64,000 nt of DNA. Source: Aphanomyces cochlioides (lineage: Eukaryota > Oomycota > Saprolegniomycetes > Saprolegniales > Verrucalvaceae). The position numbers were made by a program, and so were the translations under genes. The stretch spans positions 62,001 through 126,000 of the forward strand of contig JAHQRK010000018.1 in NCBI GenBank assembly GCA_019828595.1, in the 5' to 3' direction. Numbering within the stretch: the stretch's first letter is position 1; each line of letters begins with the position of its first letter. The notes beneath the pieces were generated by a model that searched no databases, was not told the origin of the DNA, and was given only the letters and a program-made list of their open reading frames with translations. Positions 1 through 64,000 of the stretch are shown piece after piece.

Positions 1-3000
1 CTTAAGGCTGTCGTGCTCGCAATCCTCACACTACTGTGTGTCTGGTCTTAGTGCGTGGAGATCGATTACATCGCAACAATACAGTGCATAAATAGACAAC
101 TTTCACGGCGTAAAATTTTCATTCACATCCTTGCCTGGTGTCGCCACACTCATGATTAAACGAGACACAACAACCTGCACAACGAAGGCATAGATTTTTG
201 TTGCTTCAACAAACTTGGCAATCCACTCAAGACTTGGAAGCAAGTCAATGACTCGAAGAACTGAGTGAGGTGCAATGGTATATTAAGAGTCTGTTTGTTC
301 CTCAATGAATCTTGTCACTCCCATCACCCCAACGGCTTTTCGCAAAAATGTCAAGACTTTTCACAGAGCAGTGCAACCCTCCAGCGAGCCCACGTCACCA
401 TGAAAAATTACAAATTATATTGCAGTAATTCCAAAGGCACGCAAGCAGTCTAAAATTCACCAAACTCGTCGACAAAGGCAGTGCAGACATCAAGGACGTA
501 AAATGTGCCGTTCTTCTTAAGGCCAATCTTCTCAGATGAAATAAATCAAACCTTTTTCCATGTCGCCGGTGTTAGAAACATCCCAAGACTTCGATAAGAC
601 ATGAAAGTTCATGTCAATCAGGAGAGAAGTCAAACTTACCGACTGAAGAATGCATGATATCATGAAATAATATTTCTCTCGCTCGCCGATTATTAATTTT
701 ACAAGATCACATCTCGCTGGATGCTCCAGAGTGTTGCGTGAGTCTACCTAGACAATTCCCATCTCTCGTGCACTCAATTTGATGGTGTAGTCGGAATTGT
801 ATTTATGCCAACCGATTCCTGCAGCGACTGCTCTGGACTTTTAGCTCCCGATATCACACTCAAGTTCATTTTGAAATGTTTTTATCCAATATTTCTGTCA
901 ATGAAATGTGATACGACCAATGAAATCTGCAAAAGTTCTGGTTGGCAGATTCCCCTCATATTAATGACCGACAAAATTATGTTTGAAATTTGAGCGACTG
1001 CCATCCCTCCTTGCACAATATTGGATGAGTTCTTGACACAGTAAATTGGGTTGCTTCGTGAAGACCCCAAAAATTTCATTGCACTGCATGTTCGTGGATG
1101 AAATGCCTTATGCCGGTCGCAGATTGATCTGTGCATCCTTTTTGGAACATGCGAGGCCCGATTACGTTCCTTGTAACAAAAGTCTTCTATGGGCAAGCAT
1201 GAACAATCCGAAGGGGATCGAATTCTTCAGCGATACACATGAATATTTTTTCTGTTGAAAAAATAGACGAAGCCAATACGGCTCCATAAAAATATCCTTG
1301 GCAAGACGATACCAGGGAAGTAGGGGGGCTCGACTTTTGCAGCTCTAAAAAGGCTTGTGAAGATTGCCAACGATATTAAAATGAGCGAAAATACGTCAGG
1401 ATATGCAGGCAAACGAACCCTCCAAATGTACAATTATCATAAGTTTTCCAGAAGTAAATCATTATTTGATGTTACCATTCATCGAATTTCCAGTTTACAG
1501 CAGATTTTCTTCCTCAAGAGGTGCAGGCCAGGAAGCTGGTCAGTAACGCAAGAACTATACAGTAGTTTTGATTTGAAGACAACTGCGTAGTGTAATACTA
1601 TACCACGTGACTTTTGGAGCTCAACTGCATCTTAGGCTGTGTACGAAGTGAGCTCCTTGGTTCTCCGCCTTACCCGATGAGAGAAAATATGAACGAATCC
1701 CCTTTTTGGTGCACGTTGGGGGCTCCCTCCTCCGAGTCATCCGCCTGCAGAAAATTTTTCACTAGACCTCTGCTTCGCTTCGGTGAGCGCAATTTTCTGG
1801 GTGGATGTCTGACGTCGTCCGCGCAGTTTAAGGCTTCGCAATTGCTGCTCGAATGAGAAAAACCTAAAATCGATAAGAAATTTGAATAAAACCATGAGAA
1901 AAACCAGTAAAAACCTGTGACCTGCACCCGTGACCTGACCGGGACCTGACCTATAAAGGATTCATCCTCGAATCCCGGCGGACATTGAGCCGTGCTATAA
2001 TTTCCATTGAGGATCTCAATGGGAATTCATCAGAACTAACGGATGGTTGCACGGCGATCGTCGTCGATCAAACTATTTACCTGGTTGTGGAGAGCAATTG
2101 AAATTAACGTTACTCTCAGATCGCCCTCTTGCCCCATAGTATGCCTTGATAATTAGTTTCCCAGGTTTCTCCCCTTTAATGAACTGCTACACACATTTCT
2201 GCCACTTTGCTTTCATTCCCATTGTGTGCTCAATAATCTCAGTTTTCGACGATGAAAAACTTGGAAGTGCGATATAGTATATATTCAATTGCCTCTGCCA
2301 AGAAGAGCTCTACTAGTACAGCTCTGCTTGAGATGACCAAGCAGTTGAATAAGTTACACTTTTCCCTGATCTAACGCACCAGACCCAAGTGATTTGGCCC
2401 AAATATCCCTGCTAGCCTTCTCTTGTAAAGACAGTCTGCTTCACGACCTGTTTTAACAGCAATCTCACCTCAGAAGTGGTGAAGCATGTTGTTTTGCAGC
2501 CGCACCATAGACTCTATAATGTCTTCAAAATAACTTGCACCCACGAGCAAAGTTTGGAGCCAATTAGTTCAGCGTTGAACATCAGAGCTCACTTGTCGGA
2601 GTCAACCTTGGAGCTGGAAGAGTTCAAGGTGGCGACGGTAATTTGGATGGTTACTGCGATTATGGAGCACAACAAACATGAGGATGAAATATAGACAAAT
2701 ATCCGCGATGTAGCTCAAAAATGAAAGTTCCTAGAGATGCGGGTGGCCTGGCTTCAGTTAAATGGGCGAATGTCGTTGCTGCATTAGTGGCTGTTAGGGG
2801 ATCTTCAGTAGAGGGGGGAGAATTTCCATCAGGATGCCGTTTCTCCGTGACTTCCCGCCAAAATTTAAAATATCGTTTGCAGTTTCAGAATATAGAGTTG
2901 ACCTAAAAATGCAGCAATAAGATATAGCTTTAAGGTCACCAACCCCCTCTGAGGCTCGTTTTGATCCAAGCGAAGATCAAATTACTGTATTCTCCAAGCT

Positions 3001-3060
3001 ATCTATTAGTCCACGTGAAAATACGATGCCATGGTTAGAATAAGAAAAATTTCTTGGCAA
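1..3060. other. Repeat-rich stretch with no recognisable gene
   Basis: I recognise no intact gene here. Minus-strand ORF fragments at 1227-1433 and 882-1196, and a short minus-strand run near 440-515 (reads KKNGTFYVLDVCTAFVDEF), look like remnants of a coding region running right to left, with no family I can name. Around 1880-1960 short degenerate repeats of the form gtgacctg occur. The rest is AT-rich and stop-rich in all frames. Confidence 0.5.
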
Positions 3061-3094
3061 TTGTAAGTCAATCGTTCCTTGTACAAGCGGTTGG

Positions 3095-3235
3095 AAGTGT
3101 TGAATGGAGTTCGATCTTAACGATGAAACAGTGCAGCGGGCACAGCAGGCATCATCATATCACGCACTGAGAAAAGTGCATGAATACTATCTCTAGATGC
3201 TTGATTGTTTTCACAAGCCAGTGCTGGAGGGCTCA
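3095..3235 (+). pseudogene. Short relic related to the ORF at 24038-24310
   Basis: A plus-strand reading begins MEFDLNDETVQRAQQ and matches the reading MEFDLYDGIAQRA at about 24102 in the right-hand copy, with shared DNA on both sides (gcggttggaa upstream, ttcacaagcc downstream). This copy has an in-frame stop (tag) inside the conserved part. The family is unknown to me. Confidence 0.45.
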
Positions 3236-3281
3236 GACTGGGTAAGATTGATACGTAGGTTGCGGCATGGGTTAAGGGGTT

Positions 3282-3921
3282 CTAAAAAATGCAATCGGTG
3301 AAGCTATTTTCACTTGATCCCTGCACTAAGGATGTATCTTGCCGTCGAACCTCAGTATTATTTGTTTGTCCAAAGACGTCACTTTCATGCGCTTGTGCAA
3401 CTTGTTCAATTTTTTTAGATATTGGTGAGTTAGAATCAATCTCTGCCGACAATCTTGGAGTCATAGTTCGTGTCAGTCGGTACTCAATATTCGATGCAGC
3501 CACAAAATTCCCATCAAAATTTCGTAAATGTCGAATATGTACCCAACTCGATGTCAGATAGTGTACATTCGAAAAAATCAGGCAACCATTGCTTTGGTTC
3601 TGAAGGGTATTTCACCAATAAAAATGTTCGAGGGGATATCCACACTTTATCTTGGGGCTCTTTGTTCAACCCGTAAACAATGCTCGCCATGCATACGGAG
3701 CTGATGGAGACAGTCTCTACCCAAATGCCAACTAATGGCCGAGACAGGCACAAAGGATCATTTGGTATAAGAGGGACCATCTTCCGAGCTTTATCTAAAG
3801 TTGTGAAACCCCATGAACTTGGCAGTTTAGTTCCTTGTTTCAACAGCAACTTTGATAATGGAGTCATCAGTAGTGGTAAATTTCGGATTGGTGTCATTGA
3901 AAGCGTTGCAGATGGAGCCAT
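3282..3921 (-). pseudogene. STIL N-terminal-domain-like fragment, copy 1
   Basis: The minus-strand ORF 3514-3921 (135 aa) has the pattern RPLVGIWV, then a stretch with DKVW, FLLVKYP and DFFECTL. This resembles the conserved N-terminal block of STIL-type centriole assembly proteins, which have a GVW/GIW start, a hydrophobic strand and a FYEC/FFEC motif. It is followed by a second ORF (3282-3503) in another frame that continues the same relic. A diverged second copy lies at 19570-20090 in the same orientation, and the DNA between the copies matches over several hundred bases. The fragment lacks the rest of a STIL protein, so it is a relic. The family call rests on motif resemblance only. Confidence 0.4.
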
Positions 3922-4138
3922 CGTCTGTATATCCAGGTGAATTTGGCCTGTCGAAGATATCGAAACAATAAATCGTATCTATTCTTCTTCTCAGAATACT
4001 CATATTGCTTTTGATACCTTAAGAAAGTCAATACGCCTCGAGTTGTATGACTTTCCTCGCAAATCTTGGCTTAAATCTTTCATCAACTGATTGTACATTC
4101 CATCCTACTGATAATTCAAAGACACAACGATTTGTCGT

Positions 4139-5380
4139 CTACCTGTTCTGATGGATGTTCCGAGGAGAGTGCATACACTTCAATGGTACTTTTCGATTTC
4201 TAACGGAAGTAAGCACATTGATGCGTATTTTATTGTACCGGCGACGTGCTCGTAGTTGGTGTAAATGAGTCCACACATTTTTCCATTCATCCGCAGTCTC
4301 AATTTCATGGAAGCTGACGTGACCCACCAATTATGGCAAGCTTAACGTAAATCATCATGAGTGAGCATGGCATCGTGAGTGAGCACCAGTAGAAATTAAG
4401 GAGAAGAACCTCCATATTTCAATGTTTTTATTTATTCGGAAGCCGGATAAATGGCGCGCTTTCTGCAAACTACTATGAGGTCATTGAATTGTAAAACAGT
4501 AGCGATAACGTAGGAATACATACCACGTGCTTGTATCTTGGTCTTCCTTGTCTGTCTTGCCGGTTCTTCATCTTGAATGCAGCAGACTGAAAACGAAAAT
4601 CTGAACTGTTGCTTCTCTTATCCGCAAAACTTATATCTCTCAAATTTAATGCTTCCTTTGAATATTTATACCCTAAACCTTAAGATCTCACCTTGATTGT
4701 GATACATTATTCAAGATTAAATTGTGTGCTCACTCACGATTCCCAAAAAGTAAGCAAAATGAAACTTTGGACATCATTAAGGAGTCGTAATGGAGACTAA
4801 AATCGCTTACTTTTTGTCTGTTCTTTGAATTCCAAATTCAATCTTTCGTTTGCGACTTGAACTTGAAAAAAACTCGCAAAACTTATTGAAATATTTGCGC
4901 TTGAACTTTTCGGTTCCAAACTTGTGCTCACTCATGATGATTTACGTTAGAGTCTTTCCATGGATGTGCTGATGCATAGCCTTTATGGCTTTCGTGGAGA
5001 TAGCAAATCTCGGTACAGCCACGTCGTCTACGTGAATGACTTGTGTTTGAGACAACGGCCGTCTGTGCCTTCATAATCACGTCAGACTAGACACATTTGT
5101 TGACGACTAACCAAAGAATTGAATGAGTTGCTGGGAATTCAATGTCACCAACATAATCTCCACTGCCGGCTTCAAGTTCACTGACTCTAGCTCAGCATAG
5201 AAAAGAGGTTTTCCAAGTCACATTTATCGCTCCATTGGAGGCAATGCTTGAGCTTGGACGTACATCGCTTTGTGCAGAGATTCGTCTTCTTCTTTATCGG
5301 GGAAAAATGATGATTTCTGAGCCTTGTGAACTCTACATGTTGCGTGAGATGAGGCATTCCTGGTCATGGGCATTCGCCAT
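4139..5380 (-). pseudogene. Unidentified oomycete gene relic, copy 1 (split by a MITE)
   Basis: Reading from an ATG at 5380 leftward, the strand gives MANAHDQECLISRNM, then in other frames FFPDKEEDESLHKAMYV, then a block ending with the ORF 4139-4330 (SVRNRKVPLKCMHSPRNIHQNR, stop). A second copy of the whole relic is on the plus strand at 46645-53354. The gene would have been head-to-head with the TRAPPC8-like relic that starts at 5487, so the roughly 105 bp between them may once have been a shared promoter. Several frameshifts and the MITE at 4345-4947 show it is dead. I do not recognise the product. Confidence 0.55.
4345..4947. mobile_element. MITE, 603 bp, TA target duplication
   Basis: The ends are inverted repeats of about 23 bp (acgtaaatcatcatgagtga inward from each end), flanked by TA at 4343-4344 and 4948-4949. 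There is no transposase ORF inside. The paralogous relic at 53150 has the uninterrupted site (gactctaagctcgcc) with one TA, which proves this is an insertion and fixes both ends. TA duplication and TIRs point to Tc1/mariner-type mobilisation in trans. Confidence 0.85.
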
Positions 5381-6133
5381 GTTGGGTAAATGTAGTTTGG
5401 CAGGTACTGTGATTATGCATATGTACAGGAAATAGTGTTCCTCAGTGAAGACAAAGTTCACAAAGGGGTCAGTCCAAACAACAAACATGGATTTGGCTGC
5501 GTGGATTCACACGGTACACGCCCCAGTGATACTTTTGAATGCTACAGAAGAAGCAGAGCAAATATGCGAAAAGAATGGTGGCTTGTCGGTAGAGCAGTTG
5601 TTCAATGGATTTGGCGTATTTTCCACTCCCGTTCGGAAAATTATGGGCATGTAAATCTACATGAACTGAGACTTCATTTCTATGCTTCATCGAAGTTCAG
5701 GCCAGTTCCTCTCCATGCCATTTCGTTAGCAGCCTCAGACGTAGTTTCTAAGTCCTTGGCGGCAAAGTTGCTTCTAAACATTCCCCTGGTTACCCCAGAG
5801 ACTGATGTTGCACAATTTCTTCGATCAGTCAGTGGTCCTTTTGGAGATCCTATGCCATGGTTATATACTTTCAAGAACGAGATTATGGAAACAGCCTCAT
5901 GCAATTACGTTGGCCGTGTCCTCTACAGAAGCTGACCCACGTAATGCTTGTCATCAATTTGGACTGCCACAAAACCTGCCTTCTGTGTTTCAAGATGGAT
6001 TACGATGTGAATTTGCCGAAGTGCTATACTGTATTGCACGACACGTGTGAAACTGAACAAACAACAATCGACCCGGATGCATTATACCGAAACCTCAACT
6101 TGCCAGCGAATTCTGGTTGTGTGGTGCGAATTA

Positions 6134-8005
6134 CTAATCTGGTCCGAAATGATTGCACCGAAAAAGTTTGGATTGGCGGGATTTTTCTAACAAGAGGAGT
6201 TTGGACAACCTGATTGGTGGAATGAATAGCACAAGATCTCTATTTTCATTGGTTGTTTTAGAACTTTCGAATTCGTAATGGTTGCTGAGCTAGAGCTTCT
6301 CGACGGACGACAACGGGGCAAACAAAATGAAAAATCTCCCGCCACCACTTCATAACTCAATAATACTCCGTCTGCACAAGCGCATTCCGTTGTACTCATG
6401 CCTGATGACCTCTCAACGACTTCTCATTCTCCTGGAGCATCTCTGACATCAAGGAGACGTCGAAAGAACCTCGATCCAGAGGAGCGGCGAGCAGTCTATG
6501 AACACCTTCTGTAGCTCTCAGATGGCGGACAGCTTCCAGCACGCGCATGCCAGCATACGGCTAGACTGTTTGAATGCAATCGCACAACTGTGGCGCGCGT
6601 CTGGAGCCGCGCACGAACATCAAACGAGGCAGGAAGCCCGACCGCCGACATCTCGTCCAAAATCAAAGGTAAACCTCCCATAAATAATATTATCATCAAT
6701 TTACATGAGTATAAAATTCTAAAGTATACTTATCCTAGGTAATTCTGGATGCAAGAAGAAACGAAGTGCTGAAGATATCGAAAAGTCCATCAAGGCTGTA
6801 GATCAACATCAGCGCCAAACCCTCCGTTCACTCTCGGCTATTTCAAACGTTCCCAAGACCACTATTATACGGCATATGAAAGAGTACGAGAGGCTCAAGG
6901 CACGGTCAAGTTACGTGAAGCCGCTCCTGACAGAAGACAACAAGATGGCACGATTGCGCTTTGCATTGAGTTTCCTCGAGCCTTCGTCCAGTCAGGACCA
7001 ACTCTTTGACAACATGCACAGCTATGTTCATGTTGATGAGAAGTGGTTTTAATTGACGAAGGTTCGAAGGAAATTCCTCGTGTATGAAGACGAAGAACTC
7101 GCCGCACGTTCAGTGAAGTCCAAGGGCTTAATCACAAAAGTGATGTTTCTTGCCGCTGTGTCCCGCCCTCGCTACGATTTCCACCGCAAAACCGAATTTG
7201 ACGGAAAGATTGGTGTTTGGCCGTTTGTGGAGCTTGTTTCTGCGCAAAGATCCAGCAAGTACTGCCCAAAAGGATCGACTGTCGTTGTGCCGAAGAACGT
7301 CGATTCATTGACGTATCAATCGACGATTCTGCAAAAGGTAATTCCAGCGATCAAGGAGAAATTTCCCCGCGCTGGACAAGTGAAAGGTGTCACAATTCAG
7401 CAAGACAACCAAGCCCCACAAGAGCTTGACGACGGAATTTCTTGCTGCCAACGGTGTGAATGGCGTCTCTGTCGTCAACCAGCCTGCCAACAGCCCTGAT
7501 TTCAACGTTTTGGATCTCGGATTCTTTAATTCTATTCAAAGCCTACAGTATCAGAAGACTACTCGAACTATCGAGGAGCTCATTCTGGCTGTGGAGGATG
7601 CATTTCGTGAGCTTCCAAGTAGCTCTTTGTCAAAGAACTTTCTTACACTACAAAATGTGATGGAAATATCGATGTCTCTCGGAGGCGGCAACGATTACAA
7701 GCTTCCTCATATGCGAAAGGATGCTTGTATTGAAAATTTTCTAGAGTACAATGTCGAATGTGACCAAGCTTCCTTTGAAAATGCCTTGATTCAGTTAGAC
7801 TTTCGAATTGGCGAAGAGGCCTACATGGAAGGTCAAATGAATTCTTTTGAATAAGTATACTTTTAATAAAGGTAATTTTGATTTTGATTTCGTGGCATAT
7901 TTATGCATTTTGACAGTTTCATACATTGAATAAGTGAAACTCGACAATATTATCATACAAAAATCAAGATATTTTTGCGTGTGCAAACTTTTCGGACCAG
8001 AGTAG
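6134..8005 (+). mobile_element. Tc1/mariner element, 1872 bp, with TIRs and TA duplication
   Basis: The left end is ctaatctggtccgaaatgat and the right end, read inverted, is ctactctggtccgaaaagtt, so the TIRs match over about 25 bp with a few mismatches. TA flanks both ends (6132-6133, 8006-8007). Removing the element joins the two halves of the TRAPPC8-like relic at RITN/SLSEP, which supports the boundaries. Confidence 0.85.
6398..7854 (+). pseudogene. Mariner-type transposase (DD34D-like), inactivated
   Basis: The N-terminal helix-turn-helix part (LDPEERRAVYEHLL) starts at ATG 6398. A 70-nt intron (6669-6738, gtaaac to cctag) joins it to NSGCKKKRSAEDIEKS. The catalytic part shows VHVDEKWF (first Asp), QQDNQAP (second Asp) and NSPDFNVLDLGFF (third Asp, mariner-style). 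Breaks: an in-frame TAG in the helix-turn-helix at about 6512, a TAA directly after EKWF at 7050, and a frameshift near 7415 just after DNQAP. It cannot make an active transposase. Confidence 0.8.
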
Positions 8006-8289
8006 TAATTCTTTAAGTGAACCCATATTGGACAATTTGTGGATACCCATGTGTATGTCCGTGACACTCTTGCCATGAACCCAGCACAACTTTTTAGCTG
8101 TTTTTTGTCCGAAGATGATCGCTCAAAATTGAGAACGATGATATGGGACTTCAGGGTCAAAACTGTTATTCCGGCAATTGAGTAAAAAAGTGTATTGAAG
8201 GGGACGGTTGTGGCTGTGAGAAAAGGTGTGAGAAATGATTTCAAAGCGTGGTGGTGAAAGCCTAAGGAAGCAACAGCTCGCGTGTCTGC

Positions 8290-8462
8290 GTACTCTTACA
8301 CTTTTCCAAGACCGATTCGCCAGATGCGATCATTTTCGATTTCTACTCCATACTTCAGTGAGGCTGTCCAATACTCGCTGAAAGAGCTCACAACTCAAAA
8401 TGACGATTCAATGAAAGTGCTCTATTATGTGGAAACGATTAATCCTTTTGAATGGGAAAACT
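8290..8462 (+). pseudogene. 1,3-beta-glucan synthase catalytic-domain fragment (copy a)
   Basis: The reading contains RPIRQMRSFSISTPYFSEAV, then SLKELTTQNDDSMKVLYYV and NPFEWENFL. This is the start of the glucan/callose synthase catalytic domain (family pattern TPYYSE, N-E/D-D-G/S, LYYLQ, P-E-W-NFLERL). It stops at NFL and runs straight into the BRO coiled-coil tail. Related copies are at 9105-9217 (minus), 14042-14150 (plus), 14818-14932 (minus) and 20095-20268 (minus), the last in its proper gene context. Confidence 0.75.
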
Positions 8463-9217
8463 TTCTTGTCTGTCCATCCAAGTCGAAGAATATGAGAGGC
8501 AGATGAACGAATTGAAATGGAATCACGAGATGCAAATCAAAGATCTCCAGCACCAAAACGAAATACTAAACTGTTCAAGCGGCAACCTCGAAAATACGAT
8601 TGAGGCACTCAAACTGCAACTTGAAGCTCAGAAACGAATCCAAGAAGCGCAAATACAAATCTATGAAGCGCAAAAACAAACCCTTGAATTGCAACAAGCT
8701 GAAAAAGAAGAACGTTCTTTCAATTCTCTGATCTCTCGGTCTTTCTCAAGCTCAGAAACGAATCCAAGAAGCGCAAATACAAATCTATGAAGCGCAAAAA
8801 CAAACCCTTGAATTGCAACAAGCTGAAAAAGAAGAACGTTCTTTCAATTCTCTGATCTCTCGGTCTTTCTCAGCTTGTTGCAATTCAAGGGTTTGTTTTT
8901 GCGCTTCATAGATTTGTATTTGCGCTTCTTGGATTCGTTTCTGAGCTTCAAGTTGCAGTTTGAGTGCCTCAATCGAATTTTTTGAGGTTGCCGCTTGAAC
9001 AGTTTAGTATTTCGTTTTGGTGCTGGAGATCTTTGATTTGCATCTCGTGATTCCATTTCAATTCGTTCATCTGCCTCTCATATTCTTCGACTTGGATGGA
9101 CAGACAAGAAAGTTTTCCCATTCAAAAGGATTAGATAATAGAGCACTTTCATTGAATCGTCATTTTGAGTTGTGAGCTCTTTCAGCGAGTACTGGACAGC
9201 CTCACTGAAGTATGGAG
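8331..9217. repeat. Nested palindromic cassette: glucan-synthase fragment plus BRO tail, left copy
   Basis: The cassette runs glucan-synthase fragment, BRO coiled-coil tail, then the inverted BRO tail and inverted glucan-synthase fragment (centre near 8780). The coiled-coil part reads QIKDLQHQNEIL, EAQKRIQEAQIQIYEAQKQ. Inside it a direct repeat with a 124-bp period is present (gaaacgaatcc at 8631 and 8755). The two halves differ by a 10-base indel (gtggaaacga missing in the right half). A second copy occupies 14042-14932 as part of the big palindrome. Confidence 0.8.
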
Positions 9218-11078
9218 TTGAGTTGCAGCGAGCCAGCACAACGGCAGTCGCTCGTTTTGGATCAGTTCAACATCGTGGCTGGCAAACTTGGCATGAAAAC
9301 AGTCGAGTAGCATAAAATCGACACGGCATATGAACCTTGACAACTCATTGCAACGAGCTCTCTTAACAGCCGCTAAAGGCGATTTTATTGTTTCTAGTAT
9401 GGGCTTCTCTCTTTTGCTCTCTTGAGTTCGATTGCGCACTCGGCTGCGTTGTAATTCAGCGCAAATGGCTACAAGATCCAATTGAGCAGCGTCGTCTTCA
9501 TTATATGTCGCCAGAGGTGATTGGGGGATAATCTTCTTGTCTAAGGTGCCGAAAACCTGATCCATGTGAAATGTTGTACTTTTCCTTGATGTCAACGAAA
9601 CGTCAGCATACTTTATCACAGGATCAGCTGAAGAATACTGCAATGAGTAAGTGTCTGAAGGGTTGACCAAAATGTCTCGAACTTCATCGTAAACGAAAAC
9701 CAACTCTTAACCCAGCTTGAACACTCGTTGTGCCTATGTTAATGTGAAAAGGTGTTTACATTTTTAGTACTTGTCTCTTTTGGAATTCATCCGGTGACAT
9801 TGTTGTTCCGGGTTCCATGTGAAACAAGACTAACGTATCCAGGTATACCAGCTTGGCTTGAATTTCACGCACGGTGTCGTTAAAGATAGGATTGCAAAAG
9901 TAGAGTTGCTCCATAAGCTGTTTTTTGCATGTCTCGCGTTTGCAAAGAAAATGATGAGATATCCAACACTTCAAGGCTTTCGACACTCGATACCTATTAC
10001 TTGAGTCAGATGAAAGCAGAATCGTCTAATCTTACATTTTGAAAAGCGACAACAGTTTAAGACTTTGAAAAATTCGGCGCTCGCGTTCCCACTCAGCGAG
10101 GCTTTGAAAACTAACAGAGCCTTGTTTCTTGTTGTAGTAGAGAACGTTTTTTGAGCTCATAACGTAGAAATCACACAGTATTTGCTGATCAATCAACCTA
10201 TCGTCATCAGAGAATTTCAAGCCATGAAATTCTTCTTCGTCGACCGCATAAACAGTTCTATATCATCGATAAATAATGAACTTGAAGAATTATTCTATAT
10301 CATCGATAAATAATGAACTTGAAGAATTATGCGTAACTTACAAACGACACAGTCGTGATAGTGTATGGATCATACGGCAAGCCTAGGTCAAAGTGATGTG
10401 TTGGAACTGAGTAGCGAAACGTTTCCGCATGTACGAATTGATTGTGCGTCTTGTTCTTGAGTGCTTCTTCTTGCTTGCGACGAACTCATTTTTCTATGCT
10501 ATCTGATATGGGCTTCATGTTGTCATCATTATAAGCTCTGTTTATTGCTTGATTCGAAACAATTTGATATTCTTCCTCTTATTTCATGGGGATTTGGCGC
10601 ATTGCAACAAATTGTTTAGGAGGTGAAGTATTTCTGTTTTTGGCGAGGGCTCCGACTTTTGATTTGGTTTACTCGTCAAGTCAACATCCACGACTCTATG
10701 ACATCCACTGTCATGGATGGTGGCATCTGTGGGACGTATTCCGGATCAGGCTTGGAAGTTGTCGAGCCGTCAATCTTGGCACGGTTGCAGGCAGATGCTG
10801 CTGTTTGCGGTCGAGCAATTGATCTGCTATGAAGTTTCACTGATGCTGCACTCTCTGGTCGACATGACATGATTCTTTTTGTTCTCTGGGACTCTGCCGG
10901 GCCAATCTTGGCCATGGTTTGATGCTGTAAAGTCAACGATGTACGGACATTCGTTTCTTGGTTGTTGAAATTGCTTGGTTGATGCAGAGAATCGGCTAAA
11001 CTTTGACCATCCTCTCTTAATACAAGTTTTCTTTGTATTGTGCAGCTCTTTGGTCGTAGTGCGCCTAAAACCAATCAT
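9218..11078 (-). pseudogene. Axonemal dynein heavy chain N-terminal stem, inverted copy
   Basis: Exon-like blocks on the minus strand: 10676-11074 (Ser/Pro-rich leader), 10032-10220 (DFYVMSSKNVLYYN, then EWERERRIFQSLKLL), 9756-9986 (CWISHHFLCKRET, QLYFCNPIFNDTVREI) and 9182-9703 (RFICRVDFMLLDCF). The order and the motifs (YYTMSS, QWEREY.LF, W..W, LF.LNP.LR) are those of dynein heavy chain N-terminal stems. Plausible introns (gtaaga...ag) separate the blocks. It ends at 9218 where the cassette begins, so it is truncated. The identical plus-strand copy is at 12185-14041. Confidence 0.75.
10257..10331. repeat. Two tandem 37-bp units in a dynein intron
   Basis: The unit tatatcatcgataaataatg... 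is present twice in a row, within the sequence that would be an intron of the dynein stem. The same doublet appears inverted at 12932-13006 in the other palindrome arm. Confidence 0.8.
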
Positions 11079-11580
11079 TTATCGCTCATAATATTCGAGA
11101 ATACTTCGCGCATGGCTCTGTTACGTGGGTCTTGTTGGGGCGGCAGATGTTGCTCTTTGTATTGTGCTTGATGTCTGCTGAAGAGTGATACATTTTACTT
11201 GATCAACTTACCAAGGTCGGATCTGGTTTCGCAATAGATTCGACGGCTCGAGGGGATACGAAGACTAGACTTGGGGCAAGTTGCTACGGAGGTGAGGCAA
11301 AAACAAGTGCATTCTCGTACGTTTGTCGTGCTCAAGGCACGGTTTGAACACAAGGGCCAGCTGATGCGGGATGATTGCTCCGACGAAGCGAGGCGAACGA
11401 CCTAGGTAAGATTCCTCGCTGCACCATACGCTGTTCCGCATTAGGCAAACTCTCTCACGTTTTCTCAGTTTGCCGCCTCGCGTCTTCCTTCATTCTGATA
11501 GACTTTGGAAATGTCGAATCCTGCATGACCTTTCCATTAGCGTCACTTTACAACTCTATTTTCTACTTATGAGGTATACT

Positions 11581-11682
11581 AATAGTATTGTCGTTTTAAT
11601 AGAAAATTGGAGTCGTGCGGAATTGACGCAACAATTGACGCATACAAATTTCAAGTGAAAAGAAAGCACATCACACTATTTG
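11581..11682. other. 102-bp spacer at the palindrome centre
   Basis: Unique sequence between the two arms. It contains a short direct repeat (aattgacgca / caattgacgca at about 11621 and 11633). No gene. The arm ends on both sides read gaggtatact/agtatacctc. Confidence 0.85.
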
Positions 11683-12184
11683 AGTATACCTCATAAGTAG
11701 AAAATAGAGTTGTAAAGTGACGTTAATGGAAAGGTCATGCAGGATTCGACATTTCCAAAGTCTATCAGAATGAAGGAAGACGCGAGGCGGCAAACTGAGA
11801 AAACGTGAGAGAGTTTGCCTAATGCGGAACAGCGTATGGTGCAGCGAGGAATCTTACCTAGGTCGTTCGCCTCGCTTCGTCGGAGCAATCATCCCGCATC
11901 AGCTGGCCCTTGTGTTCAAACCGTGCCTTGAGCACGACAAACGTACGAGAATGCACTTGTTTTTGCCTCACCTCCGTAGCAACTTGCCCCAAGTCTAGTC
12001 TTCGTATCCCCTCGAGCCGTCGAATCTATTGCGAAACCAGATCCGACCTTGGTAAGTTGATCAAGTAAAATGTATCACTCTTCAGCAGACATCAAGCACA
12101 ATACAAAGAGCAACATCTGCCGCCCCAACAAGACCCACGTAACAGAGCCATGCGCGAAGTATTCTCGAATATTATGAGCGATAA

Positions 12185-14041
12185 ATGATTGGTTTTAGGC
12201 GCACTACGACCAAAGAGCTGCACAATACAAAGAAAACTTGTATTAAGAGAGGATGGTCAAAGTTTAGCCGATTCTCTGCATCAACCAAGCAATTTCAACA
12301 ACCAAGAAACGAATGTCCGTACATCGTTGACTTTACAGCATCAAACCATGGCCAAGATTGGCCCGGCAGAGTCCCAGAGAACAAAAAGAATCATGTCATG
12401 TCGACCAGAGAGTGCAGCATCAGTGAAACTTCATAGCAGATCAATTGCTCGACCGCAAACAGCAGCATCTGCCTGCAACCGTGCCAAGATTGACGGCTCG
12501 ACAACTTCCAAGCCTGATCCGGAATACGTCCCACAGATGCCACCATCCATGACAGTGGATGTCATAGAGTCGTGGATGTTGACTTGACGAGTAAACCAAA
12601 TCAAAAGTCGGAGCCCTCGCCAAAAACAGAAATACTTCACCTCCTAAACAATTTGTTGCAATGCGCCAAATCCCCATGAAATAAGAGGAAGAATATCAAA
12701 TTGTTTCGAATCAAGCAATAAACAGAGCTTATAATGATGACAACATGAAGCCCATATCAGATAGCATAGAAAAATGAGTTCGTCGCAAGCAAGAAGAAGC
12801 ACTCAAGAACAAGACGCACAATCAATTCGTACATGCGGAAACGTTTCGCTACTCAGTTCCAACACATCACTTTGACCTAGGCTTGCCGTATGATCCATAC
12901 ACTATCACGACTGTGTCGTTTGTAAGTTACGCATAATTCTTCAAGTTCATTATTTATCGATGATATAGAATAATTCTTCAAGTTCATTATTTATCGATGA
13001 TATAGAACTGTTTATGCGGTCGACGAAGAAGAATTTCATGGCTTGAAATTCTCTGATGACGATAGGTTGATTGATCAGCAAATACTGTGTGATTTCTACG
13101 TTATGAGCTCAAAAAACGTTCTCTACTACAACAAGAAACAAGGCTCTGTTAGTTTTCAAAGCCTCGCTGAGTGGGAACGCGAGCGCCGAATTTTTCAAAG
13201 TCTTAAACTGTTGTCGCTTTTCAAAATGTAAGATTAGACGATTCTGCTTTCATCTGACTCAAGTAATAGGTATCGAGTGTCGAAAGCCTTGAAGTGTTGG
13301 ATATCTCATCATTTTCTTTGCAAACGCGAGACATGCAAAAAACAGCTTATGGAGCAACTCTACTTTTGCAATCCTATCTTTAACGACACCGTGCGTGAAA
13401 TTCAAGCCAAGCTGGTATACCTGGATACGTTAGTCTTGTTTCACATGGAACCCGGAACAACAATGTCACCGGATGAATTCCAAAAGAGACAAGTACTAAA
13501 AATGTAAACACCTTTTCACATTAACATAGGCACAACGAGTGTTCAAGCTGGGTTAAGAGTTGGTTTTCGTTTACGATGAAGTTCGAGACATTTTGGTCAA
13601 CCCTTCAGACACTTACTCATTGCAGTATTCTTCAGCTGATCCTGTGATAAAGTATGCTGACGTTTCGTTGACATCAAGGAAAAGTACAACATTTCACATG
13701 GATCAGGTTTTCGGCACCTTAGACAAGAAGATTATCCCCCAATCACCTCTGGCGACATATAATGAAGACGACGCTGCTCAATTGGATCTTGTAGCCATTT
13801 GCGCTGAATTACAACGCAGCCGAGTGCGCAATCGAACTCAAGAGAGCAAAAGAGAGAAGCCCATACTAGAAACAATAAAATCGCCTTTAGCGGCTGTTAA
13901 GAGAGCTCGTTGCAATGAGTTGTCAAGGTTCATATGCCGTGTCGATTTTATGCTACTCGACTGTTTTCATGCCAAGTTTGCCAGCCACGATGTTGAACTG
14001 ATCCAAAACGAGCGACTGCCGTTGTGCTGGCTCGCTGCAAC
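12185..14041 (+). pseudogene. Axonemal dynein heavy chain N-terminal stem, plus-strand copy
   Basis: This is the copy in line with the downstream dynein linker. Blocks: 12189-12587 (preceded in frame by AMREVFSNIMSDK and a stop at about 12182), an exon near 12830-12920 ending TITTVSF before gtaagt, 13043-13231, 13277-13507 and 13560-14041. The motifs are those given for the inverted copy. At 14041 the dynein reading breaks into glucan-synthase and BRO sequence, and dynein linker sequence follows at 14990. The cassette therefore interrupts a dynein gene. Confidence 0.78.
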
Positions 14042-14932
14042 TCAACTCCATACTTCAGTGAGGCTGTCCAGTACTCGCTGAAAGAGCTCACAACTCAAAA
14101 TGACGATTCAATGAAAGTGCTCTATTATCTAATCCTTTTGAATGGGAAAACTTTCTTGTCTGTCCATCCAAGTCGAAGAATATGAGAGGCAGATGAACGA
14201 ATTGAAATGGAATCACGAGATGCAAATCAAAGATCTCCAGCACCAAAACGAAATACTAAACTGTTCAAGCGGCAACCTCAAAAAATTCGATTGAGGCACT
14301 CAAACTGCAACTTGAAGCTCAGAAACGAATCCAAGAAGCGCAAATACAAATCTATGAAGCGCAAAAACAAACCCTTGAATTGCAACAAGCTGAGAAAGAC
14401 CGAGAGATCAGAGAATTGAAAGAACGTTCTTCTTTTTCAGCTTGTTGCAATTCAAGGGTTTGTTTTTGCGCTTCATAGATTTGTATTTGCGCTTCTTGGA
14501 TTCGTTTCTGAGCTTGAGAAAGACCGAGAGATCAGAGAATTGAAAGAACGTTCTTCTTTTTCAGCTTGTTGCAATTCAAGGGTTTGTTTTTGCGCTTCAT
14601 AGATTTGTATTTGCGCTTCTTGGATTCGTTTCTGAGCTTCAAGTTGCAGTTTGAGTGCCTCAATCGTATTTTCGAGGTTGCCGCTTGAACAGTTTAGTAT
14701 TTCGTTTTGGTGCTGGAGATCTTTGATTTGCATCTCGTGATTCCATTTCAATTCGTTCATCTGCCTCTCATATTCTTCGACTTGGATGGACAGACAAGAA
14801 AGTTTTCCCATTCAAAAGGATTAATCGTTTCCACATAATAGAGCACTTTCATTGAATCGTCATTTTGAGTTGTGAGCTCTTTCAGCGAGTATTGGACAGC
14901 CTCACTGAAGTATGGAGTAGAAATCGAAAATG
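14042..14932. repeat. Nested palindromic cassette, right copy, lying inside the dynein relic
   Basis: Reverse complement of 8331-9222. It runs glucan-synthase fragment, BRO tail, inverted BRO tail, inverted glucan-synthase fragment. The coiled-coil ORFs are 14207-14419 (+) and 14473-14811 (-). I saw no clear target-site duplication at its ends (acaactcaa... left, ggtattaat right). Confidence 0.75.
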
Positions 14933-14989
14933 GTATTAATCATGTGGAGAGTGACAAAGTTGAGTAAGCCTGAAGCATGTAAGTTCATT

Positions 14990-17566
14990 ACAATTATATG
15001 CCTCAGCATCAAGCCATACCACTAGAAACTATGGAACACTATTTTGGAAGCAGAACAAAGCTTCTCGACTTGGGGAGACATGTCGTTGAAAACTTTGCCA
15101 CTTTCCGAAATGCACGAGCTTTTAAGTCGTCTGAGGGGTTTGCATCAAGTTTTGTCGGGTATTTATACCACATTCCCAGTGACTGATCGAATTGAAGGAT
15201 TAACTCTACTGCTCACCAAAATGACATCAATTATCGAAAACTTATGCAATGAGCATGTTGAGTAACGTCACTGGCAAAAGTTGGAAAATAAGTTGCAAGT
15301 AAAATATCAATATGATATGGAGCAGGCTGCAAGTAGTGACCATCGAAGTTTGTGCAGGCAAACAGATATCCAAGATAAGTTTGATGACATCGATGAAATT
15401 GTGCAAGAAGCGGTGGCCGAAGCTGCAATCAGCAAAAATTTGCAGGAGACGATTGAATTGTGGGAAACAAAAGAGCTACCATTTTCCTATTGGACGGACA
15501 ACGAGTCTCGTGACATTGCAGTCCTTGGTGATACCACAGAGTGCGTGAATGTTGAAAACCTGGATAATCCATGTTTGAAGTTTCTCAGTGCAACGATTTC
15601 AACAATCATGGTATGATGTCAAGTATTACCTTTTCTCATGGAATCCTAGAATTACAATATCGAGGCAAAACATTTCGTGACAGTCAACGAACGGGAATAC
15701 ACAATTGATACTGGGAGTATGATAATGTTCACACGAACAGTACCACTAGGAACAGTAGACTCTGGTTGCTTCCTATCATTGACTGAATCATTGTCATCTT
15801 TCACGGTTGTATCTCCAAGTTAGGAGTACGTGATATTTTCTTCTTTATTTTGCAGTGGTTTTGCAAATGCGCTCACTTTATCCAGAAAAATCAATTTGAT
15901 TTGGAAAGAAATGCAAGGGGTGTTGACTGGATCAAGGACATCATTTCAAGAGGAATACTTATTTACTCTCAGTACGGCGAAGCGTTTGGCAAAAAGAATA
16001 GTCATACTTCATCAAAAGGATTCAACGAGCGAAGAGATGGAATGCCTCAAGTCTGCACTGAACGAATATTTCGACACGGTGCTACTAAGTCATCAAGATA
16101 TCTATGAACATGCAATTGTCTTTCCCAACTCACTATGGGTTGTCACTGACAAAGATACATTTCAAAATAGTTCAAATCAAGGAAATTTCAGCAAACGCGA
16201 TGAAACTCCTCGACGAATGTTTCACACATATATTCGCGCTGCATTCAACAAGTTGCTCTTAGTTCCATCCGAGTCAGCCGTTCCCTTTGTTTCCAAAATG
16301 GCTGCTGCTTTGGCGTTTCATAGATGCCTGATCTTGTTTCGACCACAGAGAAGTGGTAAAACTACAGTTGCTCGGACTCTGGCTACAGCTTTAAATGATC
16401 TATTTTGATAGATCAAATCCCAATTTGCCTCAATGCCAACAGCCCTTGCCAGATGAAACGAGTTTTTTTCTTCTAAAGCACTTCATTCCCATGGCATGCT
16501 ATTGATTTCACTTTTGTAACTCCACTTCATACATAGGCGCTATCACTAAATCAGTTGTATGGGAGCAATCAAGATAGGAAAAACGATGACTCCTTGATCA
16601 AGTACATTGCCTCTGATTCTGTTTGTCCATTGCCATGTCATAACTACACCTTCAAAATCAATGAGTCGGACGAATAACCTGCGTTTCTGTCTACCTTAAT
16701 GACTCACTGGCAACGTGTTTGGATTGAAATTAACGGTACTTTACCAGCTGACTGGGCGGAACACATTCTTGGCTTGGCAACACCAACTGCATCATCCAGC
16801 CTTACCTCTGGCTCAGGGCAGGTCTCACTCATGGGCAATGAATCGTTTGTATTACCACCCTTCATATTTGAAACAATTGATTTGAGCCAAGCGTCACTGA
16901 CACTCATCTTGAATAGCTCCGTCGTTTATGTCAGTGATTCTCCGCCTCACAACCTTGAGAATGAATCAAAGACTCCACAGTTGTCAAAACGTTGTCGCCA
17001 TGATGCTATCACTCTTGACAGGTCGATGCGGAATTAAGTACGATAAAGCGGCAAACGAGACTGCTTCAAGCCGTAATGAAGAACCACTCAAACGTGTAAA
17101 GCAGCAAGTTGAACTCATCGTCGTTCGGTCATTGTGCAGGAGAATGGGAAGTGCAGCATCCGAGCAGACAAAGAGTATTCTTAGCTCTGTTCTTCATAAA
17201 GAGTTTAGTCACTTGCATGAAACATGGCATTCCTGCAGCTCTGACTTAGGTCTCTTCTCGACGGTCTTAGACTTGTCTTTCCCGTGCTTCCATGATTGTA
17301 GAAGCGTGTTGTGCGGTCCCAGTCCCAATCGTGAGATTGCGCCATTTTCCATTTATGTGCCACGGGTTGACAGTACCTTGGCACAGTTAACTTCAAGACA
17401 AGTACTCCTATCTGGTTTACTGCTTTTGGTATTTGGGCCACCCGGCTCTGGAAGCACCTCATATATTGTTGATTTCTTGCGACGCACATCAGTATTTTGC
17501 TCTGAAGGACTTCTCTTGAAAAGAAAAGTGAAAGTCCTCAAAAGAGCACAGAAGCATCTTGAATGA
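14990..17566 (+). pseudogene. Dynein heavy chain linker and AAA2-AAA3 relic
   Basis: The reading starts in the linker: ELLSRLRGLHQVLSGIY, then a stop, then RHWQKLENKLQV (cf. RDRHWQ.L of dynein linkers) and DKFDDIDEIVQEAVAEAA. After 15830 come the end of AAA1 (GFANALTLSRKI, KRLAKRIVILHQ) and a Walker-A-like RPQRSGKTT at about 16339. At 16705-16990 is the AAA2 core (WIEINGTLPADWAEHI, FETIDLSQASL), and at 17340-17480 AAA3 (APFSIYVPRVDST, FGPPGSGSTS). The AAA1 P-loop is missing, so there is an internal deletion. The AAA3 Walker A lacks its Lys (GSGST for GxGKT) and several frames are needed. A cytoskeletal motor pseudogene; nothing of AAA4-6 or the stalk is present. Confidence 0.8.
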
Positions 17567-17637
17567 TATTACAAATATTTGGCTCACAACTACCATGATC
17601 ATTTCATCCTTGGCTGGCAAATTGAAATTGAATTATG

Positions 17638-17908
17638 TGTTTCTCTCAAAATTATCACATTTAGCAAACGTACAACTGTTAGTTTTGTAAAATGGATGGG
17701 TTGAGTTGAGTGAGACGTTATTGCATTTCTCTGATCACACGGTCTTTCTCAGCTAGTTGCAATTCAAGCGTTTGTTGTTGCGCTTCAAAAGTTCGTAATC
17801 GAGCTTCATACGTTTGTTTCTCCGCTTCATGGATTTTGCTGAGGCATTCGAGCTGTGCGGTCTGCAACTCGTATTTCCAATTCGATTTATTTTTCTCAAT
17901 CTTGTTAG
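17638..17908 (-). pseudogene. BRO-type coiled-coil tail, inverted copy
   Basis: Reverse complement of 19129-19399 (coordinate sum 37037). On the minus strand it encodes a charged coiled coil (EAEKQTYETRLRTFEAQQQT, AEKDRVIREIQERL) that matches the tails in the 8-15 kb cassettes. The two copies form an inverted repeat with about 1.2 kb between them. Only the tail is present, so this is a fragment. Confidence 0.7.
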
Positions 17909-17956
17909 AGTCGGGAGGGCATACTACCGTTGTATCTATCTGATAACAAACGGAGC

Positions 17957-18039
17957 ATTCCTCGCACGCTTGTATGCTGGAAGAAAAAGACAGAGCTGAT
18001 CAGTCTCAACCAGGACGAGCATACAAGCGTGCGAGGAAT
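17957..18039. repeat. 22-bp hairpin stem within BRO-like sequence
   Basis: attcctcgcacgcttgtatg... at 17957-17978 is the exact reverse complement of 18018-18039, separated by 39 bp. The plus-strand reading across it (CWKKKTELISLNQDEHTSVR) matches the BRO gene segment VWKNKTELISLNKQDHQNVR of 54196-54564, so the hairpin lies in a BRO fragment. Confidence 0.8.
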
Positions 18040-18040
18040 A

Positions 18041-18561
18041 GCTTATGCGCTTGCAGCTCTACGCCGTCATCCAGCAGATTTTGAACGCCTGGACCTTCCA
18101 TGTTCCAAAGTATTGACTCAAGTCGACGCTCAAGTCTTTGAATGGGCCAAGCAAGCTCTCCCGCCGATTCCAAACGAAACCAACACATTATATATTTGCT
18201 TCTAACATGCGTTGACAAGTCTGCCTAGCCACCAAAGTTGACAACACCAGAATACGTTGCTCCTGAAGTCGTTATTCAGCGCAAAAACATCCAAGTCGAT
18301 CGGCTCAGTCAGGAGATCCTGCGCCATGTCGAAAGCTCCGCGGCGAATGCACTGCAGGAGTGTTATGCCAGAGAATTCAAGCCACGAAACCTACCGCCAC
18401 AACCTTTTCAGGTTGTCAGCAGTGCCTCAACCTCACTAAGGATTACTGGCGACGTCGTTGAATGCTGCTGGTGTCAAGCTCAGAGTGCGAGCAAGCAGCC
18501 TTGTGTCCAAGCAGAGTGGTCACAAGCTCGAGTACATTTCAACTCTAGAGCAGCCACATGA
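18041..18561 (+). pseudogene. Unidentified coding relic
   Basis: Two plus-strand readings, 18041-18205 (ALRRHPADFERLDLPCSKVL, then QVFEWAKQALPPIP) and 18238-18561 (SQEILRHVESSAANALQECY), have protein-like composition but no family I recognise. They sit between the inverted BRO tails, so they are carried within that inverted repeat. Confidence 0.35.
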
Positions 18562-18639
18562 CACCCCTCGAGTAGATTGCGAGTGTGGACGACAATGACA
18601 CCATAGTCGATGTGGTTACCTCGACGGGCGACGGGAGAG

Positions 18640-18999
18640 GCTTCGTGGAGTTGATGCCGCGCACGTGCGACGGCCAAATGCAGTCAAGAAAGCACCGAAG
18701 GAAGTCCTGCGAGATCTCCAGCGCACATGGCTTGAGCCATTGCCGCTCCAGGACGAGCTAAAGCGTGTGCAGCAGGTATAAAGTTTGCCTCTCCACCATT
18801 CAAAGCTAATGGAACTTGGATTTCAAGGTCGTGAGAGCAAAGACACCTCCTCCTTGGCAAGACAGAACAAACATCGAAATCAAGCGACTCCAAAGCGGCG
18901 ATCACTGCCTCCACGTCGACAAACTGACGCTGTGGCCGCCACCAACGACCGCCCAAGAAACGACGATGGAAAACCTCTTCCGCCAAGCCATGAAGTGAC
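18640..18999 (+). pseudogene. Unidentified coding relic with a likely intron
   Basis: A reading DAAHVRRPNAVKKAPKEVL, then LEPLPLQDELKRVQQ, ends at 18774. An intron of about 50 nt (gtataaag to tttcaag) leads to VVRAKTPPPWQDRTNIEIKR and ends with TMENLFRQAMK and a stop at 18999. The coding signal is good but the product is unknown. It also lies inside the 17638-19399 inverted repeat. Confidence 0.4.
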
Positions 19000-19128
19000 C
19001 ATTGCTGATATTCTAGCGTATGAAAAGTGGATCGTGCAGAGCTTCTGCAAGTCAGAAGAGCTAGAAAGCGTGGCGGTCGTACCTGTTGAGTCGGCTGCAC
19101 TGCTTCAAGACCGGCGAAACCTTAGCCA

Positions 19129-19358
19129 GACATGAGATTGAGAAAAATAAATCGAATTGGAAATACGAGTTGCAGACCGCACAGCTCGAATGCCTCAGCA
19201 AAATCCATGAAGCGGAGAAACAAACGTATGAAACTCGATTACGAACTTTTGAAGCGCAACAACAAACGCTTGAATTGCAACTAGCTGAGAAAGACCGTGT
19301 GATCAGAGAAATACAAGAACGTCTCACTCAACTCAACCCATCCATTTTACAAAACTAA
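19129..19358 (+). pseudogene. BRO-type coiled-coil tail with its natural stop
   Basis: The reading continues through EAQQQTLELQLAEKDRVIRE to RLTQLNPSILQN and a TAA at 19356. This is the most complete C-terminal end of the tail in the window. The upstream gene body is missing. The inverted partner is 17638-17908. Confidence 0.7.
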
Positions 19359-19569
19359 CAGTTGTACGTTTGCTAAATGTGATAATTTTGAGAGAAACCC
19401 ATAATTCGTTGAAAAACAGTCATGAATCATGTTCTCATTTTTCTCATTCATTCATATTTGCACCCTCTTGGTCACATGAAATATTAAGTGGTGCTGCCCT
19501 CACACGAATTCAAGGTTGAGAAAATTGTGGTCCTTCGTAATCACTTCTGCAAAATGCATCATCCCAGGA

Positions 19570-20070
19570 ACAGTGCTGGAGGGCTCGGACTGGGTAAGAT
19601 TGATACGTCGGTTGCGGTATGGGTTAAGAGTTTTTAGGATTTGGAATCAGTGTATCTATTTTCACTTGATCCCTGCACTAAGGATGTGTCTTGCCGTCGA
19701 ACCTCAGTATTATTTGTTTGTCCAAAGACGTCACTTTCATGTGCTTGTGCAACTTGTCCAAGTTTTTAGATATTGGTGAGTTAGGATCAAATTCTGCCGA
19801 CAATCATGGAGTCATAGTTCGTGGCAATATTGCAGCCTCAAAATTCCCATCAAAATTTCGTAAATGTGTCGAATATGTACCCAGCTCGATGTCAGATAGT
19901 GAACATTCGAAAAATTCAGGCAACCATTGCTTTGGTTCTGAAGGGTATTTTACCAATAAAAATGTTCGAGGGGATATCCACACTTTATCTTGGGGCTCTT
20001 TGTTCAACCCGTAAACAATGCTCACCATGTATGCGGAGCAGATGGAGACAGTCTGTACCCTATCTCTTCA
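19570..20070 (-). pseudogene. STIL N-terminal-domain-like fragment, copy 2
   Basis: The minus-strand ORF 19804-20028 (NKEPQDKVWISPRTFLLVKY, then EFFECSLSDIELGTYS) is a diverged duplicate of 3282-3921. The shared DNA starts with cagtgctggagggctc at both places (3219 and 19573). It lacks the RPLVGIWV start of copy 1. It abuts the glucan-synthase fragment at 20095. Confidence 0.4.
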
Positions 20071-20094
20071 AGGCTTCGTCAGCATCTTTCACTT

Positions 20095-20268
20095 TTAGTC
20101 GTTCAAGAAAGTGGTCCCATCAAAAAGGATTAATCGTTTGCAGATAATAGAGCAATTTCATCGAATCGTCATTTTGAGTGATGAGCTCTTTCAGCGACAA
20201 TCTCACTGACGTACGGAGTAGAAATCGAAAATGATCGCATCTGGCGAATCGGTCTTGCATCACCACAA
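20095..20268 (-). pseudogene. 1,3-beta-glucan synthase catalytic-domain start (diverged copy)
   Basis: On the minus strand: PIRQMRSFSISTPYVSE, then SLKELITQNDDSMKLLYYLQ, NPF, a stop, WDHFLERLKVKDADEAL. This continues the glucan synthase relic that lies to its right (20889-23690) in the same orientation, with about 620 bp between the two (an intron or an insertion). Downstream catalytic sequence is absent; STIL-like sequence follows at 20070. Confidence 0.7.
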
Positions 20269-20304
20269 TAAGCTATTTCAAGATCAACAAAAAAGATAAA
20301 CGAA

Positions 20305-20517
20305 TTGGAGAACCAAATTGAGGATCTCTTTGCTCAATTGAATAGCTTCTGGGCTAAAAGGCAAGAAATTTGTAGCGTCGGTACCAACACATCGATGGTT
20401 TTCACCCCTCAAGAGGCACAAAACGTTGATTATCAAGAAATTTCTGTGTCAGAACACGATCTCGATGACGGATTATCCAATGAATGGTTTGTGTCCTTAC
20501 CCGTCCCTCACAAGTAA
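20305..20517 (+). CDS. Small acidic ORF, unknown
   Basis: 70 aa starting MENQIEDLFAQLNSFWAKRQ and ending SNEWFVSLPVPHK. It lies in the gap within the glucan synthase relic and could belong to an inserted sequence. No family recognised, and it may be chance. Confidence 0.25.
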   Translation: MENQIEDLFAQLNSFWAKRQEICSVGTNTSMVFTPQEAQNVDYQEISVSEHDLDDGLSNEWFVSLPVPHK

Positions 20518-20888
20518 TTTTGACTCGAGGCAAGTGACGACTGGTGAATCGAATTCTGTATCTATTGGGCAAACACTTGATGATATTCCACGGATACGTT
20601 AGCAAGTTTCCGGTGAGAGTGATTCGTTCGAAGATGACACAGAACTCGCGAAATTGAGGCAAATATAAATGCATTCTAATGAAGATCAAATAACCTTTGA
20701 AATAATGCACATTGATATGATGGCAGTCCGAGCAGCAAAGCTTAGTTCAAGTGACCAGAGATTATGACGTCTCTGATTTTGATCACAAATAAGTAAGGAT
20801 TAACTTAGTTTGCGAGACGAGTATTAGATCGGCAACACATTTCTAACCTATGCGCCTTGATATGTTCTAATTAATCTACTAATCACTC

Positions 20889-23690
20889 AACTAGGCATTT
20901 CCGTGAATAATGAATTGGCGAAAAATCTCAGACGTCGTTGTCCTTCCTCAGAACGTGGCTCAGCATCAAAATTATCCACAGTCAATAATTGAAAGGCTCT
21001 TGAAACAATATCCGTCACCCGTTATTCACGAGACCACGAAGCTCTTGCCAGCGTAGGTTTGGGCGTCGGAAGAAAAAAAGAATGAGTCTTGCTTCAGAGA
21101 TGACTCCGTTAAGACATTTACAAATTCTTCTTGTGTTGACAACAGCTTCTTCAGCGAATTTTTCACCAGTTCGATACAGCGTACAAAGATCTCTGGAACT
21201 TGATTTTTGTTTCATTCGAAGACAGCGGGACTTCCAGAATTGACTTCATGAGATGTGTGCATTGACTACGCAGGTGGTGCAAATTCCTGAAGTTCAGTGC
21301 CTTCAAAATTTGATTCTGTATCGCCATTTCTTCGAACGAGAAGCACTGTTCCATTTCGGGGTTTATTGCTTGGGAAGAAAACTTATATGAGCCTACAACA
21401 GACTGAACTCGTAAGTGGTCCTTACGAAGAAGTTCGGTCATTGCCATCTCAAACTTTGCAGTACTTTGGTCTTTCTTTTTGTCAGATGTCAGTTTTTATA
21501 AATCAAATAACATTCCGAAACAATTTCACTCACTCGTCCAGCTTCTAGCAGTCAAAAACACTGCTTGATACAATCGTCTATCTTGAGTTTCAATTGCATC
21601 GGTCAATCAGCTTAAAAACACTTATTCTCGATTGCTGATCACGTCTTCATCACGCCTCATTGCGAGAAATCTAGTTCATGCCACGGCAAATGTTCAAATT
21701 CGGCTCCAGTTAGGGGTGAAACACCGAGAGTATGTCTGTTGCGTTATCCGTGCTTTGTTTCTCAGGTTCGAGCTCCCCAATGGGAGTAGTGAATTCTTGA
21801 TAATTATCATTCACTTGACTGAGAGTTCCCTGAAGAAACGTACTATATACTTGAGTTTTAACAACAAGAGGTTTGTCACCCGGTGAATATTCAATGGTTT
21901 GAAAAATTCTTTCAGGCGTTGTACTTCGAACTTCATCATTTTCTTCTTATTCTCATCGGTGTCTTTCAGGTTGGACAAAACTCTCTTGTTGAATGCTCTT
22001 GGAATTTTCTTGAACTTTGAACGAAGAACACGAAAAGAGCTTAACTCTCCAATGCCTAATGAAAATCCTTTCATCGATCCAAAGACTACAGACAGAATTG
22101 CATAAATATTTGGGCGTCATAATGAAATACAATAATGGCTGGGGCCAACAAGAATAATGTTGTCAAATGAAAACTGTATCATAAAATGAGAAACTTTCAG
22201 GTACTCTGTAGGATCAGACAACCAAATAAATATCGTCGTTTCGACAAGACTTTTGATTATAAATTGGTAATCAAATATCAGCTTGGAAAGAAAGTGAAGT
22301 AGCCAAAGCAAGTGTATCGGCAATATCAGATAATGGGACGGGCAGAGAGCGTCCGACGAAGCCAACACCGCAACAGGAGAAAAGGCGATTTTGAACTTAA
22401 ATTAGAATTAGAATTCCAACAAATGCCACACCGGCAAGGAAGATGAGTGGGCCATAGTCTGGTCGAGAGAAATCAAGAAAAGAGCTCAATAATTTTGGTA
22501 ACGATTGCATCAAATAAAACAACTCTAGCCGACAAGCTTCGCAATTCAAATTCCCATTTTCAGGAGAGTTGATAGCATTCAGGGCGGCTGCCTTCCATTC
22601 TGGCATGCACGTTGATTGATCATATTTAATTGGCATACGCGTTTCCCCCCCGCTATCGTCTGTAAGAATATACGTTGCTGTACCTTTTTGACCAAAGCAT
22701 TCTTCGATAAGTTCAAGATAGCAGGAGAATCTCCCAGAGAGTAGCTCGATGTAGTTTGTGAACGGGACGTCTTTCAGTAAGCCTGTGAAATCATCTGGAG
22801 GATAATGGAATGTTGTAGCTTTGTCAAACATTTGGACTCCAAGGCATGACACCATTTTAGCATAATTGCATGTGCCATTAACGAAGCCATCATTTGAACC
22901 TGGAATGAAGCCAGATGGAACATATTCCGGATTAAGATTGTAGTAGAACTTTGAAAAAAACTCTTACTTCCAAGATCAGATCCGTACATGATTATGCTAT
23001 CTGGGCAAATCAAATCCATATTTATTGCAAACGCAATAGTTGCTAACATGAGGAGCCAGCTTCGAGTTTCATTTCATAAAACGTTTTCTTCGCTACCTTT
23101 GGAGAACCATTCTTGTTCGCGCTTGCGGAAGCGGTTGCTATTGTTTTTTCATTGTACTTGAGGCACTTTTTTGCCCAGAAGAACTCGTTGAAATCGTCGT
23201 AGTTGCACATCTGAGGCACTCTGGTGCCCATTGGAGTTTTCTTGTCGTTGTCTTTCTTCACCTCATTGTAAATGGTCCGAATGATATCCGCCAAATATGA
23301 AACTGGCACATTGGAATTGTCCAGTTTTACTTGTGGAGCCAAACTTTGAAAAATGAAGCAAATCAATTCAGTTGTTTGGCGGAAATTACCCGCTTCATCC
23401 CATACACGAAAGAACAAAACGAGATCTGCTAAAGGCTTTTTGAGAAAGTTTGCTGTTTGGGATAAATATTTGCACCACTTCACGTAATTGCCCAGTAAGC
23501 GTTCGTGAATTTTTGCGATAGCTTTACTCAGCAGCTCGGAGTCACTTGATTCAGATGCCTGGACATCTTTCAAAGTCGAAGTATCCTCACACTCTTTAAG
23601 TTGATCAATAGTAATGTTAGATGCTCTCGTGAACAATTCACACAACTTTCTTGGAACCCAAAGGAATTTTTCATCGTTTCAAAAATGCTG
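20889..23690 (-). pseudogene. 1,3-beta-glucan synthase relic (FKS1 domain and first membrane part)
   Basis: In gene order on the minus strand: SFGFQES and NYVKWCKYLSQT; FRVWDEAGNFRQTTELICFI and TPMGTRVPQMCNYDDFNEFF (FKS1 domain, 23043-23645; cf. WGEAANLRFMPECLCYI and NYDDLNEYFW); ETRSWLLMLATIAF; a long extracellular-type insert ending in a membrane segment (22397-22855); VGRSLPVPLSD and SKLIFDYQFIIKSLVET (about 22270-22380); GELSSFRVLRSKFKKIPRAFN (22010-22060); and VTDIVSRAFQLL and RFFANSLFTEMP (to about 20890), the hallmark entering the catalytic domain. Several frames are required and the catalytic domain is missing apart from the 20095-20268 scrap. The intact enzyme would make cell-wall callose-type glucan at the plasma membrane. 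Confidence 0.82.
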
Positions 23691-23713
23691 CCATCCGAGG
23701 GTGACCTACCAAT

Positions 23714-23977
23714 TCACAAATCAATCACCTGAGATATAAGCGTTACGTACGAAGAGAACATTTCTGAAGTGCTTTGATACCGTTCAGGAAGATTGTCAAT
23801 GTCCACAATGTTAGATTTTGTAGATGCCTTTGACAATGGAGCTCCAGCAGACACAACTTTGCTTCGTTGTGCATTGATCATAGTAACGCAACGAGACATT
23901 TTACTACTTAGGCGCTTGGTAGTCTCTTCTTCCTTAGCCGAGGCGTACTTGATCGTTAAGGCTCTCCATGATGTCAA
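23714..23977 (-). CDS. ORF fragment upstream of the glucan synthase relic
   Basis: 87 aa (AKEEETTKRLSSKMSRCVTM, NLPERYQSTSEMFSSYVTLI). It ends next to a possible splice donor (cag/gtgatt) just upstream of the glucan synthase reading and may be an earlier exon of it. I cannot match it to the family. Confidence 0.3.
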   Translation of the reverse strand: MTSWRALTIKYASAKEEETTKRLSSKMSRCVTMINAQRSKVVSAGAPLSKASTKSNIVDIDNLPERYQSTSEMFSSYVTLISQVIDL

Positions 23978-24037
23978 TTACCAGAGAACGCAGCCTCTGC
24001 TCCTAAAATTTGCACACAAACTTACGCTCACTCTCGG

Positions 24038-24310
24038 TTGTACATTCCAAAATGTTTGGCGAGTGCATCCAAATCAAAAGATTCAAGCGGTTGGAAAGGT
24101 CAAATGGAGTTCGATCTTTACGATGGAATAGCGCAGCGGGCATCACCATCTTGTGCACAAACAAAAGTGCACTATCTCAAGATGCTTCATTTGTTCTCAC
24201 AAGCCCAATATATTGAACGCCAGCGAGTCAAATTGTTGGACAGCGTCATCGACTTTGGAACAACTCTCACGTGGACTCGACATTTCCATAAGGAGCTAAA
24301 AGCTTCATGA
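24038..24310 (+). CDS. Unknown 68-90 aa ORF, repeated at 3.1 kb
   Basis: The reading MEFDLYDGIAQRA, then HYLKMLHLFSQAQYIERQRV and DFGTTLTWTRHFHKELKAS with a stop, has amphipathic helical character. It has a related, broken copy at 3095-3235. The product is unknown and it may itself be a gene fragment. Confidence 0.35.
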   Translation: MYIPKCLASASKSKDSSGWKGQMEFDLYDGIAQRASPSCAQTKVHYLKMLHLFSQAQYIERQRVKLLDSVIDFGTTLTWTRHFHKELKAS

Positions 24311-24553
24311 AATCAAGCCGAGACGAAAGGTTACATCGATCCCAGAATCTGCAAACCATTTGTGCTTGGCAATACCTACACAACCCCGCAGAAAATGGGG
24401 CAGTGATTTCGATAGAGAAGTCGATCGGCAATGTTTTGAGCTTATCAATAATGCATTCGAGTCCTTTGTTCTAGTAGCATGCTTGTGAATCCATTCTTCA
24501 CTTTGTCTATCAATCAGTTCATAGTCAATGAACTTTCTGTGAGAGTATATCAA
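24305..24553 (-). CDS. Unknown 82-aa ORF upstream of RPB1
   Basis: Reads IYSHRKFIDYELIDRQSEEW, then HKWFADSGIDVTFRLGLIS. It is divergent from RPB1 with about 150 bp between them. No family recognised; it could be a 3-prime exon of something lost. Confidence 0.25.
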   Translation of the reverse strand: MIYSHRKFIDYELIDRQSEEWIHKHATRTKDSNALLISSKHCRSTSLSKSLPHFLRGCVGIAKHKWFADSGIDVTFRLGLIS

Positions 24554-24651
24554 ATTATAGAGGTTTTCGCCAACGACGCTTGAGAGATTACCTGTTATAA
24601 TACGTATTAAGTGTTAAAGGTCCTCCACGAAAGCTGTGGTTTCCATTCTCT

Positions 24652-24667
24652 CTCCATTGTGCAAATT
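24652..24667 (+). promoter_or_regulatory. Possible oomycete initiator-like element of RPB1
   Basis: ctccattgtgcaaatt lies 33 bp before the RPB1 start codon and resembles the oomycete initiator plus flanking region (TCATTYYNCAWTTT). It is not an exact match. Confidence 0.3.
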
Positions 24668-24700
24668 GCCTTGTCAAGCCCAGGCTAGGGTTTGTTCATC

Positions 24701-27700
24701 ATGAGCACAACTCAGTTCTCGTACTCGTCGGCTCGTTTGCGCAGGGTGGAATACCTCCAATTCGGTGTTTTCTCCCCTGATGAAGTGCGTCAAATGAGTG
24801 TGACGAAGCAGATCAAGGTGAATGATCGCATCATTCCAGACGGGATCACGCGTCCTGAAACGTTTATCAATGGCCAACCTGTGATCGGCGGGATTGGGGA
24901 CCCCCGTATGGGAACTTGCGACTTTCGAGCTCGCTGTAAAACATGCGACTGCACATACAGTGGAAGCGGCGCCAAAGTAAACGACTGTCCTGGCCATTTT
25001 GGCCACATTGAACTTGCTCGACCCATGTTCCACGTCGGTTTTATCAAAGTATGCAAGCAAATCCTGAGCTGCATTTGTTTCCACTGTTCGAAAGTTCTTA
25101 GCGACGATCGCGATCATCGTTTCCGTGCCGCTATGCGCCAAAAGAACGGTCAGCGACGATTGAAAATGGTGTATGAAATCTGCAAGAACAAGAGCATGTG
25201 TGAGTACGGTGAAGAAGCAGACATGGAGAAAATGCGTGAAGACTTGAACATTGGTTTGCAGGGTGGTCTTTCAAATGAAAATGCTCCGAAAGAAGGTGGT
25301 CATGGAGGTTGCGGTAAGCTGCAGCCCAAGTACCGTCAAGTTGGCATCAGCTTGCAAGTCGAATTTCCCGAATCAATGGAAGATGTTCCAGGCTCTGGTG
25401 ATCGTAAACAAAATCTGCCCGCGAACAAAGTCTTGTCTATTTTCAAGAACATCAGTGACGCAGACTGTATTGCTCTGGGATTCAATCCTCGTTGGGCTCG
25501 TCCAGATTGGCTTATTCTTACGTTAATTCCAGTTCCCCCGCCTCACGTTCGACCATCCGTGGCTATTGATGGAGCGGCTCGCGGGGAAGATGACTTGACG
25601 CACAATTTGGCATCTATTGTAAAGGCTAACTTGGCATTGTTGAATTGCGTCAAGAAAGGCGAACCATCACATATCATTTCTCAATTCGAGCAGCTGCTCC
25701 AGTTCAACTTGAGTACGTTCGTTAACAATGAGCAACCTGGTCTCCCGCAAGCTCAACAGAAGAGTGGGAAACCGCTGAAGACCATGCGACAGAGATTGCG
25801 CGGCAAAGAAGGTCGTATACGTGGTAATCTGATGGGTAAACGTGTCGATTTTTCCGCACGTACGGTCATCACTGCCGATCCTAACTTAGCCGTCGATCAA
25901 GTCGGTGTTCCTCGGAGTATCGCAATGAATTTGACTGTTCCCGAACGAGTTACACCTTTCAATATGGCACTGATGCACGAGTTAATTAGCAGAGGCCCAC
26001 TTGAGCATCCTGGTGCCAAATACATCATTCGCGAAGACGGAAATCGCATTGACTTGCGGTATATCAAGAGCAAGTCCGACCTGGCCTTGAAATGTGGCTG
26101 GATTGTTGAGCGTCATTTACGTGATGATGACTATGTGCTCTTCAATCGACAGCCGAGTTTGCACAAAATGAGTATCATGGCTCATCGCGTCAAAGTCTTG
26201 GATTGGTCAACTTTCCGACTGAATATTTCTGTCACACTTCCTTACAATGCCGATTTTGATGGGGATGAAATGAATCTTCACGTTCCTCAATCGATGACCG
26301 CTCGTGCTGAAGCTCAAGAATTGATGATAGTGCACAAGAATATCATTACACCTCAGCGAAATGCTCCTGTGTTGGGTATTGTGCAAGACAGTTTGTTGGG
26401 TGTTCAAAAATTCACAAAGCGTAACATTTTCATCGAGAAAGATTTGATGATGAACATGTTGATGTGGGTATATACATGGGATGGGAAAGTGCCGACTCCT
26501 GCCATTTTGCTTCCAGATAAGACTCAGGTACAGCAATATTTCTGGCTAGTTTTGATTGTCATTCATGTAGGCCGGAAAATATCGACCAATATGGACTGGC
26601 AAGCAAATCATGTCGACCATCATGCCAAATATCAACTTCGTGGGCTATTGCTCGACTCACGAAAAAGATCCAAATAAAAAGGATTGCGACGAGCCTTTCC
26701 GCCGTAAAATGAGCCCTCGTGATACCCATGTCATCGTTCAAAATGGTGAACTTTTGGCGGGTATTATTGATAAGAAGACAATTGGTGCTGGTGCAGGCGG
26801 TTTGATTCACAATACTGTCCTGGAACTTGGAAATGATGAGGCAAAGCGGTTCTTGGGTTAGTGAAACCGGTTTTTGAGCATGCTAAAATGCATTTTTAGG
26901 TGCAACTCAATACTTGGTAAACTGTTGGTTGGTATGGCACAGTTTTACAGTCGGTATTTCTGACACTATTGCCGACGTAAAAACTCTCAAGAGTATCGTC
27001 GACATTATTACGAACGCAAAAATCCAAGTGCAAGATTTGGTTGTCACTGGTCAAAAAGGCAAATTGGAGCTTCAGCCTGGACGTACCATGATTCAAACTT
27101 TTGAACAATTCGTTAACAAAGTCCTCAACTCTGCACGTGATCAGTCGGGTCGTGAGGCCCAAGTACGATGATCCCAAACAATTCCATTGACAACTCATTT
27201 TAGGGCAGTTTGGATGAGACGAATAACATTAAAGCTACTGTGACATCTGGTTCGAAGGGTTCGTACCTAAACATTTCTCAAATTATTGCTTGTGTCGGTC
27301 AACAAAACGTCGAAGGCAAACGTATTCCTTACGGTTTTCACCACCGAACACTGCCGCATTATGGTAAAGATGACTTGGGCCCCGAATCCCGAGGTTTCGT
27401 GGAAAACTCGTACATGAAGGGTTTGACGCCACAAGAGTTCTTCTTTCATGCTATGGGTGGTCGTGAAGGTCTTATCGATACTGCCGTCAAAACGGCAGAA
27501 ACTGGGTAGGCATCGCACTCACTTGGCCAATCTGACATGGGTGTTCTATGTAGGTACATTCAACGTCGTTTGGTGAAGGCCATGGAAAGTGTAATGGCTC
27601 GTTATGATGGCACTGTTCGTAACAGCAACGGAGAAATTATTCAATTTCTTTATGGTGAAGATGGCATGGATGCAGTGTGGGTTGAAAAACAAAACTTTGA

Positions 27701-30535
27701 TGGACACACGTTGAACCGTGCTAAATTTGAAGCCAAATTCAAGATAGACCCGTACGACGATGCCTTGGGTACTGTGCCTCACTGCCCTGATGAGTTGTAC
27801 ATGGATCCTCAAATTATTCAAGATATTCAAACTAATCCAGTCACACAACAGTTGCTCCGCGAAGAATATTTACAACTGCAAAAAGATCGCTTGAATTTGC
27901 GTGTCATTTTGGCATCTCGAGGTCAAGGTCAAGAAAGTGACCATGCAGCGCAAGTTCCTGTCAATGTCAAGCGATTGATTCAAAATGCGCAACAACTATT
28001 TTCGATTTCTTTGCTGCACCCAACGACATTGCATCCAGAGCATGTGATCAATGGAGTGCGAGAGTTATGTGGTGATATTATTGTGGTCAAAGGTGATGAT
28101 CACTTGTCCGTGGAAGCCCAAGAAAACGCAACTTTACTGTTTCAGATTTTGTTGCGTTCAACACTGGCAGTGAAGCGAGTGCTTCTGGAGTACCGTTTGA
28201 ATAACTCCGCTTTCGAATGGTATGTGAATTGTTTTCCAGTGTAAACATGAATCGTTTTGTAGGCTTCTTGGTGAAATCAAGTCGAAGTTCTTGGCCTCTC
28301 TTGTCTCGGCAGGTGAAATGGCAGGCGTCGTGGCAGCACAAAGTATTGGTGAACCGGCTACCCAGATGACTTTGAATACTTTTCACTATGCTGGTGTGTC
28401 TGCTAAGAACGTAACCCTTGGTGTGCCGCGTCTGAAAGAAATTATCAATATCGCTAAAGATGTGAAGACGCCGTCGATCCAAATTTATTTGACGCCAGAT
28501 TGTGCTCATGACGCTGAGCGTGCTAAAAACATTCAGTCGATGTTGGAGTACACAACTTTGATGGACGTCACGGCTAATACAGCGATTTACTACGACCCTG
28601 ATCCAACCTCGACAGTTGTTGAAGAAGACGTGGATTTTGTTGCCAGCTACTATGATGTCATTGATGAAGATACGCCTTTGGCCCGCTCTCCATGGCTTTT
28701 GCGTATTGAATTGAATCGTAAGATGATGGCCGACAAGAATCTTGAAATGAAAGAAATTGCACTGCAAATTGAACACGAATATGGCCAAGACTTGAGCTGT
28801 ATTTACACGGATGATAACGCCGACAAGTTGGTACTCCGTATTCGTATCATGAGTGATGAAGAAGAGAAGTTACAACGATCGGGCGACGCTAGCGTTGGCC
28901 AAGAAGATGATACCTTCTTGAAACGAGTAGAACACAATATGCTTACCCAAATGCGCCTGCGAGGTGTGCCAAATGTGAAGAAGGTGTTCATGCGTGAGAA
29001 TCCCCAGAATCAATGGGATGAAGAAAAGGGTTTTGTGATGGTGAAAGAATGGGTGCTTGATACTGATGGTACCAACTTGTTGGATGTCATTTGTTTTGAC
29101 TCTGTCGATGCCACACGCACCATCAGTAACGATATTGTCGAAATTATTGAAGTTTTGGGAATTGAAGCGGTATTTCATTTCTTTCGCTGTGATCACCCCA
29201 CTATTTTTTTCTGAATAGGTTCGCCGCGCCTTGCTGAACGAAATTCGATCCGTCATTTCTTTCGATGGTGCGTACGTCAACTACCGTCACTTGGCATGTC
29301 TGGCTGATGTGATGACGTTCCGTGGACACTTGATGGCTGTGACTCGTCACGGTATCAATCGTGTTGACTCTGGTCCATTGGTTCGTTGCTCCTTTGAAGA
29401 GACTGTTGAAATTTTGATGGATGCCGCAATGTTCAGTCAAGGGGATGATTTGGCTGGTGTGACCGAGAATATTATGTTGGGTCAGCTGGCCCAATTGGGA
29501 ACTGGTGTCATGGATTTGATCTTGGATGCAAAGAAATTGAGTCAAGCTATCGAGTATGACGCGTCTGAAATTGAATCCGTTATGCGCGGGTTTGCCAAGG
29601 ACTACACAACCCCAGACGTCAACACACCCATGGCTACTCCATGGGGTCAAACCCCTTTGTATGGTACTCCTGCTCCTGGAACCCCTGGCTTTGGCACTCC
29701 TGGTGGCTCTCCGCTGATGAGCCCTTCAGGTTCGTTTTCTCCTTTTGTGTCCTTTTCACCACACAATGTGCCAACCTCTCCATATTCTCAAAGCCCTGGT
29801 TACGCTCAAAGTCCTGGCTTGAACCCAACCTCCCCAATTTATTCGCCAACATCTCCTGCGTATTCACCAACTTCCCCTGCCTACAGCCCCACATCGCCTG
29901 CATACAGTCCAACTTCTCCTGCGTATTCGCCAACTTCCCCAGCCTATTCACCAACTTCCCCGGCCTATTCGCCGACATCTCCGGCTTATTCACCAACGTC
30001 CCCAGCGTATTCACCTACGTCTCCAGCCTATAGCCCCACATCCCCTGCCTACTCGCCAACTTCCCCGGCGTACAGCCCAACCTCTCCAGCATACAGTCCT
30101 ACGTCACCGGCTTATTCACCGACGTCGCCAGCTTACTCACCGACGTCGCCTGCTTATAGCCCAACGTCTCCAGCTTATTCGCCAACATCCCCTGCCTACA
30201 GTCCAACGTCGCCGGCTTACTCCCCAACGTCGCCTGCGTATTCGCCTACCTCACCAGCCTACAGCCCCACGTCGCCCGCTTACTCTCCGACTTCCCCAGC
30301 GTACAGCCCAACATCGCCAGCATACTCCCCAACTTCCCCAGCGTATTCTCCTACATCCCCTGCATACAGCCCATCATCTCCGGCTTATTCTCCGACTTCG
30401 CCCGCTTATTCGCCCACTTCACCAGCCTATAGCCCATCTTCGCCAGCGTACAGCCCTGCGTCGCCCGAGTACAATCCATCTGAAGGCTCTTACAATGGCT
30501 CTGGAAGATATAGCCCAACAAGCGAAGATCGTTAA
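24701..30535 (+). CDS. RPB1: RNA polymerase II largest subunit RPB1
   Basis: Seven exons: 24701-26527, 26571-26856, 26900-27162, 27204-27505, 27554-28219, 28263-29169, 29219-30535. All joins keep frame and all introns are GT-AG and 41-49 nt long; the product is 1855 aa. It is the catalytic subunit of nuclear Pol II. Seen: the N-terminal zinc ligands (CKTCDC, then [10 protein letters not shown]), the active-site motif [10 protein letters not shown] at about residue 516, the trigger-loop region ([20 protein letters not shown]) and a C-terminal CTD with 30 heptads. The start was taken at ATG 24701 because upstream codons are not ATG and the MSTTQ start aligns with the copy at 46503. An inverted pseudogene copy lies at 41650-46503. 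Confidence 0.98.
29840..30469 (+). repeat. CTD-coding tandem repeat, 30 heptads
   Basis: Thirty 21-bp units encode heptads with consensus YSPTSPA. Position 7 is Ala in all but the last unit (YSPASPE), and a few units have Ser at position 4 (YSPSSPA). Codon use varies from unit to unit, so the peptide is conserved while the DNA is not, consistent with selection on the protein. Ser2 and Ser5 phosphorylation sites are retained; Ser7 is absent. Confidence 0.95.
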
Positions 30536-30970
30536 GCGCTCATGCGATTGCTTTGAATGTAACATTTATATGATGCTGAATAATTTGAATTTGTTTTTCT
30601 CTAATTCGAAATTGCAGGACCTCAAGTCCTTGCCACGTTTATGTTAAAGGCGCATTTCAACTTACAACAGCAATGTGCAGAATACAGGTAATTTAGATGA
30701 CAACGACGCAAGACAGGAGATGCTTCATTGTCTCGACGGGTGCAGCAAGAGTGTCGACATCCAGTCAACTGCACGACCAGAGGAGTAGGCTTTGGATTAT
30801 CTATGCATGTCGTCCGGCCGGGCGAGAAGGACGTGACAGCCAATTACAGACGGGTGATGAGCCAATCATGACCAAATGGAACATCCTGGTGAAGTGTTCG
30901 TAGCCTCAAGCATGGGCTAAAAAAACACTGTAACGCCTCTGCTCCAAATCGGATCGGCACGTGTGGAGAA
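30536..30970. other. RPB1-to-myosin intergenic region
   Basis: 435 bp with the RPB1 3-prime end and the myosin 5-prime region. I see no further gene. Confidence 0.6.
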
Positions 30971-33900
30971 ATGCAGCGTGAACGAGCCACGTCGGCAGCT
31001 AGTACACTTGTGTGGGTTCCTCATGAAAAAGAAGTATGGAAGAAAGCGCAAATGGTCCAAAAGCTGTCCGAATTCGAAGTGGAAGTTCGCCTTGTGTCAG
31101 ACAGTGACGAATACGATCCCGAGGAAGGTGTCGTTAAGGTCTACGATGTTCGCGAAATAGCCAAGTTGGCCGGCGAAGTGTCTGCGACGGCCATGCCAAT
31201 CTGCAATACATTCAACAAACATGGCGTGGCAGACATGTGCACGCTGAACCACTTGCACGAACCTGCTGTCCTGAAGAACCTGCAACTTCGACATGCATTG
31301 TGCATGCCATACACATACACAGGCCAAATTTGTATTGCGGTGAATCCTTACATGTGGCTTGATCTATATCGCCAGGTAGAGCTTGTGGTTGCAGTGTCGT
31401 TATAAAGACTTGTAGGACTTGTACGAGAAGTACTTGGAATTACCGAGATCGGATCTACCTCCGCATCCCTTTGCATTGTCATCGAGCGCTTACATTGACA
31501 TGCAAGAACACGGGATTGAGCAGAGTATTTTAGTCAGTGGTGAATCTGGAGCAGGGAAGACAGAGACTGTCAAGATCATGATGAACCACCTGGCTTCAGT
31601 GTCTGGCGGTGGTGACAGCGGATCCCTCGTCATTGAACAAGTATTAAAATCCAATCCTCTTCTTGAAGCCTTTGGCAATGCCAAGACGAAACGCAATGAC
31701 AACAGTAGTCGATTTGGTAAATTTGCTCAATTGCAATTCAACAACGAAGGCTTGCTTGTCGGTGCGCGTTGCGAAACATATTTGCTCGAGAAGAGTCGTG
31801 TTGTGGGTCAAACCTTGGGCGAACGCAACTATCACATATTTTATCAAGTATTTTCACTGCCGCATGAAGTGAAGAAGACTTTGTTTTTGGATGGATCCGT
31901 CGGTGACTATTCTTATGTCCGTGTTGGTGAAGGGTCTAAAGTCGACAATGTGGACGATTCCGAATATCTACAAGAAACGAAGGATGCCATGGACACAATT
32001 GGAATTGACTACCGCGAACAACAGGGTATTTTCGAAGTCGTGAGTTCCATTTTGAACTTGGGCCAAGTTGAATTCAAGGCAGAATCCAGCGAAAAAAGCT
32101 CTGTGTTATCTGTGGATCGTCTCGAGTCAATTTCAAAATTGCTTCAAGTTGATTCTACTGTTCTAGCGTCAATTTTGACTAATCGCACGATGGCTGCACG
32201 TGGCGAGACTTTTACCATTCCTCTCAATGCCGATCAAGCCGCAGATTTGCGCGATGCATTTGCCAAAGGAATCTATTCACAGCTCTTTGACTGGCTGGTT
32301 ACTCGTGTGAACAATGCGATTTGCAGCACCAGGTCCGTGAAACACCACATTGGTCTTTTGGATATCTTTGGCTTTGAATCATTTGATCACAATGGATTTG
32401 AACAATTGTGCATCAACTATGCCAACGAAAAGTTACAGCAAAAGTTTAACAGCGACATTTTCAAAACAGTTCAGACTGAATACATTCAAGAAGGCATTCC
32501 TCTCGAACTTGTCTCGTTTGAAGACAATCAACCGATTCTGGACTTAGTGGAAGGCCGCATGGGATTGATTGATTTACTCAACGAAACTGGTGTTTTGGCC
32601 AAAGCAACTGACGCTGCCTTTGTGAGTAAAATCCATGAAGCATTTAGCTCACACAAAAACTATGAAAAAGTGCGCGTCAATGCCATGCAATTCAAAATCC
32701 TTCACTACGCTGGCGAAGTAACGTACAATGGTGAGCAATTCCTTGAGAAAAACAAAGACACACTGCCGCCTGAAATTCTCGAGCTCTTGTCGTCGAGTAA
32801 ATCTTCATTTATCCGCGATGTCTTTCCAGAAGCGTCCAAGGACAAGAATAAACCTGGACGTCGCCAAGGATTCTTGGTTGGTGCAACGATTGCTAATTCT
32901 TTCCGAAGACAATTGGGTGAACTCATGGAACAAATTGCCAAGACCACGACACAATATGTGCGATGCATAAAACCTAACTCCAACAAGAGTCCCAAGGAGT
33001 TTGACCGCCAAATGGTCGTAGATCAACTACGATGCGCTGGTGTCATTGCTGCCATCCGCATCAGTCGCGCTGCTTTTCCCAATCGCTTGACACTTGCTGA
33101 ATTTGCTCGCCGCTTTGACATCATTTGTCCATCAAAGTTGCGAAAAGCGGCACCCGAGGCCATGGTGCTCGGACTCTTAGAAAAACTGGGTATCACGGAG
33201 TCGTCATCACAAAATGCCAAGTTTGCCATCGGTAAAACTAAAGTGTACTTCAGCTCGGGGCTCCTGCAATACTTGGAAGAACAACGAACTGTCGTTTTGC
33301 GCAAACAAGCAATTCTTATTCAAAAGAACATGCGCGCGTTTGCCAAGAGAAAGCAATTCAAGGCCATCCAAGCTGCAACAGTTGTTGTCCAACGGTGTAC
33401 TCGAGGGTGGATGGCTCGAAGGCGTTGGATGATTGTATGCCGCGGTATGCCCAAACTGCAAGCTGCAATCCGCGGCTACATCCAACGCGGGAAATATCGT
33501 GTGTTGGTGCAAGCGAGTCGCGAAGAAAAGCGCCTTCGTATCTTAGCTGAGGCCCAGGCCAATGCACAATCCGCTGCAGAGCTGCAACAGAAATTGCAGC
33601 AAGAAATATTGCCTCCAAGATCGTCGTTGACAGTTGGCAGTCCATACTTTAATGGCGAGATTCCAGAGAGTCCCAAACGAGCTGCGCCTCCTATGACCCA
33701 AAAAATGAAAGATGACTTGGTGCACAAGCTGGACGAAGCCCAAGCCATGGCTGAGCAGGCTCGCCAAGCTGCAAAAGAAGCCATGCAACTAAATGCTGCC
33801 CTGCAAGTTGAAAACGAACAACTCAAGGCTAAGTTGGCTAAAAATGCACGCGATTATGCCGATGAAGACCTGCGTGTCGAAAATGAGCGCTTGCGATCCC

Positions 33901-34534
33901 AATTGGCAGCTCTGCAGAGTAAAATCATTCGAGCGGATGAGGTCGCATTGATTTCTGCTAAGGTAAACTGGAGTTTTAGAGTGCATATTTTCAATCCTCT
34001 CGTAGGTTGTCGACAGTCGAATCACGTATCGCGATGGCAAACAATTTGTCGAGTATAAGTTGCAAATCGAGACGAACAACCGAGGCACACTCTTTGTGTG
34101 GCATCGGTACAGCACATTCCGCAATTTGGCGTCAACGCTGCAGACGAAAAATGGATATGCCCGAAAAGGAATTCCCGAACTGCCCAACAAAACTCTATTT
34201 GGAAACTTCTCGGACAAGATTGTCCAAGAGCGCATTGAAAAGCTTAATGCATTCTTGGAAGCAGCCACAAATGCTGATTATTTGCAATGGGGCATTCGTA
34301 TCGATGCGGATACGTGTGTGTACAAGCGCCGTATAAAGAACAGCACGTCTCGGTACGTTGAAATACTCGATGTTGATCGTGATTTAATGTTTCCGCAGGG
34401 AATCCATGGCCATGCGAGATACGATGACAACCATGACATCCAGCGTGCACTCGCCCACCGCGTCGGACTCGTCGACAACACCGCCAGAGTCATCCTTTCG
34501 AAGATCGTTCTTCTCGCGATCAAAGCGAAATTAG
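30971..34534 (+). CDS. Unconventional myosin with IQ motifs, coiled coil and C-terminal PX domain
   Basis: Four exons: 30971-31375, 31416-33962, 34006-34352, 34399-34534; the product is 1144 aa. Motor domain: P-loop [10 protein letters not shown] at about residue 177, switch [11 protein letters not shown], switch [22 protein letters not shown], and YVRCIKPN near the actin-binding end. Then three IQ-like repeats ([48 protein letters not shown]) for light chains, and a coiled coil ([20 protein letters not shown]). After the third exon begins there is a PX domain ([20 protein letters not shown], then [13 protein letters not shown]), which binds phosphoinositides. A Ser-rich tail ends SFFSRSKRN. 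This layout is that of the stramenopile class usually called myosin XXX (from memory). It probably moves PI3P-type membranes. The last intron (34353-34398) was chosen because it gives a compact tail in frame. Confidence 0.93.
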
Positions 34535-35294
34535 ACACAGCTTTTCTTGTCTGTATAATACGACATACTTTGACGACGATATCGTTGCTACTTTCTAATT
34601 ACGATGAGCATTGGTTGATTGACGTAAGTTTATGCTCGCCGCAAGCTTTCAACGTGTTTTGTCGCCGCCGGCAATGGTATTGCGGGATGTGCCGGAGGCA
34701 GTTCCATGCGCAAAAATCGAGGGGCAAGAATGAGGAATTCTTAGTGAGCTCAGCTGCTTTGATGAGTGGAAGGGCGACAGCCTAGAGGTAAGCGATCGAT
34801 GTGAGTTTATAATCTTGACATCCTCGAGGTTGTAGCACTCAATTCCTGTCGTTGGTTTCAATGATTGGTTTCTATTTATAGGATCGAGACAGCGCATTTT
34901 TGTGGCGAAACCGTCGCTCGACTCAGTCGAATCGCACGCGACCACCTTCCATCTTGCTCCACAATCGACATGGAAATCACCCCGCGAGACAACCCATCGA
35001 CCGGCGGCATGGTTGTGTCGATCATAAACTCTTCTCTGCCGTCCAAGTCACAGCACGAAATCGATATCATTGATTCGTTTCCACCGGCTTTCGAAGATCC
35101 ATTCCATCTCGAGATCAGCCCATCCGCGCTGGAGCCGACAGTGGAAATCGGCAGTGCAAAGTCCAAGTCGAGAGGCAACAGTCCAATTGAAATGAAGCGA
35201 CCGCCGCCAGCTACTGACACGATGCCTCAAACGCTGGTTGTCGCCGAGCCAGGCTCTCCAGCAGACAAGGCCATCGATATTACGAACCAACTAG
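34535..35294. other. Region between myosin and PIP kinase, with a possible upstream exon
   Basis: An open reading from ATG 34970 to 35323 (MEITPRDNPSTGGMVV, then DSFPPAFEDPFHLEISPSAL) is preceded by a splice-acceptor-like tttatag at about 34881. It is acidic and Pro-rich and might be an N-terminal extension of the PIP kinase. It is in a different frame and no obvious intron of normal size links the two, so I keep it separate. Confidence 0.4.
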
Positions 35295-36957
35295 ATGGCA
35301 AGAACAAGTCTGCTATTCGCTGAGGAGAGGCGACCTGACAGGAACTATGGTAGGGTGCGGCATTCCTCCAAGTCTGCTGTCAAAAAGCCGGATGGAAATG
35401 AGATCAACGACGAGCACGCACAGTACACGTTGACCTTTGGCATGATGACGGGCATTCTCAACTCGGTATCAAAACTAGTCGTCGTGTCGAGCTTATCGAT
35501 GAAAATCTAGGCCGGAAGCGTCAACATTTTCAAGCAAAAGCTCACCATGAACGACTTCATGCGCGTGGACAAACGAGAGTTTCCAGCAAATCCACGCTCG
35601 AAACTTCAGCATTCTTTCAAATTCAAGGTAGACACGATGATTTTCAAGGCCAGGAACTCGAAATTTGCTTGTTGTAGGATTACTCGCCTGACATCTTTCG
35701 GCAAATTCGACGGCGCTTTGACATCGACAGCGTACGTTCGACTGAATGCATTCCTTCTTGATCATCATCATCGCAGGCTGACTACATGGTGACCCTCTGT
35801 GGAGATTTCAATTACATTGAGTTCATGTCAAATTCGAAATCGGGTCAATTCTTTTTCTACTCCCACGACGGTCGATTCATGATCAAGACACAAACGCAGG
35901 ACGAATCCAAGTTTCTCCGACGCATTCTGCCGCATTATTACAAGGTACACTCTGCCTACAACATCGCGTTTACTTGGTGGATAGTTTGTCATGGAAAACC
36001 CAAATACACTCGTGACACGATTCTATGGCATGCATCGCGTCAAGATGCATCACATCAAGAAACAAATGCACTTCGTCATCATGGCCAGTGTCTTCAACAC
36101 GCCCAAGGAAATCCACCTCCGCTTCGATCTCAAGGGTTCCAAGGTCGGCCGAAACGCAACGCCGCAGGAAAAGAGCAAAAATGGTGTTTTGAAAGACAAC
36201 GACCTCATCGAAGAACACATTCATCTCTCACTTGGTCCTGAAAAGCGCGCTATGATGCTGGAACAACTGCGCAAGGTACTACAAATGAAGCTTAGCTCTG
36301 AGCTGATTTACCAGGACGTGGCATTCCTCAAGCGAATGAAGATTATGGATTATAGCCTCTTGATCGGCATCCACGACTCCAAGCAAGAAATTATCGCCCC
36401 CATGCCGTACGTGCTAGTTGCAAATGGTTCAGTCCTTGAAAGTTAGCTCGTAGACGTCCCAGTGCTGTTTTGGATGCCCGCGCAAAGGAACTAAAACTCC
36501 AACAATATCTTCAAACGCATGTATCCGACACGAGCGAGGATAATTCAGATGACGAAATTGAGCTTACCGACGCTCAATTGTACACTGCCATACAAATGAC
36601 AGCGTCTCAACTATGATCTAGATCTCCTCGTACGCTGGAATCGACGACAAAAACGCCGTCGGGCGGATCCATCTTTTGCAAAGATTATGGCGGCATTTGC
36701 GGCCGGAGTGCTACGAAAAAGAAGAATGGCAAGATTTATTTCGTCGGTACGATTACCATCTTGATGTGAGAAGCCATTCGTGACTTGGTGTTGCAGGCAT
36801 CATCGACATCCTCCAGCAATACAATACGCGCAAGATCACCGAGACTGTCATCAAAGGCTTTGTTCACAACAAGAAGGACATTTCGTCAGTCCCGCCCGAT
36901 CAATACGGCGATCGCTTTCTCGACTTCATCGAGAAGTTTGTTCTCGTCGACGAGTAA
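35295..36957 (+). CDS. Phosphatidylinositol phosphate kinase (PIPK)
   Basis: Nine exons: 35295-35465, 35511-35627, 35678-35731, 35777-35944, 35985-36275, 36315-36406, 36454-36579, 36622-36746, 36797-36957. All frames join, introns are 39-50 nt, and the product is 434 aa from ATG 35295. PIPK signatures: DYSPDIFRQIRRRF, SGQFFFYSHDGRFMIKTQTQ, NPNTLVTRFYGMHRVKM, FDLKGSKVGR (catalytic-site Lys/Asp region), KIMDYSLLIGIHD, and IIDILQQYNTRK near the end. It phosphorylates PIP to PIP2-type lipids at membranes. The 39-nt intron 36276-36314 could be read through in frame, but splicing restores the family pattern LRKDVAFLKRMKIMDYSLL. The N-terminus is uncertain (see 34535-35294). Confidence 0.92.
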
Positions 36958-37892
36958 ATCCGTGCTACATGAACACTGACCTTGCCAAGTCGGAATTGTT
37001 GACGTCATGGAGACGAAATGCGACAACAGCTCTGGCGATTCCCTCCATCGCATTGTATATCACACGCGAGCCTCATTCGTTGGAGCTCTAGAGTCTTCTC
37101 TCCGCGTGGGGTAATTTTCATTCCCCGCCTTCAATGCGATGGTTGAAAGGTTTCTCCAGTGCAGACGCTTGCCTACGGTTGTGAGTGCATTGAAACGATC
37201 GCATATCTCTGTCTCGGATTGCATTTCCCCTGACGTTGCCGTCAAGTAGCATTGCTTGCTTCAGGAGAGCAAAGTCTTGATCAATCGTTCATCATGTCGC
37301 TTTCGTGCGCAACCACTGGGTGGGGCGAATAGTCGTCTTGTTCTTGGTGCATCTCTCAGTTCTCCCCTGTCATGCAGTGATTGCCGGTACAGCTTGGCCT
37401 GCACAGATACTGGAAGGACTTCCTCTCTAACCCTCTGACTGAACGTTTCTCTCGAGCCCCCGAGGAGAACACACGAAGGAGATTGTTTGGGACAACGTTG
37501 CTTAAAGTGTTCTGTTCGGCAGTTCGTCGTTGCAACGGAGTACACCTCAGTTTCAAACGTCAAGCTAATGAATGTGCAACGCAGAACCGAGATGTCATGA
37601 ATCATGCTAATGAGTACGCCATGCAGTAAACTTCGTGAAGCAAAGCTCCAAGCAATACATTGCGAGTGTAGTACGCATGTACATCTCATGACACGGTCCA
37701 GATAGGCATGCGAAGCACTCGGTGGTCAACTCGGTCCTTCATTGCGGCCCAAAGTTTTGGATCGAGTGAGCTTTATGGCGACACTTCAGCAGCGACATGA
37801 AGTAGGCGCGAAGTGTCACGCGTGGATTACCAGCGTGGTCGTCCAACGTAGCCAGAATGAGATAGCGTTGATAACAAGAGCTGCAGTGTATT
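36958..37892. other. Intergenic stretch, no gene recognised
   Basis: Several overlapping ORFs exist (longest 37261-37689, minus, 142 aa, Arg/Ser/Cys-rich), but none has family signatures or a convincing start and intron structure. Confidence 0.4.
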
Positions 37893-38319
37893 TCAATGGC
37901 CTTGGTTGGAGAGGACGATATATATCGCGTTCGTCGAGTCTTGCGACAATAGTCGAGTATTGACTCGGGATAGATGCATCCGATCTCGACCGACCAAGCT
38001 TCCTGCATGAATCTGTGGGTACTTCATGCATTCCTCCAGCCCTACATTCGTTTCTCCGGCGCAATTCCATGCCATTGCGGTATGGCACACTACCGTATCT
38101 CCATGTGTTTTTGCGACAGCTCTCTATGGGATATTCGTAAAAAACGGGTCGGCCTATGAAAAATTTCCTAGAAAAAGTACATCTTGAGCTCACATCTTTG
38201 AGCAGCGATTCCAGTCGCCGTTCTTCTTCTCGACGTCCGACGTGGTGATATGTACGCTCTCTACTCTGTTTGCTTAGATGCTTGTCATCCAAGATGCGCG
38301 CCTTGCTTGGAGTTAGCAT
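37893..38319 (-). CDS. Small hypothetical protein, 118 aa, two exons
   Basis: Exon 1 is 38319-38194 (starts MLTPSKARILDDKHLSKQSR, ends ESLLKD). A 70-nt GT-AG intron follows. Exon 2 is 38123-37893 (RAVAKTHGDTVVCHTAMAWN, then EECMKYPQIHAGSLVGRDRM, stop). The join is in phase 0. The second exon has Cys residues spaced C-x7-C-x9-C, but I do not recognise a family. It is convergent with PIPK and divergent from the secreted-protein gene at 38876. Confidence 0.45.
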
Positions 38320-38875
38320 AAGGTCTGCGTCGACACAGTACTGTACTAGTACTGTTTTAAGGATATTGATGACAGTCGAGATATTACTAATATCGAAACA
38401 CCGGGTATTTGCGATTCAAATACCCACTTGGCAAGCTTTGATAGTGCGTTTTTGCCTCGTTCAATGTTTGTATCTGTCCGTCCGTCGGGTGTTTCAGGCT
38501 GCTTTGACTCTACAAAAAACGTTGCAGCGGGCGGGGCCCTTCCGCCATTGAATTGACATCCCTTGTCCATCTCAATCCACCAAACGCGAACACGCAGAGC
38601 CGTGCAACGCTTCCTTTTCCGAAGTACCAGCAAGAGGCACCGAACAATCAATTGTTCGAGTCGTTCGGAATCCGGTTTTACCGTACAATGTACATCATCC
38701 TAAGTACAATATTGATGGCATTGATACTCTCAAAACAACCTGTGTATGTACGTCTATTGATTGTACGTACGACCCAGTAGGGAAAAGTGTGTGTATTGCT
38801 TGTGAGTAATTCGTTCTTGTCGCTTGCGACAACGACGGCCATTTCGACTTCGTCCTCACAGACCACACACTAGCG
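38320..38875. promoter_or_regulatory. Intergenic region upstream of the secreted-protein gene
   Basis: No gene recognised. The sequence gccatttcgacttcgtcc at about 38838 resembles an oomycete initiator about 40 bp before the start codon at 38876. Confidence 0.3.
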
Positions 38876-40195
38876 ATGGTCCGTACTCTCTCCCTGCTGC
38901 TTGGTGCGTCCCTTGTGGCCGCCCAAACAACTACCGCACCAACGTACACCCCGCCTCCAACCCCAGTGGCATGGACAATGAAGACCATCACAACTGTGCA
39001 GGCCCGTGTGCAATCGTCTGCCCCTGTGTGGGACTCGACACAAAACGCGTGGGTCGCCAACTTTCCTAGCTTGAAGAATGACCCGACCGATAAGTGGGCT
39101 GCTTCTTTGGACACTGTCAACACAGCCAGTGTTGAAGGCTCCTTGTTTTACGTCCAAACGGAAGGTATTGGCAAAGATGTGGACAATGCATGCTCGCGCA
39201 AGACCAACATGTCATACATTTGGTTTTATTCAATCAAGATTGTCCAGCCGTATTTTGCCGTCGCTCAATACGGATCTGACACTGGCAAAGTGCCTGAATA
39301 TGGTGCGTTTGTTGCCATGGACAATGGCATGTGCACCCTACAAGGCCAACAAGTTCCAGCGGAATGCCAGCAGTTCACGGGTCTTAACTACAACCCTAAG
39401 TTGGGCCCATATGTAGGTGGTGAATACCGCAAGACGCATCCCCGTGCCAACTACTCGAACAATGTCTGGTTTTCTTTCCCTGGCTCTTGCTTCCTCAAGG
39501 CGTTTGGTGCCAAGACTGCTCAATGTCTCGCTGACCCATCTCTCCAAGGTGGCTTGTGCCCCAAGGGTACTGAACCTGATGGTGTGAAGTGCACTTTCAC
39601 CTTCGAAGTGTTGGGATTCCTCAGTATTGACGACTTGGTTGGCATTACCAACCAAACGAATCCAAACACCGGCAAGCCTTTCACCGGACGCGTTGAATTT
39701 TGCAAAGCCGGTTTGACTGAATTCGATTTTGATACCAACAAATCCGACTTGACGTCTGGATTCTGGAACGATCCTTTGAACTCGACTGCGAATGACATCC
39801 GTACCCAGAAGATGATGACCATGTACTCGACCCTAGTTGCTAGTGGCCAAGCCAAAAACATGAAGGATTTCCCTAACGTAACCTCTTTGGTTGCAACGAA
39901 CCCTCCTTGCTACAAGAACAACATCTTGTGCTCCCAGAGTCAATACGGCTGCCGACGCAAGTTGCTTGCCCAAGTTTGTGAAGTGTGCACGTCTGCTGCT
40001 CCTGACTGCATCAAGAAGCCTGACTCTGAAGCTCCATTCCCAACCCTTGTCAAGCAATTCGTCCCCCCAAAGCCGACCGACGCCTCAGGCAAGACTCTTG
40101 CCCCATCGTCTCCTGGAACTGCTCCTTCTGGATCGGCGAGTGTTGCCTCAGTTGCCATCTCCGCTTTGGCTGTCTTGGCCTTGGCACTATTCTAA
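38876..40195 (+). CDS. Secreted, probably GPI-anchored surface protein
   Basis: 439 aa, no intron. It has a signal peptide (MVRTLSLLLGASLVAA, cleavage near AQ), then a Thr/Pro linker (TTTAPTYTPPPTP). The globular part has many Cys and several N-glycosylation sequons (NMS, NYS, NQT, NKS, NST, NVT), with a distinctive block GGLCPKGTEPDGVKCTFTFE. It ends in a Pro/Ser/Thr stalk and a hydrophobic C-terminus (ASVAISALAVLALALF) after a small-residue site (SGSAS), as in GPI-anchored proteins. Codon use is clean and an aataaa lies 25 bp after the stop. The family is unknown to me; a cell-surface or adhesion role is inference. Confidence 0.85.
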   Translation: MVRTLSLLLGASLVAAQTTTAPTYTPPPTPVAWTMKTITTVQARVQSSAPVWDSTQNAWVANFPSLKNDPTDKWAASLDTVNTASVEGSLFYVQTEGIGKDVDNACSRKTNMSYIWFYSIKIVQPYFAVAQYGSDTGKVPEYGAFVAMDNGMCTLQGQQVPAECQQFTGLNYNPKLGPYVGGEYRKTHPRANYSNNVWFSFPGSCFLKAFGAKTAQCLADPSLQGGLCPKGTEPDGVKCTFTFEVLGFLSIDDLVGITNQTNPNTGKPFTGRVEFCKAGLTEFDFDTNKSDLTSGFWNDPLNSTANDIRTQKMMTMYSTLVASGQAKNMKDFPNVTSLVATNPPCYKNNILCSQSQYGCRRKLLAQVCEVCTSAAPDCIKKPDSEAPFPTLVKQFVPPKPTDASGKTLAPSSPGTAPSGSASVASVAISALAVLALALF

Positions 40196-40483
40196 GTCCA
40201 CGAGCAGATAACGATGTGCAATAAATTCATTCTTAACACTGCAACAACTTTTGTTCTTACATCAATAAATTATTTATTTTGCAATGTATTTTTGGATAAT
40301 GCTTACTGATGACAAATGAAATTCAATTTATCTCTTTGATTGGCCAGGATAGATACAATGTGGAACAATCTGCATACTAAACTTCAGTTTCAAAGTGTAC
40401 ACCATCCCATTGTCTCGGACAATAAATTATTTATTAAAAGTCCTGGTTGCCTGAAGTTCATACTAGTACTTGCCACCAAAATA

Positions 40484-40935
40484 TGTCAACGGAAGATGTC
40501 CTGGCAGATGCAGCCGCCGAAGAGAACGAGCTTGACCCTGAAGAGCTAGAAATAGCAGCGTGGATTAAACAAATGCAGGAAAAAGAAGTGTCCAGACTGC
40601 AGCGAACTGGTGCTAAAGCCATCCCGCTCAAAGTGAAAAATATGGCGATTGTTCGCGAAACCTCAGACGTTGTGCTGAACCGCGTTGAAGTCGACACGAA
40701 TTTCTCGATGGACAAGATCAGCCAAATTCTAGTCGCTGAAGAGACGACTCCAGTACCTAAGAAGCCGCAGTACGTTTACGTTAATGTGCTCTTGCTCCCA
40801 GCAGCGTCAAATCCCACCGCACCTGTTGCTCTCGTCATGCCGTACGTGTATGATGCCCACGTTATAGGCAATTCACTGACACAGTGGGTCTTTATCAACA
40901 ATAAAATGGAACGGTCACATCATGTGATTACATAA
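40484..40935 (+). CDS. Small acidic hypothetical protein
   Basis: The reading from ATG 40484 is strongly acidic at first (DAAAEENELDPEELEIAAWI), followed by MQEKEVSRLQRTGAKAIPLK and VVLNRVEVDTNFSMDKI. From 40770 on, candidate introns (gtacgtttac..., gtacgtgtat...) make the 3-prime half uncertain: read straight it is 150 aa, and spliced versions differ. No family recognised. Confidence 0.5.
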
Positions 40936-41640
40936 TTCTCACGCTTCTTTTTCTTAGTGCTTTTTGTCATCATTTTCTCTTTAAACTTGTTGGTCCTTAT
41001 TGCACAACATGACATCACATACCTACTGCTTACTCCATACGGCTTGTCACTTCAAAGATAGCCTGGTATTACATGAACACTGCCGTCACTATCCAAAGCG
41101 TGTAATACATGATGCCAATCATGCCGTGGTTAAGTCACACAAAATCGTGGAACAAATAGGTTGAGTTTCAAAAACCTCGTAATTCGTGAGCTGGAATCCC
41201 TCGTTGTTATGGTAGAGGACTAGACCGCAGTTTTGTATTCATTGCATTCAACACTTCCTCAAGGTAATTATTGTTTGGTGACGTCAGTTCAGGAACAAAA
41301 AGCAATTGACTAGATATCACATGCAACCTTTGATGTAACTTTCGAAACCTAAGCCGAACCAACATTAATTTGACTTATAAAAACGGGACTGCAGCCCGTA
41401 TTTCATATTTGCCGAGTCATCACCAGCCATAATCGATGTGAGTCATTGGGTCGAGGTTAACATCTTTTTCCTCGTGCAATCTTTTGCACAAAATGCTTCG
41501 ATAACCGCAGCATCAGATTTCGTACTTGGATGCATCAATTCATGGATTTCCCCTCAAGTTTCGATCGTAGTCCTCAAGTTACAAAAGGAATGTCGACATC
41601 AAGGGTATGGGCCTTATTTTCCGTCGTTCCCTGTAATCTA
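40936..41640. other. Intergenic stretch, nothing recognised
   Basis: AT-rich, stop-rich DNA between the small acidic gene and the 3-prime end of the RPB1 pseudogene. No gene or repeat identified. Confidence 0.45.
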
Positions 41641-41649
41641 GACCAACTC

Positions 41650-44600
41650 AACATTACAAGAATTGCATTGAACAGCATGGCTCAATTTCCTTGCATCCTA
41701 GATCAAATCCATGACACCGGTACCCAATTGGGCCAGCTGACCCAACATAATGTTTTCAGTCACACCAGCCAAATCATCTCCTCGACTGAACATTACGCAT
41801 CCATCAAAATTTCAACAGTCTCTTCAAAGGAGCAACGAACCAATGGACCAGAGTCAACACGATTGATACCGTGACGAGTCACAGCCATCAAGTGTCCACG
41901 GAACGTCATCACATCAGCCAGACATGCCAAGTGACGGTAGTTGACATACGCACCATCGAAAGAAATGACGGATCGAATTTCGTTCAGCAAGGCGCGGCGA
42001 ACCTATTCAGAAATATTAGTGGGGTGATCACAGCGAAAGACAAGACATACCGCTTCAATTCCCAAAACTTCAAGAATTTCGACAATATCGTTACTGATGG
42101 TGCTTTGGCATCGACAGAGTCAAAACAAATGACATCCAACAAGTTGGTACCATCAGTATCAAGCACCCATTCTTTCACCATCACAAAACCCTTTTCTTCA
42201 TCCCATTGATTCTGGGGATTCTCATGCATGAACACTTTCTTCAAATTCGACACACCACGGAGACGCATTTGGGTAAGCATATTGTGCTCAACATGTTTCA
42301 AGAAAGACAAACTCTCGTCGATAATAGCATCGACTGATTCCTGCGACTTCTCTTCTTCATCACTCATGATACGAATACGGAGTACCAACTTGTCGGCGTT
42401 ATCATCCGTGTAAATACAGCTCAAGTCTTGGGCTTATTCGTGTTCAATTTGCAGTGCAATTTCTTTCATTTCAAGATTTTTGTCGGACATCATCTTGTGA
42501 TCCAATTCAACACGCAATAGCCAAGGAGAGCGAGGTAAAGGTGTATCTTCATCCACGATTTCGTAATAACTGGCAATAAAATCCTCATCTACTTCGACAA
42601 TCGTTGAGGTAGGATCAGGGTCGAAATAGATTGCTTTACTGCCAGTGACGTCCTTGAAGCTTGTATACACCAGCATAGTCTGAATTGCTTTAGCATGCCC
42701 AGCATCATGAGAACAATCTGGCATCAAATAAATTTTCATTGAAGGCGTCTTCAGATCTCTCGTAACATCCATGATTTCTTTGAGACGAGGATTTCTTGTT
42801 GTCAAGCATCTTGCTGATATACCAGCATAACCGAACACACTCAATATTTGTGGTGGATATCTTTCTACCATGCTTTGTGCTGCAATGACTACAACCATTT
42901 CACCTGCCGGGACAAGAGAGGCCAAGAACTTCGACTTGATTTCACCAAGAAGCCTACAAAACGATTCATGTTTACACTGGAAAACAATTCACATACCATT
43001 CGAAAGCGGAGTTATTCAAACGGTACTCCAGAAGCACTCGCTTCACTGCCAGTGTTGAACGCAACAAAATCTGAAACAGTAAAGTTGCGTTTTCTTGGGC
43101 TTCCACGGACAAGTGATCATCACCTTTGACCACAATAATATCACCACATAACTCTCGCACTCCATTGATCACATGCTCTGGATGCAATGTCGTTGGGTGC
43201 AGCAAAGAAATCGAAAATAGTTGTTGCGCATTTTGAATCAATCGCTTGACATTGACAGGAACTTGCGCTGCATGGTCACTTTCTTGACCTTGACCTCGAG
43301 ATGCCAAAATGACACGCAAATTCAAGCGATCTTTTTGCAGTTGTAAATATTCTTCGCGGAGCAACTGTTGTGTGACTGGATTAGTTTGAATATCTTGAAT
43401 AATTTGAGGATCCATGTACAACTCATCAGGGCAGTGAGGCACAGTACCCAAGGCATCGTCGTACGGGTCTATCTTGAATTTGGCTTCAAATTTAGCACGG
43501 TTCAACGTGTGTCCATCAAAGTTTTGTTTTTCAACCCACACTGCATCCATGCCATCTTCACCATAAAGAAATTGAATAATTTCTCCGTTGCTGTTACGAA
43601 CAGTGCCATCATAACGAGCCATTACACTTTCCATGGCCTTCACCAAACGACGTTGAATGTACCTACATAGAACACCCATGTCAGATTGACCAAGTGAGTG
43701 CGATGCCTACCCAGTTTCTGCCGTTTTGACGGCAGTATCGATAAGACCTTCACGACCACCCATAGCATGAAAGAAGAACTCTTGTGGCGTCAAACCCTTC
43801 ATGTACGAGTTTTCCACGAAACCTCGGGATTCGGGGCCCAAGTCATCTTTACCATAATGCGGCAGTGTTCGGTGGTGAAAACCGTAAGGAATACGTTTGC
43901 CTTCGACGTTTTGTTGACCGACACAAGCAATAATTTGAGAAATGTTTAGGTACGAACCCTTCGAACCAGATGTCACAGTAGCTTTAATGTTATTCGTCTC
44001 ATCCAAACTGCCCTAAAATGAGTTGTCAATGGAATTGTTTGGGATCATCGTACTTGGGCCTCACGACCCGACTGATCACGTGCAGAGTTGAGGACTTTGT
44101 TAACGAATTGTTCAAAAGTTTGAATCATGGTACGTCCAGGCTGAAGCTCCAATTTGCCTTTTTGACCAGTGACAACCAAATCTTGCACTTGGATTTTTGC
44201 GTTCGTAATAATGTCGACGATACTCTTGAGAGTTTTTACGTCGGCAATAGTGTCAGAAATACCGACTGTAAAACTGTGCCATACCAACCAACAGTTTACC
44301 AAGTATTGAGTTGCACCTAAAAATGCATTTTAGCATGCTCAAAAACCGGTTTCACTAACCCAAGAACCGCTTTGCCTCATCATTTCCAAGTTCCAGGACA
44401 GTATTGTGAATCAAACCGCCTGCACCAGCACCAATTGTCTTCTTATCAATAATACCCGCCAAAAGTTCACCATTTTGAACGATGACATGGGTATCACGAG
44501 GGCTCATTTTACGGCGGAAGGCTCGTCGCAATCCTTTTTATTTGGATCTTTTTCGTGAGTCGAGCAATAGCCCACGAAGTTGATATTTGGCATGATGGTC

Positions 44601-46503
44601 GACATGATTTGCTTGCCAGTCCATATTGGTCGATATTTTCCGGCCTACATGAATGACAATCAAAACTAGCCAGAAATATTGCTGTACCTGAGTCTTATCT
44701 GGAAGCAAAATGGCAGGAGTCGGCACTTTCCCATCCCATGTATATACCCACATCAACATGTTCATCATCAAATCTTTCTCGATGAAAATGTTACGCTTTG
44801 TGAATTTTTGAACACCCAACAAACTGTCTTGCACAATACCCAACACAGGAGCATTTCGCTGAGGTGTAATGATATTCTTGTGCACTATCATCAATTCTTG
44901 AGCTTCAGCACGAGCGGTCATCGATTGAGGAACGTGAAGATTCATTTCATCCCCATCAAAATCGGCATTGTAAGGAAGTGTGACAGAAATATTCAGTCGG
45001 AAAGTTGACCAATCCAAGACTTTGACGCGATGAGCCATGATACTCATTTTGTGCAAACTCGGCTGTCGATTGAAGAGCACATAGTCATCATCACGTAAAT
45101 GACGCTCAACAATCCAGCCACATTTCAAGGCCAGGTCGGACTTGCTCTTGATATACCGCAAGTCAATGCGATTTCCGTCTTCGCGAATGATGTATTTGGC
45201 ACCAGGATGCTCAAGTGGGCCTCTGCTAATTAACTCGTGCATCAGTGCCATATTGAAAGGTGTAACTCGTTCGGGAACAGTCAAATTCATTGCGATACTC
45301 CGAGGAACACCGACTTGATCGACGGCTAAGTTAGGATCGGCAGTGATGACCGTACGTGCGGAAAAATCGACACGTTTACCCATCAGATTACCACGTATAC
45401 GACCTTCTTTGCCGCGCAATCTCTGTCGCATGGTCTTCAGCGGTTTCCCACTCTTCTGTTGAGCTTGCGGGAGACCAGGTTGCTCATTGTTAACGAACGT
45501 ACTCAAGTTGAACTGGAGCAGCTGCTCGAATTGAGAAATGATATGTGATGGTTCGCCTTTCTTGACGCAATTCAACAATGCCAAGTTAGCCTTTACAATA
45601 GATGCCAAATTGTGCGTCAAGTCATCTTCCCCCCGAGCCGCTCCATCAATAGCCACGGATGGTCGAACGTGAGGCGGGGGAACTGGAATTAACGTAAGAA
45701 TAAGCCAATCTGGACGAGCCCAACGAGGATTGAATCCCAGAGCAATACAGTCTGCGTCACTGATGTTCTTGAAAATAGACAAGACTTTGTTCGCGGGCAG
45801 ATTTTGTTTACGATCACCAGAGCCTGGAACATCTTCCATTGATTCGGGAAATTCGACTTGCAAGCTGATGCCAACTTGACGGTACTTGGGCTGCAGCTTA
45901 CCGCAACCTCCATGACCACCTTCTTTCGGAGCATTTTCATTTGAAAGACCACCCTGCAAACCAATGTTCAAGTCTTCACGCATTTTCTCCATGTCTGCTT
46001 CTTCACCGTACTCACACATGCTCTTGTTCTTGCAGATTTCATACACCATTTTCAATCGTCGCTGATCGTTCTTTTGGCGCATAGCTGCACGGAAACGATG
46101 ATCGCGATCGTCGCTAAGAACTTTCGAGCAGTGGAAACAAATGCAGCTCAGGATTTACTTGCATACTTTGATAAAACCGACGTGGAACATGGGTCGAGCA
46201 AGTTCAATGTGGCCAAAATGGCCAGGACAGTCGTTTACTTTGGCGCCGCTTCCACTGTATGTGCAGTCGCATGTTTTACAGCGAGCTCGAAAGTCGCAAG
46301 TTCCCATACGGGGGTCCCCAATCCCGCCGATCACAGGTTGGCCATTGATAAACGTTTCAGGACGCGTGATCCCGTCTGGAATGATGCGATCATTCACCTT
46401 GATCTGCTTCGTCACACTCATTTGACGCACTTCATCAGGGGAGAATACACCAAACTGAAGATAACTAGCTCTGCGCAATGGGGCAGATGAGCTCGAGAAG
46501 CTC
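41650..46503 (-). pseudogene. Inverted RPB1 pseudogene with introns retained
   Basis: Reverse-orientation copy of RPB1 from the start codon (46503) to about exon 7, just before the CTD. All intron positions are kept, so it is a DNA-level, not retro-, copy. From about 46445 down to about 42900 it is almost identical to 24771-28310. Both outer parts are clearly diverged: the first 20 codons (MSFSSSSAPLRRASYLQFGV against [20 protein letters not shown]), and everything left of 42900. Breaks: a nonsense TAA at 46155-46157 (Gln codon in the live gene), a 1-nt deletion near 44518, a stop at about 42434, and the trigger-loop motif ruined (VERYPPQILSVFGYAG). The CTD is absent. Confidence 0.95.
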
Positions 46504-46792
46504 ATGGTGGATCTTGTCATTGTCGTGGACGGTCTCGACGCCCGTCGACAAGCTTGTGAACTTCGTCTTCACCTGAGGAACACTACATGTATTTCTTGTA
46601 CGTATGCATAATCACAGTACCTGCCAATGTACATTTCCCCAAACATGGCGTATGCCCATGGCGAGGAATGCCTCATCTCACGGAACATGTAGAGCCCACA
46701 AGGCTCATAAATCATCATTTTTCCCCGATATAGAAGAAGACGAATCTCTGCCCAAATGGGGATGTGTGTCCAAGCTCAAGCATTGCCTCCAA

Positions 46793-47060
46793 TGTAGTGT
46801 AGTTGGTAAGGTCAGAGGAAGACGAGAAATGAGTTAGATTAGCCAGCTTAAAGTTAAATCTATAAACTAAACAATACCGTATAGTTTTCGGTATACACTC
46901 GGCACGGTTACGGAATAATCTTCTGAGGGCCGTACACTCCCTGAGAACACACGTGCCCCTGGCCAATCTCAACTTAGTCAGACGGTGTCGTCAGCGTTGG
47001 ACACGCTTGACTCGACACCCGTCTTGCCAGGCGACAACTATTAACCATTAATTCATTACA
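46793..47060 (-). repeat. 3-prime LTR of the chromovirus
   Basis: 268 bp, ends tgtagtgtag and attcattaca on the plus strand. The adjoining ttctccccccccg is the polypurine tract read on the other strand. Confidence 0.95.
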
Positions 47061-47532
47061 TTCTCCCCCCCGTTGTCGCCCTGGCGGCTTGATTTCTTCG
47101 CTTGAGGTCTTCGAGCAGCTTCTTGAAATGCGAAACATGTTTGATGTCTCGCTCCAGCTCCCACGTAGCTTCGTGTTCAGGCAACCCATGCCACTTAACC
47201 AAATATTCTTTCTTACGATTAAACTGTCTTTGCTTCAGCAGGGCTTCTACGATGTAGAGCTCATTCCCTTCGTCATCGAGAGCGATAGGCGTGGCCTTGG
47301 GGATGGGTCGACCTTGAAATCGCTCGGGGTTTGGAACTTGGTGCTTCAGCCGATCAACGTTGAAGACGTCGTGAAGTCGGCTCATGCTCCTGGGCAGCCC
47401 AAGTTTCATGGCATTGGGATTAATTACTTCGCTTATCTTGAATGGCCCAAAGTTTCGTGGAACTAGCTTTGTCTTTTCCGATTGGCTAGCTACCTTGACA
47501 TGCTTCAACGGAATGTTTCGCGTAGCTAACAT
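47056..47532 (-). pseudogene. Integrase C-terminus with chromodomain
   Basis: The minus-strand ORF carries the SH3-like part after the integrase core (KLVPRNFGPFKISEVINPNA) and a chromodomain (YLVKWHGLPEHEATWELERD, with the aromatic cage residues Y, W and W in place). It ends at the LTR. Chromodomains on Ty3-type integrases steer insertion to heterochromatin marks. It is separated from the integrase core ORF by a frame break between 47532 and 47598. Confidence 0.9.
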
Positions 47533-47597
47533 AACAAGTCGCCTTCTTTAAAGGTTACATTGGCTCGTCTTCTATCGTAGTATTCCTTTTGCCTTGC

Positions 47598-48446
47598 TTA
47601 AGCCTTCTCTAGGTTGTCCAAAGCCATTTTGACGAGTTCTTTGCGGCGCTCCGCAAAGTTCTTGGCATACTCGTTCAGTGTCTCGATGTCGTTCGACACT
47701 GGATTGCGTAGCTTCCTTCCAGTATCGACTTCGAATGGAGTTAACCCAGTAGACGTCTGTATTAAGCCTTGGTGTGCATACTCTATGGTGCCTAAGTGCT
47801 CACTCCAGTCATGGTCCAAGTAAGACACTTGACATCTCAACGCGTCTTCGAGCGTTCGGTTCTGTCGCTCGGTTGCTCCATCGCTTTGAGCTCTGCCAGC
47901 AGTAGTCATGAAATGCTTAACTCCCATTATCTTCATTAACTCCTGCCAAAACTGGCCGGCGAACTTTGGATCCCGATCGCTGATGATCACAGCAGGTAGG
48001 CCATGATTTCGAACGACTGTATCGAAGAACTCCTTGGATGCTTGCGGTGCGTCTACGCTTGACACCGTGGCGCAGTACTTGGGACGCTTTGAAGTCTTGT
48101 CAACGCATGTCATGATTGCATCTTTGCCGTTCGAGACAGGCAAACCGGTGATCCAGTCGACGGACACTGTGTGCCAACACTCATCGGGAGACTTGATAGG
48201 AATCATTTGTCCATTAGCTTTAGCACTACTAGACTTGTATCTTGCACACGTCTTGCATGTGGCGACGTACAGCTTGACATCGTCTTCGAGACCTTTCCAG
48301 TAGTACCATTGCGCGACGTGGAGTTGCGTTCGACGGGCACCGGGGTGAGCTGTGGTACTCGTGTCATGACTTTGCGAGATAATCTCGCACTTGAGCTCAT
48401 CATCGTCTGGAACGCAGAGTCTCCACACTTGGTCCTTAGACTTCAA
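47598..48446 (-). pseudogene. Chromovirus integrase core
   Basis: Zinc-binding HHCC region (H in HDTSTTAHPGARRTQLHV, then CKTCARYKSS). Catalytic D in VSVDWITGLP, second D in VIISDRDPKF, E in SDGATERQNRTLE. It overlaps the RT ORF end by a few bases in another frame, so a frameshift separates it from pol. Confidence 0.9.
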
Positions 48447-50257
48447 AAGTAAAGATTGTCCTTCTTAACGTACTTAGAGCTATCGCTGTACTCTTTGCTT
48501 TTGGCATAAGCTCCCTCGAACCGCTTGACTAAGTCGTCGTTCATCTTGACTGTGCTATACGACACTTCTTCCGCATGGTTGATGACTATGTGTTGTGGAA
48601 CCTCGACTTCGAGTAGAGTCGACTCCGTCTCCTCCCCCCGAGAAGGCGAGTCAGTCATCAACGCAAGTGTTCGCATGTCAATAAGTCGCAACGTAGCGAC
48701 GCGCTCAGTCCATAAGTGGATGTCGCGATAGCGGTTGTAGCACGAAGCATCGCAGTGATGAACAGCGCAAGTGTTAACTTGAGCGCTGGACCGACGTGGT
48801 CGAGAGAGAGCATCAGCTACCACGTTCTTGCCTGGCCGATGATGCAGCGTGAAATCAAAACTTCCAAAGAAGTCAAGCCATCGTGTTAGCTTAGCGGTTG
48901 AGACTGGAGTCTTCAGAAACCACTGACATGTCGAGTTGTCGGTGAAGACATCAAAATGCGAAACGTAGACATAAGGTCTCCATTTGGTTAACGCTAACTT
49001 GATCGCATACAATTCCTTCTCGTGTGATGGCCAATTTCGCTCGGTATCGCCCAATTTCTTTGACAAAAACGCAACTGGGCGGTCGTTGCCATCATCGTCT
49101 TGCTGGGAAAGTACTACTCCGCAGCAATAGCCTGACGCGTCGGTCGTGATCATGAAGGGCTTGTCGAAGTTTGGTAGTTGCAGGACTGGAGCTTGCTGTA
49201 GAGCCGCTTTGATGGTGAGGAAGGCTTTCTCCTGGCGATCACTCCAAGTCCAGGGAACACTGTCTTTCGCTAGATCGCTCATAGGCAACACAAGATTGGC
49301 ATAGTTAGCTATGAATTTACGATAGTAACCAGCCATCCCGAGAAAACTCAACAGCTCCTTGCGATTAGTGGGAGATGACCACTTCTCGATCGCTCGAACT
49401 TTGTTGCTGTCGACTTTCAAGCCTTCGGCAGAGATCGTGTGACCCAAAAAGTCGACTTTGGGTACCGCAAACGCGCATTTCTCCAGCCTTGCATACAGCT
49501 TCTCCTTGCGCAACACTTCGAGAACACAACGCAAATGGTTGACATGTTCATTAAGATGCTTAGAGTGCACGCAGATGTCATCTAAGTAGACGACTACAAA
49601 GGGGAACTTGTCGAATAGAGATCGCATCAGTCGTGACCAGATGCCTGGCATGCCTGCCAGTCCCATAGGCGCAACACACCACTGCAGAATCTCCTTGTGC
49701 GTTCGAAAGGCTGTGTACTTCCGAGCATGGGGCTCGACCAGCATTTGGTGATATCCCGACGCAAGGTCGAACTTCGTGAAAACCGTACAACCATGCATGT
49801 TGTTGAACAGGTCTTCGATGTTGGGCAGCGGAATCTTGGGGATTTCTGTCTGTGAGTTGATATGGCGGTAGTCAAGCACCCAGCGTATAGGAGTGTTAGG
49901 CGTAGCAGTCTTTAGCCACACTTGCCGCGAAGGCAGCTTGCCGTTCTCGTCCTTCTTGGGTACGCCAAAGATGTTGGAAACCCAGTCGCTCGTTGACAAT
50001 TCAACCCATCCTTTCTTTTTCAAGTTATCTACGAACTTGTCAAACGCCGCTTGCTCAACCTTAGCTAGACGGAAGGGAGCTCGGTTCTGTGGCTTCGCAT
50101 CGGGCTTCAACTGCAGATCGAACTGCACAAAACGCTTGGGAGTCAACTTATCAGGCAGCTCGGCAGGAAACACATCCTTGAACTCTTCCAGCAGTTCAAC
50201 GATCTCTGGAGGCTTGGGCAGAGGCTGAGGATCGACATGACAAAGCTTATAATCCAT
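48443..50257 (-). pseudogene. Chromovirus reverse transcriptase and RNase H
   Basis: 604 aa: the RT core with FTKFDLASGYHQML and the catalytic YLDD (VVYLDDICVHS), then VDFLGHTISAEGL. Next is RNase H (FMITTDASGYCCGVVL, LYAIKLALTKW, DVFTDNSTCQWFL) and the HHRPGKNVVADALSRP tether. All catalytic Asp residues are present. It overlaps the gag-protease ORF end in another frame. Confidence 0.93.
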
Positions 50258-51776
50258 CCAGGCACGTTAGTCGAGACGGTGTTGACTTCTACTTCATCGT
50301 CTAACGACTGAATTTCATGCTTGCGCCAATTGATGACTGGATTGAACTTCTGGAACCACGGTTGGCCCAGTATCACATCGAATGCCTTGTCTTTGAGATC
50401 CCATTCGGTCATCACGGTGTCCTTGAATGTGAAGAAGTCAACGTGGATCGTCTCCTTCACATCTTTTGTCTGCATCTCCTGGGAGAGCACGCCATCATAG
50501 CCCGCAATTCGCACATTCTTCATTCTCAGGACGTTCTTGCCGAGTCCCAGTCGGCACAACGAGTTGGTCGCTCCTGAGTCAATGAGCACCTTCACAACTT
50601 TGCCATTCATTACGCCAGACTTAATCATTAACGCTTCGTTCTTCATATCCCGCGACCTCGCTGTCGTATGCGCCACTTGTCTTGCTTCTACTTCAGGCGC
50701 TATCGCACTTGCATCCGCGTCAAACTCATTGACACAACCAAAGGTGATGTATTCAACGTCCTCTGGACTTAACTCTTCTCGCACTTCGACATTGTTCTGT
50801 CGGCTCGTGGGCGGTTGCCCTGACACTCGTCGCTTTGGCTTTCGGCACTGTGACGCAATGTGCCCGATCTCCTGGCAGTTGTAGCAGCGCAGCATGCTGC
50901 GGTCCTCCTTGTGTTCACGCCTGACATGCAGGTTGTCGACCTCCATGTCGTCAGGCTCACGCTGTTCGCTTCGTGGAGGTGGTCTCTCCTCATGACGCTC
51001 GCGATCTCGATCAAACCTCTTGGATCGAAATGGTCTCTCCGACTTGCCCACTATGCCCAGTGACACTGCATGCGCGCGCTCATACTCCAACGCTGCCTTG
51101 ATGGCAGACGACAACGTTTGACACTGCCTGCACTTGACCTCTTCGCGCGTCTTCAGTCGCAAGTTGCGCGTGAAGAAGGTCACCTTGTCCAACTCAGACA
51201 TGTCACGCACTTCAGTACAAATACGACGGAACTTCTCGATGTATTCAAGTAGATCCTTACAGTTCATCTGCTGGAGTGAAAACAACTTGTCGCGCAGGCG
51301 CTCTTGCAGATCGTTAGGCTCGAACTCCTTGCGTAGGGCTTTTTGAAGTCGCTGAGGGTAGTAAGGCCACTACCTCCTTCATGTGACGCCAACTCTTGGT
51401 GCCATGCCGCCACTTGGCCCTTGAGATTGGTGACCACCATGGCCAGACACCTCGCTTCGACCTGCTTGTCTTCCATATAGTTCAAGTTCTTCGCCTTGAA
51501 AAAGGTCTCAACACGATGAATGTAAAGACCAATACTTTCATTAATGCGCCCGTGGTAACTAGGCATAGATAGTCCTTCTACTCGCCGCTCTGTGTCGCGC
51601 TGCACCGGAGGAGGTGCTGCTTGTGCTTGCTCTTGTTACTTAAGCAAGCGTTCTTGAAGTACTTGCTGATTCTCAACAAGTCGTGCTTGGGTTTGTGTTT
51701 GTGTTTGCAGCAGCTGATTGATTTGCTGCTGCTGCTGTTCCATCGTCGCAAACAACCTCATAAAGAACTCTTCCAT
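50143..51776 (-). pseudogene. Chromovirus gag and protease
   Basis: It starts at about 51776 with a Gln-rich coiled segment (MEEFFMRLFATMEQQQQQIN). An in-frame TAA at about 51636 and a frameshift near 51340 break it. The capsid part is followed by a CCHC zinc knuckle (CYNCQEIGHIASQC) and an aspartic protease (KVLIDSGATNSLC). Confidence 0.88.
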
Positions 51777-51839
51777 GTTTTCTTATTATCTTCCTTTTTT
51801 CTGGTCTTGACTTCTTAATTTGTTCTTCAAATGTTTCTT

Positions 51840-51930
51840 AAATGCTTCTTTTTGTCTTCTTTTTGTCTTCTTTTTGTCTTCTTTTTGTCTTCTTTTTATT
51901 TCTTTTTTGTCTTGAAAATGTCTTTTTTTG
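51840..51930. repeat. Imperfect (tcttctttttg) microsatellite
   Basis: Four to five 11-bp units in the spacer between ORF0 and gag of the chromovirus. Confidence 0.85.
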
Positions 51931-51944
51931 TATGAAAAAGTTCT

Positions 51945-52490
51945 TTAAAGGTTAGCTAAGTACTCGGACGCTTCTGTTAGGACGGCGATCTTTGGCTTTT
52001 CTTCCTTGGGTTTAGGTTTGTAGGCGAGGAGGGCGTCGATTTCTTCGCCAATTGGTTCGCTCAAAAATTTTAAGTGAGTTTGAACGTCGACTAATTTGTC
52101 CGAAATATACTTGGCGCGATTCGAGTACTTTCGCGGTTCTTCGAGACGACGGGTGAACCCGTTGGCGACGCGAACGAGGTTGGAGATCTTGTTGTCGAGG
52201 CTTGATCGGATGTCGTCGAGGTCCTTGATTTGATCCGCCTCCAAATAATGAATTTTACTAAAACTCGCTTTAAACCTACTCTTTTCTACTCTACTCTTGT
52301 CGCCTTGGTCGCTCGCCTTTCGCTTCTTGTTCGCCTTGGTCGCTGTCTTCATGCACGACACGGTCTTTCGCTTACACCAGACGTAAGTGCCCAAGACTCG
52401 AGACTCCACCCAAGCAGGCTCGAGGATGCCCACAGCGCGGGGGAATGCAGCGGACAGGCTCAAACTTTGGTGCTCGCGTAGATCCAACAC
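51945..52490 (-). CDS. Additional 181-aa ORF upstream of gag (ORF0)
   Basis: Intact reading between the 5-prime LTR and gag: a basic stretch (TKANKKRKASDQGDKSRVEK), a helical middle (EADQIKDLDDIRSSLDNKIS, YISDKLVDVQTHLKFLSEPI) and a C-terminus with Lys/Pro (YKPKPKEEKPKIAVL). Typical Ty3 elements start gag soon after the primer-binding site, so an extra ORF is unusual. It could be the true matrix-like start of gag separated by frameshift, or an extra protein. The basic cluster could be a nuclear signal or nucleic-acid-binding. Confidence 0.5.
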   Translation of the reverse strand: MLDLREHQSLSLSAAFPRAVGILEPAWVESRVLGTYVWCKRKTVSCMKTATKANKKRKASDQGDKSRVEKSRFKASFSKIHYLEADQIKDLDDIRSSLDNKISNLVRVANGFTRRLEEPRKYSNRAKYISDKLVDVQTHLKFLSEPIGEEIDALLAYKPKPKEEKPKIAVLTEASEYLANL

Positions 52491-52608
52491 TGGTCGCTTG
52501 AACGGTCAAAGATGAGCCGTTGCGTAAACCAGATAGGATAACCTCTTCGACCCTCGAGCTATGCCTCCGGGTCTAAAGTCCTTGGTGTCGTAACCGAGTG
52601 CTACCAAC

Positions 52609-52876
52609 TGTAGTGTAGTTGGTAAGGTCAGAGAAAGATGAGAAGTGAGTTAGATTAGCCAGCTTAAAGTTAAATCTATAAACTAAACAATACCGTATAG
52701 TTTTCGATATACACTCGGCACGGCTACGGAATAATCTTCTGAGGGCCGTACACTCCCTGAGAACACACGTGCCTCTGGCCAATCTCAACTTAGTCAGACG
52801 GTGTCGTCAGCGTTGGACACGCTTGACTCGACACCCGTCTTGCCAGGCGACAACTATTAACCATTAATTCATTACA
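52609..52876 (-). repeat. 5-prime LTR of the chromovirus
   Basis: 268 bp, partner of 46793-47060. It is followed on the right by tccaa, the target duplication. Confidence 0.95.
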
Positions 52877-53354
52877 TCCAATGGAGCGATAAATGTGACT
52901 TGGAAAACCTCTTTTCTATGCTGAACTAGAACTTGAAGCCGGCAGTGGAGGTTATGTTGGTGACATTGAATTCCCAGCACCTCGTTCAATTCTTTGGTTG
53001 GTCGTGAACAAGTGTGTCCAGTCTGACGTGATTATGAAGGGACAGACGGCCGTGTCTCAAACACAATGCATTCACGCAGAGGACGTGGCTGTACCGAGAT
53101 TTGCTACATCCGCGAAAGCCATAAGAACTACATCCATGGAAAGACTCTAAGCTCGCCGCAACTGGTGGGTCACGTCGTCTTGGATGAAATTGAGACTACG
53201 GATGAATGGGAAATTGTGGACTGGACATTAACACCAACTTCGAGCTCATCGCCGGTACAATAAACTACGCATCAATGTGCTTACTCCCGTTAGAATTCGA
53301 AAAGTACCATTGAAGTTTATGCACTCTCCTCGGAACATCCATCAGAACAGGTAG

Positions 53355-53707
53355 ACGACAATCGTTATGTCTTTGAATTATCAGTAGGATGCAATGTACG
53401 AACAGTTGATGAAAGATTAAAGCCAAGATTTGCGAGGAAAGTCATACATCTCGAGGGTTATTAACTTTCTTAATTAAGGTATTAAAAGCAATACTAGTAC
53501 TACCTCTGTTCTAAATTACTGCCAGCATTTGACTTCTCAGCGACTCCAAAACTTGATTTCTTGTCCAAAATAGGTGATTTATATCATATTTGAAAGAGTA
53601 GAAAAAAATAAAGAAAGTTTCTATTGGGGGCAGAACATAAAAAGCAACTCTTGGTCGTCATAATTGCCATCGTTTTTTCGATGTCAGAATAAAAATACAA
53701 AATAATA
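53355..53707. other. AT-rich spacer before BRO unit A
   Basis: No gene. It contains tactacctctgttctaaatt at about 53500, which resembles the mariner end tacttcctctgtttggcaat at 53706, so there may be a second degenerate element end here. Confidence 0.4.
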
Positions 53708-54073
53708 CTTCCTCTGTTTGGCAATATTTGCAGACAAAAATTCATTACTATACATAAATCAAATATGCAGAATCTGTATTTTAAAAAGATTACAACACAA
53801 CATCGGTCATGGCATCAAGTAAATCGCAAACCTCATCCAGCCTGCTTTCTTCCTCGAGTCGTAAGTGCTAAACTAAAAATTTTATGTAGTGATCCTACAT
53901 GCACAAAAAGATTTCAAATTATTTTCATCGAGTTTTCTCGTTTTTAGACTTGATTCGCAACCTTTGAGGAGTAAGGATTATTTTGACTAAATAATGAAAC
54001 ATTTCGTTCGTATTATTTTGAGAAAGCAATGTTCTTTTTGCAATTAATATGAATATTTTGACTCAAATCATTT

Positions 54074-54110
54074 ACTTCGTGGATGGCTCCTTTGGAGCCA
54101 TCCACGAAGT
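54074..54110. repeat. 17-bp hairpin, unit A
   Basis: acttcgtggatggctcc, three bases ttt, then its exact reverse complement. It lies just beyond the 3-prime end of the BRO gene. The unit B counterpart is 52 nt longer. Confidence 0.95.
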
Positions 54111-55307
54111 GTTTGTATTATTTAGCCTCTACTGATTTTGCCCCAAGATCTTTCCCATCATTTGTTTCTGAGCTTAAAGTTGCAGTTTGAGTGCCTCAAT
54201 CGTATTTTCGAGGTTGCCGCTCGAACAGTTTAGCATTTCGTTGTGGTGCTGGAGATATTTGCATCTCGTGTTTCCATTTCAATTCCTTCATCTGCCTCTC
54301 ATGTTCGTTGATTTGTATGGACAGACTGCCGTTGTATTTATCTGATAACACACGAAACATTTGTCGCACGTTTTGATGATCTTGCTTGTTGAGACTGATG
54401 AGCTCTGTTTTGTTCTTCCAGACATATCGCCAGTCTTTGTTGATAATTCTCTTCAGTTCCATTTCGGCGTCGGGTAATTTGTCAGTTGGAACGAGAATAA
54501 TTGAATCCAATATCGCGTTGTTCGGATTGAACTCAGCGTCATGGTTGTAGAAACGACCTTTCATGTTCTTTGATCGCCCGAATTTTTAAATCTTCTTCTG
54601 ACTATCAACCATTGAAGTATCCACCAGATATACACAAGCAATTTCATTTGGGACTAGTTGCATGAATGCTTGTAAAAACGCTTTGTCGATTTTGCACAAT
54701 TCGCCGACCAGTTTCTTCTTCAGCAGTCCATTTCCATATAGAATCTCGAAGATACGATGATAGATCCAAGTTCGAAACTCATTGAGCACCGGCGTTGAAA
54801 CCGAAACACGCAACGCATGCATCAAACCACCGAACGTCAAAAAATACTTGCGACGACCCATCAATGGTAAATTTTTTGTTGTGCTCATCCACAATGTAGC
54901 TGCTCTGAGGACGAAGAATGACTTTGATAAAATGAGTGAGTGCAAATATCTTCCCAACATCAGCAGCTTTGAAAAATATCTTGTCCACTGATCGGTCGCC
55001 ACGTATTTCCACTGTAAAGCTAGCGTCTTTCACAAAGAAAGACGAATCGGATCCGCTGATCATGCTGGGAGGCGCTTCTTGTTTTTTTTGTAGTCACTCA
55101 AGAGAATGTCCAATTGCGGAGTTTTCTGAATCAGCCTGACATCTCTGTTTGTAGCATACTTCTCTGATGTCGTGTAAATGCCTTTATCAAGCGCTTTCTT
55201 GTTCGCAAAGACCATGTCAAATCCAATCTTGGCGTTCTTCAGCAGCTTGTTTGCTTGGCGTTTTTTCAACGTCTTGGCGAACTTGTCAATGTTGACAAAG
55301 CTGTGGT

Positions 55308-55690
55308 TGTGAGCTATAGGTTAGCCCTAGGGCCCAGCCTTAGGGATAACGAAACTCAATAGGGAAGGTTATCCATGTTAGGAAACATAGATGATCGTGT
55401 AAAGAGCCCATGGCTTATGGGTAACCGGCTGTGGATCGTCTAGTACGACCCTCAGCCCAATTCAATTGGCAAACGGCACACATCATAGAGATGATGCATG
55501 TCGTTGGCCAGCTTTAACTTGCTCTATGTATTTAATGAATGCATGGTTGTGAGGAGGCAACCGTAAAGACGGTTGCCACTACTAATTGGCTATGATATTA
55601 TGTGGGTCGTATAAGTTTACTTTCTAATCTACCCCGGTTGAGCCACCTTACTTGTGTATTCTTCTGCTTCCCCGCTGCTGTTGATTAACA
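55308..55690 (+). repeat. 5-prime LTR of the copia element
   Basis: Begins tgtgagctatagg (the partner LTR begins tgttagctatagg) and ends gctgttgattaaca. It lacks the 4-base actaac-type insertion of the right LTR. Confidence 0.95.
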
Positions 55691-55733
55691 TTTCAAGTGC
55701 CCACCCCCCCTGTCCCCTCCCCGCCACGACCCC

Positions 55734-56630
55734 ATGGCCGACTCCTCCGGGTCCGACAAAGGTCTCAGCGACCTGAGATTCCACGGCAAGAAGGCGACGT
55801 CCACGTCATGGAAGGCCCGCTTCATTGCCCACCTCAACGCGCTTTCAACTACCCACGACTACGAGCGATCCAAGAAGGGGCAACGGCCCTATCATTTGGC
55901 GCACTCTGATTGGCTGAAATTTCAGCCAATCATCGACGTCGACGAACTCGCTTGAAGATGGACATCACGGCGGACGTTGAGGCCTTGGAGGCCGAAAGAC
56001 TCAAGCGTTATTACTACCTACGCATGCAAGAGTCTGCCATTCGTGGCTTATTGGGCAAAGTGTTGCCAAATGAACTTTTAGTTCACCTCCAAGGGACGAT
56101 CAACAACCCTGATCTCCCTATCCACGAGGTGTGGAAGATGCTGGAGCGTGAATACGGGCAATTGTCCTTGGACGTGAGTACTAGTTTGTACTTAGAGTTT
56201 CTAACTCTGCCTAAGAAACCTTTTAAGAGTGTTAGCGACCTCTTAAAGAGAATGCGCTCTTTGCAAAACCAGCTTAACGAGCTATATGTGAAGAGTGTTG
56301 GAGAACCTTTGATATCTGATTATCAAGTCTCACAGGCACTTGTTGCCGCACTTCCTTCGGAGTTTTTTGGGTCAAATGTGAGCCAAACTAAGGAAGGTTT
56401 TAAAGTCTCAGTCATTGAGACTGTAGTGAAGCAAGTGTTTAACACTAGGTCTAGTGAGGCTATTGCTGACATGACAGCTTCAAAGCGCGGCAGTAAGCGC
56501 GAAATCTCTGTGAACCAAGCTAAGGTCAACAAGACCAATAAGAAAGCTAAAAAGTATACTGAGTGTTTTTACTGCCACGGAACCTCTAAGTAGGTGGCAA
56601 AGGTCACTTTAAGGAGGCCTGCCCTCTTCG
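55734..56630 (+). pseudogene. Copia gag
   Basis: Starts at ATG 55734 (MADSSGSDKGLSDLRFHGKK). A frame break near 55950 leads to KMDITADVEALEAERLKRYY, with the copia gag pattern (MQESAIRGLLGKVLP, LLKRMRSLQNQLNEL). It ends in a zinc knuckle broken by a frameshift (CFYCHGTSK, stop, then GHFKEACP in another frame). Confidence 0.85.
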
Positions 56631-56631
56631 C

Positions 56632-58213
56632 ATGAGCAATGAGAAGGCAGGTATCGAGCGCGACAACATCAATGACAAGCGCGCCAAGAAGCGCATTGTC
56701 GGTGCAAACACTGCACAGGCAAGCAAAATATCCGGAAATTCCAACTTATCCGGAAATTCAATTTTAAACCAATCAGACATGAATGGGATGATACATTCCG
56801 GAAGCCCTGATAGCTCGATTTATGACCAATCAGATGATGATATGGGAATAAATTTTAGCCAATCAGAGGGCGACTTTTCTAAGATGCATAATGATGCCGA
56901 AAATGATAAAAATGGGCCGGATCAGTGGTCGGCGATAACTTCCCTCACTAAAAGTGTCGCAAAACATACCCTGAGCATCGAAGAAGAGGTAATGCGTCAT
57001 GCACCGTATCTGTTTAAGAGATCTAAGTGTGTTGATCCTAGTGATTGGGTTCTCGACTCTGGATGCGGTATGCACATGACGTACGTGACCTCCTTCTATA
57101 GAGCTTCTAAGCAGTGTAATGAATACGAGTTTACGTTTGGAGATGGCTCCACGCTAAACGATTAGACTCTATATTATGTCTATTGATAAAGAGTTAAAGA
57201 GGTTTTCGTTCGAGAGTGTATGTTTTGTGCCAGGTGCAAGTGCCAATATTCTAAGTGAGAATGCCCTAAAAAGGGCTGGGTTTCAAATTATAGACAGTCT
57301 GAATGGACCGTATAAATTTGTGTTTGTTAAAGGGCAACTTCAATTTGTCGCAATTGCAATAAGTGGGACATACTATATCCGACATTACAACCTACGACAG
57401 AGACAGGTCGCATGTCAGCATGCGAAGGCTAAGCCTAGCAGAGTTAAAAGTGTTGATTCTATTACTAGTGCTTCGGCTATGTTACAGGAATGGCATGTCC
57501 GTATGGGTCATGCGAATAAGGAGACTGTAATGCGTGTACTAAGTCGAGGCGACCTTCCTAGTATACCTCTCGTTCCTATGGAACTCCTAAAACGGGTGCT
57601 GTTTTTCTGTAAAGTATTTGCTGAAATGAAAATGCGTCGCATGTCGTACCGTAATAGTATTGGGTCCAGAAAACCTGGTACTGTCCACACGGACACCAAT
57701 GGACCAATGAAAACAAAGGGAATTTTCGGTGGAAAATACGGTATGAAGTACTATGTCAATGTGGTGGACGATGTCTCATCCTGGCGTTGGTGTTTCATAT
57801 TAAAGAAAAAGAATCAAGTGTTTGATTCAATTAAACACCTTGTATTAAAACTTGATCGCAGTGGCGATCTTACAGTACGTGTCATCAGAAGTGATGGTGG
57901 TTCCGAGTTCGTTAACCAGGAGTTAGAAGAGTTCTGTAAGTCAAAAGGATTAAAATTTCAGAAATCTATCCCATACTCTCCTGAGGAGAATGGTTCTGCA
58001 GAAAGGGACCATCGGACTAAGCTAGCTATGGTGCGTTGTGCACTTAAAGATGCTAAAATGCCAGCAATATGGTGGCCAGAGACACTGGTCTACTTCAACT
58101 ATGTTCAGAACCGAATACCTATGAAACGTCTGGGGTTTAAAACGCCCTATGAAATATTGTACAGTAGCAAGCAGAGCAACGGCCAGATAAGAAGCTGTCG
58201 GCACGAGCTGTAA
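56632..58213 (+). pseudogene. Copia protease and integrase
   Basis: Protease WVLDSGCGMHMT at about 57047. A stop at 57165 interrupts the reading. Integrase: HHCC region (WHVRMGHANKETVMRVL), then D in TVHTDTNGP, D in RVIRSDGGSEFV and E in YSPEENGSAERDH. The reading ends at 58213 before the RT. Confidence 0.88.
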
Positions 58214-58230
58214 AGTGCAGTTTCCTAGGA

Positions 58231-60343
58231 GTGTCGGAGGACTACAAAGGGTATCGACTCCTGGACATTGCAAATAATCGTTTCCTTATTGCAAGAGACG
58301 TCCTATTTGATCCAAGCTATGGAACACGTGCTATTAAGAACGCGTTCGAAACAAACGAGATTCGGTTGAACAAAACTGACATTGTTAATAACGTATTTCA
58401 TAACGTCGAATCTCCTCCTGATGACTACGACAGTGAGGAAATTTCGAATTTAAATGTGGCTGAACGAGCCAATAAACGTCGTCGAATTTCTCCCTTGACG
58501 GCTCCTTCGAATCAAGGGACAGTGGGAGTTGATAACTCAACAGTTCAACGATCACATCAACGACATGCTATTGGTCGAAAACCTGCTACTGTATCTTCAA
58601 CTAGAGTTGCTGAAGTTGAGATGCCTAATGACGAGCCTAGGCCCACACGTCTTCGGAAAAGACCTGCATATCTTAATGAGTATGCTTGTTTAATGACTTC
58701 TGTTGATAAAGTATTTCCTAAAGTCTCTATCTCTCCTGACCAAAGTGTTCATAAAGTTCCCAGTTCCTACAGAGCTGCGATGCAGAGTCCTGACTCTACC
58801 AACTGGCGTGATGCACTTGACTCAGAGTACAATGCATTACTCGAGAACGAAACATGGGAGTTATAAGATCTCCCGCATGGTCAAAAAGCTCTTCCGTGTC
58901 ATTGGGTATTTAGTATAAAATATCTGGCTAATGGGCAACTTGATCGTTATAAAGCTAGATTAGTGGCCCAAGGCTGCCACCAACAGCTAGGAATAGACTG
59001 TGATGAGATATACTCTCCAGTAGCACGTTATGAGTCACTTCGTCTTGTATTAGCCATCACTACTATCCTTAATGTGGAGTGCCACCAGATGGATGTAGTT
59101 ACCGCCTTTCTGAACGGATCTCTTGACGAGGTGATATATATGCGACAGCCGCAAGGCTTTATCACTGACGGCACCAAGGTGCTTAAACTACGAAAGAGCT
59201 TATATGGCCTGCGCCAGGCTCCTCGTATATGATATAATGTCCTACACACCTTTCTAACTGGCATGGGTTTTGTCCGTTGCTATAAAGAGTATTGCATATA
59301 CGTACAAAAAGTGGGAGAATTAAAGGATGTGTTTAACGCACAAAATCAAGATTGGGTTATATTAGTTGTGTACGTTAATGACATCACAATAGTATCTCCA
59401 AGTATAGAAAGCATGAACGTGAATTATCTGCCAGGTTTAAAATGAAAGACCTAGGTGATATCAACTTTCTCCTGAAAATGGAGGTTAAACGTGACCGTCA
59501 AAACAAAATCATGACGATTTCCCAATATCGGTACATCACTGACCTTCTGGAGAAATACGGGATGAAAGATTGCATCCCTGTATCGACACCCCAGGTTGTC
59601 GGTTTAGAGCTTAAAGCTGAAAGCAATATGTCTAAGGAGGAGATGGAATCTCAACCTTTTGACTTTTGGGGACTAATAGGATCCTTACAGTATCTGGTTA
59701 GAGGTACCAGACCTGATATAGCAAATGCAGTAAGAGATTTAAGTCGATTTCTGTCCTGTTATAATGAAACACATTGGCTAGCGGCCTTGAAGATCCTGAG
59801 ATACTTGAAAGGAACGTCTAAATATGGTCTCTACTTAAGCGGCGACGCCGACACATAGCGTATGATGTGTTTACAGACGCTTCTTTCGCGAGTCAAACTA
59901 AAGATCGTAAATCCGTCACCGGTTATCTTATCCGGATGGCTGGGATTTGTGTCTGCTGGGCAAGCTCGAAGCAGCATGGTATCGCTCTTTCTACTGCAGA
60001 GTCAGAATTAATAGCCCTGAGTGAGGGCTGCAAAGAATGTGAATGGATTAATGCCCTACTAACTGAAATGGGAATGGCATTAAAGCGCCCCATTAGTGTA
60101 TGGTGTGATAGCAAAGCCGCTATCGCCTGTGTTAAGAACCCAGGAAACCACAAAGGCACTAAGCATGTTGATGTCAGACATCTATTTACTAGAGACCTAT
60201 TCGAAGAAAAGAAAATAGATCTTATATATTGTCCTACAAAGGAAATGATAGCTGATATCTTAACAAAACCTCTTGCTAAGCAACAGTTTGCTTATCTAAG
60301 ATCAAAAATGGGAGTTAGAGATCTCAATGTAGCTAAACCATAG
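58231..60343 (+). pseudogene. Copia reverse transcriptase and RNase H
   Basis: RT: DALDSEYNALLENETWEL, stop at 58866, LVAQGCHQQLGIDCDEIYSP, MDVVTAFLNGSLDEVIYMRQ, stop at 59232. The usual YVDD site reads YVND (LVVYVNDITIVSP). RNase H: FTDASFASQTKDRKSVTGYL, ALSTAESELIAL and VWCDSKAAIACVKNP. Several stops and the active-site change make it inactive. Confidence 0.9.
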
Positions 60344-60358
60344 AGCTCTTAGTGGGAG

Positions 60359-60745
60359 TGTTAGCTATAGGTTAGCCCTAGGGCCCAGCCTTAGGGATAA
60401 CGAAACTCAATAGGGAAGGTTATCCATGTTAGGAAACATAGATGATCGTGTAAAGAGCCCATGGCTTATGGGTAACCGGCTGTGGATCGTCTAGCACGAC
60501 CCTCAGCCCAATTCAATTGGCAAACGGCACACATCATAGAGATGATGCATGTCGTTGGCCAGCTTTAACTTGCTCTATGTATTTAATGAATGCATGGTTG
60601 TGAGGAGGCAACCGTAAAGACGGTTGCCACTACTAACTAATTGGCTATGATATTATGTGGGTCGTATAAGTTTACTTTCTAATCTACCCCGGTTGAGCCA
60701 CCTTACTTGTGTATTCTGCTGCTTCCCCGCTGCTGTTGATTAACA
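60359..60745 (+). repeat. 3-prime LTR of the copia element
   Basis: 387 bp. It is preceded by a short purine-rich tract agtgggag. The element ends at 60745 and is followed by gtggt. Confidence 0.95.
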
Positions 60746-61347
60746 GTGGTCTCCAACTATAATATCGTGATCATTTACCTCGCACCGCTGGCGCTTTGCG
60801 ACATCATGCAATTCGCGCGGAGACCTCTTCATGTCTCACAACTCGTAGAAACCGACAGTCGCGCAACAATCGATAGTGTACAAGCATACTTTTGACCAAT
60901 CAACGACTTGTGCTCATTTTGTCCCCAATGATCGACCTGTACTCATTTGTTTGAACCAATCAATCTCTTTGTACATAAATACTTCCTCTGTTTGGCAATA
61001 TTTGCAGACAAAAATTCATTATTATACATAAATCAAATATGCAGAATCTGTATTTTAAAAAGATTACAACACAACATCGGTCATGGCATCAAGTAAATCG
61101 CAAACCTCATCCAGCCTGCTTTCTTCCTCGAGTCGTAAGTGCTAAACTAAAAATTTTATGTAGTGATCCTACATGCACAAAAAGATTTCAAATTATTTTC
61201 ATCGAGTTTTCTCGTTTTTAGACTTGATTCGCAACCTTTGAGGAGTAAGGATTATTTTGACTAAATAATGAAACATTTCGTTCGTATTATTTTGAGAAAG
61301 CAATGTTCTTTTTGCAATTAATATGAATATTTTGACTCAAATCATTT

Positions 61348-61436
61348 ACTTCGTGGATGGCTCCTTTGGAGGGGGCATATTTGCATATATAAAATATATG
61401 CAAATATGCCCCCTCCAAAGGAGCCATCCACGAAGT
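61348..61436. repeat. Perfect 43-bp hairpin with 3-nt loop, unit B
   Basis: acttcgtggatggctccttt... runs 43 bases, then aaa, then its exact reverse complement to 61436. The core is gcatatttgcatatat. Unit A has the same outer 17 bp (54074-54110) but lacks the inner 52 nt. Confidence 0.97.
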
Positions 61437-61454
61437 GTTTGTATTATTTAGCCT

Positions 61455-62714
61455 CTACTGATTTTGCCCCAAGATCTTTCCCATCATTTGTTTCTGAGCT
61501 TAAAGTTGCAGTTTGAGTGCCTCAATCGTATTTTCGAGGTTGCCGCTCGAACAGTTTAGCATTTCGTTGTGGTGCTGGAGATATTTGCATCTCGTGTTTC
61601 CATTTCAATTCCTTCATCTGCCTCTCATGTTCGTTGATTTGTATGGACAGACTGCCGTTGTATTTATCTGATAACACACGAAACATTTGTCGCACGTTTT
61701 GATGATCTTGCTTGTTGAGACTGATGAGCTCTGTTTTGTTCTTCCAGACATATCGCCAGTCTTTGTTGATAATTCTCTTCAGTTCCATTTCGGCGTCGGG
61801 TAATTTGTCAGTTGGAACGAGAATAATTGAATCCAATATCGCGTTGTTCGGATTGAACTCAGCGTCATGGTTGTAGAAACGACCTTTCATGTTCTTTGAT
61901 CGCCCGAATTTTTAAATCTTCTTCTGACTATCAACCATTGAAGTATCCACCAGATATACACAAGCAATTTCATTTGGGACTAGTTGCATGAATGCTTGTA
62001 AAAACGCTTTGTCGATTTTGCACAATTCGCCGACCAGTTTCTTCTTCAGCAGTCCATTTCCATATAGAATCTCGAAGATACGATGATAGATCCAAGTTCG
62101 AAACTCATTGAGCACCGGCGTTGAAACCGAAACACGCAACGCATGCATCAAACCACCGAACGTCAAAAAATACTTGCGACGACCCATCAATGGTAAATTT
62201 TTTGTTGTGCTCATCCACAATGTAGCTGCTCTGAGGACGAAGAATGACTTTGATAAAATGAGTGAGTGCAAATATCTTCCCAACATCAGCAGCTTTGAAA
62301 AATATCTTGTCCACTGATCGGTCGCCACGTATTTCCACTGTAAAGCTAGCGTCTTTCACAAAGAAAGACGAATCGGATCCGCTGATCATGCTGGGAGGCG
62401 CTTCTTGTTTTTTTTGTAGTCACTCAAGAGAATGTCCAATTGCGGAGTTTTCTGAATCAGCCTGACATCTCTGTTTGTAGCATACTTCTCTGATGTCGTG
62501 TAAATGCCTTTATCAAGCGCTTTCTTGTTCGCAAAGACCATGTCAAATCCAATCTTGGCGTTCTTCAGCAGCTTGTTTGCTTGGCGTTTTTCAACGTCTT
62601 GGCGAACTTGTCAATGTTGACAAAGCTGTGGTCTCCAACTATAATATCGTGATCATTTACCTCGCACCGCTGGCGCTTTGCGACATCATGCAATTCGCGC
62701 GGAGACCTCTTCAT
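61455..62714 (-). pseudogene. BRO-N / T5orf172-type gene, unit B
   Basis: Same gene as in unit A without interruption, from ATG 62714 to about 61455. It has the shared frameshifts plus one of its own: the A-run after AKTLK is one base shorter (cgtttttcaacg here, cgttttttcaacg in unit A on the plus strand). Domain order: basic N-terminus, BRO-N-like, T5orf172/BRO-C-like with FGRSKNMKGRF, coiled-coil tail. Host of origin unknown; acquisition from a large DNA virus or a mobile element is inference. Confidence 0.78.
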
Positions 62715-62855
62715 GTCTCACAACTCGTAGAAACCGACAGTCGCGCAACAATCGATAGTGTACAAGCATACTTTTGACCAATCAACGACTTGTGCTCATT
62801 TTGTCCCCAATGATCGACCTGTACTCATTTGTTTGAACCAATCAATCTCGTTGTA

Positions 62856-63565
62856 CAGTCCTAACAATATTAATTATGAAAGAATATTCATCAAGAAGAG
62901 AATTGCTAAAGTATCAATTTTAGGAGGTTTTATTTAAAGCCTTTGTCGGAGGAAAAAGTCCTTCGCCGGATCCGAACCGAGGACCAATTCAAAATGACTG
63001 GTATGTTAAATTGCAGTTCATTTTTCAGTCTGAGGATACCTCCGCTGAAAAACCGTGGTTCGTTGGGTAAGCTTGCGAAATGGATGATGACCTGCGATTG
63101 TAGCCGTGAGGTGAGGGGTGAAGAATTGGCATGGGGCCCCGGGCGAATGCCTGGAGGCAGTGCTCCCTTTTATTTTACATATTATTTTATCTCATACACT
63201 GAAAGGGTGACAAGTTATATTTCACACTTATCAAACTGTCTAATCAGCTCGTACATTTCCTCATCATGATGTACTGCTCGACCGTGAACAATGTCCGTTA
63301 GTGTTGACTTAGATGACGCACGGACCAACTTGAGCGTTTGCATTGCCCAGGCTTGAAGATGAGCTCGACTGATGTGTGGGTTGACGGTCTTGTGTTCAAT
63401 GATTTCCTTCTTTTGCTTTATCGTGAGCCGAACGCGGTCCATTTTCGCACATGCGGCATTCAAACTTTAAAAAGACCCTATTAATTATTATTTTTTGTAG
63501 GAAATACTATATAAATTATAACAGGATATAAAATTATAGTGGGGCAGTATTTCGAGGTATGACTG
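62856..63565 (-). mobile_element. Pogo-like element, 710 bp, TA duplication, non-autonomous
   Basis: It starts cagtcctaaca and ends (inverted) cagtcatacctcg, with TA on both sides (62854-62855, 63566-63567). The uninterrupted site is at the unit A/B junction (ctttgtacataaatac, about 60968). It encodes only a DNA-binding N-terminus. Confidence 0.8.
63215..63463 (-). pseudogene. Pogo/Tigger-type transposase N-terminal fragment
   Basis: 82 aa with a helix-turn-helix of the CENP-B/pogo N-terminal type (RLTIKQKKEIIEHKTVNPHI, then ASSKSTLTDIV). The catalytic DDE part is absent from the 710-bp element. Confidence 0.6.
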
Positions 63566-63575
63566 TACATAAATA

Positions 63576-64000
63576 CTTCCTCTGGCAATATTTGCAGACA
63601 AAAATTCATTACTATACATAAATCAAATATGTAGAATCTGTATTTTAAAAAGATTACAACACAACATCGGTCATGGCATCAAGTAAATCGCAAACCTCAT
63701 CCAGCCTGCTTTCTTCCTCGTGTCGCAAGTGCAATAGCCGCAAGGCTATCGCATCACCATTCGTCCTTGCGTCTGCTTTACTTCTGGGAATGTCATAGGT
63801 GTTACCACCATGGGTTTCAATGATCTCATTCAACACACGCTACAGAGTGCCAAAAGTTTTGTCAAGCGTCGACGCTGATAGCTCCTTGAATGATTCTTCA
63901 ACGGCGTCAATCAATTCCTCAATCGATAAACATCCCTTTGTTTGTTGTAAAGCCTGGATCGAGTTAAGAACCCTAGATCCAATACATTCATGTCTGGAGA
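63576..64000 (-). pseudogene. Mariner-type transposase C-terminus, running off the window
   Basis: The minus-strand reading SIQALQQTKGCLSIEELIDA, then KELSASTLDKTFGTL, a stop (TAG where the family has Gln), and VLNEIIETHGGNTYDIPRSK, ending DEVCDLLDAMTDVVL. It is homologous to the end of the transposase at 7500-7700 (LQYQKTTRTIEELILAVEDA). The element end cttcctctggcaatatttgc is at 63576. Units A and B start with the same element end and the last about 20 codons. Confidence 0.75.

Follow-up and report, generated by a model that had tools for sequence, protein, structure and literature searches.

Few proteins are as strongly conserved as RPB1, the largest subunit of RNA polymerase II. Trypanosomes carry second RPB1 gene copies, and both copies are functional there. 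The genome of Aphanomyces cochlioides likewise harbors two RPB1 genes, with the difference that one of them is dead and partly overwritten. A synonymous divergence (dS) of ∼1 lies beyond the distance at which conversion between two copies is usually considered possible.

Interlocus (ectopic) gene conversion between duplicated genes is described for paralogues of Drosophila and Caenorhabditis (PMC2588116, PMC3966223), and high identity is said to help the process (PMC3966223). The locus presented here resembles these cases in its sharp silent-site borders, the neighbouring position of its copies, and the copying toward the less constrained copy. It differs in three respects: partners at a dS of ∼1 still convert, the donor encodes the largest subunit of RNA polymerase II, and another border is seen in a relative's fragment. 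A second point of comparison is given by NRPD1 and NRPE1, the largest subunits of the plant RNA polymerases IV and V (PMC7714444). Among the open-licence publications listed, judged by title and the start of the abstract, none on this locus was found.

The window, i.e., the whole stretch of DNA that was analysed, comprises 64,000 nucleotides and contains a live RPB1 gene (A) and an inverted copy of it (B), which are separated by a spacer.

24701..30535, plus strand: live RPB1 gene A, 7 exons, 6 introns, 1,855 amino acids, C-terminal heptad repeats
29549..41673, no strand: spacer of 12.1 kb that separates the homologous parts and contains the 3′ end of A itself, a myosin-head gene, and ORFs encoding PX and PIP5K domains
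41674..46505, minus strand: inverted copy B, full extent alignable to A, from the start codon to just short of the C-terminal domain (CTD)

The exons of gene A were joined manually at GT-AG borders. All six introns are short, the terminal stop is the sole stop of the spliced gene, and the encoded protein displays the Pfam RPB1 domains together with the CTD repeat. The heptads of the CTD (29824-30465) form a highly regular YSPTSPA array. Compared with five A. euteiches proteins, the gene A protein differs in 2-4 residues over 1,431-1,447 aligned residues, with V633M and L1046M separating it from all five. Over residues 1130-1500, its identity is 100% to A. euteiches proteins and 92% to A. astaci.

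In a self-BLAST, 24764-29548 aligns with 46451-41674 in inverted orientation at 96.3% identity over 4,792 columns. Copy B retains introns 1-6, which rules out a retrocopy or processed pseudogene. Homology to A fades in the last tract of B, and no CTD is found downstream in any of the three frames read. It is highly probable that B is an old inverted RPB1 paralogue that was long protein-coding with an altered trigger loop, and that interlocus gene conversion has replaced patches of it with A sequence, probably more than once.

The mosaic is directly visible in the identity profile. In 50-bp windows, A and B are 96-100% identical from about 24806 to 28305, and the next eight windows drop to 52-84%. 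A two-state segmentation of the 4,848 aligned columns, which hold 216 differences, yields five diverged and four near-identical segments, the latter being a large tract and three islands of 133, 179, and 216 columns. The segments of B, all on the minus strand, are the following.

46446..46505 (A 24701-24769): old (unconverted) tract covering the start codon and the residues right after it, reading frame kept, 27 differences in 69 columns
42895..46445 (A 24770-28321): large converted tract, 8 differences in 3,552 columns, spanning introns 1-5, with a nonsense codon and a 1-base deletion
42479..42894 (A 28322-28737): old tract, 120 differences in 416 columns, frame open, trigger loop changed in frame
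42346..42478 (A 28738-28870): converted island, 2 differences in 133 columns, 0 synonymous differences in 23 sites, stop codon from one of two close changes
42225..42345 (A 28871-28994): old tract, 36 differences in 124 columns, one-codon deletion in common with the A. euteiches protein P0235
42047..42224 (A 28995-29173): converted island, 3 differences in 179 columns, 1-base gap at about A 29114
42014..42046 (A 29174-29207): short diverged stretch within intron 6, 6 differences in 34 columns
41798..42013 (A 29208-29423): converted island, 1 difference in 216 columns
41674..41798 (A 29424-29548): last diverged tract, 13 differences in 125 columns, with a frame gap and a stop

The diverged tracts interspersed between the near-identical ones differ in 10-39% of their columns. 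Over the whole copy, the longest identical run measures 1,113 columns against a permutation mean of 129, and in 28306-29548 alone it measures 148 against 36; none of 5,000 permutations reaches the observed length in either comparison. Inside the large tract, the seven inner differences give no run-length signal (2,682 of 5,000 permutations reach the observed value). The original prediction of a sharply mosaic copy is borne out by profile, segmentation, and permutations, although the pattern is finer than first described. The large near-identical tract lies as it had been placed, with borders at 46445 and about 42895. Diverged tracts are indeed found at both ends, as had been proposed, but the claim that both ends are strongly diverged holds only in part: the old piece at the 5′ end spans just 69 columns, and at the 3′ end 528 of 1,227 columns lie in near-identical islands. 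A single overwriting of 3.5 kb is too simple, since B contains four converted tracts and a fragment from A. euteiches shows a different pattern.

The silent sites carry the main evidence. In 24772-28305, 3 synonymous differences are found in 726 sites (dS 0.004), and in the adjoining 28306-28737, 52.8 are found in 95.2 sites (dS ∼1.0). The islands are equally poor in silent change: the first has none in its 23 sites, the second none in 20 sites (A 29003-29113), and the third 1 in 49, compared with a pooled proportion of 0.58 in the three old tracts (P = 1.7e-9, 2.4e-8, and 1.5e-17, respectively). The low dS of the large tract agrees with the proposed recent date of the overwriting. RPB1 is so highly conserved a protein that a mosaic might arise by uneven selection, with some parts held constant and others free to change. 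This reading is given virtually no probability: in the converted tracts the silent sites and introns 1-5 are near-identical while the adjacent silent sites are strongly diverged, which excludes uneven constraint, and the normally near-invariant trigger loop is the most diverged part of B. Near-zero silent divergence inside the tracts, high divergence outside, sharp borders, and a donor in the same genome are all hallmarks of gene conversion that this locus shows.

Neither class of tracts appears to be of a single age. Differences from A are denser in the small islands (6 of 528 columns) than in the large tract (8 of 3552, P = 0.005), which points to more than one conversion event. Among the old sequence, third positions are more diverged in 28321-28434 (25 of 38) than in 28475-28737 (30 of 88, P = 0.0016). 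Within the large tract, four of the seven inner differences, the nonsense codon included, fall within 92 bp (25058-25149 versus 46157-46066, P = 0.002); this cluster could be a leftover patch or a cluster of mutations.

The identity profile would look the same if B were a recent duplicate of A into which the diverged patches had later been imported from a third, old RPB1-like locus, making it a composite of two duplications. Searches of the 76.2-Mb, 94-contig assembly at the DNA, Pfam, and protein level, in which the best candidates were scored, revealed no third RPB1 locus, and such a donor within the assembly was rejected on this basis. With PF00623 and the B tract as queries, A and B were recovered together with two further largest-subunit loci, which presumably encode those of RNA polymerases I and III. 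A third locus could still escape a 94-contig assembly or sit on an unassembled haplotype. The A. euteiches fragment P0235 likewise combines the old type with A-type patches, however, and five diverged segments, with B's start codon at one end, would be better explained as leftovers than as imports. A composite origin is therefore rated as improbable. The silent-site contrast and the search result together support the original prediction that A has overwritten B by gene conversion between the inverted copies.

The direction of copying was assessed with the RPB1 of A. astaci. Gene A matches it in 93/93, 289/317, 285/304, and 356/390 residues when the large tract is taken in four parts, and in 22/23, 135/143, and 39/44 residues in the three old tracts. 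As the match is even across the tracts, A does not look like a recipient, which suggests an unchanged donor and non-reciprocal conversion. The A. euteiches proteins P0001 and P0004 match A almost fully, with their coverage starting at residue 425 or 409.

P0235 is a partial protein of 183 residues (835-bp contig, six member sequences), and its frame is open over the entire length. At 41 sites that differ between A and B, it is A-type at 26, B-type at 13, and neither at 2; it differs from both copies at three further sites. Along the sequence the sites are ordered as three A-type, two B-type, 22 A-type, 11 B-type, and one A-type, with the neither-type sites inside the third and fourth blocks. 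None of 20,000 shuffles has as few as these four switches. The 11 B-type sites lie in 28876-28975 and include the codon deletion of B, and 19 sites of the 22-site A-type block lie in 28546-28729, where B in the window is old. Because P0235 carries private residues of B and its codon deletion, the old type would predate the split of the two lineages. The changed position of the A-type block in this one partial protein suggests that the A. euteiches copy contains a conversion tract with a different left border, and conversion was probably repeated. The right border of that tract, at about 28870, lies close to that of an island in B itself, and the two copies may have it in common. P0235 may be a chimeric contig, though joining would require shared sequence at the borders, and, given that A differs from the five A. 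euteiches proteins in only 2-4 residues, it may derive from another strain and not another species.

The old tracts reveal what B was before it was overwritten. The three of them hold 170 substitutions in 206 codons, distributed over the codon positions as 40/42/88, and their only gaps, of one codon and three codons, are in frame. No stop is present, while 6.0 are expected with random placement (P = 0.0016 and 0.0018 in two runs). The lack of stops and the in-frame gaps argue that B was coding for most of its divergence. The frame gap and stop of the last tract weaken this intactness: when 29424-29548 is added, 1 stop is found versus 6.7 expected over 247 codons (P = 0.007).

These figures bear on the description of B as an old pseudogene, which had been non-coding since soon after duplication and was overwritten later. 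B is dead now, lacks a CTD, has lost its trigger loop, and ends in a tract that carries a frame gap and a stop, all of which fit such a history. The absence of stops from the three old tracts, the third-position share of 88 in 170, the confinement of their gaps to the reading frame, the significant deficit even with the last tract included, and the open frame of P0235 over 183 residues all count against it. A pseudogene from early on has only a small chance of being correct, and this element of the original prediction is not upheld.

In a tree, RPB1 of Aphanomyces and Achlya forms the group into which the old tract of B falls; the fork has support of 90/98 and is unstarred, and with a branch as long as 1.04 the placement of B is unsure. 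An origin from a distant organism was rejected on this grouping. Pattern searches for relatives of the old tract gave 15 matches in viral_contigs and 63 in genome_contigs, 0 of which were confirmed.

The trigger loop is lost in B in a particular manner. For the comparison, 126 distinct RPB1 tracts were drawn from a collection of 233 proteins, of which many came from plants and fungi, and a position counted as near-invariant when its conservation among these tracts was 98% or higher. B has changed 17 of 33 such near-invariant positions in the first 45 residues of the old tract and 3 of 24 in the remainder (P = 0.004). Q1078, N1082, and H1085 (numbering of the yeast protein P0105) are replaced by P, S, and G. 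At codon positions 1 and 2, 15 of 30 differ in 28354-28398 versus 27 of 175 in 28475-28737 (P = 8e-5). Part of this contrast may stem from the greater silent divergence of the trigger-loop stretch, and the neighbouring stretch may itself have been partly overwritten long ago. Loss through paired frameshifts was rejected, as a frameshift-aware alignment places zero shifts at penalties of -15, -10, -6, and -4. The trigger-loop region had been called destroyed; the loop is indeed lost, but the loss took place in frame, and the frame is open.

In this respect B can be compared to NRPD1 and NRPE1, which are likewise RPB1-derived paralogues with an altered or lost trigger loop and without the heptad-repeat tail (PMC7714444). 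B differs from them in that it is broken, by stops and frameshifts, and not an intact protein, and in that its catalytic domains are overwritten by A sequence. The metal A site (DFDGD) falls in the converted tract, so B's own earlier state is erased there. An altered trigger loop within an otherwise constrained sequence is thus a Pol IV/V-like feature of B, and an intact protein is absent; the similarity is a resemblance and not a claim of membership. For RNA polymerases I, II, and III, three RPB2-type loci are expected. A search of the genome that scored the best candidates found just three, which reveals no extra RPB2-type partner and argues against a wider polymerase duplication. It is conceivable, albeit unlikely, that Aphanomyces and perhaps other Saprolegniales formerly had a second RPB1-derived subunit with a dismantled trigger loop, which arose separately from Pol IV/V, was long under selection, and is at present disappearing under gene conversion from RPB1; A. 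euteiches might possess a copy that is still intact. A functional old copy would mean that evolution outside plants, too, has produced a polymerase subunit whose trigger loop is dismantled.

In its present state, B is interrupted by several stops and frameshifts. Two lesions lie in the large tract, namely the nonsense codon at A 25058 and the deletion of one base at A 26696. Further lesions are the island stop at 28780-28782, two gaps of one base each (about 29114 and about 29424), and another stop near 29523 (all in A coordinates). Both lesions that had been predicted for the converted part are present, but a gain of the nonsense codon after conversion is not required, as the 92-bp cluster that includes it could be a leftover. 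The three old tracts are free of lesions, which are found in the tracts copied recently and in the diverged tract at the end; from this placement we infer that the death of B coincided with or followed the conversions and did not precede them by long.

The same lesions help to judge an assembly or polishing artefact, in which reads of A would have been merged into B. Such an artefact would be in line with the near-perfect 6.6-kb palindrome of the window, itself a possible long-read artefact. The 8 differences of the large tract, including a stop and a frameshift, show that it is no plain copy of A, islands of 133-216 columns beside sequence of ∼71% identity are hard to produce by read merging, and the A. 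euteiches fragment has a mosaic of its own. An artefact is accordingly considered very improbable.

For the preferred reading of B as a long-coding paralogue overwritten by A, we infer a repair-based mechanism, an order of conversion before death, and a selective account of the direction. B would most likely have originated within the Saprolegniales and would have stayed protein-coding through much of its divergence from A (synonymous divergence of ∼1). Breaks in B would most likely have been repaired off A, which lies 12 kb away in inverted orientation, and interrupted copying or patchy mismatch repair could account for the unconverted patches amid the copied ones. Copying in the reverse direction would harm A, an essential gene, so that such transfers would disappear and A-to-B patches alone would be seen. 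In this genome, B would then have died after conversion. The locus is a clear example of how an essential gene overwrites, probably repeatedly, an old paralogue at a dS of ∼1. It also warns that RPB1, which serves as a marker gene, can be accompanied by a mosaic second copy in these genomes.

Copy B is situated next to repetitive sequence, which begins at most about 50 bp upstream of its start codon.

46554..46794, minus strand: dispersed repeat, with more copies at 5233-5463 of the window and on another contig (C8)
46789..52877, minus strand: Ty3-type LTR element adjoining B beyond the dispersed repeat, LTR pair 97.4% identical

The 274-bp LTRs of the Ty3-type element differ at six internal places, which lie away from the ends and are all transitions. 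The inverted repeat at 8331-14932 (6.6 kb) has arms that differ at one place in the first 3,250 columns and a short asymmetric centre; it is either a palindrome of very recent origin or a hairpin artefact of long reads. Near-identical direct repeats (98-99.9%) around copia-like ORFs are found at 53704-55690 and 60359-62857 and may represent nested or rearranged LTR elements.
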